From positions 3,215,001 through 3,279,000 of the forward strand of contig CP073344.1 in the NCBI GenBank assembly GCA_024397875.1: a stretch of 64,000 bases of DNA, in the 5' to 3' direction. The notes under the pieces were generated by a model that did not search any database, was not told where the DNA came from, and worked only from the letters and a program-made list of their open reading frames with translations. The position numbers and the translations under genes are program-made. Below, piece by piece: positions 1 to 64,000 of the stretch. Each line of letters begins with the position of its first letter. Within the stretch, counting starts at the first letter, position 1. The DNA is from Amphritea atlantica (GTDB lineage: Bacteria > Pseudomonadota > Gammaproteobacteria > Pseudomonadales > Balneatricaceae).

Positions 1-1
1 T

Positions 2-1099
2 GATTATCTGCTATTCGCCAAAAACTATATCGCCAAGTGTGAAGAGCGTCATGGCGTGGATGCCGTCGAACAGATGCTGGACTCCTGCCACGCACTGATG
101 AACTATGGGGTCAACCGTTACCTGCGCCCTCAGCCAGTGACCCCTGAAGAAGAGAAGAACCGGTTACTGGATCGCGAAGAGTATATCCAGCGCCACCTCA
201 ACCAGCTGTGGAATACCATTCCCAAAAAAGATCTGATTAAGGAAAAGAAAGCGCCTCGCTTCCCCAAAGATCCGGAAGAGAACCTGCTCTACTTTATTGA
301 AAAGAATGCACCGCTACTGGAGCCCTGGCAACGGGAGATTGTGCGGATTGTCAGAAAGATCGCCCAATACTATTATCCGCAACGTCAGACTCAGGTAATG
401 AACGAAGGGTGGGCCTGCTTCTGGCATTACACCCTGCTACACCATCTGCACGATGAAGGCCTGGTCACCGATGGATTTATTATGGAGTTCCTCCACTCCC
501 ACACCAGTGTAATTTATCAGCCACCGTTCGACTCGCCCTATTTCAACGGTATCAACCCTTATGCTCTGGGCTACGGCATGATGCGGGATATCCGGCGAAT
601 CTGTGAAACCCCCACAGATGAAGACTATCAGTGGTTCCCCGACATTGCCGGCAGTGACTGGAACGAAACCCTGCAGCATGCGATGCGCAACTACAAGGAT
701 GAAAGCTTTATTCTGCAATATCTTTCACCGCATATGATCCGGGAGCTGAAACTTTTCACTATCACAGATAACTCAACCCTGAGCACGATGCAGGTCAGCG
801 CCATACATGATGAAGAGGGTTATCAGAAGGTCCGGGAGAATCTAGCGGCCAGTTATAACATCGGCAACCGGGAGCCAAACATCCAGATCTATAACGTCAA
901 TGTCAGAGGCGACCGGTCGCTGACATTGCGCCACTATATGCACAATGAACAACCGTTAGGTGATGACACTGATGAAGTACTGAAACACCTTCACCGGCTG
1001 TGGGGCTTTGATGTGCATCTGGAATCAGTCTCCCCCGAAGGCGAGATTATTGATGCAATTCATTGCCCTCAGAGACCCCATACTGAAGAGGTTGCCTGA
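2..1099 (+). CDS. SpoVR/YcgB family protein (5' end outside window)
   Basis: The reading frame is open from base 2, so the gene starts before the window; an in-frame GTG at 56 is internal, because about 18 family-like codons precede it. The visible part is about 365 residues of the roughly 500 usual for SpoVR/YcgB. Recognisable family features are the stretch NEGWACFWHYTLLHHL, a histidine-rich central part and NPYALGYGMMRDI. The family is widespread in proteobacteria; its biochemical role is not settled, and in E. coli it is usually grouped with a YeaH/YeaG-type stationary-phase system. Those partners would be expected just upstream, outside the window. A strong hairpin terminator follows. 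Family is confident, function is not. Confidence 0.9.
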   Translation, partial: DYLLFAKNYIAKCEERHGVDAVEQMLDSCHALMNYGVNRYLRPQPVTPEEEKNRLLDREEYIQRHLNQLWNTIPKKDLIKEKKAPRFPKDPEENLLYFIEKNAPLLEPWQREIVRIVRKIAQYYYPQRQTQVMNEGWACFWHYTLLHHLHDEGLVTDGFIMEFLHSHTSVIYQPPFDSPYFNGINPYALGYGMMRDIRRICETPTDEDYQWFPDIAGSDWNETLQHAMRNYKDESFILQYLSPHMIRELKLFTITDNSTLSTMQVSAIHDEEGYQKVRENLAASYNIGNREPNIQIYNVNVRGDRSLTLRHYMHNEQPLGDDTDEVLKHLHRLWGFDVHLESVSPEGEIIDAIHCPQRPHTEEVA

Positions 1100-1121
1100 A
1101 TCGCTTTAAGATTAATGTCAG

Positions 1122-1157
1122 CCAAAAAAAAAAACCGCCAAAGGGCGGTTTTTTTTT
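1122..1157. terminator. Bidirectional rho-independent terminator
   Basis: AAAAACCGCC, a four-base loop and GGCGGTTTTT form a GC-rich stem with an A-run on one side and a T-run on the other. It lies between the convergent SpoVR and HIT genes and can serve both. Confidence 0.85.
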
Positions 1158-1160
1158 AAA

Positions 1161-1526
1161 TCATACGGGGGTTTTGAGCTTATCCTGATAGGGAGGCCAG
1201 CCCATCGGCTTGCCGCCCAGCAGATGAAGATGGATATGATAAACCGTCTGACCGCCATGACTGTTGCAGTTAAACACGGTACGGTACCCGTCACTGGCAA
1301 AACCCTGTTGTTCTGCTATCTTTCCCGCCACCATCACCATATGTCCCACCAGATCACAATCTTCCGGTTGAATATCATTCAGCGTCGCCACATGTCTACG
1401 GGGAATAATCAGGGCATGGGTCGGTGCCTGTGGGTTGATATCATTGAAAGCGATTACCCTGTCATCCTCATAGATAATATCGGCAGGAATCTCTTTATTC
1501 AGAACTTTACAAAACAGACAATCCAT
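1161..1526 (-). CDS. hinT: HIT-family purine nucleoside phosphoramidase (HinT-like)
   Basis: 121 residues, the full length for a HinT protein. The N-terminus MDCLFCKVLNKEIPA is typical and is followed by IIPRRHVATLNDI. The C-terminal part has the histidine-triad motif HIHLH preceded by GGQTVY and followed by LLGG; the central histidine forms the AMP intermediate. HinT enzymes hydrolyse nucleoside 5'-phosphoramidates and adenylylated lysine-like compounds in the cytoplasm. An AAGGA sequence lies about nine bases before the ATG. The gene converges on the SpoVR gene and shares its terminator. The exact physiological substrate cannot be read from sequence. Confidence 0.92.
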   Translation of the reverse strand: MDCLFCKVLNKEIPADIIYEDDRVIAFNDINPQAPTHALIIPRRHVATLNDIQPEDCDLVGHMVMVAGKIAEQQGFASDGYRTVFNCNSHGGQTVYHIHLHLLGGKPMGWPPYQDKLKTPV

Positions 1527-1923
1527 AACTCACATCCTTCTCTGATAAAACAATATCCCGATTACATCACTTCAGAGGGATCATGTTCAAGGGATATAAC
1601 GTGGCTCGCAGCTCGTAGAGATATCACAACCCTGCATGTTCCCGGTAAAGGCTATCCGCTATGTCTTTTTCGAGCGACAAGCAAGTCACGCTTTTTGTGA
1701 CGTTCGAGCTACGAGCTACGGCTTTATATTCCGCACCTGAGTCAGAACAGGTCGTTCGATACATCAGCGAAAAATGCTCTTTTTAGTTAATCAGGTTGTT
1801 GCACTGCGTCATAAGAAGTTCATACTCTTATAATAGATTGAATACAAACGCTTAAGGCGCCCAATGTATAGGTTTGAACCTGGTGATCCCAGCTTCCAGC
1901 CACTGAATACCCGGAGCAGTAGA
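1527..1923. other. Intergenic region with an inverted repeat, upstream of hinT and pta
   Basis: About 390 bases between divergent hinT and pta. It must hold both promoters, but I cannot place them confidently. The middle holds an imperfect inverted repeat (1604-1720), listed separately. An in-frame ATG at 1864 would extend the pta frame by 20 residues. Confidence 0.5.
1604..1720. repeat. Imperfect inverted repeat with internal hairpin
   Basis: AGCTCGTAG (1610-1618) is repeated inverted as CTACGAGCT (1709-1717), about 90 bases apart. Inside the right half is GTCAC-GCTTTTT-GTGAC (1685-1701). The design, outer arms about 110 bases apart with a small inner hairpin, resembles the element at 41367-41487. 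Confidence 0.5.
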
Positions 1924-2865
1924 ATGATTCTCACAGAAAAGCCCCCTGTCCATAACCAGCTGGAATTCTTTATTGAAGAAGCCGTTAAAGCCCGTCCGGT
2001 AATCACCGCAGTGGTCCACCCGGTTGAGCAAAACGGACTGATGGGCGCCATTGAGGCTGCAGAGCGTGGGCTGATCGTCCCTATTCTGGTGGGCCCTGCC
2101 GCTAAAATAAAAGCGGCCGCTGAAAAATATGAACTGAACATTGACGATTATGAACTGATTAATGTGGAGCACAGTCATGCCGCAGCAGAACAGGCTGTCA
2201 GCCTGATCAGAGAGACCCGCGCCGAGACCCTGATGAAGGGTGACCTTGGCACCTCTGAACTGCTGAGTGCGGTGATACATAAAACGCTGGGCATCCGTAC
2301 CGAGCGTCGACTGAGCCATATCTTCGTACTGGACGTACCAAATTATCATAAGCCACTGATGATCACCGATGCGGCGATCAATGTGGCGCCCGACCTGCTG
2401 ACCAAACAGGATATCGTGCAGAATGCGATCGACTTTTGCCACGCGCTGGGGATGAAGCTGCCTAAAGTGGCGATTCTGGCCGCAGTCGAGAAAGTAAAAC
2501 CCTCGATGCAGAGCACTATCGACGCCGCCGCCCTGTGTAAAATGGCTGACCGCGGCCAGATAACCGGAGCCATTCTCGATGGTCCTCTGGCCTTTGATAA
2601 TGCGATCTCTCTGCAGGCCGCTATTGATAAGCATATATCGTCACCGGTATCTGGCGATGCCGATATACTGCTGGCCCCCGATCTGGAATCGGCCAATATG
2701 ATCGCCAAGCAGTTGATCTACCTGGCGGATGCCAAGTCTGCCGGGATCGCGCTGGGTGCCCGTGCGCCGATCATTCTGAATAGTCGCTCTGACGGCACTC
2801 TGGCGCGTCTGGCATCCTGCGCACTGGCATCTCATATGGTTCTGCATCCTCAGGGAGTTAAATAA
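1924..2865 (+). CDS. Phosphate acetyl/butyryltransferase (short PTA_PTB family)
   Basis: 313 residues from the chosen start. The family transfers the acyl group between CoA and phosphate, here presumably acetyl-CoA to acetyl phosphate for the adjoining kinase. Visible hallmarks are AVVHPVEQNGLMGAIEAAERGLIVPILVGP near the N-terminus (family-typical), LMKGDLGTSELLSAV, and the C-terminal AGIALGARAPIILNSRSDG. I chose ATG 1924 because GGAG lies seven bases ahead and known relatives begin just before the HNQLE-like segment; ATG 1864 (333 residues) is the alternative, with a weaker AAGG. It lacks the DRTGG domain of long bacterial Pta. It is co-transcribed with ackA one base downstream. Phosphate butyryltransferase activity is possible. 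Confidence 0.88.
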   Translation: MILTEKPPVHNQLEFFIEEAVKARPVITAVVHPVEQNGLMGAIEAAERGLIVPILVGPAAKIKAAAEKYELNIDDYELINVEHSHAAAEQAVSLIRETRAETLMKGDLGTSELLSAVIHKTLGIRTERRLSHIFVLDVPNYHKPLMITDAAINVAPDLLTKQDIVQNAIDFCHALGMKLPKVAILAAVEKVKPSMQSTIDAAALCKMADRGQITGAILDGPLAFDNAISLQAAIDKHISSPVSGDADILLAPDLESANMIAKQLIYLADAKSAGIALGARAPIILNSRSDGTLARLASCALASHMVLHPQGVK

Positions 2866-2866
2866 C

Positions 2867-4057
2867 ATGAGCCTGATTCTGACAGTCAATGGCGGTTCTT
2901 CCAGCCTGAAATGCGCCCTGTTTTCCCGGAATGCCAGCACACCAGAATGTCTCTATCAATTCAAACTGGGAAATATCCTGAATACACCGGTCATGAAGGT
3001 GCTTTCCAGTGATGGAAAAGTACTGGAACAGTTTGAACCCGACATGGCCGCGATTGATATTGATAGCCGCCATCAGGCGTGTCTGGATCGGGTCATTCAG
3101 TGGGTACGCAAACAGCTGCCGGACAGTCAGATCTGTGCATTTGGCCACCGGGTCGTTCATGGTGGCGAAGCGTTCAGTGAACCGGTAGTGATTACCAAGA
3201 AAATCATGAAAAAGCTGGAAGAACTGATCCCCCTGGCACCGCTGCATCAGCCCTACAACCTGAAACTGATCCGCGCCTGTCAACAACTGGAACCAGAACT
3301 GCCGCAAATTGCCTGCTTCGATACCATGTTTCATATCGGTCAGCCAAAGGTCGAGCGTCACTATGCGATCCCCCGCCAATACACCGAAGCCGGTGTACAT
3401 AAATATGGTTTCCACGGTCTCTCCTACGAATATATTCAGCGCACTCTGGAGAAGATTGGCCAGGGGGCCGAAAGTGATAAAACCGTTATCTGTCATCTCG
3501 GTGCCGGTGCCAGCATGTGCGCCGTCAAACAGGGAAAATCGATCGCCTCATCCATGGGCTTCACCGCGGTTGACGGTCTGCCAATGGGTAGCCGCACCGG
3601 CAATATCGATCCCGGAGTCCTGCTCTACCTGCAGCGCCACTATCAGATGGACACCGATCAGTTGGAGAACTTCCTCTATAAAGAGAGTGGCTGGCTGGGA
3701 GTCTCCGGCATCAGCTCCGATATGATGGAACTGGAGCAATCGGATAAGCCTGAGGCGGAAGAAGCGATCGCCATGTTCGCCTACCGGGCCGCGCTGGAGA
3801 TCGGCCGCCTCACTGCCGCCCTGCAGGGCTTGGATCAGCTGGTCTTTACCGGCGGAGTGGGTGAAAACGATAGTGCATTGCGCAAGCGTATCTGCGATCA
3901 GCTGGAGTGGCTGGGCATCAAGCTCAACAAGAGCGCCAACAAAGAGGGCGAAGCGATCATCAGCAAAGCCAGCGCTCAGGTTGTGGTGCGGGTGATTCCC
4001 ACCAATGAGGAAGCGATGATCGCATTGCATGCGATGGAAGTATTAGCCGCAGGCTAA
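2867..4057 (+). CDS. ackA: Acetate kinase
   Basis: 396 residues, normal for the family. It interconverts acetyl phosphate + ADP with acetate + ATP. Family signatures are N-terminal LTVNGGSSSLK, CAFGHRVVHGGE, ACFDTMFH, HLGAGASMCAVKQGKSIASSMGFT, MGSRTGNIDPG and the C-terminal FTGGVGENDSALR. GGAG overlaps the end of the upstream gene, whose stop codon is one base before this ATG, so the two are translationally close-coupled. Together they make a Pta-Ack pathway for acetate overflow or substrate-level ATP. Propionate kinase activity is possible in this family. The repeat-rich stretch downstream may help end transcription. Confidence 0.95.
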   Translation: MSLILTVNGGSSSLKCALFSRNASTPECLYQFKLGNILNTPVMKVLSSDGKVLEQFEPDMAAIDIDSRHQACLDRVIQWVRKQLPDSQICAFGHRVVHGGEAFSEPVVITKKIMKKLEELIPLAPLHQPYNLKLIRACQQLEPELPQIACFDTMFHIGQPKVERHYAIPRQYTEAGVHKYGFHGLSYEYIQRTLEKIGQGAESDKTVICHLGAGASMCAVKQGKSIASSMGFTAVDGLPMGSRTGNIDPGVLLYLQRHYQMDTDQLENFLYKESGWLGVSGISSDMMELEQSDKPEAEEAIAMFAYRAALEIGRLTAALQGLDQLVFTGGVGENDSALRKRICDQLEWLGIKLNKSANKEGEAIISKASAQVVVRVIPTNEEAMIALHAMEVLAAG

Positions 4058-4069
4058 TGCTTTTTTTAG

Positions 4070-4172
4070 TCGCTAGACGTTGCTTCGCGGCTAGCCATAA
4101 GAGCAGTAGCTAGACGTTGCTTCGCAACTTGCTCGTGGCTAGACGAAAAACTTCGTTTTCCTTGCTAGAAAG
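4070..4172. repeat. Short hairpin repeat cluster downstream of ackA
   Basis: A GCTAGACGTTGCTTCGC unit occurs twice (from 4073 and 4109). Inside the second copy GTTGC-TTC-GCAAC (4116-4128) is a perfect five-base-pair stem with a three-base loop. CTAGACG occurs again at 4139. The style matches the larger array at 5395-5590. Confidence 0.6.
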
Positions 4173-4216
4173 GGCAAAAGCAAAGTGGTTCTATACGGTT
4201 CAGGGATAGCGATCTA

Positions 4217-4241
4217 TCGCCGCGGGACGCGGCTCCTACAG
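4217..4241. repeat. REP-like sequence, single arm
   Basis: TCGCCGCGGGACGCGGCTCCTACAG has an internal stem (CCGCG/CGCGG) and the conserved end GGCTCCTACA seen in pseudomonad-type REPs and in the paired copy at 27092-27162. The related 5334-5377 stretch begins with the same TCGCCGCGGG. Confidence 0.55.
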
Positions 4242-4261
4242 AACTTCCCCCTTTTCTGACG

Positions 4262-4292
4262 GGCCGCGCAGTGGCGTTCTAACGAGTGGCGA
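4262..4292. repeat. Partial copy of the triloop-hairpin repeat
   Basis: CGCAGTGGCGTTCTAACGAGTGGCGA matches the second half of the unit at 5491-5527 at most positions. It abuts the stop codon of the YdcH-family gene. Confidence 0.5.
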
Positions 4293-4553
4293 TTAGCCAG
4301 TGGTACGATCCTGCTCGCGCAGCAGCAGCCGCTGGTAGAGCGAATCTTTCAGCTCCGCCCGTTCCTGCTTCAACTTATGCATCGATAGATCATCAATGGG
4401 TGAATTATTCATTTCCAGCACCCGGATCTGTTTATCGAGGGACTGGTAATAGTGGTTATCTTTGGCAAAACGTTCATCTGATTGTATCAGCTCAGCAATA
4501 AGCCCCTCATAATCAGGGAAATCATGCGCTAAAGAGTGTTCTTCGCCTAACAT
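4293..4553 (-). CDS. YdcH family protein (DUF465)
   Basis: 86 residues, small, charged and probably helical. Family-typical features are the N-terminal LGEEHSLAHDFPDY, the SDERFAKDNHYYQSLDKQIRVLE segment, and LKQERAELKDSLYQRLL near the C-terminus. These are the marks of the SlyX/YdcH-like coiled-coil family of unknown function, common in gammaproteobacteria. AGGAGG precedes the ATG. It stands alone between repeat-bearing intergenic stretches. No molecular function can be assigned. Confidence 0.85.
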   Translation of the reverse strand: MLGEEHSLAHDFPDYEGLIAELIQSDERFAKDNHYYQSLDKQIRVLEMNNSPIDDLSMHKLKQERAELKDSLYQRLLLREQDRTTG

Positions 4554-5016
4554 TGCAATATCCTCCTATCAGTTCGGTAAAGGAACTGCCTCTTTTAACA
4601 CTTAGTCAATTTAGCGGAGTATTGCCAATAAATAGTGCTGCTGCCCGTTATTCAGGTTATTAACCTTTTTTGCCAAAAACACAATTCTCCCACTAATTCG
4701 CTGCCATATCGGTTTGCAATGTGACAATGGGGACGTTCTTTTCTCTGACGCAACCACCTATGACTTTATTCCCAAAAGGTTGATGGGTAGACAGAGTGTT
4801 TTGAAGTACACAACACCTGCAGATGTTATGGTAAAGTTTATGGGCACACACGTTTCGAAGCTGAATTCTCCACCCCTGTACTTTTACTATCGTTAAAGCA
4901 CCGAGAAATCTTATTTTTATTCTTTATTTCAACAACTTATTTTTCGGAGCGAATAAGCTCATTGCCAGAACACTAAAAACAAATAGATAACGTATTGCCA
5001 AAAAGGTTTCTAATCA
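4554..5016. other. AT-rich intergenic region
   Basis: About 460 bases with no convincing gene. A 60-codon open frame at 4714-4896 has no good ribosome-binding site and no recognisable protein features, so I leave it uncalled. The stretch is more AT-rich than its surroundings and should hold the YdcH gene promoter. No clear hairpins were seen. Confidence 0.4.
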
Positions 5017-5295
5017 GTGAGAAAGCCGGATATTCCAGAATGGGTCATTAAGTTTATTATCATGGTTGCTCTTCCCGCAGTGACCTGCTTTGGACTCTAC
5101 TCGGTTGCCTACCTGGATAGCGATAGTTACATCTTCACACTGCCGGTTATACTCTCTTACCCTGTTGCCCTACTCGGCATAGCAGGCACCTATAAAACAC
5201 TTATCTCACCCGCTAAACATCACCTGAGACTAGCATTCTGGATTACCTGCATTGTCGTTCCGGTAATGATACAGGTAGCGGTGAGATCAACCTGA
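5017..5295 (+). CDS. Small predicted membrane protein, unrecognised
   Basis: 92 residues from a GTG start. Three hydrophobic segments are visible: about residues 11-30 (VIKFIIMVALPAVTCFGLYS), 38-58 and 72-88, each long enough to span a membrane, with a positively charged link (KHHLR) between the last two. AAAGG lies about ten bases before the GTG, a weak start signal. I do not recognise a family. It is flanked by an AT-rich gap and by repeats, so it could be a recent acquisition or a chance frame, but the alternation of hydrophobic blocks argues for a real membrane protein. Confidence 0.45.
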   Translation: MRKPDIPEWVIKFIIMVALPAVTCFGLYSVAYLDSDSYIFTLPVILSYPVALLGIAGTYKTLISPAKHHLRLAFWITCIVVPVMIQVAVRST

Positions 5296-5333
5296 GAACA
5301 GTCTGTGGCGCAGTTGACAGAATAAGTCGCTTA

Positions 5334-5377
5334 TCGCCGCGGGGTATCCAGTGGGCATGCCAGCGCGTCTCCCACAA
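5334..5377. repeat. REP-like degenerate element
   Basis: Starts TCGCCGCGGGG and ends CGCGTCTCCCACAA, the same overall form as the REP at 4217-4241, with an insertion between the arms. Confidence 0.4.
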
Positions 5378-5394
5378 ATCTGCGCACGCTTTTT

Positions 5395-5537
5395 CTAGCG
5401 AGTCACGCAGTGACGTTCTAGCTAGTGGCGCAGCCACGTCTAGCTAGTGTCGCGAAGCGATACGGTCTTGCGCTCTGCGCGCCGCTTTTTCCAGCGAGCC
5501 ACGCAGTGGCGTTCTGGCAAGTGGCGAAGCCACGTCA
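5395..5537. repeat. Two copies of a triloop-hairpin repeat unit
   Basis: Two about 47-base copies (5395-5441 and 5491-5537) each contain two mini-hairpins with three-base loops. Copy one has GTCAC-GCA-GTGAC (5402-5414) and GTGGC-GCA-GCCAC (5425-5437). Copy two has GCCAC-GCA-GTGGC (5498-5510) and GTGGC-GAA-GCCAC (5521-5533). TCGC-GAA-GCGA (5450-5460) lies between them. The first stems differ by paired changes that keep the pairing. Confidence 0.75.
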
Positions 5538-5561
5538 ACAACTAGCAAGCGAAGCGTTCTG

Positions 5562-5590
5562 GACAAAGAAAAGCTACGCTTTTCTTTGTC
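5562..5590. repeat. Perfect 13-bp inverted repeat spanning the rlmB stop codon
   Basis: GACAAAGAAAAGC (5562-5574), loop TAC (5575-5577), GCTTTTCTTTGTC (5578-5590). On the minus strand it covers the last codons of rlmB, with the TAG stop (5574-5576) at the loop. It could stabilise the 3' end or act as a weak terminator; it is also the last member of the hairpin cluster. Confidence 0.75.
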
Positions 5591-6314
5591 GAACCGCTTC
5601 AAACAGACACACCCCGGTGGCCACCGAGACGTTAAGAGAAGAGACTTCCCCGGCCATATCAATCTTTACCAGAAAGTCACAGTGTTCGCGTGTGAGGCGG
5701 CGCATGCCCTGTCCTTCGGCACCCATCACCAGCGCCATCGGGCCTTTGAGGTCAGCGTTGTAGATCAGGGTTTCCGCTTCTCCGGCAGTACCGGTGATCC
5801 AGATGCCACGCTGTTGCAGGTCTTTCAGGGTGCGGGCGAGGTTGGTGACCAGTACGTAGGGCACTACTTCTGCGGCACCGCAGGCGACTTTGCTGACGGT
5901 CGCGTTGAGCGGTGCTGACTTGTCCTTCGGGGCAATCACCGCATGGACACCGGCGGCATCGGCGGTTCGCAGGCAGGCACCCAGATTATGCGGATCGGTG
6001 ACGCCATCCAGCACCAATAGAAACGCAGGCTCTTCCAGTTTTTCCAGCATCGCATCGAGGAACTGTTCGTTCTTGGCCTGAATCGGCTCACAGGCGACCA
6101 CGACCCCCTGATGTACACCGTCTTCAGCCATACTGTCCAGCTCTTTACGGCTGACCCAGTCGACCCGGACTTGTTTCTCTGCGGCCAGATCCAGTAGCGT
6201 CTGCATCCGCGCATCGACACGTCCTTTCAGCACCCACATCCCTTTGACCCGTTTGCTGTCTCGTTGCAGGGTGGTGGTAGCCGCGTGGATACCAAAGATA
6301 TATTCAGGACGCAT
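5574..6314 (-). CDS. rlmB: 23S rRNA (guanosine-2'-O-)-methyltransferase RlmB
   Basis: 246 residues, full length. RlmB methylates the 2'-OH of G2251 of 23S rRNA using SAM. The N-terminal substrate-binding domain ([12 protein letters not shown] onward) is followed by the SpoU/TrmH knot domain: [40 protein letters not shown] and the C-terminal [22 protein letters not shown]. Its start overlaps the end of hemH by 11 bases, so translation is coupled. In many relatives rlmB follows rnr; here it follows ferrochelatase. The last codons lie in a 13-bp perfect inverted repeat. Confidence 0.96.
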
Positions 6315-7350
6315 TGCTTATCTCATTCTGTTCATTATCGGTACGGGCCAGATTAAACCAGCCCGAACTGTTCTGTTTCACCAGCGCTACCAGCAGGCGG
6401 ATCATCCCCTGCTCGGTATTCAGTGCCGGAATATAGTGATACTGCTCCCCACCCGCCGACAGAAACACATCGCGGTTCTCCACGGCGATCTCTTCGAGGG
6501 TTTCCAGGCAGTCTGCTGAGAATGCCGGACAGATGATATCCACACGCTTTACGCCACTCTCAGGCAGTTTCTCAAGGGTTTTATCGGTATAGGGCTGTAA
6601 CCATGCCTTTGGCCCGAAACGGGACTGAAAGGTGGTCTGCCACTGGTCAGTGGTCAGCCCCAACTCTTTTGCCAGCAGTTCGGACGTACGGTGACAATGC
6701 TCCGGGTAAGGATCACCCTTATCAGCGTACTCTTGCGGAATCCCATGATACGAGAGTACCAGTTTATCGCTTTTGGGATTAGCTGTCCGGAATGCCTGAA
6801 CGGATTCGGCCAGCGCCCGGATATAGAGTGGATGGTCATGGTAGTCCTGGACTACCCGAATATCGGGAAAGTGGCGGGTCTTCAACTGAAACCGGGCGAT
6901 CAGGTCATAAATCGGAGCGGTTGTGGTGGCCGAATACTGAGGATAGAGCGGCAGCACCAGGATTTTACGGTAGCCCGCCTGGGTTAGCTCTTCCAGACGC
7001 GCGCTCAGCCCCGGATTGCCGTATGTCATAGCGGCAAAAACCTGAATATCCTGATCCGGACTGGTTTGCTGCAGGGCCAGTTGCAGAGCGGCAACCTGCT
7101 GATTAAGTATCAGCCGCAGGGGCGAATCCTGATCCCAGATAGATGCGTATAGTTTTGCTACCTTGCGGGGACGGAAGGTCAGGATGATACCGTTAAGTAC
7201 CGTTAACCAGACCAGACGCATAATCCCATCGCCTTCCACCACCCGGCGATCAGAGAGAAACTCTTTAAGGTAGCGGCGCACTGCGGCTGGGGTCGGTTGG
7301 TCTGGCGAGCCTAAATTAACCAGCAGTACTGCTGTTTTGGGCTGGGACAT
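6304..7350 (-). CDS. hemH: Ferrochelatase
   Basis: 348 residues. HemH inserts ferrous iron into protoporphyrin IX, the last step of haem synthesis, at the membrane surface. The N-terminus [15 protein letters not shown] is typical. The catalytic histidine is H202 in [17 protein letters not shown], and [16 protein letters not shown] near the C-terminus carries the conserved acidic residues of the metal path. It is the first gene of a two-gene unit with rlmB (11-base overlap). Between it and adk lies the adk terminator, so it has its own promoter in the 7351-7403 gap. Confidence 0.96.
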
Positions 7351-7403
7351 CAGTTTATTTCCGTTTCAAAGCAAAGCGCTATTATCGCGGAATAACAGAC
7401 AAT

Positions 7404-7447
7404 AAAAAACCGCTGTTTTGACTCATACATCAAAGCAGCGGTTTTTT
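7404..7447 (-). terminator. Rho-independent terminator of adk
   Basis: An 18-base left arm starting AAAAAACCGCTG pairs with a right arm ending CAGCGGTTTTTT with one mismatch around a short loop. On the minus strand it follows the adk stop by 17 bases and ends in a T-run. Confidence 0.85.
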
Positions 7448-7464
7448 GTATTCACTACACAGAA

Positions 7465-8533
<1,069 letters not shown>

Positions 8534-11140
8534 CTATCCGGTATTCCGCATACCGGCAGAGATACCTGCCATGGTAATCATCAGCGCCTGTTCCAGCCGT
8601 GCATCCGGCTGGTTACGGTCACGATAGAGCAACTCTGCCTGCAGAAAATGCAGCGGATCGATATAGGGATTACGCACCTCGATCGACTGACGGATAACCG
8701 GACTGTTTTCCAGCAGAGTATCCTGCTGTTTTATCTTTTTCACCAGTTCGATGGTGTTTGCCAGTCGACAGCGAAGATCGGCTCCCAGCACCGCCAGCTC
8801 TTCAGACACCAGCCGTTTTTCATAATACGCCGCAATATTGCCATCGGACTTCGCCATCACCATCTCCAGCATATCCATATAGGAGCGAAAGAATGGCCAG
8901 TCCCTGCGCATGACCTGCACCAGCTCAAACTGACCTTTATCCAGCGTCTGCTGCAGCGCCACATCACTGCCCAGCCAGGCCGGCAGCATCAGACGGATCT
9001 GAGTCCAGGCAAAAATCCACGGAATGGCACGAAGACTTTCGACGCCGCCATCCGCTTTACGCTTTGCCGGACGGCTGCCCAGCGGCAGTTTTGCCAGTTC
9101 TTGCTCCGGTGTCGCGGAACGAAAATAGGGTACAAACTGTGGATCATAGCGTACCACATCACGATAAGCGGTCAGGCCTGCCAGCGACATTTCATCCATC
9201 AGTTGACGCCACTCAGGCTTAGGTCCGGGAGCCGGAGCCAGGGTTGCCTCAAGGGTCGCTGAGGTATAGAGCTCCAGATTACGTATCGCAATCTCCGGCA
9301 CACCAAACTTGAAGCGAATCATCTCGCCCTGCTCAGTCACCCGCAGGCTTCCGGCAACCGACCCCGGAGGCTGCGCCAGAATTGCGGTATGGCTGGGCCC
9401 TCCCCCACGACCCACGGTGCCGCCCCGACCATGGAATAGCGTCAGGTGAACACCATACTCTTTACACACATTAGTCAGCGCTTCCTGTGCCCGATACTGG
9501 CCCCAGGCCGCCGCCAGCTGTCCGGCATCCTTCGATGAGTCAGAATAACCGATCATCACCTCCTGATGCCCCTCGGTATATGCTTTATACCAGGGGATCG
9601 CCAATAACTGACGAATACAGTTTTCCGCGTTATCCAGGTCATCCAGCGTTTCAAACAGCGGCGCAACGCGCATGTTGTAGTGGATACCGCTTTCCTTCAG
9701 CAGCAGAATAACCGTCAGTACATCCGATGGCTGACTGGCCATGGAGATAACATAGGAGCCGAAGGAGTTTGGTTCCTCCCGGGCGACCACACTGAAGGTA
9801 TCAAGCACCTCCTGAACATTCGCAGAGGGCGACCACTCCCGGGGCAGTAGAGGCCGCTTCTCCTGCAATTCTTTCAGCAGAAACATCTGCTTATTGGTCT
9901 CACTCCACTCGGTATAACAACCGATGCCGTAAAAACCGGTCAGCTCGTCCATCACCTCTGCATGCCGATCCGCATTCTGGCGAATATCCAGGTTCACCAG
10001 AGTCATGCCAAAACAGGCCACCCGGCGAATGGTGTCGCTCAGCAGGCCATCCGCGATCACGCTCATATTACAACTGCGCAGTGAGGCATCAATCAGCAAC
10101 AGCGGTTGCAGCAGTTGCTGCGGAAGAATATAGACCCCCTCTTTATCTACCGGACGACCTTCCAGACGCTCAGTCGTCCAGCGCTTGGTTTGCGTCAGGC
10201 GACTGCACACTTCTCGCAGCAGCTCACGGTAGGGCTCCGGATGATCACCCACCCGCTCGCGCAATTCAGCACTGCACTGGTTCATCGACAACTCACTGCG
10301 TAACCGGTCAATATCTTTCATGTAAAGATCGGCCGCCATCCAGCGGGACAGCAGCAACACTTTTTCGGTGGTCACGGAGGTCACGTTAGGGTTGCCGTCA
10401 CGATCGCCGCCCATCCAGGAGGCAAACCGCACCGGAGAGCTACTCAGCGGCAGATGCTCTCCGGTGGCATCAAACAGCTGCTGATCTATATGCCGTAAAA
10501 AAACCGGCACCGCATCCCACAGGGAGTTTTCAATCACCGCAAAGCCCCATTTCGCTTCATCCACCGGAGTCGGTCTCTGCTTGCGAATGGTATCGGTGTG
10601 CCAGGCCTGACTGATCAGTTCATGCAGCCGGTGACGCAGGTCTTCACCCCGATCGATCCTTTGCAGGCATTCGGTAATGGCATCAAATTTCTGAATCAGG
10701 GTGCGCCGGTTGACCTCTGTCGGATGGGCGGTCAGGACCAGCTCGACATCCATATCCCGTACCGTTTCAGCAATCTGTTGCTTGGTCAGCCCTTGCTGTT
10801 GCAACCGTCCGAGCAGGCCACAGAATGAGTCGCTGGTACACACATCCAGTACTCCGGAGCGACGACGAACCCGATGATGCTCTTCAGCGATATTGGACAA
10901 GTTAAGAAATTGAGTAAAGGCTCTGGCGACCGGCAGCAGTTCATCGTCACCCAGTTCGCCAAGGGTTTTCAGAAGCTCGTCATCGACAGGTTTACCCGAC
11001 GATCGGCCAGCCTTGGAGAGCGTCCGGATCTTTTCAATCTTCTCAAGGAACGCCTGTCCTTTATGGGCCACAATGGTCTGTCCAAGACAGTCACCGAGCA
11101 TCCGGACATCATCCCTCAGGTCTTCGTGAAGCGTTGTCAT
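8534..11140 (-). CDS. ppc: Phosphoenolpyruvate carboxylase
   Basis: 868 residues, normal for bacterial PEPC. It carboxylates PEP to oxaloacetate to refill the TCA cycle. Catalytic motifs are all present: VLTAHPTEVNRRT with H139, GYSDSSKDAGQLAAAW, FHGRGGTVGRGGGPSHTAI, the allosteric/active-site loop RAIPWIFAWTQIRLMLPAWLG, and the C-terminal GISAGMRNTG ending in glycine, as the family requires. It is transcribed alone; a gap of about 100 bases separates it from the upstream relA-mazG unit on the same strand. Confidence 0.97.
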   Translation of the reverse strand: MTTLHEDLRDDVRMLGDCLGQTIVAHKGQAFLEKIEKIRTLSKAGRSSGKPVDDELLKTLGELGDDELLPVARAFTQFLNLSNIAEEHHRVRRRSGVLDVCTSDSFCGLLGRLQQQGLTKQQIAETVRDMDVELVLTAHPTEVNRRTLIQKFDAITECLQRIDRGEDLRHRLHELISQAWHTDTIRKQRPTPVDEAKWGFAVIENSLWDAVPVFLRHIDQQLFDATGEHLPLSSSPVRFASWMGGDRDGNPNVTSVTTEKVLLLSRWMAADLYMKDIDRLRSELSMNQCSAELRERVGDHPEPYRELLREVCSRLTQTKRWTTERLEGRPVDKEGVYILPQQLLQPLLLIDASLRSCNMSVIADGLLSDTIRRVACFGMTLVNLDIRQNADRHAEVMDELTGFYGIGCYTEWSETNKQMFLLKELQEKRPLLPREWSPSANVQEVLDTFSVVAREEPNSFGSYVISMASQPSDVLTVILLLKESGIHYNMRVAPLFETLDDLDNAENCIRQLLAIPWYKAYTEGHQEVMIGYSDSSKDAGQLAAAWGQYRAQEALTNVCKEYGVHLTLFHGRGGTVGRGGGPSHTAILAQPPGSVAGSLRVTEQGEMIRFKFGVPEIAIRNLELYTSATLEATLAPAPGPKPEWRQLMDEMSLAGLTAYRDVVRYDPQFVPYFRSATPEQELAKLPLGSRPAKRKADGGVESLRAIPWIFAWTQIRLMLPAWLGSDVALQQTLDKGQFELVQVMRRDWPFFRSYMDMLEMVMAKSDGNIAAYYEKRLVSEELAVLGADLRCRLANTIELVKKIKQQDTLLENSPVIRQSIEVRNPYIDPLHFLQAELLYRDRNQPDARLEQALMITMAGISAGMRNTG

Positions 11141-11238
11141 TCAGAGTCCCCTGTCATATCTGCGAAGTACTATTGATACTACATAGTTTGTGCAAAGCAC
11201 AAATACTATCTTAGTCTCAGGGTTTCAGAGTCACCGGT

Positions 11239-11625
11239 TTAATGACTGGTTAACTGGCGCAACTTTTTCAGGGCGATCTCCACGTGGTGGACATTCTGGT
11301 AGCCGATCTCAACTTCCGACACGGACGCACCGTCAAGCAGCAGAGCGATACGAAAATCGGTTTCAGTCTCCGCATTTTCGCGGGAACGGATCTCCGCATC
11401 CCGCAGCTGATCAAAACTGAAACGCAGATATCCCGTAGGCACCAGCACGGCTAGTTGGCGCTGAGAAGTGCTAACCAGCAGCCCGGGGTTACCTTTAAGA
11501 TCATCGGAGACCTGAAACCCGGCACTCAGCAGCTCTTTACGCTGACCATCGATGCGCTGATAGTTCCAGAATGCCAGTCCGGCGATAACAATCGCCGCCA
11601 GAATAAACCACTGTAATGACCCCAT
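11239..11625 (-). CDS. Membrane-anchored hypothetical protein downstream of mazG
   Basis: 128 residues. The N-terminal segment LQWFILAAIVIAGLAFW (about 4-20) is a single membrane anchor or uncleaved signal, followed by a soluble domain of roughly 105 residues with alternating strand-like segments. I do not recognise a family. It lies 24 bases after the mazG stop on the same strand and is probably the third gene of relA-mazG. No function can be assigned. Confidence 0.7.
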   Translation of the reverse strand: MGSLQWFILAAIVIAGLAFWNYQRIDGQRKELLSAGFQVSDDLKGNPGLLVSTSQRQLAVLVPTGYLRFSFDQLRDAEIRSRENAETETDFRIALLLDGASVSEVEIGYQNVHHVEIALKKLRQLTSH

Positions 11626-11649
11626 TATTTATCTCCGTCCTGCGTACGA

Positions 11650-12462
11650 CTAAAGTCCCTTACCTTTTGCTTCGTTCCACCAGTGATCGAGCTCATCAAG
11701 GGTGAAATCCTGCCACTCTTTTGAAGAGCTCTCCACCTGGTCTTCGATATAGTTAAAACGGTTAGTGAATTTCTGATTGGTATAACGCAGAGCCGTTTCC
11801 GGATTGACCCCCATATGACGGGCCAGATTCACCTGAGCAAACAGCAGATCGCCAAGCTCATGCTCCATCTCCAGCTGATCGCCAGCCGCGATCGCTTCAC
11901 GCAGCTCTGCGATCTCTTCCTCGATCTTGTCCAGTACCGGCGCGACATCGCCCCAGTCAAAGCCGACCCGGGCAGCCCTTTTTTGCAGTTTTTCAGCGCG
12001 ATTCAATGCAGGTAACGCCATCGGGATATCATCCAGCACCCGGGAGTCCTGAAGCGGTTTTTCGCTCCGCTCCTCCGCCTTTATCGTTTCCCAGGTCTCT
12101 TTGATCTGCTGCTCATCCAGCGATACTGTGCTGCGCCGACTGCCCAGCGTCCCCTCTGGAAAAACATGGGGATGGCGACGCAGCAGTTTAGTCACCAGGG
12201 TATCGACGATATCGTCAAAGTTATAACCCTGTTGCTCTTCGGCCAGGCGGGCGTAGAAAATCACCTGAAACAGCAGATCCCCCAGCTCCCCCTGCAGATG
12301 CTGCCAGTCCTGCCGCTCGATGGTATCAGCCACTTCATACGCCTCTTCAAGGGTATGGGGGACGATACTGGCAAAGCTCTGTTTCAGATCCCAGGGACAA
12401 CCGTCCTCCGGATCCCGCAGCCGGGCCATAAGTGTTTTCAGGTCCTCAAGGGTATAGCTCAT
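11650..12462 (-). CDS. mazG: Nucleoside triphosphate pyrophosphohydrolase MazG
   Basis: 270 residues with the usual two MazG repeats. The first holds PEDGCPWDLKQSFASIVPHTLEEAYEVADTI and the metal-binding ELGDLLFQVIFYARLAEE; the second holds IEEEIAELREAI and HELGDLLFAQVNLARH. MazG hydrolyses NTPs to NMP + PPi and in E. coli dampens ppGpp signalling and clears aberrant nucleotides. Its start shares one base with the relA stop (TAATG), so it is translated by coupling with the ppGpp synthetase, which fits that role. Confidence 0.96.
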   Translation of the reverse strand: MSYTLEDLKTLMARLRDPEDGCPWDLKQSFASIVPHTLEEAYEVADTIERQDWQHLQGELGDLLFQVIFYARLAEEQQGYNFDDIVDTLVTKLLRRHPHVFPEGTLGSRRSTVSLDEQQIKETWETIKAEERSEKPLQDSRVLDDIPMALPALNRAEKLQKRAARVGFDWGDVAPVLDKIEEEIAELREAIAAGDQLEMEHELGDLLFAQVNLARHMGVNPETALRYTNQKFTNRFNYIEDQVESSSKEWQDFTLDELDHWWNEAKGKGL

Positions 12463-14717
12463 TAACGGGTACCACTGCGCTGACGATGTACCTCGGTGAC
12501 GTTAGGAATCTGATTGATTTTATCCATAATCTTACCCAACAGCTCAAGACGGCTGATCTCTATCGTCAGAGTCAGATAAGCGATATTGCTCTTCTTATCG
12601 GACTGGGTATTGGCGGCGATCAGGTTAACATTCTCGTTTGCCATCACCATCATCAGATCCCGCAGCAGACCGGAACGGTCAAAGGCTTCGACATAGATAT
12701 CCACCGGATAGGTTGACTCGCCCTCTTCACCCCAGCTGACTTCAACCATCCGCTCCCGCTCATGCTGTCGCAGCTGAAAAGCGTTGGAACAGTCGTCCCG
12801 ATGAATAGAAACCCCCCGGCTCTTGGTTATATAACCGATAATCGGATCGCCCGGTACGGGTTTACAGCAGGGTGCAATAGTGGTCAGCAGGTTACCAACC
12901 CCACGTATTTTGATGCCGCCATAGTCAGACTGAAGCCGGCTACTGCTACCCGGCAATGCCAGATCCAGCTGCTCATCATGATGATCAGTCTCAACCTGCT
13001 GTTGCGCGGCATTGATCACCTGTGACAACCGAATATCCCCGGCGCCCAGCGCAGCATACATATCGTCGGCCGACCGGTGATTAACCGCTTTCGCCATCAG
13101 GTTATAATTAAGATCGGCATTCTCCAGCGCCAGACGCCGGAACTCACGGTCGATAATTTTCTTACCTGCCGCGGCGTTTTTATCTTTATCCTGAAGTTTA
13201 AACCAGTGCTGAACCTTGGCGCGGGAACGGGCGCTGGTAATATACCCCAGGTTCGGGTTGAGCCAGTCGCGCCGCGGGTGTTCTTCGTTTGCAGTCAGAA
13301 TCTCAACCTGATCACCGGTCTGCAACTGACGGGTCAGCGGAACGATCCGGCCGTTGAGCTTCGCTCCCCGACAGCGGTGCCCCACTTCGGTATGCACCCG
13401 GTAGGCAAAGTCTACCGGGGTAGACCCTACCGGCATATCGACAACATGGCCATCCGGGGTGAAAACATACACCCGGTCATGGGTCACATCGCCGCCAATC
13501 ACCTCAGAAAACTCTTCAGTTCCCCCCAGATCTTCAGTCCATTCCAGCACCTGACGTAACCAGGCGATCTTTTCTTCATAACTGGAACTTTGCGAGTGGG
13601 TATCGGTGCCTTTATAGAGCCAGTGTGCGCAAACCCCCAGCTCCGCCTCTTCATGCATGGAGAAAGTACGAATCTGAATCTCCAGCACTTTGCCGGAGGG
13701 GCCAAACACGGCGGTATGCAGGGATCGATAACCGTTGGGTTTGGGCGATGCGATATAGTCATCAAACTCGTGCGGAATATTGCGCCACAGACCGTGCACA
13801 ATACCCAGCACGGTATAACAATCACGAATCTCCGGCACCAGAATCCGGACCGCACGGATATCATAGACCTGATTAAATGCGATATTCTTGCGCTGCATTT
13901 TGCGCCAGATACTGTAGATGTGCTTGGCCCGCCCCATCACATCGCCATCAATATCGACCTTTTTCAACTCGGTATTAAGTATATTCACCGCATCTTCGAT
14001 GAACTGCTGACGGTCAAGCCGTTTCTCATCCAGTAATGACGCAATCTGTTTATAGTCGTTGGGTTTGAGATAACGGAATGAGAGGTCTTCCAGCTCCCAT
14101 TTAATATGACCGATACCCAGACGGTGAGCCAGCGGAGCATAAACATCAAACACCTCCCGGGCTACCAGATAACGCTTCTTGCGAGAGTCACTCTTAACTC
14201 GTCGTATAGCGCAGGTGCGTTCGGCAATCTTAATCAGAACAACCCGCACATCATCGATCATGGAGACCAGCATTTTACGTACGTTGTCCAGCGGATTACC
14301 GCTCTGACCCAGAACGTTTTCACGCCGTGGATTCTGACGACTGCCGATAGCGGCCATCTGTAACACCCCATCGATCAGCCTTGCAATGGTCTGACCGAAA
14401 CGGCGGCGGATATCTTCCAGCGTGGTGCGTTTTTCCCGGACACTGCGATACAGTATTGCAGCAACCAGCGCATCCTGATCCTGATTCAGCTCGATCAGAA
14501 TCTGCGCCATCTCCAGTCCGGTCAGATAACTGTCACTGTCTTTCCATGAATCATCGGAGGATTCGGCCTCCTCTTTCATCTGTTTGGCATACAGACAGGC
14601 CTGACGGACTGTCTCAATATCCTTAACCTCGACCTGCTCCTGCAGCCTTTCCAGCCACAAATCCAGATCGACGCTGCCGTCAGCATGTATTGGATGATCT
14701 TCGCGTACTTTTACCAC
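12462..14717 (-). CDS. relA: GTP pyrophosphokinase RelA ((p)ppGpp synthetase I)
   Basis: 751 residues. The N-terminal pseudo-hydrolase domain lacks the HD metal site (LVAAILYRSVREKRTTLEDI where SpoT-type enzymes have HDxxED), so it should not degrade ppGpp. The synthetase domain follows with RAVRILVPEIRDCYTVLGIVH and HEFDDYIASPKPNGYRSLHTAV; EFDD (317-320) is the ExDD mark of RelA rather than the RxKD of SpoT. A TGS domain (YVFTPDGHVVDMPVGSTPVDFAY), a Cys-Cys region (TIAPCCKPVPGD) and a C-terminal ACT domain complete it. It responds to uncharged tRNA on the ribosome. mazG follows by coupling. Confidence 0.97.
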   Translation of the reverse strand: MVKVREDHPIHADGSVDLDLWLERLQEQVEVKDIETVRQACLYAKQMKEEAESSDDSWKDSDSYLTGLEMAQILIELNQDQDALVAAILYRSVREKRTTLEDIRRRFGQTIARLIDGVLQMAAIGSRQNPRRENVLGQSGNPLDNVRKMLVSMIDDVRVVLIKIAERTCAIRRVKSDSRKKRYLVAREVFDVYAPLAHRLGIGHIKWELEDLSFRYLKPNDYKQIASLLDEKRLDRQQFIEDAVNILNTELKKVDIDGDVMGRAKHIYSIWRKMQRKNIAFNQVYDIRAVRILVPEIRDCYTVLGIVHGLWRNIPHEFDDYIASPKPNGYRSLHTAVFGPSGKVLEIQIRTFSMHEEAELGVCAHWLYKGTDTHSQSSSYEEKIAWLRQVLEWTEDLGGTEEFSEVIGGDVTHDRVYVFTPDGHVVDMPVGSTPVDFAYRVHTEVGHRCRGAKLNGRIVPLTRQLQTGDQVEILTANEEHPRRDWLNPNLGYITSARSRAKVQHWFKLQDKDKNAAAGKKIIDREFRRLALENADLNYNLMAKAVNHRSADDMYAALGAGDIRLSQVINAAQQQVETDHHDEQLDLALPGSSSRLQSDYGGIKIRGVGNLLTTIAPCCKPVPGDPIIGYITKSRGVSIHRDDCSNAFQLRQHERERMVEVSWGEEGESTYPVDIYVEAFDRSGLLRDLMMVMANENVNLIAANTQSDKKSNIAYLTLTIEISRLELLGKIMDKINQIPNVTEVHRQRSGTR

Positions 14718-15046
14718 AGCGCTACGCCGCTCCCTTCTTTACCTACATGATGCCACTAATACTGCGCTATCTGCTCCCTGCTGATGACCACATAATAACT
14801 GTAGCAGGGGCCAGAGTATTGTTAACCAATAGCACTTACAGCGGCCCATTTTAGTATTTCAGCCATGCAATAGCGAGTCCGTTCACAGCGATTCGGGACA
14901 GGCTTTCATCAATCCGGGGCGGGAAACCAGACTTTAGGAATCAAAAAAGGGAGCGTTCAGCTCCCTTCCCGGCCTTCGGAGGCGGTATCGCTATCTGGCA
15001 GTTTCCGAGCTGCTGACAGCGGAATAACGGTCAACCGGGTTCGTGA
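14718..15046. other. Intergenic region: relA promoter side and SPFH terminator
   Basis: About 330 bases, holding the relA promoter, not placed confidently, and the hairpin terminator of the SPFH gene at 14943-14967. Nothing else recognised. Confidence 0.4.
14943..14967 (-). terminator. Rho-independent terminator of the SPFH gene
   Basis: On the minus strand AAGGGAGC, a five-base loop and GCTCCCTT lead directly into a T-run. It lies about 80 bases after the SPFH stop codon. Confidence 0.8.
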
Positions 15047-16408
15047 CTACTTAGTGATCTCTCTCTCATAGTTCAGGCGTTTGGCTGCATCCAGGGTCAG
15101 CATCTGCATAAACGCTTTTGTCTCTGCATCGTTGCCGACAGGAGCCCCACCCTGACCACCACCAAAGACGTTAGTAGGCACACTGCGCTTGGCAAACGCG
15201 TCAGACCACAACTCCTGAATTCTCACTTCGGCTTCTAACTTCTGCGCCAGAGCGTTATCCGCTTCGAGAATAACCCGCTTCTGATAAGCCTCGGCATCTG
15301 CCAGGGTCCGCTGGGTCTGGGCTTCGATTTTGGCTTTTTCAAGATTAATCTCAGCGGTTTCCTTTGAAATCGCCGCTTCCGCTTTGAGTTTCTCCGCCCC
15401 GGTTATGGTGAGCTGTTTCTCGGTTTCAGCCTCAGTTGTTTTCTGGATCTGCTCTACTTTTGCCTGAGCCTGACGCTCGGCTACTTCACGTTCACCTCGC
15501 GCAATCGCCAGCAAACGCTGCTCCTCTTCCTGAACCCGCTGTTCCCTGGCAATGGCACGATCAGCCGAGGCTTTTTGCTTCAGCTGCATCCGTTCAATAA
15601 ATTTCTGATTGGGTCTCATATCGGTCACCAGTGCAGAGACCACGGTAATACCAAAATCATTAAAGCGTTGCGACTTACGGCGCGGCTGACCATTGGCATC
15701 GATGACTTTTTTAACCAGGAAAACAGTCTTTGCATCTTCGCCATAGGCTTCCTGATCGGTGCCTAATGCTGCATTAGCCGAGCCTGTCGTGCTACGGGTT
15801 GACCTGACAGCAACCTCTTCGCGCTTGACCAGAAAAATACCGTTGCTCATCTGGTTCTCGAACTCAGAGTTAAACTCTGTACGGCCACCGGCATAATACT
15901 CTTCCGCCGCCATCAGCGAGGCATTCGCCTGAAGCGTCTCTTTAAAGGCGGGCAGCAGGGCTGTACGCAGAAGGTTCTCCGGGGAGCGGTATTCATGGGC
16001 TAACTTAAGGAATGACTCCTCATCGGAGGGGATCGAAAAACGCACCGTCGCTTCAGCATGAGCATCCACCTGATCAAGAAACATGATACTTAACGGTGGT
16101 AAGCTCGCAGAGGCGTTGTCGGAATCTTTCTCAGCACTGATCGCATTGAGACTGGCACCGGTAGCCGCCTGAACAGTCATCGCCCTCTTCCACGAATTGT
16201 AGCGACCAAACGGATAAAACTTGTAACCGACTTCGGTGACTACCGCTTCATTACCGGTAACGGTACGAACATGATAAATGTAGCCCGGTTCGGCATAAAA
16301 GAATGATTTAGACAGAACATAAAGCACAATCAAGCCGGCAACGATACCGATGACCGTTTTAATCATCAGAGACGAATTAGATTTGAGCGTTGCGGGGACA
16401 CCAGCCAT
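15047..16408 (-). CDS. SPFH/Band 7 (prohibitin-like) membrane protein
   Basis: 453 residues. One N-terminal membrane segment (MIKTVIGIVAGLIVLYVLS, about 15-33) is followed by a Band 7-like domain (about 40-280) containing FSIPSDEESFLKLAHEYRSPENLLRTALLPAFKETL. A long Ala/Glu/Lys/Gln-rich coiled coil spans roughly 285-405. The shape is that of flotillin/prohibitin/HflK-like scaffolds that oligomerise on membranes; no protease or NfeD partner lies beside it here. It is monocistronic with its own terminator. The specific role is unknown. Confidence 0.8.
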   Translation of the reverse strand: MAGVPATLKSNSSLMIKTVIGIVAGLIVLYVLSKSFFYAEPGYIYHVRTVTGNEAVVTEVGYKFYPFGRYNSWKRAMTVQAATGASLNAISAEKDSDNASASLPPLSIMFLDQVDAHAEATVRFSIPSDEESFLKLAHEYRSPENLLRTALLPAFKETLQANASLMAAEEYYAGGRTEFNSEFENQMSNGIFLVKREEVAVRSTRSTTGSANAALGTDQEAYGEDAKTVFLVKKVIDANGQPRRKSQRFNDFGITVVSALVTDMRPNQKFIERMQLKQKASADRAIAREQRVQEEEQRLLAIARGEREVAERQAQAKVEQIQKTTEAETEKQLTITGAEKLKAEAAISKETAEINLEKAKIEAQTQRTLADAEAYQKRVILEADNALAQKLEAEVRIQELWSDAFAKRSVPTNVFGGGQGGAPVGNDAETKAFMQMLTLDAAKRLNYEREITK

Positions 16409-16849
16409 AGCAAAATTCCTTTTAAGTGAGAGTCAGTCTACAAAACCTGTGATTTATCAACGGTCCTGATTGACTGTCGGTTCATTCCCGTATCAGTCCG
16501 ATACTGGCTGATTCAGGGGGATTATTCAAGCGACATAGATCAGCTCAAACAAACACTCCTTAGCCGTCAGGCGCACATACAAAAACCGCGTTCGGCCGCT
16601 TTTTTTTATGTTTCCGGCGCATTTTTTAATGCCGTATTAACATACAAAAAAAAACGCCAACGAATTCTACTAAATTTTTATTTCACTGATTTGAATAGCC
16701 GGCCTGAGTATCCGTGAAATCTGGAAGGTCTGACATAACCTGTCCGGCCTTAGGCACACCTGATGCTTCAAAAGCCTCAACAGAAGCGAAAATCAACTGT
16801 TACAACAGCAGAGTCAATACACATCAGGCAACTACTGGGGTGTGGATTA
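16409..16849. other. Intergenic region upstream of the SPFH gene
   Basis: About 440 bases between two minus-strand genes. It contains several A/T runs (near 16581-16610 and 16641-16655). A GC stretch with a T-run at 16585-16607 looks like a terminator but its arms do not pair. It should hold the SPFH promoter. No gene seen. Confidence 0.4.
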
Positions 16850-17491
16850 TCAACCAGGCTTTACCGCGATGCCCGTGGCAAGCCGTCTGACCAATACCGG
16901 AAACGCTTTATGGTGGTAGTGCTGTAATTCCTGCAACTCAAAGCCTGACTGAGCAATCAGTTCTGCGGTTGGCCGGTTTAACTGACACCCTCCGGCACAG
17001 CGATGCCAGAAAGGGTTGAGACGGTGTTGCCAACGCTGCACTGCGGGATTATCCGACAATACATGTTCAAAGAATAGCAGCTGCCCACCCGGCTTAAGCA
17101 CTCTGAAAATCTCCTGCAATGCCTGTTGAGGCTCTGCCACAGAGCAGAGTACAAGAAAACACACAACCGTATCGAATCGGCTTTCTGCCAGCGGAATATC
17201 CATCGCATCTGCAACCAACAACTGAATTTTGTTCCGCTGAGTTTCCGGCAAGCGTGACAAAACTGAACAGGCTTTCTGCATGACCCCGGTATCGGGTTCA
17301 AGAGCATAGAGCTCAGAAACAGAGCCCTGATAACACTCAAAGCTGGTGCCGGTGCCCGCACCGACCTCAAGTACGGCCCCTTTTGCATAGCTCAGTAACT
17401 GCCGCCGTTCGGGTGCCACCACCTTAGACACCCGATCCAGCAACCAGGGAAAGCACCAGCGATAATAGGGATTGAATCGGCGTAGACTCAT
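16850..17491 (-). CDS. Class I SAM-dependent methyltransferase
   Basis: 213 residues. Motif I is VLEVGAGTGTSFECY; acidic motif II follows in LYALEPDTGVM, then VADAMDIPLAESRFDTVVCFLVLCSV and FRVLKPGGQLLFFEHV. This is the UbiE/METTL7-like arrangement, so the substrate is probably a small molecule or lipid, but no acceptor can be read from the sequence. It is divergent from the thioesterase gene with a short shared promoter gap. No operon partners. Confidence 0.8.
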   Translation of the reverse strand: MSLRRFNPYYRWCFPWLLDRVSKVVAPERRQLLSYAKGAVLEVGAGTGTSFECYQGSVSELYALEPDTGVMQKACSVLSRLPETQRNKIQLLVADAMDIPLAESRFDTVVCFLVLCSVAEPQQALQEIFRVLKPGGQLLFFEHVLSDNPAVQRWQHRLNPFWHRCAGGCQLNRPTAELIAQSGFELQELQHYHHKAFPVLVRRLATGIAVKPG

Positions 17492-17557
17492 CTCTTTGCA
17501 TCCATTATTCTGTACTGAAACTACGTACTTTTGTTTTACATTTCAGGAGCTTTACCT

Positions 17558-17989
17558 ATGGCACGTATCAAAATTGATATGCCCGAAAACTACAGTTTCA
17601 CCACCGAAATACCGGTACGTATCAGTGATGTTAACTATGCAGGCCATCTCAGCAACGACTCGGTACTATCCATCGTTCATGAAGCCCGGCTGCGTTACCT
17701 GAACTCCCACAACTATACAGAACAGGATATCGAAGGTTCGGGCATTATTATGACCGACTCTGTTATCGTCTATAAGGCAGAGAGCTTTTACGGCGACCAG
17801 ATACAGATCGACATTACCGTTGGCGACTTCAATAAGTATGGCTGCGATATCTATTACCTTCTCAGTAACAAAAAAACAGCCATCGAAATTGCCCACGTTA
17901 AAACCGGGATCGTATTTTTTGATTACGCCGAAGGAAAAGTGGTTACCGTGCCTGAGGGATTTAAAGACAGAATAGTCAAAGTGGTTTAA
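17558..17989 (+). CDS. Hotdog-fold (4HBT) acyl-CoA thioesterase family protein
   Basis: 143 residues from ATG 17558, chosen because AGGAG lies eight bases ahead; a longer frame from 17531 lacks a comparable signal. The N-terminal half has VRISDVNYAGHLSNDSVLSIVHEARLRYL, the family's active-site helix region in which the usual Asp is in the VRISDVNYAGHL segment, followed by strands with VYKAESFYGDQIQIDITVGD. The family hydrolyses acyl-CoA thioesters; the acyl group cannot be predicted. Single gene, divergent from a methyltransferase. Confidence 0.78.
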   Translation: MARIKIDMPENYSFTTEIPVRISDVNYAGHLSNDSVLSIVHEARLRYLNSHNYTEQDIEGSGIIMTDSVIVYKAESFYGDQIQIDITVGDFNKYGCDIYYLLSNKKTAIEIAHVKTGIVFFDYAEGKVVTVPEGFKDRIVKVV

Positions 17990-18228
17990 CTGGCTGCAGG
18001 CCAGACTGTTCAATAATCACTCAAGAAGACCACGATAACTGGTTGAAAAAAATACAGAAACAAAGACCTGAACGAATTTTAACCCACCGCCGCAAAGCCC
18101 CATACAATGGGGCTTCCACAGAGTTATCCTAGAGTTATTAACAGCCTTGTGACACTGTTTCTGTTTATAACATTAGGGATAAGTTTCCTATCCACAACAT
18201 CAGCGTCCCAGCCTAACGCCCCCCACAC

Positions 18229-18423
18229 TCACTGATCGCGGCCCAGCTCTTCACTGAACACTTCATCGCGCCACTCAGGCCCCAGTTTTTCTTCAATATA
18301 ATCACGAATCAGTTTACGTACCATCTGCGAAGGCGTCACATCATCTGCATTACATAGTTTTTCAAAGGTTGCTTTCTTTTTTGGGTCAATCAGCAATGTC
18401 AGCCGCGCTGTTCTCTTCTCCAT
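18229..18423 (-). CDS. Ribbon-helix-helix (CopG/Arc-like) small DNA-binding protein
   Basis: 64 residues from ATG 18423, which has GAGGAG six bases ahead; a GTG six bases earlier is the alternative. RTARLTLLIDPKKKATFEKLC forms the ribbon and first helix, and TPSQMVRKLIRDYIEEKLG the second helix of a ribbon-helix-helix fold. Such proteins bind DNA as dimers, often as antitoxins or local repressors. No toxin-like gene lies beside it: the SulP gene is divergent and the thioesterase convergent. It could autoregulate in the 18424-18590 gap. Confidence 0.72.
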   Translation of the reverse strand: MEKRTARLTLLIDPKKKATFEKLCNADDVTPSQMVRKLIRDYIEEKLGPEWRDEVFSEELGRDQ

Positions 18424-18590
18424 TACCACTCCTCAGATTCATTTATGTTAATCATATTAACATTGATTTATACAGTGATGAACATGTAATGTAATCCATA
18501 TACTAACGATCCACTCAACCGAGTCCGTGGCCACATTTCAGGTTGCAGCGCCGCCCGTACGCCGCCCCGACTTAGCGAGAGCAATTATTC

Positions 18591-20345
18591 ATGTCGCATC
18601 GTATCCACCTGCACAGTATTAAACCTTTTAGCGCGTTGCGTGAGAGCCTTAAAGAGGGCTTCACGCTGGCATCTCTTTACCGGGATCTGATGGCTGGCAT
18701 CACGGTTGGTATAATCGCCATCCCCTTGTCGATGGCGCTGGCTATCGCCAGTGGCGTACCCCCGCAGTATGGCCTCTATACCGCCATTATCGCCGGCATT
18801 CTGATCCCGCTGACGGGCGGTTCCCGCTATAGCATATCGGGCCCTACTGCAGCATTTGTCGTTATTCTGTATCCGGTCGCTCAGAAATTCGGACTGAGCG
18901 GCCTGCTCATAGCATCACTGATGGCCGGTGTGATGCTGGTGATCATGGCCCTGAGTCGACTGGGTCGTCTGATTGAATACATTCCGGAACCTGTCACTCT
19001 GGGCTTCACATCGGGAATCGCGGTGGTCATCGCCACCCTGCAGATGAAAGACTTTTTCGGCCTCAGGCTGGAAGAGATGCCGGAAAAGTATATTGATAAA
19101 GTACTGGCACTGATCAATGCCCTGCCAACCCTGATACCTGCGGAATTTACCATTGGTGCCGCAACATTAGCGGTATTAATTTTGTGGCCCCGGCTGCGCA
19201 TCCCGATTCCCGGACACCTGCCCGCCGTCGCTCTCGGAGTGGTGCTGTCACTGGTGCTGATCGCTTCCGGCTTTGACATCCAGACCATCGGATCCCGTTT
19301 CAGCTATGAACTGATCGATGGCACCGTAGGACAGGGCATTCCACCGGCACTGCCTGAGTTCAACTGGCCCTGGCTGCAACCCGGACCGGATGGCAAACCA
19401 ATCGACTGGGACTTCCATAAACTGACTGAACTGATTCCGATCGCCTTTTCAATCGCTATGCTGGGGGCAATTGAATCACTGCTCTGTGCTGTCGTCCTGG
19501 ATGGTATGAGTGGCAAACGCCACCACTCCAATGTCGAACTACTGGGTCAGGGGGTTGGGAACCTGGTGACGCCCTGGTTTGGCGGAATTACCGCCACTGC
19601 GGCCATTGCCCGTTCAGCAGCCAATTACCGTGCCGGAGCTCAGTCACCTCTGGCGGCAGTCATACACGGTCTGGTGGTGCTTGCCAGTCTGCTGTTACTG
19701 GCACCATGGCTGGCCTATATACCGATGGCCTCTATGGCGGCCATGCTGCTGATGGTGGCCTGGAATATGAGTGAAGCGCCAAAAGTGAAGGAGCTTCTTA
19801 AAAAAGCCCCCACCGGTGATATTCTGGTACTGCTAACCTGCTTCTCTCTGACGGTAATGATCGACATGGTGGTAGCGATATCTTTTGGTATTGTTCTCGC
19901 TTCCCTGCTGTTTATGCGGGATATCGCCCAGATGACACGAGTCATCGAGATCAGTGATAACCGAAAACACGTACCCGAAACACTGCCTGAGGACTGGGGC
20001 GTCTATAAAATCAGTGGCCCTCTGTTCTTTGCCGCGGCCGACAGGATCTTCTCTGAAATGCTAATGATCTCTGAAAACAAGCATTGCATTATTCTCTACA
20101 TGGATGCGGTGCCGATTTTAGATGCGGGAGGATTGTCTGCGCTGAACCATTTTCTCGAGACAAAATTTAACACCGGCAGCTTTGTGATTATCGCTGACCT
20201 GCAATTCCAGCCCCTTAAAAATATCGCCAAAGCGGGACTCAAGCCGATTGATAAGAAGCTGGTCTTCACTCCGACACTTGCTGAAGCGATCAGTGTTGCA
20301 GGCAGTAAAGTAATCGAAGATAACGCCACCTTCCAGCAGATATGA
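18591..20345 (+). CDS. SulP-family anion transporter with STAS domain
   Basis: 584 residues. The N-terminal family signature is present in DLMAGITVGIIAIPLSMALAIASG, with GSRYSISGPTAAFVVIL shortly after; about 10-12 hydrophobic segments run to residue 440. The C-terminal part (about 455-575) is a STAS domain with YKISGPLFFAAADRI and CIILYMDAVPILDAGGLSAL. SulP proteins move sulfate, bicarbonate, or dicarboxylates across the inner membrane, often with Na+ or H+. The substrate cannot be read here; sulfate or bicarbonate are the usual ones. Monocistronic, ending in the terminator next to the IS element. Confidence 0.88.
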   Translation: MSHRIHLHSIKPFSALRESLKEGFTLASLYRDLMAGITVGIIAIPLSMALAIASGVPPQYGLYTAIIAGILIPLTGGSRYSISGPTAAFVVILYPVAQKFGLSGLLIASLMAGVMLVIMALSRLGRLIEYIPEPVTLGFTSGIAVVIATLQMKDFFGLRLEEMPEKYIDKVLALINALPTLIPAEFTIGAATLAVLILWPRLRIPIPGHLPAVALGVVLSLVLIASGFDIQTIGSRFSYELIDGTVGQGIPPALPEFNWPWLQPGPDGKPIDWDFHKLTELIPIAFSIAMLGAIESLLCAVVLDGMSGKRHHSNVELLGQGVGNLVTPWFGGITATAAIARSAANYRAGAQSPLAAVIHGLVVLASLLLLAPWLAYIPMASMAAMLLMVAWNMSEAPKVKELLKKAPTGDILVLLTCFSLTVMIDMVVAISFGIVLASLLFMRDIAQMTRVIEISDNRKHVPETLPEDWGVYKISGPLFFAAADRIFSEMLMISENKHCIILYMDAVPILDAGGLSALNHFLETKFNTGSFVIIADLQFQPLKNIAKAGLKPIDKKLVFTPTLAEAISVAGSKVIEDNATFQQI

Positions 20346-20407
20346 AAAGCAAAAAGCTATGACTCAAAAAGGGCTTTACGAGCCTTTTGCAGATATCCCA
20401 AATAGCA

Positions 20408-20431
20408 AAAAACCGCCGGTAAGGGCGGTTT
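20408..20431. terminator. Terminator hairpin downstream of the SulP gene, apparently split by the IS
   Basis: AAACCGCC, six-base loop, GGCGGTTT with an A-run to the left. Only three T follow before the IS sequence begins; five more T stand just after the right end of the IS (21750-21754). Joined, they would give a normal bidirectional terminator between the SulP gene and dnaB. Confidence 0.7.
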
Positions 20432-20434
20432 AAT

Positions 20435-20503
20435 GAGATGGTTCCCCTCGCTTTTAACCAGCTATGCTGGAAAGGCGACGAAACCAACAAGGAGAACCAT
20501 CTC
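20435..20503 (+). promoter_or_regulatory. Inverted repeat around the transposase leader
   Basis: GAGATGGTTC (20435-20444) pairs with GAACCATCTC (20494-20503), which ends at the base before the transposase ATG and overlaps the last base of the AAGGAG ribosome-binding site. A read-through transcript could fold so as to limit transposase translation. Confidence 0.5.
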
Positions 20504-21520
20504 ATGTCTATCAAAGTCCTTGGAATCGATTTAGGCAAGTCTTCTTTTCATTTAATTGGTCGTGATTCTCACGATAAGCAAGTCTGCAAAAAGAAACTCT
20601 CTCGTCATCAGCTCATTACTTTTATAGCACAACTACCGCCATGCATTATTGCGTTTGAAGCATGCGGTGGCGCGCACTGGTTAGGCCGTCTCTGCATGAG
20701 TTATGGTCACGACGTCCGATTAATCCCGCCTCAATATGTTAAACCTTTTGTTAAAGGTAATAAAAACGACTTCATTGATGCGCAAGCGATTACTGAGGCG
20801 GCAGGTCGTCCGGATATGCGGTTTGTCGCAGTGAAGTCAGTTGACGCACAAAGTCAGGTAGTCGTACATCGAGTACGTGAAGGCTTCGTAGCGGAGCGCA
20901 CAGCTTGTATGTCACGTATTGGCGCGCTGTTATTGGAATTCGGTTTATCCCTTCCACGTGGTCACTCAGCGATGAAAAAGCTGTTTTCATGGCTAAGCAC
21001 ACAAAAAGTTACACTATGCCCAGCCATCATAGGTGAGCTTCAAGTGATGCATGATCACTACCGCTACTTAAATGAGCAAATAGCCGAACAAGATATAAAA
21101 ATCGTTAGGCAGGTTAAGCAAAGCAGTCGTTGCCAGCTACTAAAAACCGTTCCTGGTATTGGTGATATGACTGCAAGCCAATTAGCAGCAGAAGTGGGCA
21201 ATGCTCATCAGTTTAAAAGCGGTCGAGAAATGGCTGCTTGGTTAGGGTTGGTGCCGCGGCAATATTCGACAGGAGGGAGGTCGAAGTTATTAGGTATTAG
21301 TAAGCGTGGAAATAAACGCCTTAGATGCTTATTAGTGCACGGAGCCAGAGCGATCCTATCACGATTGGATAACTATCGGGGGCCGATGTATGACTGGCTA
21401 AGAAAGCTGAGAGCAAGTAAATCATTTAATACGGTCTGTATTGCTCTGGCAAACAAGCTGTCACGAATAGCGTATGCTGTTTTAAGCAAGAATGAGCCTT
21501 ACCAGTCACAGCAGGTTTAA
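20504..21520 (+). CDS. IS110-family transposase (DEDD recombinase)
   Basis: 338 residues from ATG 20504, with AAGGAG ahead. The N-terminal RuvC-like DEDD domain shows GIDLGKSSF (D9), IAFEACGGAHW (E52) and NKNDFIDAQAI (D89, D92). The C-terminal Transposase_20 domain shows LLKTVPGIGDMTASQLAAEVG, WLGLVPRQYSTGGRSKLLGISKRGNKRLR. No frameshift or missing motif was seen, so it may be active. Relatives use an RNA copied from the element's non-coding end to choose donor and target. Codon use is more AT-rich than the neighbouring genes, which suits a mobile gene. Confidence 0.95.
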   Translation: MSIKVLGIDLGKSSFHLIGRDSHDKQVCKKKLSRHQLITFIAQLPPCIIAFEACGGAHWLGRLCMSYGHDVRLIPPQYVKPFVKGNKNDFIDAQAITEAAGRPDMRFVAVKSVDAQSQVVVHRVREGFVAERTACMSRIGALLLEFGLSLPRGHSAMKKLFSWLSTQKVTLCPAIIGELQVMHDHYRYLNEQIAEQDIKIVRQVKQSSRCQLLKTVPGIGDMTASQLAAEVGNAHQFKSGREMAAWLGLVPRQYSTGGRSKLLGISKRGNKRLRCLLVHGARAILSRLDNYRGPMYDWLRKLRASKSFNTVCIALANKLSRIAYAVLSKNEPYQSQQV

Positions 21521-21749
21521 TCAGGTTTGCAATAACAGAGCGTGATGATGAAAAGGGTTGACCGTCCGGGTAGTAAACCTGTCACAAAAAACAGCTGTTA
21601 TAAGCTGTCGGTTTTTTAAGGGCTATCTGGCGCGGATGCTCATCGTGGAGCAGGAATGAAACATTCCTAATTAAAGACTCCGAATACATTAGCGCAAAAC
21701 CACCTCATGATCACAAATCTGTGTTGCAATCATGAGGGGAACCATACAT
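21521..21749 (+). ncRNA. Candidate guide (bridge-type) RNA region of the IS
   Basis: The 229-base right non-coding end carries several hairpins: ACAGCT-gttata-AGCTGT (about 21591-21608) followed by a T-run, AGGAATG-AAA-CATTCCT (about 21652-21668), and CCTCATGAT/ATCATGAGG (21703-21711, 21730-21738) with CACA/TGTG inside. IS1111-type members encode their targeting RNA in this end. The RNA itself is inferred, not seen. Confidence 0.4.
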
Positions 21750-21780
21750 TTTTGTGGCTGGAACTGTCGGCTCAGAATCC

Positions 21781-23163
21781 CTATTCATAGTCCTGATAGG
21801 CCATCGGCGCGAGGTTTTCAAACTTGGTAAACTGACCGATAAAGGCCAGACGGTTGCTACCGATCGGACCGTTACGCTGCTTACCAATGATAATCTCGGC
21901 AATGCCTTTATCCGGGGAATCTTCGTTATAGACCTCATCCCGGTAGATAAACATGATCACGTCGGCATCCTGCTCAATCGCACCCGATTCCCGCAAGTCA
22001 GAGTTGACCGGACGTTTATTTGGCCGTTGTTCCAGGGCACGGTTAAGCTGCGACAGCGCGATGACCGGACACTCCAGTTCTTTGGCCAGCGCCTTCAGGG
22101 AACGGGAGATCTCGGAGATCTCCGCCGTACGGCCTTCACTATTGCCGCCCTTAATCTGCATCAACTGAAGATAATCCACCATGATCATGGCAATATCACC
22201 ATGCTCCCGGACAATACGCCGGGCACGGTTTCTCATTTCAGTTGGACTGATGCCCGCAGTATCATCAATAAACAGCGGTTTATCCCGCAGCATATTGACT
22301 GCGGTGGTCAGACGGGGCCAGTCATCCTCTTCCAGCTTACCGGAACGCACCCGGGTCTGGTTGATTCGTCCCAGCGAGGACAACATCCGCGTAACCAGCT
22401 GATCCGCAGGCATCTCGAGACTGAATACCAGTACCGGCTTATCTTGCGCCATCAGCGCATTTTCAACCAGGTTCATGGCAAAGGTGGTTTTACCCATCGA
22501 TGGACGCGCAGCAACGATAATCAGATCGGAAGGCTGCATGCCGCCAGTTGCTTTATCCAGCTCATCAAAGCCGGTGGTGACACCGGTCATCGCACCTTCG
22601 GAGTTGAACAGCTCATCGATCTTATCCACTGCTTTTTTCAGCAGTGGATTTACACCGACAGGACCGCCTTCGTTGGGCCGGTCTTCTGCGATCTGAAAGA
22701 TCTTCTGTTCCGCTTCACTAAGAATGTCGGACCCCGGACGCCCTTCGGGCATAAAGGCACTTTCGGCAATCTCATGAGCAACCGTGATCATCTTGCGCAG
22801 CAGCGCCCGGTCGCGGACGATCTCTGCATAGGCGCGAATATTGGAAGCACTGGGGGTGTTTCGCGCCAGTTCGACCAGATAATCCAGTCCTCCGGCGGCA
22901 TCCAGATTACCGGTGCGATCCAGCTCTTCCGAGATGGTGACCACATCGATCGGCTGCATATTATTAACCAGCTTCTCAATCGTACGGAAGATCAGCCGGT
23001 GATCGTGACGGTAGAACTGATCTTCCAGTACGATCTCTGAAACCGCATCCCAGGCGTTATTATCCAGCATCAAACCGCCGAGCACGGACTGCTCAGCTTC
23101 CTGAGAATGGGGAGGGACTTTTACACCTTCCATATCTGCTGAATCGGGATCCAGATAATCCAT
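21781..23163 (-). CDS. dnaB: Replicative DNA helicase DnaB
   Basis: 460 residues. The N-terminal primase-interaction domain (PPHSQEAEQSVLGGLMLDN) is followed by a RecA-like motor with Walker A RPSMGKTTFAMN (about 220-231), Walker B MIMVDYLQLM and the arginine-finger region AIEQDADVIMFIYRDEVYN. DnaB unwinds DNA as a hexamer at the fork. It follows rplI on the same strand but a hairpin terminator lies between, so it probably has its own promoter near 23164-23225. Its own 3' terminator appears to have been entered by the IS element. No intein is present. Confidence 0.97.
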   Translation of the reverse strand: MDYLDPDSADMEGVKVPPHSQEAEQSVLGGLMLDNNAWDAVSEIVLEDQFYRHDHRLIFRTIEKLVNNMQPIDVVTISEELDRTGNLDAAGGLDYLVELARNTPSASNIRAYAEIVRDRALLRKMITVAHEIAESAFMPEGRPGSDILSEAEQKIFQIAEDRPNEGGPVGVNPLLKKAVDKIDELFNSEGAMTGVTTGFDELDKATGGMQPSDLIIVAARPSMGKTTFAMNLVENALMAQDKPVLVFSLEMPADQLVTRMLSSLGRINQTRVRSGKLEEDDWPRLTTAVNMLRDKPLFIDDTAGISPTEMRNRARRIVREHGDIAMIMVDYLQLMQIKGGNSEGRTAEISEISRSLKALAKELECPVIALSQLNRALEQRPNKRPVNSDLRESGAIEQDADVIMFIYRDEVYNEDSPDKGIAEIIIGKQRNGPIGSNRLAFIGQFTKFENLAPMAYQDYE

Positions 23164-23225
23164 AAAACCTTATACCTCGGCACACAGGATACCAGCTTAC
23201 TGATACTACTGGTCTAAAACGAAAA

Positions 23226-23260
23226 AAGCACTGCGCAGTATAATACTACGCAGTGCTTCT
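23226..23260 (-). terminator. Terminator of the rpsF-rpsR-rplI operon
   Basis: AAGCACTGCG and CGCAGTGCTT are the outer parts of a stem of about 15 pairs with one mismatch and a tiny loop; on the minus strand it runs into a T-run. It lies about 40 bases after the rplI stop. Confidence 0.8.
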
Positions 23261-23302
23261 TAACTCACCGTAGATCTGAAAATTTCAGATCAACAGCAAT
23301 GC

Positions 23303-23749
23303 TTACTCGCCAACAACAACGATGCCGACAGTAGCAGTAACTTCCGGGTGCAGCTGAATAGCAACTTCGAACTCACCAGTAGTACGCAGAGCGCCTTCTG
23401 GCAGACGAACTTCATGCTTAGCAACTTCGATACCTGAAGCTGAAATCGCATCAGCGATATCAGCAGTACCGATAGAACCAAACAGCTTGCCTTCTTCGCC
23501 AGCTTTGGCAACGATAGACAGTTCGATTTCGTTCAGTTGTTCAGCACGTGCCTGAGCAGAGTTCAACTTCTCAGATGCAGCAGATTCAAGTTCAGCACGA
23601 CGTGCTTCGAATGTTTCCAGATTAGCTGCAGTAGCAGGAACCGCTTTCCCAAAAGGAAGCAGGTAGTTACGACCGTAACCACGCTTAACGGTTACCTTGT
23701 CACCCAGGCTACCCAGTTTGCCAATTTTCTCGAGCAGGATAACTTCCAT
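23303..23749 (-). CDS. rplI: 50S ribosomal protein L9
   Basis: 148 residues from ATG 23749, which has GAGG eight bases ahead and begins [17 protein letters not shown] as L9 does; a longer frame is not needed. The N-terminal domain has [20 protein letters not shown], followed by the long connecting helix and the C-terminal RNA-binding domain with [16 protein letters not shown]. It binds 23S rRNA domain V. Third gene of the rpsF-rpsR-rplI unit. Confidence 0.97.
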
Positions 23750-23872
23750 CTCGCAAACCTCTATTTTTACTCTCGCCTGTCGATGCTGACATCGACAAGC
23801 TGAAACTTGTTTAATCACCTGCGCGCATATATCTGTACAGATACTTAAATAAGCGCGACAGGTTAACCGTTA

Positions 23873-24100
23873 TTACTGGTGGCTGTCAGTGTATGGCAGC
23901 AGTGCAACGTAACGAGCACGCTTGATAGCAGTTGCCAGCTGACGCTGGTAACGAGCTTTAGTACCAGTGATACGGCTAGGTACGATTTTACCGGTTTCAG
24001 TAATGTAACCTTTCAGGGTATCCAGATCTTTATAATCGATCTCAGTAACGCCTTCAGCGGTAAAACGGCAGAATTTTCTACGACGGAAAAAACGAGCCAT
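23873..24100 (-). CDS. rpsR: 30S ribosomal protein S18
   Basis: 75 residues, full length. [55 protein letters not shown] are the family hallmarks. S18 binds the central domain of 16S rRNA together with S6, encoded just upstream. GAGGAG lies before the ATG. There is no priB between rpsF and rpsR, unlike E. coli. Confidence 0.98.
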
Positions 24101-24132
24101 GGTATATCTCCTCTAAATATAGGTTAAACCGA

Positions 24133-24582
24133 TTACTCGGCAGCAGCTTCTTCAGCAGCTGGCGCATCAGCAGCCGGAGCTTCTGTAGCAGGAGCTTCTG
24201 CAGCAGGGGCTTCAGCAGGCTTTTCAGAACGTTCTTCGCGACGTGGACGACGCTCTTCACGGCCTTCAGCAGCTTTAATTGGAGATACTTCAGTAACCGC
24301 ATCTTTACGACGTACAACCATGTTACGGATAACCGCATCGTTGTAACGGAAGATGTTGGTTAGCTCGTCCAGAGTTTCCTGAGCACATTCAACGTTCATC
24401 AGAACGTAGTGCGCTTTATGGATTTTGTTGATTGGGTAAGCCAGGTGACGACGGCCCCAATCTTCCAGACGGTGGATTTTACCTTCAGATTCTTCAATCA
24501 GCTTGGTGTAACGCTCAACCATAGCTGGAACCTGCTCACTCTGATTCGGGTGAACCAGAAAAACGATTTCGTAATGACGCAT
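24133..24582 (-). CDS. rpsF: 30S ribosomal protein S6 with Ala/Pro/Glu-rich tail
   Basis: 149 residues from ATG 24582, with AAGGAGC ahead; [18 protein letters not shown] is the normal start. The S6 fold ends near residue 100 ([14 protein letters not shown]), after which about 45 residues form a tail, first charged ([17 protein letters not shown]) and then a run of [14 protein letters not shown] repeats ending EEAAAE. Tails of variable length are known on S6, where E. coli RimK adds glutamates. First gene of the ribosomal operon; S6 pairs with S18. Confidence 0.97.
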
Positions 24583-24756
24583 TAATTGCTCCTTACGGTT
24601 TATACAGCCTTCAGCCGCATCGAAAAACGGTAGAAAGCAAGGAGTTAGAGTTAGTTTCCTCAATGGCATAACCAACGGGAGGCGAAATTATACGCGAAGA
24701 TCTGCAAAACACAAACAAATCTATACGATTCCAGCCTTTGTTGTTGCAACCCTACG

Positions 24757-25233
24757 CTATCTGGCAGGAGAGATCGACTGACTCATTTTTGCGCAAAACA
24801 GCTTTCCAGAGTGTTTATCAGGATCATTACGAATCCCGGCCCAACAACTGTTGGTGTCCTCAAACTGCGTAAAGCGCTGACCCTTTCGCAGATCGAACAG
24901 ATACACCTTGTCGTAAAAATCATGATCATTCCACTGACTGATCTTTAAGCGGGTTTTAATGCAGGTATAACGGGGAACGATATTGACGCCGGTACGCTGT
25001 GTCCGGATATAGTGACGATAATAGTTTTTACCCCGCTCGGTGCCCCGTATATGGTAACGAACAAAGTCACGACACTGCTGCAGATCCTTTACCCGCCGAT
25101 CTTGCAGCAGCACCGCTTTACTAATCGGCGTGCCTTTATAGGTAAATTCGCCCAGCAGATAGATCCCTGACGGTTCTGCAGATGTCAGTGGGGAGGCCAG
25201 CAGCATCCCCAGTAAAAGTCCCTTTTTAAGCAT
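24757..25233 (-). CDS. Exported hypothetical protein
   Basis: 158 residues from ATG 25233, chosen for the AGGAGG six bases ahead. The N-terminus MLKKGLLLGMLLASPLTSAEPS is a signal peptide with a probable cut after TSA, so the protein should be periplasmic. The mature part is basic and has five cysteines (in QQCRDF, YTCIK, NSCWAG, LFCAK and none early), which could form disulfides. I do not recognise a family. It lies upstream of rpsF on the same strand but a gap of 170 bases separates them, so it is probably independent. Confidence 0.7.
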   Translation of the reverse strand: MLKKGLLLGMLLASPLTSAEPSGIYLLGEFTYKGTPISKAVLLQDRRVKDLQQCRDFVRYHIRGTERGKNYYRHYIRTQRTGVNIVPRYTCIKTRLKISQWNDHDFYDKVYLFDLRKGQRFTQFEDTNSCWAGIRNDPDKHSGKLFCAKMSQSISPAR

Positions 25234-25365
25234 CGCAATCCTCCTGATATAGCGCAATACCGTTACCGTTCCATGTGTTTGTAACAACAGACTAACGCAT
25301 TCCGACGATTTATTCGTCCCCGGAACACCAGACTACCGCCACTCGTGGTAACTTCATGGTAACTG

Positions 25366-26352
25366 TCATGCTTCAGCACCAAACCGGCCACGGAACTCCC
25401 GTGGAGTCAGCCCGGTAATTTTAATAAACACTTTTCTGAAAGCACTGACATCCTCATAACCGGCGTTCAGTGAGATCACCTCAATACTGTCAGCGGATCC
25501 CTCCAGTGCTTCACAGGCTTTGCTGATCCTGAGTTGCTGAATGTACTCTTTGGGCTTATATCCGGTTGCCCGGAAAAAGCGACGCAGGAAGGTGCGCTCG
25601 GTCAAATGACAGTCAGAGGCAAGCTGCTTTACCGTAACCGGATGCTGGCTATGGTTTTGCAAATAGTGCTGACTTTTCAGAATCACCCGGTCTCCATGAT
25701 CAAACGGAGGCATAAAGCAGCGATAGTAGCGCTGCTGACGGGGTGCAGTATCAACGACGAGTTGCTTCCCCAACTGTCTCATCAAGGCAGGAGTGCCAAA
25801 CTGTGCCACCAGTTCCAGTCCCAGATCCAGCCAGGCCATCAGCCCACCGGCAGTCATCAGGTCACCATCATTAATCAGTATTTTAGTATCATCCACCCGC
25901 ACCTCAGGAAACCTGGCAGCCAGCTCCTCCGCCAGTATCCAGTGTGTCGTTGCCGGGCGCTGATTCAACAAGCCGGTCTGTGCCAGAAGAAAAGCCCCGG
26001 CACACACAGAACATAACAGCGCCCCCGCCCCATGCATCACTTTCAGCCAGTGACTCAGTTCCGGCTGCCCATTAGTATAGAAACTGCCAACCAGACAGGG
26101 CGGTAAAATTATTACCTGGGGCACCGCGGTGACAGACGACTTATCCACATCGCCTGTACAGCAGGCTGAATCAGAGCCCTCTGCCGGATCACCATTCAGT
26201 TCCGAGCTATGTAACACCTGTATATCAAACTGCAGGCCCGCCTGCCGTTCCCGGCTCAACCGGGTGGCCATATCAAACAGTTCGTGCAGCCCCACGATTG
26301 CTGACTGCATCGCCCCCGGGTACTGAATAATTAAAATACTGATATGTTTCAT
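25366..26352 (-). CDS. GlxA-family transcriptional regulator (DJ-1/PfpI + AraC HTH)
   Basis: 328 residues. The N-terminal half is a DJ-1/PfpI-like amidotransferase fold with VIILPPCLVGSF and LLCSVCAGAFLLAQTGLL (the nucleophile-elbow cysteine position is kept), then TTHWILAEELAARFP. The C-terminal part (about 230-325) is an AraC-type double HTH: VTVKQLASDCHLTERTFLRRFFRATGYKPKEYIQQLRI and ISLNAGYEDVSAFRKVFIKITGLTPREFRGRF. It is divergent from the cysteine hydrolase gene and most likely controls it. The effector is unknown; relatives sense amines or small metabolites. Confidence 0.88.
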   Translation of the reverse strand: MKHISILIIQYPGAMQSAIVGLHELFDMATRLSRERQAGLQFDIQVLHSSELNGDPAEGSDSACCTGDVDKSSVTAVPQVIILPPCLVGSFYTNGQPELSHWLKVMHGAGALLCSVCAGAFLLAQTGLLNQRPATTHWILAEELAARFPEVRVDDTKILINDGDLMTAGGLMAWLDLGLELVAQFGTPALMRQLGKQLVVDTAPRQQRYYRCFMPPFDHGDRVILKSQHYLQNHSQHPVTVKQLASDCHLTERTFLRRFFRATGYKPKEYIQQLRISKACEALEGSADSIEVISLNAGYEDVSAFRKVFIKITGLTPREFRGRFGAEA

Positions 26353-26470
26353 AGAGACCGCAGACTTCTGTCAGTTATTGCCTTAAATATGTCAAAAACG
26401 ACTCCAGTATAGGATGCGGAGGCAAAGGATAATAGACCCATCATCAGACATCTATTGAAGAGGTATTCAT

Positions 26471-27037
26471 ATGACACAGATTCAGCCCAACACAGCGCTG
26501 CTGTTAATCGACTTTCAGAACGACTACTTTCCGGGTGGAAAATGGGAACTGAAAAACACTCAGCTTGCTGCTGATAACGCCGCCCAACTACTCACCGCTT
26601 TCCGTCAAAAGCAGCTGCCGGTTATACATGTTCGCCATGAGTTTGAATCGGATGATGCGCCTTTCTTTCTGTCCGGATCGGAGGGCGCTCAGATCAACAA
26701 CACCGTTGCAGCCGGGGGCGATGAACCGATCATTTTAAAACACGCCGCAAACAGCTTTAAAGAGACCCGCCTGAAACAGGTGCTCGACACGCTGAACATT
26801 GAGAACCTGACCGTTGCCGGAGCAATGAGCCACATGTGTATCGATGCCGGTGTTCGGGCGGCAGCAGATCTGGGCTACAACGTCACGGTTGCTCAGGATG
26901 CCTGCGCTACCCGGGATCAGGTGTTCAACGGTATCACCGTCCCTGCTGAGCAGGTGCATGCGTCATTTATGGCGGCACTGGCATTTGCCTATGCCCGGGT
27001 TGAAGATACGGAAGTATTGTTGAGTGAAATGAAGTAA
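26471..27037 (+). CDS. Isochorismatase-like cysteine hydrolase
   Basis: 188 residues. The catalytic triad is visible: D14 in LLLIDFQNDYF, K90 in IILKHAANSF, and C123 in AMSHMCIDAGVRAAADLGY. The cis-peptide/active-site context matches nicotinamidase and related amidases, but relatives also hydrolyse N-carbamoyl compounds and others, so the substrate is open. AGAGG precedes the ATG. It is divergent from the GlxA-type regulator. The REP-type inverted repeat at 27092-27162 follows. Confidence 0.85.
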   Translation: MTQIQPNTALLLIDFQNDYFPGGKWELKNTQLAADNAAQLLTAFRQKQLPVIHVRHEFESDDAPFFLSGSEGAQINNTVAAGGDEPIILKHAANSFKETRLKQVLDTLNIENLTVAGAMSHMCIDAGVRAAADLGYNVTVAQDACATRDQVFNGITVPAEQVHASFMAALAFAYARVEDTEVLLSEMK

Positions 27038-27091
27038 TTCGGGGCTCGTAGTGGACTGCTGTACTGCCCCCAATTAACACAGCCATTTTAA

Positions 27092-27162
27092 TTGTAGGAG
27101 CGGCTTCCAGCCGCGAATTGAAATTCTCACATATTTCTCGCGGCTGGAATCCGCTCCTACAA
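27092..27162. repeat. REP/BIME-like inverted pair
   Basis: A 25-base arm at 27092-27116 (TTGTAGGAGCGGCTTCCAGC onward) and its inverse at 27138-27162 differ at one position. Each arm has the GTAGGAGCGG...CCGCGA form of pseudomonad REPs. It lies between the convergent cysteine hydrolase and OsmC genes and may end both transcripts. Confidence 0.85.
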
Positions 27163-27207
27163 ATACAAAGAAGACTCTTCCCAGCCACGAGCTACAACTC
27201 GTTGCTC

Positions 27208-27615
27208 TTATTCCACCTCTACGATCTCAAAGCTGTGGGTAATCTCTACTCCACCCTTTTCCAGCATCAGAGATGCCGAACAATACTGCTCGGCAGAGAG
27301 CTTTACCGCCCGCTCCACTTTTTTCTCGTTCAATCCCCGACCGGAAACAATAAATTTCACATGGATCTTAGTGAATACTGCAGGCACGGCATCGGCGCGT
27401 TCGGCATCGATCTCAGCGACACAATCCACCACATCCTGACGGGTTTTCTTAAGAATACCGATCACATCGTAAGAGGTGCAGCCCCCCAAACCCAGCAGCA
27501 TTAGTTCCATCGGGCGAGGCCCCTGTTTCAGCTCCCCATCGATGGTAATGTCAAATCCGGAACCGGTGGTTCCCTTGAAACGGACATCGCCGTCCCATTT
27601 TACTTTTGCCTGCAT
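27208..27615 (-). CDS. OsmC family protein
   Basis: 135 residues, the length of the YhfA-like OsmC group. The two redox cysteines are in LGGCTSYDVIGIL and EQYCSASLMLEKG. Substrate-groove features GPRPMELMLLGLGG are typical. OsmC proteins reduce organic hydroperoxides or act as thiol-dependent hydrolases in the cytoplasm. It is downstream of trpC on the same strand, separated by 59 bases, so it may be read through from trpGDC or stand alone. Confidence 0.88.
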   Translation of the reverse strand: MQAKVKWDGDVRFKGTTGSGFDITIDGELKQGPRPMELMLLGLGGCTSYDVIGILKKTRQDVVDCVAEIDAERADAVPAVFTKIHVKFIVSGRGLNEKKVERAVKLSAEQYCSASLMLEKGGVEITHSFEIVEVE

Positions 27616-27674
27616 AGTAACTGTATCTTCTCTATTGAAACTTTATTGTTTGATCAGCACTGATTAAAAAGCTT

Positions 27675-28484
27675 TCATTTAAAAAGTTCGGCCAGCTTTT
27701 CACCCGGATTATCGGCGCGCATAAAGGCTTCACCCACCAGGAAGCTGTTAACATTGTGCTCCCGCATCGCCATAACATCGTCACGGCACAGAATACCGCT
27801 TTCGGTGACCACGATACGATCGTCAGGCACCCTATCCAGCAATTCAAAGGTATGCTCAAGTGACACTTCAAAGGTGTGCAGGTTACGATTATTAATCCCT
27901 ACGAGCGTGTTACCGATTGGCAATGAACGCTCCAGTTCAGCTTGGTTATGCACTTCAATCAATACGTCCATTCCCAGCTCCAGCGCCAGAGCATTGAGAT
28001 CCGCCATCTGAGCGTCTTCCAGCGCGGCGACTATCAGCAGGATACAATCCGCACCGATCGCCCGGGCTTCGTAAATCTGATAAGGGTCTACAATAAAATC
28101 TTTACGGATAACTGGCAATGCACAGGCGGCACGCGCTTCCATAAGAAAAGCTTCACTGCCCTGAAAGAAATCAGCATCGGTGAGCACTGACAGACAACTG
28201 GCACCGCCCGCTTCATATGAACGGGCAATATCGGCTGGCACAAAGGGATCACGAATCACCCCTTTGGAAGGGCTGGCTTTTTTCGCTTCCGCAATAATAG
28301 CAGAACGCCCTTCAGCCAGTGTTTTCGCCATATTCGCGACAAAACCACGGGGATCGGTCGCACTGCCCTGCTGATCTGCGATCTGTGCTTTCAGGTCAGC
28401 AATACTTTTGACCGGCTGACGCTCAGCAATCTCTGCATATTTCCGCGCAATTATCTTTTTAAGCACGGTAGGTGTATCAGTCAT
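27675..28484 (-). CDS. trpC: Indole-3-glycerol phosphate synthase
   Basis: 269 residues, single-function form (no TrpF fusion). It closes CdRP to indole-3-glycerol phosphate. Motifs are [94 protein letters not shown] and VTESGI. Six bases separate it from trpD. Last trp gene of the trpGDC unit. Confidence 0.97.
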
Positions 28485-28490
28485 CGTTGT

Positions 28491-29525
28491 TCAGTCCTTC
28501 AGCGACTGGCTAAAATCCGCCAGCTGTTGCATTTTATTCAGTGCCGCGCCCGAGTGGATCGCTTCCAGGGCTTTTGCCACGCCCTCTTTATGGCTGGACG
28601 CCTGACCGCTGATATAGATCGCCGCGCCAGCATTAAGAGCCACCATCGATGCCGCCTTTTTAGCAGCAGCATCTTCAGCGCCTGAGAATGCCTTCTTAAT
28701 CAGCTCCAGTGACTGGGCCGGACTATCAATTATCAGCCCGATCAGACTCTGACTCTCAACACCCAAATCTTCAGGTGACAAACGATATTCCGTAATTTCA
28801 CCGTCTTTCAGCTCAGCCACGTAGGTGTGGGTTGCCAGACTGATCTCATCCAGGCCATCATCCGCATGTACCACCATGATGTGTTCGCCGCCCAGTTGCT
28901 GCATCACCTCCGCCATTGGCCGACAGAGTTTTTTAGTAAATACCCCGATCACCAGGCGCTGCGCTCCGGCCGGATTGGTCATCGGCCCGAGGATATTAAA
29001 TACCGTGCGGGTAGCCAGCGCCCGACGGGCCCCGATGGCGTGTTTCATCGCGCCATGAAAGCCCGGTGCAAACATAAAACCGACACCGACTTCATCGATA
29101 CAGCGGGCTACAGCATCAGCCCCCAGATCCAGATTGATTCCCGCTTGCTCCAACAGATCAGCACTGCCACTGCTGGAGGACACCCCCCGGTTGCCATGCT
29201 TGGCCACATAAACACCGCAAGCCGCAGCGACAAAAGCACTGGCAGAAGAGACGTTAAACAGGTTGGCACCATCGCCACCGGTACCGACGATATCGACCAA
29301 CGGCGCAGAGGTTGCTTTTACCGGCGTCGCCAGTTCACGCATCACCTGGGCAGCACCGGTAATCTCATCAATCGACTCACTCTTCATCCGCAGCGCAACC
29401 AGAAAACCGGCGATCTGCGATTCAGAACATTCACCGGTCATCACCTGACGCATCACTTCAACCATTTCATCGCGGCTCAGATCGATATGATCGACCACCC
29501 GCGCCAGCGCTTCTTTGATATCCAT
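28491..29525 (-). CDS. trpD: Anthranilate phosphoribosyltransferase
   Basis: 344 residues. It joins anthranilate to PRPP. The PRPP loop is [45 protein letters not shown] and [30 protein letters not shown] are further hallmarks. It lies ten bases after trpG and six before trpC. In this window it competes for anthranilate with the dioxygenase encoded upstream. Confidence 0.97.
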
Positions 29526-29535
29526 TGTGTCGTCC

Positions 29536-30117
29536 TTATGCTCGGTTTAAAAAGTTTTGCAGCAGATCATGGCCCTGCTGAGTCAGGATGGATTCCGGGT
29601 GGAACTGCACCCCTTCAATATCCAGTTCTTTATGCCGCACGCCCATGATCTCATCGACACTACCATCATCGTTCTGAGTCCAGGCGGTGATCTCCAGACA
29701 GTCTGGCAAGGTATTCTTATCAATCACCAGTGAGTGGTACCGCGTCACAGAAACCGGATTTTCCAGCCCGGCAAATACTCCGGTATTGTTGTGATAAACC
29801 GGAGAGACCTTGCCATGCATCACCTGACGGGCACGAACCACATCACCGCCAAAGGCCTGGCCCATACTCTGATGACCCAGACAGATACCAAAGATCGGCA
29901 GTTTACCGGCAAAATGCTTAATCGCCGCAACCGAGATACCCGCTTCATTTGGAGTACAGGGTCCGGGAGATATTACCAGTTGGGTGGGGTTGAGGGCTTC
30001 GATCTGTTCGATCGTAATTTCATCATTACGATACACCTGAACTTCAGCACCCAGCTCACCCAGATATTGCACGACGTTATAGGTAAACGAGTCGTAGTTA
30101 TCGATCATCAGTAACAT
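29536..30117 (-). CDS. trpG: Anthranilate synthase component II (glutamine amidotransferase)
   Basis: 193 residues. The class I amidotransferase triad is C79 in [17 protein letters not shown]173 and E175 in [10 protein letters not shown]; the oxyanion segment [11 protein letters not shown] is present. TrpG gives ammonia to TrpE to make anthranilate from chorismate, and the pseudomonad form can also serve PabB. trpE is not upstream here, where antC ends instead, so TrpE must be encoded elsewhere. First gene of trpGDC. Confidence 0.95.
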
Positions 30118-30468
30118 ATCAATACTTAACCTATTGATTTATATAATTAATAACATCGAGCCTTATTCAGGTTACCCGGTTTATACACCAAATAAATCGA
30201 AACTGAGCAGCAGATGGCTTCGAAGAACAGCCGATTATAGTACAGGAACCTAATTCCGGATAACACTGATGAGCGATGAAAACCGTCATCGGAGGGGCTA
30301 ACAGAGGAAAACGACTATAAACTGCCAGAGGAAAAATACCTGCATATCCGTTTCCATGATATCCAGGTATTGAAAGTTATAGCCGCTGAGGAAAAATGTG
30401 CGCTGCTTTTCTTAAAGTAACAAGAAACCAGGCCCACGTGCTCAGCATCACCAGGCAGACAAAAAGCG
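30118..30468. other. Gap between antC and trpG: antC terminator and trp promoter side
   Basis: About 350 bases. The antC-proximal end holds a strong hairpin terminator (30331-30371). The trpG-proximal end should hold the trpGDC promoter; I see no leader peptide rich in Trp codons and no tRNA-like or TRAP-type repeat. Confidence 0.45.
30331..30371 (-). terminator. Rho-independent terminator after antC
   Basis: On the minus strand AATACCTG and ATATC pair with GATAT and CAGGTATT (one unpaired base on each side) around a nine-base loop, followed by T residues. It separates the catabolic unit from trpGDC. Confidence 0.75.
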
Positions 30469-31488
30469 TTAACTGGCAGAGAATTTCTCATAGTGGATCG
30501 CACTATTGGCCATATCCCGTTCATCCAGCCAGCCTTTCACGGCATCCACCATCGGCGGCGGCCCACACAGGTAGAGATCAACCTCGCCGTCGTTGAAATG
30601 ACTATCCTCAAACAGATCGGTGACCACTCCAACCGGTCCCTGCCAGCCATCGGTTTCTTTCATGACGATGCTGTCATAACTGAAGCCCGGTAGTTTTTCT
30701 GCAAACGCCTGGAGGCGTTCGATCTCACACAGATCAGCCATCTGAGTGACACCATAAAACAGGGTGATCGGCTGATCGCAACGTTGAGGATTCTCAACCA
30801 ACTGATCGAGCATCCCGAGAAATGCAGCCAGCCCGGTTCCGCCAGCGACAAAAATTAGCGGACGTTTGATCTGATGCAGATAAAACGCCCCCAGCGGAGC
30901 CTTCAGTTTCATCCGGTCACCCGGTTTTGCCCGGTCGCGCAGATAATCACTCATCACCCCCTGCGGCAGCAGCCGGATCAGAAACTGCAACTGATTCGTC
31001 TCATTGGGTGCACAGGCGAAGGAGTATGAGCGCCACTCGCTGGTACCCGGCACATTTACATGGGCATACTGCCCCGGCAGGAAGTCCAGCTGATCACCCC
31101 GGGCCTGAGCATCAATGTAAACCACCGCGGCGGACTCTGATACCCGATCTATTTTGGTAATCACCGCCTCCAACTCTTCCGGCCCGGCGCTGGTGCAGAG
31201 CGTTGATTCAAAGCCAAACTCTATAGCGCAATCGGATGCCACCCGCATCTGACAGGTCAGCACACTCCCCTGCTCCAGCTCTGACTCACTCAGGGCATCC
31301 TCATCAACATATTCAAGCTGATAATCCCCGGAGCTGCAGCGCCCTTTACAGGTAGCACAAACACCTTCCCGGCAATCGACCGGAATCGTAATACCCTGAC
31401 GCAGAGCCGCATCGAGTACGGTTTCTCCAGCATTAACACCAATAAACTTGGTGCGCCCATCACTGAAATTCAAAGCAACTTTATTCAT
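30469..31488 (-). CDS. antC: Anthranilate 1,2-dioxygenase reductase component
   Basis: 339 residues. An N-terminal plant-type [2Fe-2S] ferredoxin domain has C39, C44, C47 and C79 (DCREGVCATCKGRC...LTCQ). It is followed by an FAD domain (WRSYSFACAPNET) and an NAD domain (LIFVAGGTGLAAFLGMLDQL, LYLCGPPPMVDAVKGWL). This is the BenC/AntC layout, passing electrons from NADH to the Rieske oxygenase. It ends the catabolic series and is followed by a terminator; a 135-base gap separates it from antB. AntC rather than BenC is chosen from the partner oxygenase. Confidence 0.88.
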   Translation of the reverse strand: MNKVALNFSDGRTKFIGVNAGETVLDAALRQGITIPVDCREGVCATCKGRCSSGDYQLEYVDEDALSESELEQGSVLTCQMRVASDCAIEFGFESTLCTSAGPEELEAVITKIDRVSESAAVVYIDAQARGDQLDFLPGQYAHVNVPGTSEWRSYSFACAPNETNQLQFLIRLLPQGVMSDYLRDRAKPGDRMKLKAPLGAFYLHQIKRPLIFVAGGTGLAAFLGMLDQLVENPQRCDQPITLFYGVTQMADLCEIERLQAFAEKLPGFSYDSIVMKETDGWQGPVGVVTDLFEDSHFNDGEVDLYLCGPPPMVDAVKGWLDERDMANSAIHYEKFSAS

Positions 31489-31623
31489 AAAACACCTCAG
31501 AAAATCTTCGTCTGATAGAAGACCGGAATCGACGACATACAGACCGTTGCAGAAGCCCGCTAAGGGGAAGAGGCAGGCTCTGCATCTGAAGCCTAAAGAT
31601 CTTAATACCGACCTGATAACCGA

Positions 31624-32127
31624 TCAGACGTGATAGAAATCAAGCACATGACGAATTTTATCGTTCAATAAAATCGCTTGTTTACGAAGGACTTTCCAGC
31701 TGTCGCTATCGGCTCGAAGGATATATTCAGCCCGGCCAAAGAATGCTTCAGATTCACCAAAACGGTAAAAGTGTGTCACCCAATTTGCCTTAACCTTCCA
31801 GGTACCATCGGCTTGCTCCTCACCCTGCACATTGTTAACACTGTGCAGGGTGCGGGGCATCGGGGTACAGGCGGCCGACTTACCGGTGCGGATGCGGAAG
31901 ACCCGATCCTCAAGACCAGCCCGGGTGGCATAGTAGATCAGCGACATCTCCCGTTTAGGGTCAGTGGTATGCACATGTTCTGAATCCCATTGAGGGATAT
32001 GAAACTCGGCATTTTCATCAAATGTTGCCAGATATTCATCCCACTGCTGACGATCACAGTACTCGGACTGAGTGTAAAGAAACTGCTCAATGCTCTTCAG
32101 CGCAGCGTTTTTCATTTCAATCGACAT
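31624..32127 (-). CDS. antB: Anthranilate 1,2-dioxygenase small (beta) subunit
   Basis: 167 residues from ATG 32127, which shares one base with the antA stop (TGATG), with AGGAGG just ahead. The ring-hydroxylating beta fold is shown by QFLYTQSEYCDRQQWDEYLATFDENAEFHIPQWD, REMSLIYYATRAGLEDRVFRIRTGKSA and the C-terminal FYRFGESEAFFGRAEYILRAD. It has a structural role in the alpha3beta3 oxygenase. The QWDSEHVHTTDPKRE stretch is like AntB as I remember it. Confidence 0.86.
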   Translation of the reverse strand: MSIEMKNAALKSIEQFLYTQSEYCDRQQWDEYLATFDENAEFHIPQWDSEHVHTTDPKREMSLIYYATRAGLEDRVFRIRTGKSAACTPMPRTLHSVNNVQGEEQADGTWKVKANWVTHFYRFGESEAFFGRAEYILRADSDSWKVLRKQAILLNDKIRHVLDFYHV

Positions 32128-33521
32128 CACTTTTCCTCCTGTTGCTGCAGCTTACGATCCAGCCCCTGCAGCAGATAACGCTGCCAGGTAGAATGCTGAT
32201 TTACATAGAGGCCTTCATGAGTAAACTCGGTGCCGGTAATGGCCGGGTGAATACCCAAAGCCTCGGTATTGGCGGTAGGTTCCCGGGTCCATTTGTCGCA
32301 ACCACGGGAGATGTCATTCCAGCGTTCCAGGCGCGCTTCAAAACCCTTCTGGGCTTCGCGGAATTCCACCAGGTCATCGGGGGTGCCCATACCGGAAACG
32401 TTAAAGAAATCCTCAAACTGACGGATACGGTTTTCCCGATCGGTATCGGATTCGCCTTTAACACCCAGGCAGAAACTGTGAACTTCGGTTTTATTCCAGG
32501 CGACCGGGCGAACAACGCGCAGCTGAGAGCTGATCTGATCCATAAAGAACAGACTCGGGTAGATGTTGAGGTTACGTAAACGATGCATCATCCACTGCGC
32601 ACGACTTTCGCCATACTCTTCGATCAGACGGGGCATAACAGAGGCATAACCCGGACGAACCTCAGGGTTGGGCATATCACTGAAGAGGATGGTATGACCG
32701 TTGTTGAAAGCAAACCAGCCATCATCGGTTTCCTTATCACCCGCACCCAGCTTGCTGTAGTCGAGCACTTTTTTGCCGGTGCCATGCTTTTCTATTTCCA
32801 GTTGCTGACGATACTGCACCGTAGCAACGTAGTTATAGTGCACGGTGCTGACGTGATAACCATCGAGACCATTTTCATTCTGCAGCTTCCAGTTACCATC
32901 AAAGGTATAGGAAGAGGATCCCGGCAACACTTCCAGCTCACCGCTCTCTGACTGTGCCACCATCATGTCAAAACCGATGCGGGCATCGCCGAGGAAATCT
33001 TCAAGCGACTCGGTGCAGGCAGTATTCAGGTTAATGAAAACGAAACCCTTGTACGAGCTGATCAGCGCTTTACGCAACCCTCGGGTCGACTTATCAAAGT
33101 CATCAGGATATTCACCGGGGGCTTTGACTTTCACCAACCGGCCGTCGGTCTTATAACACCAGGCATGAAACGGACAGGTAAAAGTAGACTGATTGCCACG
33201 ACATACCCTGGTCAGGGTTGCACCACGATGCTGACAGGCATTAATCAGCGCATTCAGCTCGCCGTTACCATCACGGGTGATGATCATCGATTGACGGCCC
33301 GCCTGCAGGGTAAAAAAGTCATGGGGGTTGGCTATCTGGCTCTCATGACAGGCATAAATCCAGGTATTTTCGAAGATAAGATCCATCTCAATATCGAACA
33401 GATCCCGGTCGGTAAACATTTCACGCGCAACACGATAGACATTGTCTTGCGGACGAAAGTCGGTCCAGCTTTCAACCTTATCGCGCCACTCAATCAGTGT
33501 TTGTTTAGAGTTAGTATTCAT
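32127..33521 (-). CDS. antA: Anthranilate 1,2-dioxygenase large (alpha) subunit
   Basis: 464 residues. The Rieske cluster ligands are C96, H98, C116 and H119 (NACQHRGATL...FTCPFHAWCYK). The catalytic iron site holds H223 and H228 in ENGLDGYHVSTVHYNY. The product would be catechol with loss of CO2 and ammonia. Overall wording (FRPQDNVYRVAREMFTDRDLFDIEM, KVKAPGEYPDDFDKSTRGL) matches pseudomonad AntA as I recall it much better than BenA. The genes upstream make anthranilate from indole, which supports that substrate. A benzoate-type substrate is not excluded. Translationally coupled to antB. Confidence 0.86.
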   Translation of the reverse strand: MNTNSKQTLIEWRDKVESWTDFRPQDNVYRVAREMFTDRDLFDIEMDLIFENTWIYACHESQIANPHDFFTLQAGRQSMIITRDGNGELNALINACQHRGATLTRVCRGNQSTFTCPFHAWCYKTDGRLVKVKAPGEYPDDFDKSTRGLRKALISSYKGFVFINLNTACTESLEDFLGDARIGFDMMVAQSESGELEVLPGSSSYTFDGNWKLQNENGLDGYHVSTVHYNYVATVQYRQQLEIEKHGTGKKVLDYSKLGAGDKETDDGWFAFNNGHTILFSDMPNPEVRPGYASVMPRLIEEYGESRAQWMMHRLRNLNIYPSLFFMDQISSQLRVVRPVAWNKTEVHSFCLGVKGESDTDRENRIRQFEDFFNVSGMGTPDDLVEFREAQKGFEARLERWNDISRGCDKWTREPTANTEALGIHPAITGTEFTHEGLYVNQHSTWQRYLLQGLDRKLQQQEEK

Positions 33522-33550
33522 TGATTCAGTCTCCTGGCTCAGCTAATTGA

Positions 33551-34441
33551 TTAAAACTTCACAATTGTTTTTATCCAGAAAGCATCGCCCTGAGGCCGAT
33601 TTTCAACCGCCATCTCTTTTTGATACTTAACGGATAAAAAGAAGCCTTTGCCATTGTCGAATTTAATCGCAGGACCGATGGCGAAAGCCTGGCCCTTATT
33701 ACCGATATCCGTGCCGTTGACTTCATCTCCGGTCAACTGTTTATAGGCATACCCACCGACACCGACAACCCAGTTCGGTGATACGCCGTAACCCAGGGAA
33801 TAATCGGCATGCAACTCCTGACCCGATCTGTAGTCGGTATCATCATTTTCGAAGTTGTAGTCATACATCACTTTCACCCCCCAGTTGAAACCGGCAGGAT
33901 CAATATGGGACGCGGCGTAGATACCCTGAACAGTCCAGTAATTACGACCGATATTGGCTAGCCGGGATGAATCATATTCACCGGTGGGCGCGATAACATC
34001 GACACCGATAGCGGTGTGAAACTGAGGACTGTGATGGAAGGCCAGCGCGGCGGTCAGATCCAGATCACCAATACCAGATTCGCTATCGTTCATCCCCATG
34101 ACGGAGACATCCAGATCAACCAGCGGTAACAAACCGGCAAAAAACAGCTGACCACCGAACAGAGTTTTATCCGTTACATAAAGCAGTCGCGGCGCCAGCA
34201 CATTGGCTTTCAGATTAAAGTTGATGGGCAAACTTTTTCCATCATTGCCCTTAAAATCATCCGCCTCATAATGCTCAGCGTAAATCAGCGGATAGACACC
34301 GGGAGGTGGCAGCGCGCCCACCAGCAGATCTTCAGCCCCCATCGGGTAGTTCGAGCCACCGCCCTCAGTCGCCTGAACCTGAGTAGTGATTAAAGATGCC
34401 CCGATCAGACACCCCATTGCATAGTTAACTGTACGTTTCAT
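33551..34441 (-). CDS. Outer-membrane channel, phenol-degradation MetA/SphA-like family
   Basis: 296 residues. The signal peptide is MKRTVNYAMGCLIGASLITTQVQA. The mature protein begins with a GGGSNYPMGAEDLLVGALPPPGVYPLIYAEHYEADDFKG segment typical of the family found in aromatic-degradation operons, then alternates short strands (FNWGVKVMYDYNFEN, NWVVGVGGYAYKQL) and ends with an aromatic-containing strand finishing in KF, as beta-barrels do. It probably lets the aromatic substrate cross the outer membrane. It lies 29 bases before antA and 66 after the flavin reductase gene, inside the series. Confidence 0.82.
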   Translation of the reverse strand: MKRTVNYAMGCLIGASLITTQVQATEGGGSNYPMGAEDLLVGALPPPGVYPLIYAEHYEADDFKGNDGKSLPINFNLKANVLAPRLLYVTDKTLFGGQLFFAGLLPLVDLDVSVMGMNDSESGIGDLDLTAALAFHHSPQFHTAIGVDVIAPTGEYDSSRLANIGRNYWTVQGIYAASHIDPAGFNWGVKVMYDYNFENDDTDYRSGQELHADYSLGYGVSPNWVVGVGGYAYKQLTGDEVNGTDIGNKGQAFAIGPAIKFDNGKGFFLSVKYQKEMAVENRPQGDAFWIKTIVKF

Positions 34442-34507
34442 GTGATGTTATTCCTTATTATTCGTATGATAAGAGACCGGCCTCAACCGGACTCGACGGT
34501 GTGGGAC

Positions 34508-35038
34508 TCAGTCACAGAGCTGCTTAAAACCACCCCGATAAAACACCAGAGGTTCGCCCGCATCGGCCCGGTCAAAGTCAAGCACCCGGCCGACGATCAG
34601 CAGGTGATCACCGGCGACACGGGTAAACTCCACCTGACACTGCAGGGTTGCCAATGCATCCTCCAGCAGCGGCACCCCAGTCGGACTCAGGCGATACGGA
34701 ACACCGGAAAACTTATCCTCAGAGCGGGTCGCCAGCTGCATCGCCAGCCCCTCCTGACTCTGACTGAGGATATTCACATTGAAATATTTACCCTCATCAA
34801 ACGCCGCCACACTGGGTGAGGTCAGTACCAGACTCCACAAGATCAGAGCCGGATCCAAAGACAGAGATGAGAAAGAGTTGGCGGTAATCCCCACCAGTTG
34901 ATCATTCTCGCCAAGCGCGGTAATGGCGGTGACACCGGTGGCAAACATGCCAAAGGTGTTGCGCAGCTCGCGGGTATCAATCAGCGGCATCTCAACAGCA
35001 GCTGCGGAATTTATAGACTGTGTATTAGAAGCGGTCAT
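34508..35038 (-). CDS. iifD: Flavin reductase partner of the monooxygenase (IifD/IndB-like)
   Basis: 176 residues from ATG 35038, one base after the monooxygenase stop and with GGAGG ahead; the upstream extension of the open frame overlaps that gene and is rejected. The flavin-reductase fold shows RNTFGMFATGVTAITAL, GITANSFSSLSLDPALILWSL, FNVNILSQSQEGLAMQLA and GDHLLIVGRVLDFD. Such proteins use NAD(P)H to make free reduced FAD for a StyA-type enzyme. The tight coupling supports a two-component system. Confidence 0.87.
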   Translation of the reverse strand: MTASNTQSINSAAAVEMPLIDTRELRNTFGMFATGVTAITALGENDQLVGITANSFSSLSLDPALILWSLVLTSPSVAAFDEGKYFNVNILSQSQEGLAMQLATRSEDKFSGVPYRLSPTGVPLLEDALATLQCQVEFTRVAGDHLLIVGRVLDFDRADAGEPLVFYRGGFKQLCD

Positions 35039-35039
35039 C

Positions 35040-36281
35040 TCAGGCCTCCAGCTTAAAATATTCGCCAACCACCTGATTACAGGCGTCTGCATTAGTCCAC
35101 CAGGGCATCATGTCGACCGGGTTGTTAAAGCCGTTGGCAATGGTCTTAGCCAGTTCCGGTGATTGTTGGGCGGCACCCAGCAGGTTGAGAGTATGCTCCT
35201 CAGGCGGCAGCAGGATGCTGTTGGTCCAGCCAACCACTTGTTCGGCGTAAGCCCAGTAAGCTTCGAAGGTATCCTTCATCCAGTTTTCATCAAACGCCTG
35301 ATCACCGTGGGCAATAATGGAGTCCAGATAGATCTTGCTGCACTTGGCGCCATTGTTTGACCCCTGACCGGTAATCGGATCATTGACCACCAGCGCATCC
35401 GCCATGCCCAACACTTTACGCCCGGAAGGCAGGGTCATTACCGGCTTACGCACCGTTGGCGGGAAGCGACCGGCCAGTACACCATTGTCATCCGTGAGCT
35501 GAATATTCTTGCAACGTTCCGCTTCCCATGGGCAGTAGGTATTGAGGATCTCCAGGCTGCGGGCCAGGTGTTGTTGCGGGGTTTCGACATCGCCCCAGCA
35601 ATCCATCGGACCTCCCGGAATCCCCTCAAACACCATAATTTCGCAGGGACCGCTCAGGGTCAGGGCGGGGAAACAGAAGTATTCACCCACACCGGGAATC
35701 AGATTAAACGCTACGCGGGAAAACGGTTCTTTAGGTTCCATGCCATGCACATAGGTGAGTGCAAGAGCCCGTTGTGGTTTATCAAACACGGAACGCTCAG
35801 CATCCCGTTCAAACTGACGGACGATCTCGCCTTTACCCGCCGCCAGCAACACCAGATCGTGTGAAGCGGCCAGCGCTTCAAGTTCGTCAATACCGGCATC
35901 CTGGAACACCAGATCGCCACCCAGACGGACAAACTCATCCATCCATACCGGCATCTTCAGACGCTGATCCACCGACTGCGCTTTGTGGTCGATAGGCGCC
36001 GCCCAGTCGATCAGTTTCTCACCGGGACGTTCGGGGTTGGGCACCGTCAGGCCGATACCCTCGACCGGCGGGCAATCGTTTTCCCAGAAATTAAGCCCCA
36101 GCTCTCTTTCGGTATTCAGTGCCATATCGAACATGCACTGACTTGAAGTGACCCGGCCGGAACGAATCTCCTCCTGCGTCCGGTTGGATAACATAGTGAC
36201 CTGATAGCCCTGTTTTAAAAGGCCAATACCCGTCTGCAGACCGGACTGACCGGCACCTATAATTGCGATTTTACGTGACAT
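35040..36281 (-). CDS. iifC: Two-component FAD monooxygenase, indole/styrene type (IifC/IndA-like)
   Basis: 413 residues from ATG 36281, with GGAG eight bases ahead; the longer open frame runs into the upstream gap. N-terminal Rossmann motif is IAIIGAGQSGLQTGIGLLKQGYQVTMLSN. The rest has the StyA pattern: RVTSSQCMFDMALNTERELGLNFW, PFSRVAFNLIPGVGEYFCFPALT, and NDPITGQGSNNGAKCSKIYLDSI near the FAD site. Known relatives epoxidise styrene or oxidise indole; the neighbouring SDR, hydrolase/SnoaL fusion and anthranilate dioxygenase point to indole. First oxygenation step of the proposed route. Confidence 0.85.
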   Translation of the reverse strand: MSRKIAIIGAGQSGLQTGIGLLKQGYQVTMLSNRTQEEIRSGRVTSSQCMFDMALNTERELGLNFWENDCPPVEGIGLTVPNPERPGEKLIDWAAPIDHKAQSVDQRLKMPVWMDEFVRLGGDLVFQDAGIDELEALAASHDLVLLAAGKGEIVRQFERDAERSVFDKPQRALALTYVHGMEPKEPFSRVAFNLIPGVGEYFCFPALTLSGPCEIMVFEGIPGGPMDCWGDVETPQQHLARSLEILNTYCPWEAERCKNIQLTDDNGVLAGRFPPTVRKPVMTLPSGRKVLGMADALVVNDPITGQGSNNGAKCSKIYLDSIIAHGDQAFDENWMKDTFEAYWAYAEQVVGWTNSILLPPEEHTLNLLGAAQQSPELAKTIANGFNNPVDMMPWWTNADACNQVVGEYFKLEA

Positions 36282-36315
36282 AAAATTTACTCCAGATGTT
36301 ATTTTTATGGCTGGC

Positions 36316-37104
36316 TTACTCAGCGAGTTTGGGGATTGCCGGGGTGCGCTGTTCCGGACCAATCGCGGCATAGCCACCATCAACCGCATAATCAGCGGCG
36401 GTTACAAAGCTGGCCTGCGGAGAACAGAGAAACAGCACCACTTCGGCCACTTCGCGGGGGTCCCCCAGACGCCCCAGCATATGAAAATCAGCGGCAACCT
36501 GATCCGCCTTAGCCCGGTTGCCACCACTGACTTCATTGATCACCCGGGACCAGGTCCAGCCCGGAGAAACCGAGTTCACACGGATGCCATCTTCGGCAAA
36601 GTCCATCGCCATGCTGCGGGTCAGATGACGGATCGCCGCCTTGCTGACGGGATAGAGCCAGCGACCAGTCTGAGCAACCTGCGATGAGATGCTGCTGAAG
36701 TTGACGATCGCGCCGCCACCCCGTTTAACCATCAGCGGACGGGCGATATTGGCCGCCATCACGGCACTCACCACATTGATATCCAGAGCGGTTAGCCAGT
36801 CTGCCCGGGAAGAGGCCTGTCCTTCATCCAGATAGCTGCAGGCCAGATTGATCAGATAATCAACGCCTCCAAAGCGGCTTTCAGCACGGTTGATCGCGGC
36901 GGTTAACTGAGCATCGTCGGTGATATCCGCTGCAAGAAACTGTGCTCTGGCGCCAAGACGATCGGCCAGAACAACACCCGCTTCAGCATCGATATCGATC
37001 ACCGTGACACTCGCACCCGCCTCGATAAACACCTCGGCAACGGCCGCACCGATCAGGGTTGCGCCACCGGTGACAATGACACTGCGGTCGTTAAACAGGC
37101 TCAT
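36316..37104 (-). CDS. iifB: SDR dehydrogenase of the indole cluster (IifB-like)
   Basis: 262 residues, classical short-chain dehydrogenase. The cofactor motif is TGGATLIGAAVAE with D36-type acidic end VTVIDID, suggesting NAD. NLACSYL stands where most have NNAG. The catalytic region is SSISSQVAQTGRWLYPVSKAA. It overlaps the upstream hydrolase-fusion gene by four bases (ATGA). In the described Acinetobacter iif pathway the SDR oxidises indole-2,3-dihydrodiol to 3-hydroxyindolin-2-one; that role is inferred from position. Confidence 0.83.
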   Translation of the reverse strand: MSLFNDRSVIVTGGATLIGAAVAEVFIEAGASVTVIDIDAEAGVVLADRLGARAQFLAADITDDAQLTAAINRAESRFGGVDYLINLACSYLDEGQASSRADWLTALDINVVSAVMAANIARPLMVKRGGGAIVNFSSISSQVAQTGRWLYPVSKAAIRHLTRSMAMDFAEDGIRVNSVSPGWTWSRVINEVSGGNRAKADQVAADFHMLGRLGDPREVAEVVLFLCSPQASFVTAADYAVDGGYAAIGPEQRTPAIPKLAE

Positions 37105-38351
37105 TTTGCACCTCCCTGATCCAGCCCTTCACTGTCGGGCCAGTTCGGCATCAGCGTATTGGAAGGCAGTGTTTCATCCAGCAGCTTGGCCGCCGATTCC
37201 CGTCCGGCAACCGGCAGGCCTTGAGGATCAAGCTTGCCAATCTGAACCAGTACAGAGGCCTGGTCCCAGTAGATATGCTCGTGATACAGCTTATCGCCAC
37301 GGAACTTGACCACCGCCACCAGCGGTACTTCAACGTATTTTCCGGTCGGTTCAATGCCTGGCAGCATCCAGTCGATGACCCGGTCATGAGTAAAGGTGAA
37401 GAGCAGTTCATCAACAATCTGAGTTGCGCCGATGGTGCGGGAGATAGGGATAAGCGCCGTATCGGCAGGGTTCACATCAACAAAGTGATTTTTGTAGAAG
37501 CGATAGAGATTTTTATAGCCCACCCCACCCGTCATATTAGGGATATGGTTGACGTAGGGTTCAGCCACCATGGTTGCCATAGTGTCATCCACATTGCGGG
37601 TATCAAATTCATACTCACAATGTTTATCCCAAAGGTAGGAAAGATCGTAGTGCGGGCCGATTGCATTACGGAACGCCGTCACCGAACGCTGATGAGCCAT
37701 CAGTGCAGAAGGCTTGTGATAATGTTCCGATCCCTCACGGGCAAACGCATGGTCAACGCCCGGGTAGGTATACAGCTCCACATGCTCCTGATCACCCAGC
37801 GCCGCACAGATATCGTTGCGCGCGGCTTCGGGGCAATATTCATCATTACCGGCAAAGTGCAGCACCAGCCGGCCATTAATATTGACCGCCTCATCCAGAT
37901 GATTTTCAATGCCCATGCCGTAATAACCGACGGCAGCATCAACATCACAGCGGCAGGCTGTCAGGTAGGACAAGCGGGCGCCCAGACAGAACCCCAGTGC
38001 GCCGACCTTGCCGTTGCACTCAGGTCGTCCTTTCAGAACACTGATCGCCGCGTCGATATCCTCAACGCCCAGGTCCTGATCGAAGCCCTGATAAAAACCG
38101 AACGCCTTCTCCCACTCTGCCGGGCTGTATTCCAGCTCCACACCGGGCTCCTGACGCCAGAACAGATCGGGCGCCAGTACCACATACCCCTCCTCTGCAT
38201 AGTAATCAGCCACCTTTCGCATGGTATCGTTGATACCAAATATCTCCTGCAGCAGGACAATACCCGGTCCCTCACCCGAAGCAGGCACCGCCAGATAACC
38301 TTTAAACCCGCCGCTGCCATCTTTTGCCTGGATATCAATCATTGTGCCCAT
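37101..38351 (-). CDS. iifA: Dienelactone hydrolase - SnoaL/NTF2-like fusion (IifA-like position)
   Basis: 416 residues from ATG 38351, with AGGAGG six bases ahead. Residues 1-235 are a dienelactone hydrolase domain with the complete triad C122 (GALGFCLGARLSY), D170 (HFAGNDEYCP) and H201 (YPGVDHAFAREGS), plus E36 in LQEIFGI. Residues about 250-385 are a SnoaL/NTF2-like cone fold (YVNHIPNMTGGVGYKNLYRFYKNHF, DELLFTFTHDRVIDWMLPGI). In indole clusters the last enzyme turns 3-hydroxyindolin-2-one into anthranilate without a cofactor; this gene is the only candidate here. Which half does it is unknown. Start of the minus-strand series. Confidence 0.78.
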   Translation of the reverse strand: MGTMIDIQAKDGSGGFKGYLAVPASGEGPGIVLLQEIFGINDTMRKVADYYAEEGYVVLAPDLFWRQEPGVELEYSPAEWEKAFGFYQGFDQDLGVEDIDAAISVLKGRPECNGKVGALGFCLGARLSYLTACRCDVDAAVGYYGMGIENHLDEAVNINGRLVLHFAGNDEYCPEAARNDICAALGDQEHVELYTYPGVDHAFAREGSEHYHKPSALMAHQRSVTAFRNAIGPHYDLSYLWDKHCEYEFDTRNVDDTMATMVAEPYVNHIPNMTGGVGYKNLYRFYKNHFVDVNPADTALIPISRTIGATQIVDELLFTFTHDRVIDWMLPGIEPTGKYVEVPLVAVVKFRGDKLYHEHIYWDQASVLVQIGKLDPQGLPVAGRESAAKLLDETLPSNTLMPNWPDSEGLDQGGAK

Positions 38352-38396
38352 AGCACGCCTCCTGAATGTTTTTGTTTTTCTCGAATCGTTATTCAT

Positions 38397-38675
38397 CCTC
38401 GAATATCAGGCAGGCAATTACGCTCCGAAAAATGCGGGGACTATCCACAAGGTGCTAAAAGATGATCTGGCTCAATGATTTCTGAAACAGGTTCACGCCC
38501 TGCAAACACTGGCCATCCGGTCAGCGCGCCCACTATCCAGATAGCGCAGCTTATTTAACACTGAGTAAAAAATGCACAACTGAACGGGCAAACGGCGGTA
38601 TACATAATTGCAACAATATGCAATATATAAGAGGCGATGCATTGATTTAGATTAATAAAAATAAGGTAGTAATCT
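38397..38675. promoter_or_regulatory. Divergent control region of the indole/anthranilate island
   Basis: About 320 bases between the AraC-type regulator and the first catabolic gene. The direct repeat ACTATCCA occurs at 38440-38447 and 38532-38539; the second lies in CTATC-CA-GATAG (38533-38544). These are candidate regulator sites; spacing and function are unproven. Confidence 0.4.
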
Positions 38676-39677
38676 ATGTCTTCTGACTTAACGTTGTCTC
38701 CCTGGCTGAGAGACGCACTTAAAGGTGATCCCGGGCGCTTAGTCTTCAGTTCGGGTACGCTGGAGCAGGTCAGGGAAGAGGTCTCAGCGATGTATAAACC
38801 CCATCTGCTGGATATTAAAGGCAGGGGATCCAACCTCGATGCCCGTTTGCACTCTGTGGCGTTGGGGAATGTCCGGTTTAACCGGCTAAAGTATGGCGCC
38901 GAAGTCGTCATCGACCCCGGCAACCTCGAACAGTTTTATCTGATTCAGATGCCGGTCTGTGGTCAGGCCGACATCTATAGCGGCAATCACCTTATCTCAT
39001 CGGATACGGATACCGCCTCCATTATCAACCCTTCCGACCCGCTGAGAATGATCTGGAGCGAGGATTGCGACCAGCTGATGTTCAGAATTGACCGGCACTC
39101 GGTGGAATTAGCCTGCAGCCAGATACTGGGACGATCCGTTCGCACGCCCCTGCGATTCAAGCCCGATATGAACTGGCACCGAAACCCGGTCTGGCGCAAC
39201 ATGATGATGTACCTGGCGCACCTGCTACAGGATCAGCCCTCAATCACCACACAACCGACCATCACCCACCAACTTGAACAACTGATCATCAACACCCTCA
39301 TCTCAATCCAACCCCATAACTACACCGACGCCATGAACAAGCCTGACCGGGCTCTGGCACCGCGACATGTGAAAAAAGTCGAAGAGTATATTGAGAGTCA
39401 CGCTGACGAGGCGCTGACGCCGGGAGCGCTGGCCGAAATGGCGGGCGTCAGCGTCCGGACACTGTATGCGGGTTTTAAAGATTTTCGTCAGACCAGCCCG
39501 ATGGAGTATCTGCGTACAATCCGCTTACAGAGAGCCCGGGAAGAACTACAGAGGCAGGATCCCGATTCATCGGTCACCGAAATCGCCATCCGCTGGGGGT
39601 TCACCCATATGGGCCGCTTCAGTCAGGATTATTCACGTATGTTTGGCGAACGCCCCAGTGAAACCAAGCGCAGATAA
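38676..39677 (+). CDS. AraC/XylS-family regulator of the indole/anthranilate island
   Basis: 333 residues. The N-terminal half matches the AraC_binding_2-type sensor found in AntR, IndR and FeaR-like proteins (EQFYLIQMPVCGQADIYSGNHLISSDTDTASIINPSDPLRMIWSEDC). The C-terminal HTH pair is SHADEALTPGALAEMAGVSVRTLYAGFKDFRQTSPMEYLRTIRLQRAREEL and VTEIAIRWGFTHMGRFSQDYSRMFGERPSETKRR. It is divergent from the catabolic series and should activate it in response to indole or anthranilate. One regulator appears to serve both halves. Confidence 0.87.
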   Translation: MSSDLTLSPWLRDALKGDPGRLVFSSGTLEQVREEVSAMYKPHLLDIKGRGSNLDARLHSVALGNVRFNRLKYGAEVVIDPGNLEQFYLIQMPVCGQADIYSGNHLISSDTDTASIINPSDPLRMIWSEDCDQLMFRIDRHSVELACSQILGRSVRTPLRFKPDMNWHRNPVWRNMMMYLAHLLQDQPSITTQPTITHQLEQLIINTLISIQPHNYTDAMNKPDRALAPRHVKKVEEYIESHADEALTPGALAEMAGVSVRTLYAGFKDFRQTSPMEYLRTIRLQRAREELQRQDPDSSVTEIAIRWGFTHMGRFSQDYSRMFGERPSETKRR

Positions 39678-39723
39678 ATCATTAACAGAAATACTGCCCG
39701 GCTGGCACTAAACAGGACAATGA

Positions 39724-40092
39724 TCAGCTGCAATACTTCTCCAGGGTCAGTGACACTGAATCCGCAAAGCGCAACGCATGAGGCTTATCAATAGTGACAC
39801 TGGCGAAGGTCACCCAGGGATGGTCAGTCGCGATTTCCAACACATCGGCGACCAGCTTTTCCAGCAGCAGAAAGTGTCCCTCTTCAACGTGCTGAATAAT
39901 CTCCTTACACACCACTTTATAGTTCAGCGCCTTCTCCACATCATCACTCATTGCCGCTTTCACCGCCGGATAGTGGATCTCAATATTGATCACCACATCC
40001 TGTAGCTTTTCGCGCTCTTCCGGGTTAAATCCGATATAGGTACGCAACCGCAGATTTTTAATTCGGATAATGGCATTGCTGACTGATGGCAT
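39724..40092 (-). CDS. folX: Dihydroneopterin triphosphate 2'-epimerase FolX
   Basis: 122 residues. [64 protein letters not shown] and [24 protein letters not shown] follow E. coli FolX closely as I recall it. The IHYPA and KPHALR features separate it from FolB aldolase. It epimerises dihydroneopterin triphosphate to the monapterin form. Single gene, converging on the AraC regulator. Confidence 0.93.
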
Positions 40093-40335
40093 TTCTGGGT
40101 CCTTGTCGATTTTTATCAGTGGGGTTCAGTAGTCTATCAGAACCAGTTTAAGTCGCCAGATATGACGACACACCGGCATTCCTGAATGACATACTCGTAC
40201 GCACCTCAGCCCGGGTTGGTTCACGGTAGCAGAGCAGAACCTCGTCTAATCGGCTCTAAAGATCGCAGTGCTATATTCTGTATCGCTCATGACAGGTATG
40301 ATGGCATATTTACAGGCTGACGCAGGATTACAACC

Positions 40336-40872
40336 ATGAGTGATGAGATCAACTATAAGAATAACCCGCTGCACGGGCTGGGTTTGAAAGAGCTGTTAAC
40401 CCAGATAGTTGATCACTACGGTTTTGAGATTCTCTACGCCTATCTGAACATTAACTGCTTCAAAACCAATCCCAGTATTGAGTCCAGTGTAAAGTTTCTC
40501 AAGAAGACCGACTGGGCACGGGAGAAGGTCGAACTGTTCTATCTGTATAAGTTTAAAAATCTGCCACGGGTTTCATCCGAGCAGTTTGCCCTGTCACCCA
40601 GAGACCGGGTTATTCCCGAAGGCCAGACACCCCGCGAACCGGCAGAACTGAGCCTGGAAGATGCTGAGCGCATGCGAGAAAAACAGGCACTAAAAGCAGC
40701 TGAACATGGTAAAACAAAAAGCTATCGCAGCAGTAAGCCGGGCGGCTATTCCAGCAAACAGGAAAACGCCCGGGATAAGCAAGATCGCTGGAAACCGGCA
40801 AAAAAAGCACCTGATTCTCAAAGCGGCTCATCCGATAACGATGACGATCCATGGGCTAAGTGGAGAAAGTAG
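40336..40872 (+). CDS. VF530 family DNA-binding protein with basic C-terminal extension
   Basis: 178 residues. The first 75 form the complete VF530/DUF2132 domain: [72 protein letters not shown]530 proteins are usually about 75 residues and bind DNA. Here about 100 more residues follow, poor in hydrophobics and rich in Lys, Ser, Arg and Glu, and ending DPWAKWRK; they look disordered. Ends with its own strong terminator. Confidence 0.85.
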
Positions 40873-40883
40873 AGTAAACAGTT

Positions 40884-40916
40884 AAAAAAAAACCGCCTGC
40901 GGAGGCGGTTTTTTTT
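40884..40916. terminator. Bidirectional rho-independent terminator
   Basis: AAAACCGCCT, loop, AGGCGGTTTT with long A and T runs on either side, between the VF530 gene and the convergent RidA gene. Confidence 0.9.
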
Positions 40917-40950
40917 CAGCTAAGCAGGGCTCAACTGGTCTTTCTTGGCT

Positions 40951-41331
40951 TCATGCGACAGGAACCGCTGCGTAAGCAACAACTTCACATAGCATCTCTT
41001 TCCGGGCTAATCCCGCCACCACCATCGCTGCGCGATTCGGATAGGGTGCTTCAAAGTATTCAGCATAGACCTGATTGAACACAGGCAAATACTCGCGGTC
41101 GGTGACATAGATCAGCACCTGAGTCACATCAGCCATCGTCAGTTCAGCTGCATCAATAGTGTGTTTAAAGTTTTCCATCGTCTGACGCGCCTGGGCTTCA
41201 ATACCGCCTTCCACTACCTGACCTTCAGCGTTAATAGGAATCTGTGCGGTCGACAGCTGGCCATTGGCGATCACTGCCCACTCAAGAGGTGCTTTGGATG
41301 CAAAGAGATCAGTTTTTACAGCATGTTTCAT
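40951..41331 (-). CDS. RidA/YjgF/YER057c/UK114 family protein
   Basis: 126 residues from ATG 41331. The longer open frame would include repeat sequence and is rejected, although the ribosome-binding site here (AAGTGA) is weak. QARQTMENFKHTIDAAELTMADVTQVLIYVTDREYLPVFNQVYAEYF and PNRAAMVVAGLARKEMLCEVVAYA are family-typical; the R of the AMVV... segment pattern (arginine usual in RidA proper) is represented by the NRAAMVV arginine. RidA-like proteins deaminate reactive enamines/imines. It is on the strand of, and probably in the unit with, the BCCT gene, separated by the element at 41367-41487. Confidence 0.85.
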   Translation of the reverse strand: MKHAVKTDLFASKAPLEWAVIANGQLSTAQIPINAEGQVVEGGIEAQARQTMENFKHTIDAAELTMADVTQVLIYVTDREYLPVFNQVYAEYFEAPYPNRAAMVVAGLARKEMLCEVVAYAAVPVA

Positions 41332-41366
41332 TAGCAAGTCACTTATATTAAAGATAGAGATCTGAA

Positions 41367-41487
41367 GTCCGAACGCTTTGCTTGTCCGAGCGTTGCCCGT
41401 GGCAACTTGTCCGATAAGAGCAAGAATCAAATTCAGGCACTGTGCCTGTCCGCTTTCTCGGAACTCGGACAAACACAGTGTTCGGAC
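41367..41487. repeat. Nested inverted-repeat element with triloop hairpins
   Basis: Outer arms GTCCGAAC (41367-41374) and GTTCGGAC (41480-41487); inside, TTGTCCGAG (41382-41390) and CTCGGACAA (41464-41472). Within are GTTGCC-CGT-GGCAAC (41392-41406) and CAGGCA-CTG-TGCCTG (41434-41448). It occupies the space between the BCCT and RidA genes. Confidence 0.7.
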
Positions 41488-41512
41488 CAGTGAAACGATC
41501 ATACTTCGTTGA

Positions 41513-43093
41513 TTAAAGCCCCTGCTCGTCAGCCATCTTGCGAGCGATCTGGGGAGCAGTCCACAGCGAGGGCAGCAGAACCAGAGATACCGGAACCGCC
41601 GTCACTACGATAAATGACTGCAGCGCAGAGATACCGCCGGAACCGATGGAGATTAGCAATGCCGCAACGATACCCATCATGATGCCCCAGAAAACTCTGA
41701 CAGAAGCCTGAGGGTGATCGGTACCGGTCATCACCATGGAAACTGCATAGGTCATAGAGTCACCGGTAGTCGCCACAAAAATAGTTGTCAGAATCAGAAA
41801 CAGTACGGAGATCATAAAGCCCATCGGCAGCTGTTCAGTAATCGCCAGCAATGCCGCTGGTAGATTAAATCCGGTAAACGGTTCAGAGATCACCCCGGGA
41901 TTCGCCAGCTCGTAAGCCAGTCCACTGCCACCAACAATCGTAAACCAGAAGCAGGTGATTACCGGTGCCACTACGGAAATCAGCAGGATCATTTCGCGGA
42001 TAGTGCGGCCTTTAGATATTCGCGCAACAAACATCGCCATCAAAGGACCATAGCCCAGAAACCAGCCCCAGAAGAACACAGTCCACCAGTCCAGCCAGCC
42101 GGTGTCGGCACGGAAGGTAGCCATCGGAATAAACTGATCCAGATAGACGCCAAAAGACTGCAGGAAACCATCAATGATGAATGCTGTCGGGCCAAAAACC
42201 AGAATAAACGCCATCAAAATGACCGCCAGAATAACGTTAGCCCGGCTGAGTATCTGGATTCCTTTAGTGACACCACTAACCGCAGACAGGGTATAGATAC
42301 CGATCAGTCCTGCGAGGATCATCAATTGAGTCGAATAGGTATTGGGAATCCCAAACAGCTTTTCCAGACCAAAACTCACCTGCAGCCCGAGAAATCCGAT
42401 CGGCCCTACCGTACCGGCAACCACCGCCAGCACACAACAGGAATCAACAATCGCCCCTAGCGGCCCCGTCATGACCTTGTCACCAAATACCGGGTACAAC
42501 AGCGTACGGGGCTTCAGCGGCAAGCCTTTCTCATAGTGCAGGTACATAAAGACGATGCCGGTCAGACTGCCCAGAATCGCCCAGGCCAGAAAACCCCAGT
42601 GCATAAAACTCTGTGCCAGGGCGTTATAGGCAGCCTGAGCGGTACCCGCTTCAGTGCCAGCGAATAGCGGCGGGGCAGAGGTAAAGTGCGCCATCGGTTC
42701 AGCGGCGGCCCAGAACACACCGCCACCAGCCAGTAACGTACACATGATCACAGAGACCCACTGGAAGGTCGGCATCTCCGGTACTTTCACGCCGCCCAGT
42801 ACCACAGAACCGGTGCGCCCCAGAGTCAGAAACAAACCGATGACAAAGGTTAGTAACAGCAAAATTTGCCAGTAAGCACCGAAATATTTTGTTGAGGTAG
42901 CGAAGGCAGCATTTACCCAGCCAGACATTATCTCGATATCGTAGAGCGCTAATACTGCAAACAGCACCAGCACGCCACCACTGATCAGGAATACTGGCAG
43001 ATCAACCCCTGCCAGTAGTTTTTTCCCGGCCGTCTCGGCCTCGTTATTGCGTATCTGTTGCCCGGCAACAGCCGCTTGCGTTGTGTTACTCAT
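41513..43093 (-). CDS. BCCT-family transporter (betaine/carnitine/choline type)
   Basis: 526 residues, 12 predicted membrane segments. The BCCT signature is clear in DTGWLDWWTVFFWGWFLGYGPLMAMFVARISKGRTIREM, with the Trp cluster of segment 8; FIVVTAVPVSLVLLPSLW is the C-terminal segment. There is no long cytoplasmic tail of the stress-sensing type, so it is more likely a nutrient carrier than an osmotic one. AGGAGG precedes the ATG. Substrates are usually trimethylammonium or related betaines; the exact compound is unknown. Third gene of the ALDH-dipeptidase-BCCT-RidA unit. Confidence 0.9.
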   Translation of the reverse strand: MSNTTQAAVAGQQIRNNEAETAGKKLLAGVDLPVFLISGGVLVLFAVLALYDIEIMSGWVNAAFATSTKYFGAYWQILLLLTFVIGLFLTLGRTGSVVLGGVKVPEMPTFQWVSVIMCTLLAGGGVFWAAAEPMAHFTSAPPLFAGTEAGTAQAAYNALAQSFMHWGFLAWAILGSLTGIVFMYLHYEKGLPLKPRTLLYPVFGDKVMTGPLGAIVDSCCVLAVVAGTVGPIGFLGLQVSFGLEKLFGIPNTYSTQLMILAGLIGIYTLSAVSGVTKGIQILSRANVILAVILMAFILVFGPTAFIIDGFLQSFGVYLDQFIPMATFRADTGWLDWWTVFFWGWFLGYGPLMAMFVARISKGRTIREMILLISVVAPVITCFWFTIVGGSGLAYELANPGVISEPFTGFNLPAALLAITEQLPMGFMISVLFLILTTIFVATTGDSMTYAVSMVMTGTDHPQASVRVFWGIMMGIVAALLISIGSGGISALQSFIVVTAVPVSLVLLPSLWTAPQIARKMADEQGL

Positions 43094-43193
43094 TGTAACC
43101 TCCTGATGGATCTTTATATTTATTCGTTATCAGGTAAATCTATGGCCCCGGCAGAACTCTCAATTCCGGGACCATCGATGTTTTAAGTTGGCA

Positions 43194-44213
43194 TTACTGT
43201 GGTTTAAGCCCGGCATCAAGAAAGCTGAGCCAGTTCAATCCCATGATTTTGGCAACATCGTCATTGCTGAATCCCCGCGCCAACAGGCCATTCGTCAGAT
43301 TTGGGAAGTCTCTGCTATCACGAAACCAGGATAGAGGTCGCGGCCAGTCAGCATTATTTTTTGAGCCTTCGCCGTAATCCATCGACTTCGACCAGCGTCC
43401 GTTTCGCATCCATTCCAGTACAGACAAGGGTTGTTCCTGACACAGGTCGGTGCCTATACCAATCTGATCAATGCCCATCATATCGGCGGTGCTGGCAACC
43501 ATGTCGCAGAACTCTTCAAGCGTGCAGTCCGGACCGTTCTTCAGATGGAATGGATAGAGACTGAAACCCAACAGACCTCCGGACTCTCCCAGCGCCCGAA
43601 GTACCCGGTCAGACTTGTTCCGCTTCGCTTCATGAAAACTGAGCGGATTCGCATGGGAGATCACAATCGGACGTTCAGAAATCTCAATCGCATCCAGTGT
43701 GCTGCGTTCTCCGCTGTGACTCATATCCACGATCATGCCCACCCGGTTCATCTCTTTGATCGCCTGACGACCAAAACGGGTCACACCACTGTCTTCTGCC
43801 TCATAGCACCCACAGGCCAGCAGGCTCTGGTTGTTGTAGGTCAGCTGCATGATCATCAGATTCAGCTCACGCATCACCTCCACCATGCCGATATCATCCT
43901 CAATCGGAGAGCAGTTTTGCGCGCCAAACATGATTCCGACCTTACCCAACTGCTTTGCCAGGCGGATATCTCCGGCGCTACGTACCGGCATGATCAGATC
44001 GCTGTGCATCTCAAAGTGACGATTCCACTCAGAAATACGCATCAGCGTTTCCCTAATCTGTTCGTGGTAAACGATGGTGGCATGCACCATCGTTACGCCA
44101 CCTTCATGCAGCTGTTCGAAGATTTTCCGGTTCCAGCTGGAGTACTGCAGGCCATCGATAACGATCAGCTCTGAATGAAATTCCTGAGCTTGTTGTTTTT
44201 GTATTGATTGCAT
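43194..44213 (-). CDS. Membrane dipeptidase (peptidase M19) family protein with altered metal site
   Basis: 339 residues. Family features include IVDMSHSGERSTLDAI and PIVISHANP (two His zinc ligands), and DQIGIGTDL. The N-terminal zinc motif, normally DGHND or similar, reads VIDGLQYSSWN here, so the first His and Asp ligands are missing. A group of M19 relatives beside glycine-betaine catabolic genes in Pseudomonas has the same change as I recall. So it may not be a classical dipeptidase. GGAG lies seven bases before the ATG; 12 bases separate it from the aldehyde dehydrogenase gene. Confidence 0.82.
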   Translation of the reverse strand: MQSIQKQQAQEFHSELIVIDGLQYSSWNRKIFEQLHEGGVTMVHATIVYHEQIRETLMRISEWNRHFEMHSDLIMPVRSAGDIRLAKQLGKVGIMFGAQNCSPIEDDIGMVEVMRELNLMIMQLTYNNQSLLACGCYEAEDSGVTRFGRQAIKEMNRVGMIVDMSHSGERSTLDAIEISERPIVISHANPLSFHEAKRNKSDRVLRALGESGGLLGFSLYPFHLKNGPDCTLEEFCDMVASTADMMGIDQIGIGTDLCQEQPLSVLEWMRNGRWSKSMDYGEGSKNNADWPRPLSWFRDSRDFPNLTNGLLARGFSNDDVAKIMGLNWLSFLDAGLKPQ

Positions 44214-44225
44214 TAGTCGTCTCCG

Positions 44226-45671
44226 TTAACCACGGATATAGGTAGTCTTTACTACGGTGTAAAACTCTTTGGCATAGCTGCCCTGTTCACGGGGTCCGAA
44301 GCTGGAATCTTTACGGCCACCAAACGGCACATGGTAATCAGTACCCGCTGTAGGCAGATTCACCATCACACAACCGGTCTTGGCGTTACGCTTAAAGTCA
44401 GTGGCATATTTCAGTGATTCGGTACAGATACCGCCGGTGAGACCAAAATTGGTGTCATTCAGGGTTGCCAGCGCTTCATCGTAATCCTTAACCTTTATAA
44501 TGCTGGCGATCGGGGCGAACGCCTCCTCCCGGTTAATGGTCATCTGATTAGTGGTTTCAGTGAACAGCGCCGGTTGCATGTAATAACCATCAGTCTCCTC
44601 AGTCAGCACTTCACCACCGAATATCAGTTTGCCGCCCTCTTTTTTAGCAATTTCGAGATACTGGAGGTTTTGCTCCATCTGCCGGGCATCCGCCACAGCA
44701 CCGATATGAACCCCTGCTTTCAGCGGGTGCCCGACCACCAGTTTCTTCATCCGTTCCACCATTGCGTCAACGAAGCGATCATGGATCCCTTCGGTCACAA
44801 TCAGGCGGGAAGAGGCGGTACACTTCTGACCAGTGCCACCAAAAGCACCACCAACAGCACACTCTACAGCGTTATCCAGATCCGCATCATCGAGAACAAT
44901 CAGCGCATTCTTACTGCCCATTTCAAGCTGACACTTGACCAGATTTATCGCAGTAGCCGCGGCAACCTTACGACCCGTTTCAAGTGAACCGGTAAAGGTC
45001 AGTGCGTTGATATTGCGGGAGTTGATCAGCACATCCCCCACTTCTGAACCCGGTCCCATCACCAGATTAAAGGTGCCGGCGGGCAGCCCCTGACGAGAGA
45101 TAATCTCAGTCAGTGCCCAGGCCGATGCCGGTACCTGATTGGCAGGCTTCCAGACAACAGCGTTACCAAATGCCAGCGCCGGAGCGATCTTCCAGGCGCC
45201 GGTTGCGGTTGGGAAGTTCCAGGGAGTAATGATACCGACCACCCCAACCGGCTCACGGCGGGTTTCAATCTCAATACCGGGGCGCACAGAGTCGGCAGTT
45301 TCACCCATCTGACGTAGCACTTCTGCCGCGTAATAATGGAAAAACTGACCTGAACGATAGGTTTCACCAACACCTTCTGCCAGTGTCTTCCCCTCTTCCC
45401 GGGCCAGCAGCTCTCCGAGCTCATCTTTACGGGCGATCAGTTCATCGCCTATAGCCATCAGCACCGAATAGCGCTGCTCCAGGCCACTCTTAGCCCACTC
45501 GGTCTGACCGACAGCCGCCGCAGCAATCGCCGCTTCAGTCTGCGCCATGTCGGCCTGAGCATAGTAACCAACCACATCGCTGATATCGGCAGGGCTGATG
45601 TTAGCCACCTGACCTTTATTACCCTCAACCCACTCACCTGCAATGTAATTACGAAAAACTGAATCAGACAT
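44226..45671 (-). CDS. NAD(P)-dependent aldehyde dehydrogenase
   Basis: 481 residues. The catalytic Cys is in GGTGQKCTASSRL, the general base Glu in QLEMGSKNALIVLDDADLD, and the oxyanion Asn in IITPWNFPTATGAW; EEAFAPIASI and FGGRKDSSFGPREQG are further hallmarks. It is close to the alpha-ketoglutarate-semialdehyde/succinate-semialdehyde group. It starts the unit ALDH-M19-BCCT-RidA, divergent from the LysR gene. Substrate unknown; an aldehyde from amine or betaine breakdown is likely. Confidence 0.9.
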   Translation of the reverse strand: MSDSVFRNYIAGEWVEGNKGQVANISPADISDVVGYYAQADMAQTEAAIAAAAVGQTEWAKSGLEQRYSVLMAIGDELIARKDELGELLAREEGKTLAEGVGETYRSGQFFHYYAAEVLRQMGETADSVRPGIEIETRREPVGVVGIITPWNFPTATGAWKIAPALAFGNAVVWKPANQVPASAWALTEIISRQGLPAGTFNLVMGPGSEVGDVLINSRNINALTFTGSLETGRKVAAATAINLVKCQLEMGSKNALIVLDDADLDNAVECAVGGAFGGTGQKCTASSRLIVTEGIHDRFVDAMVERMKKLVVGHPLKAGVHIGAVADARQMEQNLQYLEIAKKEGGKLIFGGEVLTEETDGYYMQPALFTETTNQMTINREEAFAPIASIIKVKDYDEALATLNDTNFGLTGGICTESLKYATDFKRNAKTGCVMVNLPTAGTDYHVPFGGRKDSSFGPREQGSYAKEFYTVVKTTYIRG

Positions 45672-45744
45672 ATCGACCTCCTGAATGTAGATGGATCAAT
45701 CATAGGCCCTGTGCTTTAATAAAAATAATTAATAAATAATATCT

Positions 45745-45777
45745 GTTGATAAGACTTCCTTATCAGGGCTTATCAAC
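45745..45777. promoter_or_regulatory. LysR-type operator candidate between ALDH and LysR genes
   Basis: GTTGATAAG (45745-45753) and CTTATCAAC (45769-45777) are perfect inverted arms; the inner ATAAG-N5-CTTAT (45749-45763) is a 15-base dyad of the size LysR proteins bind. CTTATCA is also directly repeated at 45759 and 45769. Confidence 0.65.
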
Positions 45778-45805
45778 TACTCCCGATTCATCAGAGGGGT
45801 GAACC

Positions 45806-46702
45806 ATGCTGCCAGAATTTAAAATTGCTCAACTACGTCACTTTGTCTGGGTTGCTGAACTGAAAGGCTTCCATGCGGCTGCCGAAAAAGCCCATCGCAC
45901 TCAACCGGCCATTTCGCTGTCTATTCGTGACCTTGAAAATAAACTCAGCGAATCGCTGTTTGAAAAACGTAATGCCAAAACCGCCAAGACGGAGCTGACA
46001 CCCTTTGGCGAATATTTTCTGCCTAAAGCGAAAGAGCTGATCGAGCATCATGATCGGATATCGGAAGATATGACTCTGTTAGCGGAACACAAAACAGGCC
46101 ATCTGCGACTGGCTTCGGTGCCTTCGATTGCCAGTCAGGTTTTGCCTGAGCTATTACTGGAGTTCGTTCACGATACACCCGATCTGCATATCAGCTTCTT
46201 TGACGATAATTCTGCCGCGGTTTACCGGATGGTGGAGAATCAGCAGGTGGATTTCGGCATTGCTCACCTGTTCCATGAGCAGGAACACAGCGATAAAAAC
46301 TTCATTCCGATCTGGGAAGATCAGATAGGGGTGGTTTGTCCGAAGGATCATCCATTAGCTGATTCTAAAGAGCTACACTGGAAAGAGTTACGTAACCACC
46401 GATTAATCGGCAACGGCACCTCCCGCCTGCTGGAAGACAGCGAAGCGAGACCCTTAATAGGGCACTCGCAATTCTACATATCCAACATGATCTCCCTGAT
46501 CGCCATGCTGGAGGCGGGTTTTGGCATTACCACTCTGCCCCGATATGCCGTCCCCAAAGAGAGTGAAACATTATGTTTTATTCCACTGAGTACCCCGGTG
46601 GTGGTGCGTCGAATAGGTATCGTTACACTGATCAATAAATCCCTGACGCCGCCTGCACAGGCATTGGTGGACTTTATTCTGGCCAGGAGTACTCCTGCGT
46701 AA
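45806..46702 (+). CDS. LysR-family transcriptional regulator
   Basis: 298 residues. The N-terminal wHTH is FKIAQLRHFVWVAELKGFHAAAEKAHRTQPAISLSIRDLENKLSESLFEKRN. The effector domain begins GHLRLASVPSIASQVLPELLLEF. GAGGGG precedes the ATG. It is divergent from the ALDH-dipeptidase-BCCT-RidA unit and probably controls it through the dyad at 45745-45777. A second copy of the dyad core at 46784-46801 suggests it also acts on the downstream two-gene unit. Confidence 0.9.
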   Translation: MLPEFKIAQLRHFVWVAELKGFHAAAEKAHRTQPAISLSIRDLENKLSESLFEKRNAKTAKTELTPFGEYFLPKAKELIEHHDRISEDMTLLAEHKTGHLRLASVPSIASQVLPELLLEFVHDTPDLHISFFDDNSAAVYRMVENQQVDFGIAHLFHEQEHSDKNFIPIWEDQIGVVCPKDHPLADSKELHWKELRNHRLIGNGTSRLLEDSEARPLIGHSQFYISNMISLIAMLEAGFGITTLPRYAVPKESETLCFIPLSTPVVVRRIGIVTLINKSLTPPAQALVDFILARSTPA

Positions 46703-47043
46703 GCGTATTCGGGAAAATATTTCCCGGCTTTGCTGTCTGCAGCACAGCCTGGATATATAGAAAAAATAATAGCTTGAGCCAGATTGATAAGTTTTGCTTA
46801 TTAAGCGATATAACCTTCTGATTTGTATGCAATCCCTTTTATACCCCATGATAAATCGCATACAGGCAGGGCGTGACACAGACAATAATCGTTGCTTCCC
46901 CCCCTCCCTGTCGCGTGCCCTGCATATAATAATTACAGACGAAACCCGCAGTGCACAGACAGGAGCGAATGCTCCTGAAGGTTTCGGACACATCTATGCT
47001 GTAAACAATAAAAGATGTGCTGCAATTTATGAGGATAACAATA
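46703..47043 (+). promoter_or_regulatory. Control region of the uncharacterised two-gene unit
   Basis: About 340 bases. It contains TTGATAAG-TTTTG-CTTAT (46784-46801), matching TTGATAAG-N5-CTTAT upstream of the ALDH gene. The rest is AT-rich with no other clear gene. The start of the 573-residue gene has GAGG about nine bases ahead. Confidence 0.5.
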
Positions 47044-48765
47044 ATGACCACGTCTGCTGCAATACAGGCTGCCCTGAGAGGCGATAATGCACTGCCACTG
47101 CGCCCGGTTAATCAGGTTATGGACCTGGAGCGCCTGGGAGCTCTTCATCAGAGCCGACTCAGTTTTATGCGCACCCTGGTACGCCGGATTATGCGCGAGC
47201 GCTGGCAAATCGAACCGGTTCGCTTTGAACTTGATCCGCAGGGCTACGGTACTGTCATCTACGAAATCACAACACCCAATAAGTGCTATAGCTTTGTTCT
47301 GTTTTCCGATTACCTTTCCCCGGATGAGCGCAACGACCGGGTGATCGCCACTAAGTGGGATCTGACCATGGCGCTTGTGGATGGACAGGTTGATGATATC
47401 TACCTGGAGAAGCTACGCCAGAATGTACCCAAACAGGAAGCCGGTCGTGTCGATGCCCGGGTTTTTGTTCTATCCCGTGCCAATCGCAGTGCCCGGAATT
47501 TCGACTATGTTGTCGATCAGTTAGCCCGTGGTAAACAACCCGATGTCGCTCAGATAGCCCGCGTAGGGTATCTGTATCGAACCACTGCGGTATACGGTAG
47601 CGGTAAGCTGGGAATGGCCGACTGGGAAAAAGTATCTACCCGCCACCCCGATTTCAACCGTCCTTTTGCCGCAGAGATGTTTGTCTGTCTGATGTTGCGG
47701 AATTTCAGTCTGCTGCAGGCGGAGCATATTGCACAGCACCGGGCACCCGAAAGCTACAATCCAATGAAACCTGAAATTAAGCGTTTTTTTGGTATTGGTA
47801 ACTCGACCGGTCTGGGCATGGCCCCCTACCTGATCAACCATCCTCTGCTGATAAATCAGTGGGTGGAGATGCGTGAACTGGCGCTGGCCCGGGTGCGGGT
47901 TCTCGGCAACATCAACAAACGTATTACTCAGCAGTTCCCGGAACTACTGGATCGCTGTGCTATTCATACCGAACAAACCGTTACCGAAGATGAATGGCAA
48001 ACGAATAACAACCGGCAGGTTCTGGAAGACCTCAAGGCCATCCGGGTCTACACCGCAAAGGGTATCGATAGCTGGGATACCCTGCTCAAATGGAGTGAGC
48101 AACACTGCTCACTACAGGGGCAGGAGATGTTGGTGTCTATATTGCTGGAACTCTACCCCGAACTGGTAGATGAACTGGAAGATTACCATACTGCCGAAGA
48201 GTTTCTTGATCTGGATCCGGTGATGCCGCTGCAACAGCTGAAACAGGTCATCGAAGACCGGTATCAATGGGCACTGAGTTACGATTTTGATACCGAGGGG
48301 GCGAAAGATACCTTCTGGTACCGCTCCGAAGAGAAGATGGAACCCCGTCTGGGTAATGCCCGGGAAGAGGATGGCAAAGATAAACAGATGGCACTGGGTG
48401 TGGGTTACGCGGTACGCAAATGCTACGACCAGCTGTGTGACTATATTGCCGAATATCCGCAGCACTCTACCGCCCGGTTTATGGTTGCACAACCGAAGTT
48501 GCGCGGTATTGTCCGTCGGATTCAGAGCATGAACCGCTGCATCTACGGTGATATACAGGCCAACCTGCTGGATCGGGATATTCTGCCGATGCATCTGCTC
48601 AGAGCTAAGCTGGCCTTTTTTGGGGTAGGAAAGTTTGATCCCCGCTCAAAACTCTGGGTGCGCAACACTATGTTCCAGGGCGCTCCGCTACTGGAAGATA
48701 TCGGTAACACATTTAATGACGACTGGTTTATGCCTCTGGCGCCAGCGCAGCAAGGAGATCTCTGA
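47044..48765 (+). CDS. Uncharacterised 573-residue protein
   Basis: 573 residues from ATG 47044 (GAGG ahead); longer forms from 47017 lack support. It is hydrophilic, without signal peptide or membrane segment, so cytoplasmic. Noticeable stretches are RMLVRRIMRERWQIE-like basic N-terminal region, YEITTPNKCYSFVLFSDYL, RNFDYVVDQLARGKQPD, FFGIGNSTGLGMAPYLINHPLLINQWVEMRELALARV, and a C-terminal MNRCIYGDIQANLLDRDILPMHLLRAKLAFFG. I recognise no domain. It is translationally coupled (one-base overlap) to the LDH2-like gene and shares a LysR-type motif with the BCCT/ALDH unit. Codon use resembles neighbours. Confidence 0.8.
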   Translation: MTTSAAIQAALRGDNALPLRPVNQVMDLERLGALHQSRLSFMRTLVRRIMRERWQIEPVRFELDPQGYGTVIYEITTPNKCYSFVLFSDYLSPDERNDRVIATKWDLTMALVDGQVDDIYLEKLRQNVPKQEAGRVDARVFVLSRANRSARNFDYVVDQLARGKQPDVAQIARVGYLYRTTAVYGSGKLGMADWEKVSTRHPDFNRPFAAEMFVCLMLRNFSLLQAEHIAQHRAPESYNPMKPEIKRFFGIGNSTGLGMAPYLINHPLLINQWVEMRELALARVRVLGNINKRITQQFPELLDRCAIHTEQTVTEDEWQTNNNRQVLEDLKAIRVYTAKGIDSWDTLLKWSEQHCSLQGQEMLVSILLELYPELVDELEDYHTAEEFLDLDPVMPLQQLKQVIEDRYQWALSYDFDTEGAKDTFWYRSEEKMEPRLGNAREEDGKDKQMALGVGYAVRKCYDQLCDYIAEYPQHSTARFMVAQPKLRGIVRRIQSMNRCIYGDIQANLLDRDILPMHLLRAKLAFFGVGKFDPRSKLWVRNTMFQGAPLLEDIGNTFNDDWFMPLAPAQQGDL

Positions 48766-49514
48766 TGCATGTCTCAATGATAGAACTCAAAGCCGCCCTG
48801 CGTCGTTGCTTTGAAGCCACCGGTTATTATGTCGGCAACTACGAAGATGCTGCCAATATGATCCTCTGGCTGGAAAAACACGGTCTGAAGGGACTGGATG
48901 AGTTGCAGCGCGCCCTGCCCTATATCGGTGAAGACAGCAGCAAGCCTCTGAGTACAGTGATCTACGAAGACAGCACTTCGGCGATCATCGATAGCAATGG
49001 CCGCAGCGCCCTGAACTGTATAGCAGCCTCCGTCGATCTGGCCCATGCCAAAGCACTGGAAAACGGCATCGCCACTGTGACCGTGCATAACTGCCACAAC
49101 CGGATGTTTATCCTTAAAGCGCTGACGGACTGCGGCCGCCGGGGGATCAGTGTCACGGCCTACTGGCAAAATGGCAACCAGACGGTGACCGAACATACCG
49201 CAGCCATTAAGGCGGGGGAACGTTATCCGAGTTACAGTGAAGCGGTAACAAATCTGTCCGTTAATGATCAAGATAAACAGGCATTGACGATTATCTGTAG
49301 TTCCCGGGTTGATCTGACCTCATCACTACAGCAGTCTAAAGGCAACCGAAACGCCTGTTATATCAGCGCTGAACAGATCAGGCTCAACAAGGAATACAGC
49401 GTCGATTTCGGTATCGATATTGTTGAAAACCTGTGGGCAGAGATCAATAGAATCGGCGCAGGCGTGCTGGTAGAAAATAATGAGCGTTCCCGTCAAGGAG
49501 CAGGAGGGCGCTAG
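48765..49514 (+). CDS. LDH2-like (DUF3726-type) protein, shortened
   Basis: 249 residues; AAGGAG precedes the ATG, which shares one base with the upstream stop. The N-terminal MIELKAALRRCFEATGYYVGNYEDAANMILWLEKHGLKGLDEL and later DSTSAIIDSNGRSALNCIAASVDLAHAKALENGIATVTVHNCHNR follow the N-terminal pattern of type-2 malate/lactate dehydrogenases (Ldh_2, near 340 residues), including the histidine near the end of the VTV-H-N-C-H strand. The C-terminal third is missing or very different. I tentatively link it to DUF3726. Whether it binds NAD(P) is unknown. Its stop lies in the palindrome GGGCGCTAGCGCCC. Confidence 0.72.
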   Translation: MHVSMIELKAALRRCFEATGYYVGNYEDAANMILWLEKHGLKGLDELQRALPYIGEDSSKPLSTVIYEDSTSAIIDSNGRSALNCIAASVDLAHAKALENGIATVTVHNCHNRMFILKALTDCGRRGISVTAYWQNGNQTVTEHTAAIKAGERYPSYSEAVTNLSVNDQDKQALTIICSSRVDLTSSLQQSKGNRNACYISAEQIRLNKEYSVDFGIDIVENLWAEINRIGAGVLVENNERSRQGAGGR

Positions 49515-49610
49515 CGCCCCCCTCTGACTGTGTATGGTCTGCCCTGCCATGCAGGGCTTAACCTGCCTCTAACCCGGCAACAGGTTGCACCACCTGCTGT
49601 CGGGTTATTT
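49506..49610 (+). terminator. Hairpin series after the two-gene unit
   Basis: Palindrome GGGCGCTAGCGCCC (49506-49519, holding the TAG stop), GCCCTGC-CAT-GCAGGGC (49541-49557), then AACCCGGCAACAGGT pairing with ACCTGCTGTCGGGTT (49571-49585, 49592-49606; two mismatches, one G-U) and an ATTTT tail. The last is the probable terminator. Confidence 0.6.
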
Positions 49611-49683
49611 TCAATCGGCTTATACCCGTTCTCTGAATCCACTGGCATACTACCCCACTCATCCTCCATACAGCGCAAAAATC

Positions 49684-50415
49684 ATGCTCTACACCCTGCC
49701 AGAACTGCTGGCCGTGTTAATCGTTACCTGTGGTATCGCCCTGCAAACCGTGGTGGGAATCGGCTATGGACTGGTGGCGGCCCCCCTTTTATATCTGATC
49801 GACCCGGCGTATGTGCCCGGCCCGGTTCTGTTAGTCGGTTTTGGACTGGCGCTGATGATGGTGATACGCGAACGCCGGGCATTACGCTGGCGACGGGTGC
49901 TGCCAGCAATATTTGCCAGGGTTCCCGGAGCCTGGTGCGGTGCAGCGCTATTAGTCGCCCTGCCTCAGTATGCCCTGAGTCTGTTTTTTGGTTTTTCCGT
50001 ACTCACGGCGGTACTGCTCAGTCTGTGGCGTTTCAGCATCCCCACCACTGGCACATCATTAACAATCGCCGGTTTCTTTTCCGGATTAATGGGTACCGCC
50101 ACCTCCGTAGGAGGCCCACCTATAGCTCTGGTCTATCAGCAACAGGACCGGATTACCGCCCGCAGTGAGATCGCCGCATTCCTGCTGATCGGTACGCCGG
50201 TATCTATTCTCATGCTGATATACAAGGGAAGCCTCGACTGGCATTCCGCCCAGCTCAGTCTGAAAATGTTGCCGGGGTTGTTTCTGGGATTTTTTCTGGC
50301 GCGTCTGATCGACGGGAAATTAACCGCAACCTCAGCCAAACCACTGCTGTTGGCGGTATCCGGCGCATCAGCATTAATGGTTGCCATTAAAGGGCTGATC
50401 GGCTGGCTGGGATAG
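49684..50415 (+). CDS. TauE/SafE-family (sulfite exporter-like) permease
   Basis: 243 residues from ATG 49684, the only start that leaves the normal N-terminus LYTLPELLAVLIVTCGIALQTVVGIGYGLVAAPLL; the ribosome-binding site is weak. Seven to eight hydrophobic segments are visible, with the repeated GxGxG/APLL and the second-half FFSGLMGTATSVGGPPIALVY, which is a family mark. The family moves sulfite, sulfoacetate or other small anions. It follows the two-gene unit but the terminator-like hairpins between them argue for separate transcription. Substrate unknown. Confidence 0.82.
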   Translation: MLYTLPELLAVLIVTCGIALQTVVGIGYGLVAAPLLYLIDPAYVPGPVLLVGFGLALMMVIRERRALRWRRVLPAIFARVPGAWCGAALLVALPQYALSLFFGFSVLTAVLLSLWRFSIPTTGTSLTIAGFFSGLMGTATSVGGPPIALVYQQQDRITARSEIAAFLLIGTPVSILMLIYKGSLDWHSAQLSLKMLPGLFLGFFLARLIDGKLTATSAKPLLLAVSGASALMVAIKGLIGWLG

Positions 50416-50636
50416 ACCTGCTCCCCAACCCGACTATAAACTGCAACATCCCAGCAATGCTAGCCCGAAGCGGCTAAGCTTCAACCTTCTAGCGGGCATT
50501 TTCATCGAAAAAAAACACTGATTTCATGCCAGTTCAGTTACACTGTCAGTCTCTGTTTAACCCTCTGTATCGGCATGAATATCTGCACAGATAACGACCG
50601 GTATATTATTCCAATAACAATAAGAAGATCCCTGTT

Positions 50637-51650
50637 ATGACTGTTCCTGAGCTGACCAGCGACACACCCCAGTGTGATTTTTATACCTTACAAAATGACC
50701 TGATCCGGGCAGAGTTTTGTTCCTACGGTGCGCGTTTAATGGCGCTGTATCTGCGTAATCCGGATGGCAGTGAAACCAATATTGCTGTCGGCCTGTCAGC
50801 CATCGAACACTATCAGCAACAGGACAGTTATATCGGTGCTATTTGTGGCCGTTATGCCAACCGTATAGCTAATGCAGAGTATCGGCAGGGAAGCGATAAA
50901 ATAAGCTTAAGCGCGAATGAGGGTGCTAACCACCTGCATGGCGGTGACCGGGGGTTCGATAAATATATCTGGAATACCGATGCAGCAGACTGTCACTCGC
51001 TACAGTTTTCACTGACATTGCCTGACGGTGACCAGGGCTATCCTGGCCAGCTCACCACGCGGGTAACGTATACGCTTTCAGCTGAAGATACGCTGACCTG
51101 TAGGATCAGCGCCATCAGCGAAAAAGCCACCGTACTGAATATCACCCATCATGCATACTGGAATCTGTCCGGAGAGATGGATAGCAGTGCTGCGGGACAC
51201 ACCCTGCAAATCGATGCCGACGCCTATTTGCCAGTGGATGAAAAACTGATTCCTCTGCCAGGCCGGGCAATAGTTGATGATACCCGTTTCGATTTTCGCT
51301 CAGCGGCGATGATCAGTGAACAACTAACGGAGAGTGAAGGGTTCGATCATAACTTCTGTCTGAACGGTCAGCGGGGGGAACTGCGCACAATAGCCCGGCT
51401 AAGCGATCCGGCCAGCGGCCGCTGTCTGAGTATTGCATCAACAGAGGCAGGCTTGCAGTTTTACCTGGCACAGCATTTCTCAGCTGAGATGATCAGTCGT
51501 GAAGGAGCACCGCTGCACCCGTCAGCGGGTATTGCACTGGAACCCCAGACCTTTCCCGACGCCCCCAACCGGCCCGACTTTCCTTCTGCACAGCTCCAGC
51601 CTGGCGAAACCTACCAACACATTATCCAGTGGCAATTCGGGTACGTCTGA
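50637..51650 (+). CDS. galM: Aldose 1-epimerase (galactose mutarotase)
   Basis: 337 residues. The catalytic residues are in place: His in NHLHGGDRGFDK, His in VLNITHHAYWNLSG, and the general base Glu in GIALEPQTFPDAPN. It interconverts the alpha and beta forms of an aldose, supplying the right anomer to the sugar 1-dehydrogenase encoded opposite. It converges on the SMP-30 lactonase gene of the arabinose/galactose operon, so it is probably under the same control. Predicted cytoplasmic. Confidence 0.92.
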   Translation: MTVPELTSDTPQCDFYTLQNDLIRAEFCSYGARLMALYLRNPDGSETNIAVGLSAIEHYQQQDSYIGAICGRYANRIANAEYRQGSDKISLSANEGANHLHGGDRGFDKYIWNTDAADCHSLQFSLTLPDGDQGYPGQLTTRVTYTLSAEDTLTCRISAISEKATVLNITHHAYWNLSGEMDSSAAGHTLQIDADAYLPVDEKLIPLPGRAIVDDTRFDFRSAAMISEQLTESEGFDHNFCLNGQRGELRTIARLSDPASGRCLSIASTEAGLQFYLAQHFSAEMISREGAPLHPSAGIALEPQTFPDAPNRPDFPSAQLQPGETYQHIIQWQFGYV

Positions 51651-51723
51651 GGATAAAGCCCGCGTCGCCATTGATACAATGATTTAATAAAGGTGACGAG
51701 CCTGCACTTAGATATAGATAAAC

Positions 51724-52602
51724 TCAGATAAACCGGACCCGCGGCTCTTCCCGCCCGATGGTATCAGTCTGGATGCTGAACACCTTTCCGGCATCCGGCT
51801 GCTGGACCAAAGCCAGCTCAGAAAGAAGCTCACGGGCAGAGGTGACAAACAGCGTGCGCATATCCGGTCCGCCAAACGCCGGGCAGGTAATTTGTGACGC
51901 GGGCAGGGTTATTGTCGATTCAATAGCGCCATGGCAGTCATAGCAGGTGACTCGTGAAGCCCCCCACTGTGCATTCCATAATCGTCCCTGAATATCGCTA
52001 ACGGCACCATCCGGGTTTAACCCCTGCTCGGCACAGTTGATAAACAGTTCAGGTTCGCCCTCCGGCCAGCCGTCAACGGCATTCAGGCGCTGCCGCCATA
52101 TGACCCCGACTGCTGTATCGGCAAAATAAACATACTCTCCCTGGGGCGAAAAACAGATCGCATTAGGAATGGTAACAGTGGTGATCAGGCGGCGAATTTC
52201 TCCGCGATAAAAACGATAGATAGCTCCGGCCTCAGGCTCGGCATGTTTGCCCATCGTCCCGACCCAGAACCCTCCCCAGGGATCCGCCCGCCCATCATTC
52301 GAACGGGTCAGTGGATTATCCGCCTCCAGATCACAGAGTCGCTCCGTTTTGCCGCCATCCAGATCAAACCGATACAGCCCGGTTTCACCGGCAATTAACA
52401 GAGTGGATTGATCAATCCAGCCCGCGGCAGACACATACTCATCAAAGCGCCACTCATGCTGATACCCCTGAGCCGTCCGGGTCAATAATTTGCAGTTAAG
52501 AATATCAAACCAGAACAGCTGTTGGCGTTCAGGATGCCAGAGCAGCCCCTCACCGAGTTCGCAGGGCCGATCATCATAAACCCGCACCTCAGCACTACCC
52601 AT
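51724..52602 (-). CDS. SMP-30/gluconolactonase-type sugar lactonase
   Basis: 292 residues. The metal site is shown by LGEGLLWHPERQQLFWFDI (Glu), SNDGRADPWGGFWVGTMG (Asn/Asp) and GLNPDGAVSDIQGRLWNAQWG (Asp). It hydrolyses an aldonolactone, here L-arabinono- or D-galactono-lactone, to the aldonate. It overlaps the upstream dgoA by eight bases and ends the ten-gene minus-strand operon. Confidence 0.9.
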   Translation of the reverse strand: MGSAEVRVYDDRPCELGEGLLWHPERQQLFWFDILNCKLLTRTAQGYQHEWRFDEYVSAAGWIDQSTLLIAGETGLYRFDLDGGKTERLCDLEADNPLTRSNDGRADPWGGFWVGTMGKHAEPEAGAIYRFYRGEIRRLITTVTIPNAICFSPQGEYVYFADTAVGVIWRQRLNAVDGWPEGEPELFINCAEQGLNPDGAVSDIQGRLWNAQWGASRVTCYDCHGAIESTITLPASQITCPAFGGPDMRTLFVTSARELLSELALVQQPDAGKVFSIQTDTIGREEPRVRFI

Positions 52603-53206
52603 GACCGCTTATCCGATCAAAAGCACTCACCATTGCCTGTGCATCCCGGGCAATATCCGTAAGGGATTTACCCGGTTTATACAGCGCCGAACCAATGCCA
52701 AAGCCATCGGCCCCGGCGGAGATCCAGTCGGTAAAATTGTGCTGATCAACACCGCCGACCATAAACACCTGTGCCCCTCGCGGCAATACGGCCCGGATAG
52801 CCTGCAGTCCTGCATACCCCATTATCACTGCTGGAAAGACCTTCAGCGCAGTAGCACCGGCCTGCAATGCCATAAAACATTCACTGGCAGTCAGAACACC
52901 GGGATAGGAAGCCATCTCAAGACGTCGGGTTGCCGCAATAACCTGAGAGTTACAGTTAGGCGAAACGACAAACTGTCCACCGGCAGCGGCTACGTTTTCA
53001 ACGTCATCAACCGTCAGTACTGTGCCCGCACCGATGCGCGCATCTGCCGCGAACTGATGTGACATAATAGCAATACTTTCCAAGGGCTCCGGGGAGTTCA
53101 GCGTCACCTCGATATCGGTGATCCCCGCGTCAATCAACACCGAGGTGACTGACTCGGCCTCGTCAGGACGTATTCCCCGGAGAATAGCGATCAGGTTACG
53201 ACTCAT
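52595..53206 (-). CDS. dgoA: 2-dehydro-3-deoxy-6-phosphogalactonate aldolase
   Basis: 203 residues. The Schiff-base lysine is K122 in ALKVFPA and the catalytic Glu is E33 in DIEVTLNSPEPLESI; NLIAILRGIRPDEA is the typical start. It splits KDPGal to pyruvate and glyceraldehyde 3-phosphate, the last step of the DeLey-Doudoroff route. It lies 24 bases after dgoK and overlaps the lactonase gene. A KDPG (Eda-type) activity is possible, but the DgoK partner favours galactose. Confidence 0.92.
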   Translation of the reverse strand: MSRNLIAILRGIRPDEAESVTSVLIDAGITDIEVTLNSPEPLESIAIMSHQFAADARIGAGTVLTVDDVENVAAAGGQFVVSPNCNSQVIAATRRLEMASYPGVLTASECFMALQAGATALKVFPAVIMGYAGLQAIRAVLPRGAQVFMVGGVDQHNFTDWISAGADGFGIGSALYKPGKSLTDIARDAQAMVSAFDRISGHG

Positions 53207-53230
53207 AGCAGATCTCCAACATTATATTGA

Positions 53231-54148
53231 TTAGATACCAAGCAGACTGCGGGCCGCTTTCAAGCCTGCCAGCGTGACCGCATCAGCGTTTAATCGCTGC
53301 GGCGTGATTCCCAGACTCTGTAGCGCTTCAGCATAGAGTTCCGCAACGCCGGAATCACCGACAATAATGACCGGCTCATCCGCCCGGAACATCTGACTGG
53401 CGGCCAGCTCTGCTCCGATCAGCAGCCCCGACAAACGGGCACGCGCTTCATCGGCAGTCATCCCCTGCAACAACCCCTGCGCCCGTAGCGAGAAAAGCGC
53501 TGCGGATAGCTGTCCCGGCTGCTCAAAAGCTGAACGCATGGCGCTGAGAAACTCCGGAAGTGAAGACGATAAAGTATCTGCCTGCGGATCGTTCATTCCA
53601 TGTTTCAGCACCGAGTGTTCCGCCAGCAAAGCAAACAGTTCACCGGTCATAAATGTCTGAAACCCTGTCACCTTGCCCTGATTAACGCGAACCCATTTAC
53701 AGTGAGTTCCCGGCAAACAAACGATACCGTTAAATTCAGGCTGTCTCTCAAGCACTCCGGCGATCTGAGTCTCCTCTCCCCGCATTACATCAGCCGGTAG
53801 TTCCTGAGATAACCCAGGCAGAAGATACACTTTCAGCTGTTCAGAGTGTGAAGGGATCATCACAAACTGCCGGGCCGAAAGTGGCGCACAGGGAACCTGG
53901 CAATACGGCGCTTCTCTCCAGCCCTGTCGGGCACCGACCATGCCGCAGGCGATAACCGTCACCACTCCGGCGGCAGGCAGCCAGCGTTCTATCAATTCCA
54001 GCAACGCCGGCTCAAACTGATCCGGCGCCAGCGTCAGCATCCCCCGCTCAGCAGAGACCCATTGCAGCACCGAGCCATCGGCCCCCATCGCCCAGGCTCG
54101 TAGCTGAGAGCTGCCCCAGTCAACTGCTATCCAGTCCGTTTCCGCCAT
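53231..54148 (-). CDS. dgoK: 2-dehydro-3-deoxygalactonokinase
   Basis: 305 residues. The N-terminal phosphate-binding loop is WIAVDWGSSQLRAWAMG; GIVCLPGTHCKWVRVNQGKVTGFQTFMTGELFALLA is the family hallmark, and VIIVGDSGVAELYAEAL lies near the nucleotide site. It phosphorylates KDGal with ATP for DgoA. It is three bases after the semialdehyde dehydrogenase gene, so translation is coupled. Confidence 0.93.
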   Translation of the reverse strand: MAETDWIAVDWGSSQLRAWAMGADGSVLQWVSAERGMLTLAPDQFEPALLELIERWLPAAGVVTVIACGMVGARQGWREAPYCQVPCAPLSARQFVMIPSHSEQLKVYLLPGLSQELPADVMRGEETQIAGVLERQPEFNGIVCLPGTHCKWVRVNQGKVTGFQTFMTGELFALLAEHSVLKHGMNDPQADTLSSSLPEFLSAMRSAFEQPGQLSAALFSLRAQGLLQGMTADEARARLSGLLIGAELAASQMFRADEPVIIVGDSGVAELYAEALQSLGITPQRLNADAVTLAGLKAARSLLGI

Positions 54149-54151
54149 CGC

Positions 54152-55666
54152 TCAGCTCAGCTCAGACAGGTCAGCCGGCAACAGCTCCTGCGGCAGATTC
54201 TGATAACAGACCGGGCGCAGGAAACGGCGAATCGCCATAGTACCGACCGAGGTCGCACCAAAGTTGGTAGACGCCGGATAGGGTCCGCCATGCACCATCG
54301 AGTCACATACCTCTACCCCGGTCGGAAAGCCGTTAGCCAGCACCCGGCCCGCTTTACGCTCAAGTACAGGTAGCAGACGCTGCCCGTCGCCGTTATCGGC
54401 ACTGTCAAGGTGCAGAGTACAGGTCAATTGCCCCTTCAGGGATCGGGCAATTTCCAGCATCTGCTCGAAATTACGGGCGGTGACCACCAGCCCCAGAGGA
54501 CCAAAGACCTCTTCACTGAGCACTTCATTTTCCAGCCAGGCATCTCCGCTGGTAACGAACAGGTAAGGGCTGGCATCCCGGTTACTGCAGGAACTACCAA
54601 TTAGCTCGCGCACGTTAACGTCGTGTTTAATCTGCTCAACGCCGGAACGGTACGCTGCGGCGATACCGTCAGTGAGCATGGTTTGCGCACCGATTTCGCT
54701 TAATGCGGCAGATGCGGTCCTGATAAAATTATCCGCGTCAGTGCCTTCGATCACTACTGCAATCCCTGGATTAGTACAGAACTGTCCTGCTCCCATCGTC
54801 AGTGATGCTGCCCAGCCTGCAGCAAGTACATCGCCCCGGGCTGCAACGGCATTAGGTAACAGAAACATCGGATTGACCGATCCCAGCTCACCAAAAAAGG
54901 GGATCGGTTCTGCTCGTCCGACACACAGATCAAACAGCGCCCGGCCACCGGCCAGGCTGCCGGTAAAACCAACCGCCCTGATCAGTGGATGCTGCACCAG
55001 TGCCTGACCGGCTTCCCGGTCGCCGCTCTGAATAAATGAAAACACGCCCGGATGAAAACCGACCGCCTGACGGGCGGCATCGACTGCCTGCGCCACCAGC
55101 TCACCAGTACCCGGATGGGCCGAATGACCTTTAACCACCACCGGACAGCCCGCCGCCAGAGCCGATGCGGTATCGCCACCGGCCACGGAGAATGCCAGCG
55201 GAAAGTTGGATGCACCAAACACCGCAACCGGGCCTATCGGGCGCTGCATCAGCCACAGATCAGGGCGAGGCATTGGCTGCCTGTCTGGCAGGGCCGCATC
55301 GTAATGACGGTCAAGATAATCACCCGCCAGTATATGGCTGGCAAACAACCGTAACTGGCCGACGGTACGTCCCCGCTCGCCAATCATTCGCGCCTCTGGC
55401 AGACCGGTTTCCTGCGAACCAATCTCGGTAATCGCATCGCCGCGGATATCGATCTCATCGGCGATACGGTTTAAGAATTCCGCCCGCTGTTGTCGGCTGG
55501 AATTGCCAAAAGAATCAAAGGCGGCCTCTGCAACTTCAGCAGCCCGCTCAACGTCCTTGACCGTGCCTGCCGAAAATGAATAGGCCTGACCATGGGCCGG
55601 AGTCGATTCGAAGCGGCTATCGCCCGCTATCCATTGGCCGTCGATCAGATGTTTACCCGTCAGCAT
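54152..55666 (-). CDS. Alpha-ketoglutaric semialdehyde (2,5-dioxovalerate) dehydrogenase
   Basis: 504 residues from ATG 55666, which has AAGGAG seven bases ahead. The NADP-type ALDH pattern is FGASNFPLAFSVAGGDTASALAAGCPVVVKGHSAHPGT, catalytic Glu in FFGELGSVNPMFLLP, catalytic Cys in GAGQFCTNPGIAVV. This subfamily oxidises alpha-ketoglutaric semialdehyde to 2-oxoglutarate, the last step of non-phosphorylating L-arabinose breakdown, and fits with the AraD1 enzyme upstream. Confidence 0.92.
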   Translation of the reverse strand: MLTGKHLIDGQWIAGDSRFESTPAHGQAYSFSAGTVKDVERAAEVAEAAFDSFGNSSRQQRAEFLNRIADEIDIRGDAITEIGSQETGLPEARMIGERGRTVGQLRLFASHILAGDYLDRHYDAALPDRQPMPRPDLWLMQRPIGPVAVFGASNFPLAFSVAGGDTASALAAGCPVVVKGHSAHPGTGELVAQAVDAARQAVGFHPGVFSFIQSGDREAGQALVQHPLIRAVGFTGSLAGGRALFDLCVGRAEPIPFFGELGSVNPMFLLPNAVAARGDVLAAGWAASLTMGAGQFCTNPGIAVVIEGTDADNFIRTASAALSEIGAQTMLTDGIAAAYRSGVEQIKHDVNVRELIGSSCSNRDASPYLFVTSGDAWLENEVLSEEVFGPLGLVVTARNFEQMLEIARSLKGQLTCTLHLDSADNGDGQRLLPVLERKAGRVLANGFPTGVEVCDSMVHGGPYPASTNFGATSVGTMAIRRFLRPVCYQNLPQELLPADLSELS

Positions 55667-55699
55667 TACGCACTCCTTACATAAATATTGTTGCATAGA

Positions 55700-57445
55700 T
55701 CAATGGCTGTCTTTGGGTACCGCGGCACCCCGACAGCCCTTCAGAAAATCGAAATCCGCACCAGTATCAGCGCCCTGTACATGCTCGAAGAACAATCGGG
55801 CATAACCGCTTGGGGGTACAGCAACGGTTGACGTCCATGCGGCCATCCGCTGAGAAAATTCCACCTCGGGGATATCCAGATGCAGTCGGCGGTTTTCCAC
55901 ATCGAGCTCAATCATGTCGCCATTCTGTACAATCGCCAGCGGTCCACCGGCGGCGGCTTCAGGAGTCGTATGCAGCACCACAGTACCGTAAGCAGTGCCC
56001 GACATCCGGGCATCAGAGATGCGCACCATATCGGTAATCCCCTGGCGCAGAATTTTAGGCGGCAAGCCCATGTTTCCAACTTCGGCCATACCGGGATAGC
56101 CCTTGGGGCCACAGTTTTTCATCACCAGAATGCAGGTTTCATCAACATCCAGGTTTTCATCATTGATGCGCGCTTTGTAATCGTCGATATTTTCAAACAC
56201 CACCGCCCTCCCCCGGTGTTGCAACAGCTCGGCTGTTGCCGCAGAGGGTTTCAGCACTGCACCACCGGGTGCCAGATTACCCCGCAGCACCACGATACCG
56301 CCGTTTGCCGTCAGTGCTTGATCGACCGGACGGATAACATCATCGTTCCAGCAACGCACATCTTTGACCTCTTCCCAGATAGAGTCTCCGGAAACCGTGA
56401 GGGTGTCTTTATGCAGTTTACCGCCCTCCCCCAGTGCCTTGATCACCACCGGCAGACCGCCGGCATAGAAAAACTCCTCCATCAGATATTTACCTGATGG
56501 CATCAGGTTGACGATGGTGGGAATCTCCCGCCCCAGGCGGTCCCAGTCATCCAGCGTAAGATCAACATTGAGTCGTCCGGCAATGGCCAGCAGGTGGATC
56601 ACGGCATTAGTGGAGCCACCGATGGCACCGTTTACCCGGATTGCATTTTCAAAGGCCTGGCGGGTCATAATATCGGAGGGTTTCAAATCATCTTTTACCA
56701 TCTGCACGATGCGTCGCCCGGTCAGATGCGCCATCACCCGACGACGACTATCCACGGCAGGAATCGCCGCGTTACCAGACAACGCCATGCCTAGCGCCTC
56801 AGCCATACTGGCCATCGTGCTGGCGGTCCCCATGGTGTTACAACCACCGGATGAGCGGGACATCGCCTGCTCCGCTTCAAGAAAATCGTCGGTGGTCATT
56901 TTGCCGGCTTTGATATCTTCCGACATCTGCCATAACGCAGTTCCCGACCCCACCCGCTCACCACGGAACCAGCCGTTCAGCATCGGCCCACCGGACACGA
57001 CGATCGCCGGAATATCCACACTCGAAGCGCCCATCAGCAGCGCCGGGGTAGTTTTATCGCAACCTGCCAATAACACCACGCCATCAAGCGGATTCGCCCG
57101 CAGCGCTTCTTCAACATCCATCGCCGCCAGATTGCGATACATCATTGCAGTAGGACGTAATGAACTCTCACCGGTGGAAAACACCGGAAACTCCAGCGGC
57201 AGCCCGCCGGCCTCGTAAATACCATGGGCGACCCGCTCAGCCAGATCCCGCAGATGCGCATTACAAGGGGTCAGCTGAGACCAGGTATTACAGATCCCGA
57301 TAACCGGACGACCATCAAACAGATCCGCGGGCAGCCCCTGATTCTTCATCCAGCTGCGGTGATAGATATGGTCGCGACTGGTACCACCAAACCACTCTGT
57401 CGACCTCAGTTTGCGCGGCCACTTCGCCGCCTTAAACTCACTCAT
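55700..57445 (-). CDS. L-arabinonate dehydratase (IlvD/Edd family)
   Basis: 581 residues. WPRKLRSTEWFGGTSRDHIYHRSW, LLAGCDKTTPALLMGA, SRSSGGCNTMGTASTMASMAEALG and MKNCGPKGYPGMAEVGNMGLPP carry the [2Fe-2S] cysteines and the substrate site; the C-terminus DFLKGCRGAAVPKDSH is also typical. The whole reads like the Rhizobium L-arabinonate dehydratase, which as I recall also takes D-galactonate and D-fuconate. That would let one enzyme feed both the KDA and KDGal branches here. Start overlaps the SDR gene by four bases. Confidence 0.93.
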   Translation of the reverse strand: MSEFKAAKWPRKLRSTEWFGGTSRDHIYHRSWMKNQGLPADLFDGRPVIGICNTWSQLTPCNAHLRDLAERVAHGIYEAGGLPLEFPVFSTGESSLRPTAMMYRNLAAMDVEEALRANPLDGVVLLAGCDKTTPALLMGASSVDIPAIVVSGGPMLNGWFRGERVGSGTALWQMSEDIKAGKMTTDDFLEAEQAMSRSSGGCNTMGTASTMASMAEALGMALSGNAAIPAVDSRRRVMAHLTGRRIVQMVKDDLKPSDIMTRQAFENAIRVNGAIGGSTNAVIHLLAIAGRLNVDLTLDDWDRLGREIPTIVNLMPSGKYLMEEFFYAGGLPVVIKALGEGGKLHKDTLTVSGDSIWEEVKDVRCWNDDVIRPVDQALTANGGIVVLRGNLAPGGAVLKPSAATAELLQHRGRAVVFENIDDYKARINDENLDVDETCILVMKNCGPKGYPGMAEVGNMGLPPKILRQGITDMVRISDARMSGTAYGTVVLHTTPEAAAGGPLAIVQNGDMIELDVENRRLHLDIPEVEFSQRMAAWTSTVAVPPSGYARLFFEHVQGADTGADFDFLKGCRGAAVPKDSH

Positions 57446-58215
57446 ACCCAGCCTCCGTCAACAATAAAGTTTTGTGCCGAACACATCGATGACGCATCCG
57501 ACGCCAGAAACAAGGCCATCTGCGCAATGTGTTCCGGCAGTACCGAACCCGGCATACACTGGCTGCGCTTGATCAGCGCTTTCGCCTCATCATCAACCCA
57601 CATCTGCAGCTGTTTTTCCGTCATCACCCAGCCAGGCACCAGGGTATTCACCCGGATACCGGCACCACCCAGTTCACGGGCCAGCGAGCGGGTCATCCCG
57701 TGCACGGCCGCTTTACTGGCGGCATAGACCGGATAACCGGCTGTTGCCATCATCCAGCCGACGGAACCAAAGTTAATAATGGATCCTCCACCGGACTGAC
57801 GCATCATCGGCTCTACCGCCTGGGCGGCGAACATCTGGTGTTTCAGATTAACCGTAATCAGCTCATCAAAGCGTTCGCTAGTCAGGGAGTCCAGAGAGTG
57901 GCGCACATCATTGGCGGCATTGTTAAGCAGCACCGTAATCGGACCCAGCTGATCGGCAAATTCACGAATGGTCAACTGATACTCGCGAATATCTGTGATA
58001 TCACAGGGCTTAAATGAAACGCTGTGTCCCTCAGACTTAAGCGTCTTTTCGAGTGCGATTCCGGCCTCTACGGCAATATCAACAAACGCGGTATTCGCCC
58101 CCTGCGCGGCAAAGGCTTCAACCAGGGCCTGACCGATTCCAGACGCCCCGCCCGATATCAGCACAGTGCGCCCCTGCAGATCGGGATAGATCGCGCTGCT
58201 GTTCAGGACACTCAT
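57442..58215 (-). CDS. SDR aldose 1-dehydrogenase (L-arabinose/D-galactose type)
   Basis: 257 residues. NAD(P) motif is VLISGGASGIGQALVEAFAAQG with acidic FVDI; LLNNAAND stands at the NNAG site; the catalytic part is GSVGWMMATAGYPVYAASKAAVHG; C-terminus FLASDASSMCSAQNFIVDGGWV. The SDR in such operons oxidises the aldose to its lactone, here inferred from its place between AraD1 and the dehydratase. Four-base overlaps on both sides show tight coupling. Confidence 0.85.
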   Translation of the reverse strand: MSVLNSSAIYPDLQGRTVLISGGASGIGQALVEAFAAQGANTAFVDIAVEAGIALEKTLKSEGHSVSFKPCDITDIREYQLTIREFADQLGPITVLLNNAANDVRHSLDSLTSERFDELITVNLKHQMFAAQAVEPMMRQSGGGSIINFGSVGWMMATAGYPVYAASKAAVHGMTRSLARELGGAGIRVNTLVPGWVMTEKQLQMWVDDEAKALIKRSQCMPGSVLPEHIAQMALFLASDASSMCSAQNFIVDGGWV

Positions 58216-59183
58216 AATACTCTCACCTCAGACTGACGAGGCGCCTCCTGAGCCACGGTATTTCGCAGCGCCATCCCCAGTTGTGGGGCATCAACTTCAA
58301 TCACATCACCGGGTAAGACCCGGATATTATCCGCAAACGATAATGTCGCCGTGCCAAACATATGCACATGCAGATCACCCGGTTCACAGAACAGCTGATA
58401 TTTAAAATGGTGATGCTCCAGATTCGCGAAGGTGTGCGACATATTGTCTTCACCGGAGAGAAACTCTTTCTCCCACACCACCGCTTCACCACGCATAATT
58501 CGCGAGGTTCCGCGAATATCCTGGGGCAGCTCACCGAGCAGAATTTCAGGCCCAAATGACGCCTGACGCAGTTTCGAATGAGCCAGATACAGATAGTTAA
58601 TCCGTTCAGTCACATGGTCGGAAAACTCATTGGCCACGGCAAAACCGATCCGGTAAGGCACCCGGTCTGCACCGATAACATAGATACCGGCGATCTCAGG
58701 TTCCTCGCTGCCATCCAGGGCAAAGTCCGGCGAAACCAGGTCATCACCCGGGGCTACCGCAGCAGACCCGGTGCCTTTATAAAACCACTCCGGCTGCACG
58801 CCCACATCACCGGGGGCGGGTTTGCCACCTTCGATGCCCATGCGGAACATTTTCATTGAATCACTCAGACCATCACTGCTTTCAGAACTGTGCATTGCAT
58901 CCCGGGCCGATGCTGAACCCAGGTGGGTCAGACCGGTTCCGGTGAGAAACATATGTGCTGAATCCGGATGACGGATCGGGCAGTCCAGCATACCGGCAGC
59001 CGCCAAGGCTGCCAGATCGACAGGCTCACCCAGCCCGTGACGGTCGATAACAGACCTCATATCCAGCCCGGAACTGATCGCTTCCTGAGCCAGTGCATAG
59101 GTCGTTTCGGCATCATTAACCCGGTAGGCTGTAGCCGATTCACGGCAAAGCACACCGCCATCCTTCAATTGAGACAGATACAT
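58212..59183 (-). CDS. gguC: AraD1/GguC family: 2-keto-3-deoxy-L-arabinonate dehydratase (FAH fold)
   Basis: 323 residues. The C-terminal FAH-like catalytic part includes GVQPEWFYKGTGSAAVAPGDDLVSPDFALDGSEEPEIAGIYVIG and SFGPEILLGELPQDIRGTSRIMR with the acidic metal ligands. It belongs to the AraD1 group linked to ChvE-GguAB. It would remove water from KDA to give alpha-ketoglutaric semialdehyde. It lies 12 bases after gguB and overlaps the SDR gene. Confidence 0.88.
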   Translation of the reverse strand: MYLSQLKDGGVLCRESATAYRVNDAETTYALAQEAISSGLDMRSVIDRHGLGEPVDLAALAAAGMLDCPIRHPDSAHMFLTGTGLTHLGSASARDAMHSSESSDGLSDSMKMFRMGIEGGKPAPGDVGVQPEWFYKGTGSAAVAPGDDLVSPDFALDGSEEPEIAGIYVIGADRVPYRIGFAVANEFSDHVTERINYLYLAHSKLRQASFGPEILLGELPQDIRGTSRIMRGEAVVWEKEFLSGEDNMSHTFANLEHHHFKYQLFCEPGDLHVHMFGTATLSFADNIRVLPGDVIEVDAPQLGMALRNTVAQEAPRQSEVRVL

Positions 59184-59195
59184 AACTCCCTCCTG

Positions 59196-60419
59196 TTAAC
59201 GATGCTTGGTTTTGTTGTATACGTCGAAGATCACAGCCGCCAGCAGTACCAGCCCTTTGATCACCTGTTGCCAGTCGATACCGATACCCAGTATCGACAT
59301 GCCGTTGTTCATCACCCCCATAATCAGGGCTCCGACTACGGCACCGATCACTTTACCGACACCTCCTGACATCGATGCTCCGCCAATAAAGACTGCGGCG
59401 ATGACATCAAGCTCAAATGCAAAGCCCGCTTTTGGCGTGGCCGTATTCAGGCGGGCGGCAAAGATCAGCCCCGCTAGCGCAGCCAGAAAGCCCATATTGG
59501 CAAAGGTAAGGAAGGTCAGACGCTCGGTACGGATACCCGACAGCTTGGCCGCTTTCTCGTTACCCCCCAGCGCGTAAATGCGCCGGCCGATAGTCGTTCT
59601 GTTGGTGAGGAAGGTATACGCCGAGATCAGTACCGCCATGGTAATCAGTACATTCGGCAAGCCGCGATAGGTTGAGAGCAGCCAGGAGATATAGATAATC
59701 GATCCGGCAATCAGCAGGTTACGTACCACGAAGAACGCAAACGGCTCATCTTCAATGCCAAATTTCATCGCCCGAGCCCGGCTGCGGGCAGCCAGAAAAA
59801 CAATCGCTGCGGCAGCGATAACACCCAGTGCAACAGCCGTTACGTTGGGCCGGTCAACACCAAAGAGATCCGGAATAAAACCGGTACTCAGCAGCTGAAA
59901 GTTTTTCGGGAAAGGCCCCACGGACTGACCTTCCAGCAGCGCCAGTGTCAGCCCCCGGAATACCAGCATCCCCGCCAGAGTGACGATGAATGCAGGGATC
60001 TTCCAGTAGGCGACCCAGTAGCCCTGTGCGGCACCGATCAGCGTGCCACAAATCAGACAGACCGGCACCACGATAAACATCGGCAGATCCAGATTCACCA
60101 TCATCACGGCAGCGAGGGCACCGATAAAACCGACCACCGACCCGACTGACAGATCGATATGACCGGCCACGATCACCAGCAACATACCGATTGCCATGAT
60201 AATAATGTAGCTGTTCTGCAGGAACAGGTTGGTCAGATTGGCCGGACGCATCAGAGTGCCGTCCGTCAGAAATTCAAACAACGCCATAATGACAACCAAC
60301 GCAGCCAGCATGCCATAGTCTCTCAGATGTCCTGCAAGATAGGACTTCACTGAGGGTTTATCCTGAGGCTCGCGGGCAATCGGGCCTGCCTCTTCAATCA
60401 TTGTTTTTACCGGTTGCAT
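59196..60419 (-). CDS. gguB: Sugar ABC transporter permease GguB
   Basis: 407 residues from ATG 60419, with GGAGAG seven bases ahead. About ten to twelve membrane segments are visible, and the BPD-like EAA-type loop features ALGGNEKAAKLSGIRTERLTFLTF and GGASMSGGVGKVIGAVVGALIMGVMNNGMSILGI are those of the RbsC/XylH/GguB group. It forms the channel of the ChvE uptake system. The charged N-terminal tail of about 30 residues precedes the first membrane segment. Confidence 0.94.
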   Translation of the reverse strand: MQPVKTMIEEAGPIAREPQDKPSVKSYLAGHLRDYGMLAALVVIMALFEFLTDGTLMRPANLTNLFLQNSYIIIMAIGMLLVIVAGHIDLSVGSVVGFIGALAAVMMVNLDLPMFIVVPVCLICGTLIGAAQGYWVAYWKIPAFIVTLAGMLVFRGLTLALLEGQSVGPFPKNFQLLSTGFIPDLFGVDRPNVTAVALGVIAAAAIVFLAARSRARAMKFGIEDEPFAFFVVRNLLIAGSIIYISWLLSTYRGLPNVLITMAVLISAYTFLTNRTTIGRRIYALGGNEKAAKLSGIRTERLTFLTFANMGFLAALAGLIFAARLNTATPKAGFAFELDVIAAVFIGGASMSGGVGKVIGAVVGALIMGVMNNGMSILGIGIDWQQVIKGLVLLAAVIFDVYNKTKHR

Positions 60420-60434
60420 TATTATTCTCTCCAC

Positions 60435-61958
60435 TCACGTATTCACGATCATCGACATGATCTTTTCCTGGCTGGCTTCGTGCCCCACCAATTCACCAGC
60501 GAACGCGCCCTCATTCATCACGTAGATACGATCACACATACCCAGCAGCTCAGGCATCTCAGAGGAGATCATAATGACCCCTTTCCCCTCATCGGCCAGC
60601 TGATTGATAATGCTGTAAATTTCAAACTTGGCACCGACATCGATACCCCGGGTTGGCTCATCAAGTATCAGCACCTCTGGCTGGGCAAACAGCCACTTAC
60701 TCAGCACCACCTTCTGTTGGTTTCCACCTGACAGATTAACGACTTTCTGGAAAACACTGGGGGTACGTATATTTAGCGCTTTACGGTAATCCTCAGCCAC
60801 ACAGCGTTCCCGGGTGTCATCTATGACAGTGTGATGTGATACGCCGTGCAGGTTTGCCAGCGTGGTGTTCTTAAGGATCGTTTCGTCCAGCACCAGCCCC
60901 AGCTCTTTGCGATCTTCAGTGACATATGCAATCCGGTTATTCACCGCATGGCGTACATCAGAGACATCGATCTCTTTACCTCGCAGGTGCACCTTGCCGG
61001 AAATATTCCGTCCATAGCTCTGCCCAAACAGGCTCATAGCAAACTCTGTGCGGCCCGATCCCATCAGGCCTGCAATACCGACAATCTCGCCTTCAGAGAC
61101 GCGCAGATTGATATTTTTAATCATCTGCCGGTCAATGGATTCCGGATGCCAGACATTCCAGTCGGAAACGTCTAACAAGGGCGCACCAATATTCGGTGAT
61201 CTGTGGGGGTAACGGTGCGCCATATCACGACCCACCATATCGCGGATAATATCCGCCTCACTGATATCCTGGTTGCGACAGTCCAGCGTCGAGACTGCCG
61301 CACCATCGCGGATGACCGTAATACTATCTGCGACCCGACTAATCTCATTCAGCTTGTGAGAAATCAGAATTGAGGTAATCCCCTGAGCTTTAAACTCAAG
61401 CAACAGATCCAGTAATTTCTGACTGTCATTTTCCTGTAACGCAGCAGTTGGCTCATCCAGAATCAGCAGTTTCACACTCTTAGAAAGCGCCTTCGCGATC
61501 TCCACCAGTTGCTGCTTACCCACACCTAACTTTTCAATCAGCGTGGAGGGTTGAGCATCCAGGCCTACTTTGGCCAGTAGCCCGAAGGTCCGCTGATAGG
61601 TTTTTGGCCAGTCAACGACCCCCTTCTCAGCGAGCTCATTGCCCAGAAAGATGTTCTCGGCAATCGATAGCAAGGGCACCAGCGCCAGCTCCTGATGAAT
61701 AATGATAATCCCGTTACTCTCGCTGTCTTCGATTCCTTTGAATGCCATGGTCTGGCCTTCATAGTGAATCTCGCCCTCGTAACTGCCATGGGGATAGACG
61801 CCACTAAGAACCTTCATCAGAGTCGACTTACCGGCACCATTTTCACCACACAGGGCATGAATTTCGCCGCGTCTGACTTTCAGACTAACGTTGTCTAACG
61901 CTTTAACACCGGGAAAGGTTTTGGTGATGCCGCGCATCTCCAGAATAATATCTTGCAT
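60435..61958 (-). CDS. gguA: Sugar ABC transporter ATPase GguA (two ATPase domains)
   Basis: 507 residues from ATG 61958; longer upstream forms run into the chvE 3' region. Two ABC domains: the first has [37 protein letters not shown] and [12 protein letters not shown]; the second a degenerate P-loop [17 protein letters not shown], with [16 protein letters not shown] and [14 protein letters not shown]. This is the standard monosaccharide-importer ATPase. It lies between chvE and gguB in the operon. Confidence 0.95.
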
Positions 61959-62010
61959 ATTACATGTCCTGACTCGCGGACCTGCCAGAGCAAGCCCGCA
62001 GGAATGCGAC

Positions 62011-63069
62011 TTACTTAACCTGATCCATCGAATAGTAGCCGCTGCCAATCACAACAGACTCCCAGTTTGACTGATCAACCAGAACCGGCTCAAGCAGATA
62101 GGATGGAACGATTTTCACACCGTTGTCATAAGTCTTAGTATCATTGATCTCAGGCTTACCACCTTTCAGCAATGCATCAACCATACCCACGGTTACGCGG
62201 GCCAGTTCGCGGGTATCCTTGAATACAGTAGAGTACTGTTCGCCGGCAAGAATGGACTTAACCGAAGGCAGTTCAGCATCCTGCCCGGTGACAATAGGCA
62301 TCGGCATATCGCCAGAGCCATACCCCACCCCCTTGAGTGACGAAAGAATACCGATAGAGAGACCATCGTAAGGTGAAAGTGCACCATTAATGCGACCATC
62401 GGTGTAGTGCGCTGACAGCAGGTTATCCATACGCGCCTGGGCAACGGAGCCATCCCAACGCAGTGTACCCACTGTGCCCATTCCCTCTTGCCCGGATACC
62501 ACTTTGACTTCGCCGGAATTGATCAGCGGCTGCAATACCGACATAGCACCGTTATAGAAAAAGTAAGCGTTGTTATCATCCGGTGAACCACCAAACAGCT
62601 CTATATTGAAGGGAGCTTTATAGCGCGCTCTCAGGCCATCAATCAAGGAAGTCCCCTGCTGCACGCCCACTTTAAAGTTATCAAAAGTGGCATAGTAATC
62701 AACGTAAGCACTGTCACGAATAAGGCGGTCATAAGCAACGACCTGAATACCCGCAGCATGGGCGTTTTCCAGCGCATTCGACAGCGTCGTTCCATCAATC
62801 GCCGCAATCACCAACACATCCACGCCCTTGACGATCATATTTTCGATCTGAGCCAGTTGATTAGGAATATCATCTTCAGCATATTGAAGATCGGTCTTGT
62901 AACCCGCTGTGTTGAACTGCTCAACCATTGAATTACCATCAGAAATCCAACGGGCTGAGGATTTAGTTGGCATGGCGATGCCTACATACCCTGCGGCCAC
63001 AGCAACATTTGCCGTCAAAAACGCCGCACCTATCGCTGCGGTGGCCAGGATCTTCTTAAACTGTTTCAT
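62011..63069 (-). CDS. chvE: Multiple sugar-binding periplasmic protein ChvE
   Basis: 352 residues. Signal peptide [25 protein letters not shown]. The mature part is a Peripla_BP_4-type sugar binder: [66 protein letters not shown], then [19 protein letters not shown] and [33 protein letters not shown]. It captures aldoses (L-arabinose, D-galactose and others in Agrobacterium ChvE). First gene of the operon; the gap to the divergent LysR gene holds the promoter. Confidence 0.95.
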
Positions 63070-63548
63070 TTGGATCTCCTATTTGCGGAAGACAAGCAGG
63101 CAACTGATCTTTCTTTGCCTGTACCTGATACCGCTATTATTTTTATTTTAAAACCCTCAGACCCTGATAAGGCCTGTGATCAAGAATAGGGGCTGACTGC
63201 ATAACACTCAAATAGATAAATTAACAATATAAATATCATTTTTGATATACAGTTAAATTTCTAAGCCAATATATGACTATTAAGGAGAGAAAAGTCGTTA
63301 ATGATTATCAATATAGACTTTTTAGATACCGTAATTGGTAACAAGATTTAACTTAACAACCGGAAAAATGTAGAAAGTGCTTTGGGTTGAACAGAAAGCA
63401 ACTCCCAACAGCCCAACCACCGGGATACTGCAACCGAGAGGCACCTGGATATTGATACGCCTGAGAGTCACAGTAAACAATCGCTTAGACATAGCAATAA
63501 AATCCATATATCCTAAATTGACATACCAAATTAAGTATATAAACCACC
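63070..63548. promoter_or_regulatory. Divergent chvE / LysR control region
   Basis: About 480 AT-rich bases. ATATCA-TTTT-TGATAT (63233-63248) is the clearest dyad and a candidate operator. Promoters for chvE and the regulator should lie here but are not placed with confidence. Confidence 0.45.
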
Positions 63549-64000
63549 ATGAAATACAGCCTGTCAAAATACCTTAAAATCAATCAACTACGTCTTATCT
63601 GTGCGATTGCAGAGCACGGACAACTCGGACTCGCTGCCAACGAGATAGCGATTACCCAGCCAGCCGCCTCACGTATGCTGTCAGAGATCGAATCGACGAT
63701 GCAGGCTAAGCTCTTTGAACGCCACCCTAAGGGGATGGTATTAACCCTGATCGGGCAACGGGTGGCCCAGCGGGCACACAACATGCTGGTCGAGCTTCGG
63801 GATATGTCACGGGATGTCGATGAGATGCAACGGGGAGAGCGCGGTATCGTCTCAGTTGGGGCGGTGACCGGTGCTGCCGTCGGCTTTGTTGTTCCCGCTA
63901 TCCGCCAGCTTAAAGCCACTTCGCCCAAAACAGTGGTCAATGTCAATGTCGATACCAGTGACGTGTTAGTGCACGACCTGATTATCGGTAACAACGACTT
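63549..64000 (+). CDS. LysR-family regulator of the sugar operon (GbpR-like), 3' end outside window
   Basis: The frame is open from ATG 63549 to the window edge, giving 150 residues. The wHTH reads KYLKINQLRLICAIAEHGQLGLAANEIAITQPAASRMLSEIESTMQAKLFERHPKGMVLTLIGQ, followed by the start of the effector domain GIVSVGAVTGAAVGFVVPAIRQLKATSPKTVVNVNV. It is divergent from chvE, as gbpR/galR-type regulators are in rhizobia, and probably controls the operon in response to an aldose. Confidence 0.88.
   Translation, partial: MKYSLSKYLKINQLRLICAIAEHGQLGLAANEIAITQPAASRMLSEIESTMQAKLFERHPKGMVLTLIGQRVAQRAHNMLVELRDMSRDVDEMQRGERGIVSVGAVTGAAVGFVVPAIRQLKATSPKTVVNVNVDTSDVLVHDLIIGNND

Follow-up and report, generated by a model that had tools for sequence, protein, structure and literature searches.

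The locus described here raises the question of which signal controls the breakdown of anthranilate when the genes that produce it from indole and the genes that consume it lie in a single series, and of where the resulting catechol goes. Such a series is found in the window, a stretch of 64,000 nucleotides of the Amphritea atlantica genome (contig CP073344.1, positions 3,215,001 to 3,279,000 of the forward strand). The pairing itself, on which the original prediction centred, does not count as a novelty: according to the relevant parts of PMC12538310, iif genes with antABC have already been published in Pseudomonas, Acinetobacter and Marinobacterium, and WHOP-like clusters were described in 2025. 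The chemistry and the iif/antABC pairing are thus known, and what is new, within the literature searched, is the regulatory layout: an antR-less fusion, a predicted operator and a putative meta-cleavage exit.

The regulator gene iifR (38676..39677, plus strand) encodes an AraC/XylS-type protein with the Pfam domains AraC_binding_2 and HTH_18, and diverges from a minus-strand series in the order iifA-B-C-D-E-antA-B-C. The series comprises iifA (37101..38351), a DLH-family cofactor-independent oxygenase (Pfam DLH); iifB (36316..37104), a short-chain dehydrogenase (SDR; adh_short_C2); iifC (35040..36281), a StyA-like, FAD-dependent indole monooxygenase (Smoa_sbd); iifD (34508..35038), a flavin reductase (Flavin_Reduct); and iifE (33551..34441), an outer-membrane channel of MetA type (Phenol_MetA_deg, 240 bits). 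These are followed by the large subunit of anthranilate 1,2-dioxygenase, antA (32127..33521; Rieske and Ring_hydroxyl_A, with the Rieske and iron motifs present), the small subunit antB (31624..32130; Ring_hydroxyl_B) and the reductase antC (30469..31488; Fer2, FAD_binding_6 and NAD_binding_1). Open reading frames and domains agree with the divergent arrangement first proposed, except in iifA, which had been read as a DLH-SnoaL fusion; the DLH half is borne out, whereas the match of the SnoaL half is weak (E 7e-4) and under the Pfam cut-offs. In the list of open reading frames for the window no gap within the series exceeds 135 bp, the distance between antB and antC; all other neighbours are separated by 1 to 66 bp or share a 4-bp overlap. 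The likely starts of iifA (38351, behind AGGAGG), iifC (36281) and iifD (35038, ATG checked) are not those of the longest reading frames. The G+C content of the cluster is 0.529 against 0.519 for the window, and a search for RNA families between 27000 and 40500 returned none at the gathering threshold. Downstream, trpG begins 351 bp beyond the cluster, behind a strongly conserved block with a TATAAT box, and this block weakens the case for read-through into trpGDC.

The enzyme assignments are supported by NCBIfam cut-offs, by scores against PDB entries and by identities to one A. baumannii locus (IifA 61%, IifB 63%, IifC 67%, IifD 46%, IifE 28% and IifR 37%). All three Ant subunits score above the anthranilate cut-offs and below the benzoate cut-offs: AntA reaches 857.5 bits on TIGR03228 (cut-off 671.9) and 490.6 on the benzoate model (cut-off 780.95), AntB 234.7 on TIGR03231 (cut-off 213.5) and 167.3 (cut-off 225.55), and AntC 501.1 on NF008822 (cut-off 402) and 402.5 (cut-off 430). 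BenA and BenC, encoded elsewhere in the same genome, behave in the opposite way, with benzoate scores of 851.1 and 534.7 (over the cut-offs) and anthranilate scores of 493.1 and 325.6 (under them); reading the dioxygenase as a benzoate enzyme is thereby rejected, as the original prediction had anticipated. Its view that the monooxygenase is not of the styrene type also holds. IifC scores 631–637 bits against PDB entries 7z4x, 9lrq, 7z97 and 7zca, with 637 for 7z4x, which we take to be the A. baylyi indole monooxygenase, and 193 bits against 9j0h, an entry named for the styrene/indole monooxygenase family. The styrene monooxygenases 9qi9 and 3ihm (the classical StyA) reach only 134 and 124 bits, and on the NCBIfam StyA model the protein scores 199 bits against a cut-off of 550, so that a role in styrene degradation is rejected. 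By sequence, the monooxygenase is an IifC orthologue far from classical StyA. This separation holds for classical StyA and not for every protein named StyA: E2-type 'StyA1' proteins are near IifC in sequence, because the A. baumannii IifC is given in the cited part of PMC4577076 as 59.8% identical to the E2-type StyA1 of Rhodococcus opacus, a figure that is known here from the literature. The functions of IifA-D are taken from the portions of PMC6221969 and PMC12538310 that deal with them; by homology, IifA would convert 3-hydroxyindolin-2-one to anthranilate.

The set of an SDR, a DLH-type cofactor-independent oxygenase, a flavin reductase and a StyA-like oxygenase that scores higher against indole oxygenases than against classical StyA places the cluster with the iif/ind systems. 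The iif cluster of A. baumannii ATCC 19606 and Acinetobacter sp. O153 (ind in Cupriavidus SHE) shares the iifA-B-C-D-E order, the protein families and an AraC-type IifR; in another A. baumannii strain that was compared, iifR lies downstream and antABC on the opposite strand, whereas in the window antABC continues the series. The WHOP and WHOP-like clusters (whpR, dhoAB, ipoABC, antABC, antR and catBCA), as set out in the pertinent parts of PMC12538310, contain the same enzymes from indole to catechol and an AraC regulator, and counterparts of whpR, dhoAB and ipoABC are present here. Those clusters, however, consist of separate operons, most with antR and some with catBCA, in contrast to the one series of the window. 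The subunits of the window all exceed the equivalog cut-offs for AntABC anthranilate 1,2-dioxygenase, but no AntR adjoins them, although antR lies beside antABC in most (not all) WHOP-like members. The same parts of PMC12538310 name exceptions to 'antABC and antR' and leave the missing gene unstated.

The junction between iifE and antA (33522..33550, minus strand) is only 29 bp long and contains a likely ribosome-binding site, with neither antR nor an antR-type operator; the two halves are joined in one series, as proposed. The junction has the same length in all six Amphritea-type loci, namely the window and five relatives (L025–L029), which comprise four Amphritea-type loci and Marinomonas spartinae. 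A look for the same gene order in relatives had been suggested, and the whole series is indeed kept in those five loci, so the order is far beyond chance. Clusters in Halomonas (L031, L032, L035, L041 and L049), Marinobacterium profundum (L036) and an Oceanospirillaceae MAG, HF-Din08 (L030), share with the window iifR, iifABCDE followed by antABC, and the IifR-type operator, but between iifE and antA they carry antR with an operator of its own. The gene at that position is an AraC-family gene in opposed orientation within a gap of 1369–1480 bp, and its product is 27–32% identical to IifR. When the A. atlantica genome was searched with AntR of M. profundum, the best match was IifR itself (28%), and the next full-length match reached 24%. 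A 22-bp repeat, G[GC]ATA-N17-G[GA]ATAG, precedes antA in 11 of the 13 loci in which antR adjoins antA; eight of these loci had been read beforehand (8/8 match), and the five later ones are independent (3/5 match). This AntR-type repeat is found in none of the six antR-less Amphritea-type loci and nowhere in the window, nor in the A. baumannii locus L110, in which about 11 kb separate antR from antA, and it has no further occurrence in the 46 sources scanned.

In the genome collection, IifC as query retrieved 38 loci, 20 of which also have an AntA of at least 70% identity. The IifC of the window is 96% identical to that of Amphritea atlantica. With the genome under study included in every count, IifC occurs in four of 17 genomes of the genus, the same four having AntA (this genome and, by coordinates, L025, L026 and L029), in 9/390 of an order sample (E 1e-100; AntA at E 1e-150 in 13/390) and in 6/369 of a class sample. 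The regulators that adjoin the iif genes in loci of Amphritea, Marinomonas, Marinobacterium, Marinobacter and Halomonas share 48–95% identity with IifR. All six loci without antR cluster together in the AntA tree (100/100), the antR-bearing L030 being their sister (95/93); the IifC tree recovers the same clade (100/100) and places L030 without resolution. The absence of antR and its operator can be read directly from the DNA, and the loss of antR would be the derived state by parsimony, since an antR-bearing locus is sister to the antR-less clade in the AntA tree. The position of M. spartinae within the Amphritea clade suggests transfer; its locus carries a muconate cycloisomerase and a catechol 1,2-dioxygenase (over the cut-offs) upstream of iifR. 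Other arrangements are also seen: antABC lies upstream of iifR in four Marinobacterium loci (L033, L034, L037 and L062), follows with antR after 3 kb in one Pseudomonas locus (L045) and is inverted in two loci (L046 and L048). In M. sedimentorum (L038), antA lies 84 or 99 bp behind iifE, depending on the start codon, with no antR between them, and the contig ends within antA. This join looks separate in origin, because L038 clusters with M. profundum in the AntA tree (98/99) and with M. lacunae in that of IifC (100/100); antR may lie elsewhere in that genome.

If antABC has lost its own regulator, attention turns to the promoter of iifA. Comparison of iifR-iifA gaps across species reveals a 20-bp direct repeat, GC-N6-YGGATAGY-N3-YGC-N6-CGGM, common to the window, Halomonas and Marinobacterium, which we propose as the IifR operator. 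It is exact in 17 of the 22 loci with both iifR and iifA, with two copies in each of five Amphritea-type loci and one in each of the other 12. Both copies in the window, a distal one (38516..38547, minus strand) and a proximal one (38424..38455, minus strand), match the motif exactly and are the only exact matches in the 4.55-Mb genome; the predicted operator stands only in front of iifA, in keeping with the single AraC-type regulator originally proposed. The patterns were written from these same gaps, and the independent test is a held-out matrix trained on 11 non-Amphritea-type loci (L034 included), which ranks the distal site first in the window at 29.6 bits, the proximal site second at 24.0 bits and the third-best site at 10.3 bits. 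When 14 further loci were scanned, the top-scoring site preceded iifA in 12 (weakly, at 7.7 bits, in A. baumannii L110); in L042 it preceded iifB, and in L114 it fell between antA and antR instead. Elsewhere in the 38 loci (753,264 bases), outside the iifR-iifA gaps, the repeat pattern recurs exactly only once, in L042, for which the search returned no iifA and in which the match lies between iifR and iifB; one more match, in L045, has a single mismatch. Exact matches are absent from L034, L044, L045, L046 and L048; L044 has one-mismatch matches, and in the four Pseudomonas loci the matrix still places the best site before iifA. The window at up to three mismatches holds two matches, both exact, against a shuffle mean of 2.0, which is chance level for the count. 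The whole genome at up to two mismatches holds 15 against five for a reversed control, and weaker further IifR targets may be among them. A generic repeat search of 38397–38675 returned nothing, the operator being visible solely by species comparison. A second, weaker site with two mismatches in L030 raises the possibility that doubling of the operator predates the loss of antR. The proximal copy ends about 70 bp before iifA, a position that suits an activator beside a putative promoter.

The fate of catechol can be addressed from the rest of the genome. The original prediction saw no catechol ring-cleavage genes in the window, and PF00775, PF00903 and PF02900 indeed have no match there. The intradiol family PF00775 has no match in the whole genome (99.4% complete) either, in contrast to WHOP-like members with a catBCA ortho exit. 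This absence suggested catechol as a dead end, a reading dismissed when four proteins passed the cut-off for catechol 2,3-dioxygenase (TIGR03211); with no intradiol enzyme and four extradiol ones, catechol should exit by meta-cleavage. Three of the four genes adjoin a 2-hydroxymuconic semialdehyde dehydrogenase-like gene, and the one that was scanned passes. Across the genus, all four operon-bearing genomes lack PF00775 and have TIGR03211 over the cut-off; among the other 13, PF00775 occurs in four and TIGR03211 over the cut-off in six. That these dioxygenases serve indole carbon is our inference. The original prediction did not take these enzymes, encoded outside the window, into account.

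Taken as a whole, the explanation that we consider highly probable is an IifR-driven iif-antABC unit that has lost antR and feeds a meta-cleavage exit. IifR would most likely bind one or both direct-repeat operators before iifA and turn on the promoter in the presence of indole; gap lengths and operator placement predict one operon under its control. In the ancestor, antABC would have stood under its own AraC-type AntR and operator, and with the loss of both in the Amphritea lineage it would have come to depend on the iif promoter. Catechol would then be opened by the catechol 2,3-dioxygenases encoded elsewhere. Indole induction and the single transcript are proposed by analogy with Acinetobacter: iifABCDE is one transcript in A. 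baumannii, and IifR is required for indole-induced IifC, according to the sections of PMC4577076 on this cluster. Activation may not carry over, because WhpR, the IifR counterpart in P. savastanoi, represses its cluster, and most WHOP operons are expressed more strongly once whpR is deleted (PMC12538310, in the parts concerned with WhpR).

It might instead be supposed that there are two transcription units, with iifABCD(E) under IifR and antABC served by a promoter within iifE or the iifD-iifE gap that is weak or constitutive. That gap contains a hairpin kept in relatives, whose copy in the window is flagged as terminator-like (five pairs, broken T tail) and is overlapped by a 9/12 promoter-like match, so that iifE-antABC might have partly separate expression. 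The T tail, however, is not conserved in the alignment of relatives, and between 30000 and 39000 promoter-like matches are no more frequent than in shuffles (5 against a mean of 8.1), while terminator-like sites are somewhat above them (13 against a mean of 8.0, sd 3.2). The 29-bp gap before antA fits a ribosome-binding site only, the AntR search of the genome returned nothing closer than IifR, and an AntR-type operator is absent; we regard two units as quite unlikely.

Marine hosts meet bromoindoles, and the real substrate could be a substituted indole such as skatole or a marine haloindole, with indole itself incidental. A related Providencia oxygenase also accepts 6-bromoindole (PMC9871250, in the part on its substrates), but the A. 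baumannii and Acinetobacter O153 orthologues act on indole (PMC4577076 and PMC6221969, in the passages on substrate) and the joined AntABC suits anthranilate, which makes this the least probable of the alternatives weighed here. Somewhat better placed, though still unlikely, is a cluster that mainly detoxifies indole, in which the antABC join prevents anthranilate build-up beside trpGDC rather than feeding the cell. The nearness of trpG behind its conserved block favours it, as do an effect of WhpR on trpAB in P. savastanoi (PMC12538310, same parts) and the presentation of iif as detoxification in the A. baumannii work (PMC4577076, in the sections cited). Against it stand the four catechol 2,3-dioxygenases and M. 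spartinae, in which the same operon is accompanied by catA and catB but not by trpG. The reading preferred here, an IifR-driven unit with a meta-cleavage exit, would allow a further proposal, to which we give somewhat less than an even chance. The loss of antR would have rewired the signal, such that anthranilate breakdown, separately regulated in relatives, answers only to indole via IifR, with anthranilate burned solely during indole breakdown and otherwise spared for tryptophan. A similar join would have arisen at least twice (in the Amphritea type and in M. sedimentorum), and the fused unit would have moved into Marinomonas to feed an ortho rather than a meta pathway.

The antR-less layout is a streamlined variant of the known pathway from indole through anthranilate to catechol, and offers a clear case of two catabolic operons fusing: once a regulator and the site it binds are gone, the signal of the upstream half governs the downstream enzymes as well. 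Within a literature search on iif, antABC/antR and meta-cleavage that had most subscription papers outside its reach, neither an antR-less iif-antABC fusion nor an IifR operator was found in print. The predicted operator, common to several genera, provides a handle on the question of iif regulation posed in the relevant part of PMC6221969, and could help to explain the apparent activation by IifR in one species and the apparent repression by its counterpart in another. For some marine bacteria, the locus points to meta-cleavage as the way out for indole carbon. For Amphritea, in the part of PMC9365125 drawn on here, indole figures only as a production test. Two smaller observations count against the explanation preferred here, and the second of them, with the terminator-like flag in the iifD-iifE gap, slightly lowers our confidence in it. 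The 135-bp antB-antC gap also folds, with a promoter-like match at the end of antB (31684–31655). Three Marinobacterium loci contain a second IifR homologue, which is 62–63% identical to the IifR of the window against 48–49% for the copy beside iifA.

Two gaps in the minus-strand series that runs from iifA to antC contain hairpins. The antB–antC gap (31489–31623) spans 135 bp in the window, compared with 18 bp in an Oceanospirillaceae MAG and 39 bp in Marinobacterium profundum, and folds into a long hairpin (−31.9 kcal/mol) that includes one compensated pair, is largely conserved across six loci and perhaps acts to tune the dose of AntC. The iifD–iifE gap (34442–34507) carries a hairpin of 9 pairs that is conserved in most of six loci, and the window copy is terminator-like. 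Directly downstream of the anthranilate-degrading genes lie trpC, trpD and trpG (27675–30117), an arrangement also found in four of five relatives, and a conserved block precedes trpG.

In a further relative, the stretch separating antA from antR contains a predicted IifR-type site (L114:15378), whose position hints that direct action of IifR on antABC is also possible. Three Marinobacterium loci encode a second IifR homologue (L039:14902, L040:12980 and L062:14920), which is 62–63% identical to IifR of the window, whereas the homologue adjoining iifA is only 48–49% identical; the paralogues may divide the work between them at these loci. A naturally occurring case of interrupted iifR is provided by MAG P03BWT1Cbin.2 (L029:5341–7600), where the gene is split at approximately codon 26 by an insert of approximately 1.26 kb that, judged by eye, looks to be transposase-bearing.

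The genome that holds the window has four catechol 2,3-dioxygenase loci (L063–L066), one of which also contains BenA and BenC, another a phenol-hydroxylase-like set, and another a ring-hydroxylating dioxygenase together with a TRAP-like transporter (the last two of these loci labelled by eye). In Marinomonas spartinae, a catB-like gene and catA adjoin the same operon as that of the window (L028:1641–4124), and therefore either ring-cleavage route could be supplied there.

Elsewhere in the window, 51724–63069 holds a sugar or sugar-acid set comprising an ABC transporter, an aldolase, a dehydratase and dehydrogenases, all labelled by eye. An A. baumannii record among the loci compared (L110) is of chromosome size (4.09 Mb) and is entered as a plasmid in the genome collection.
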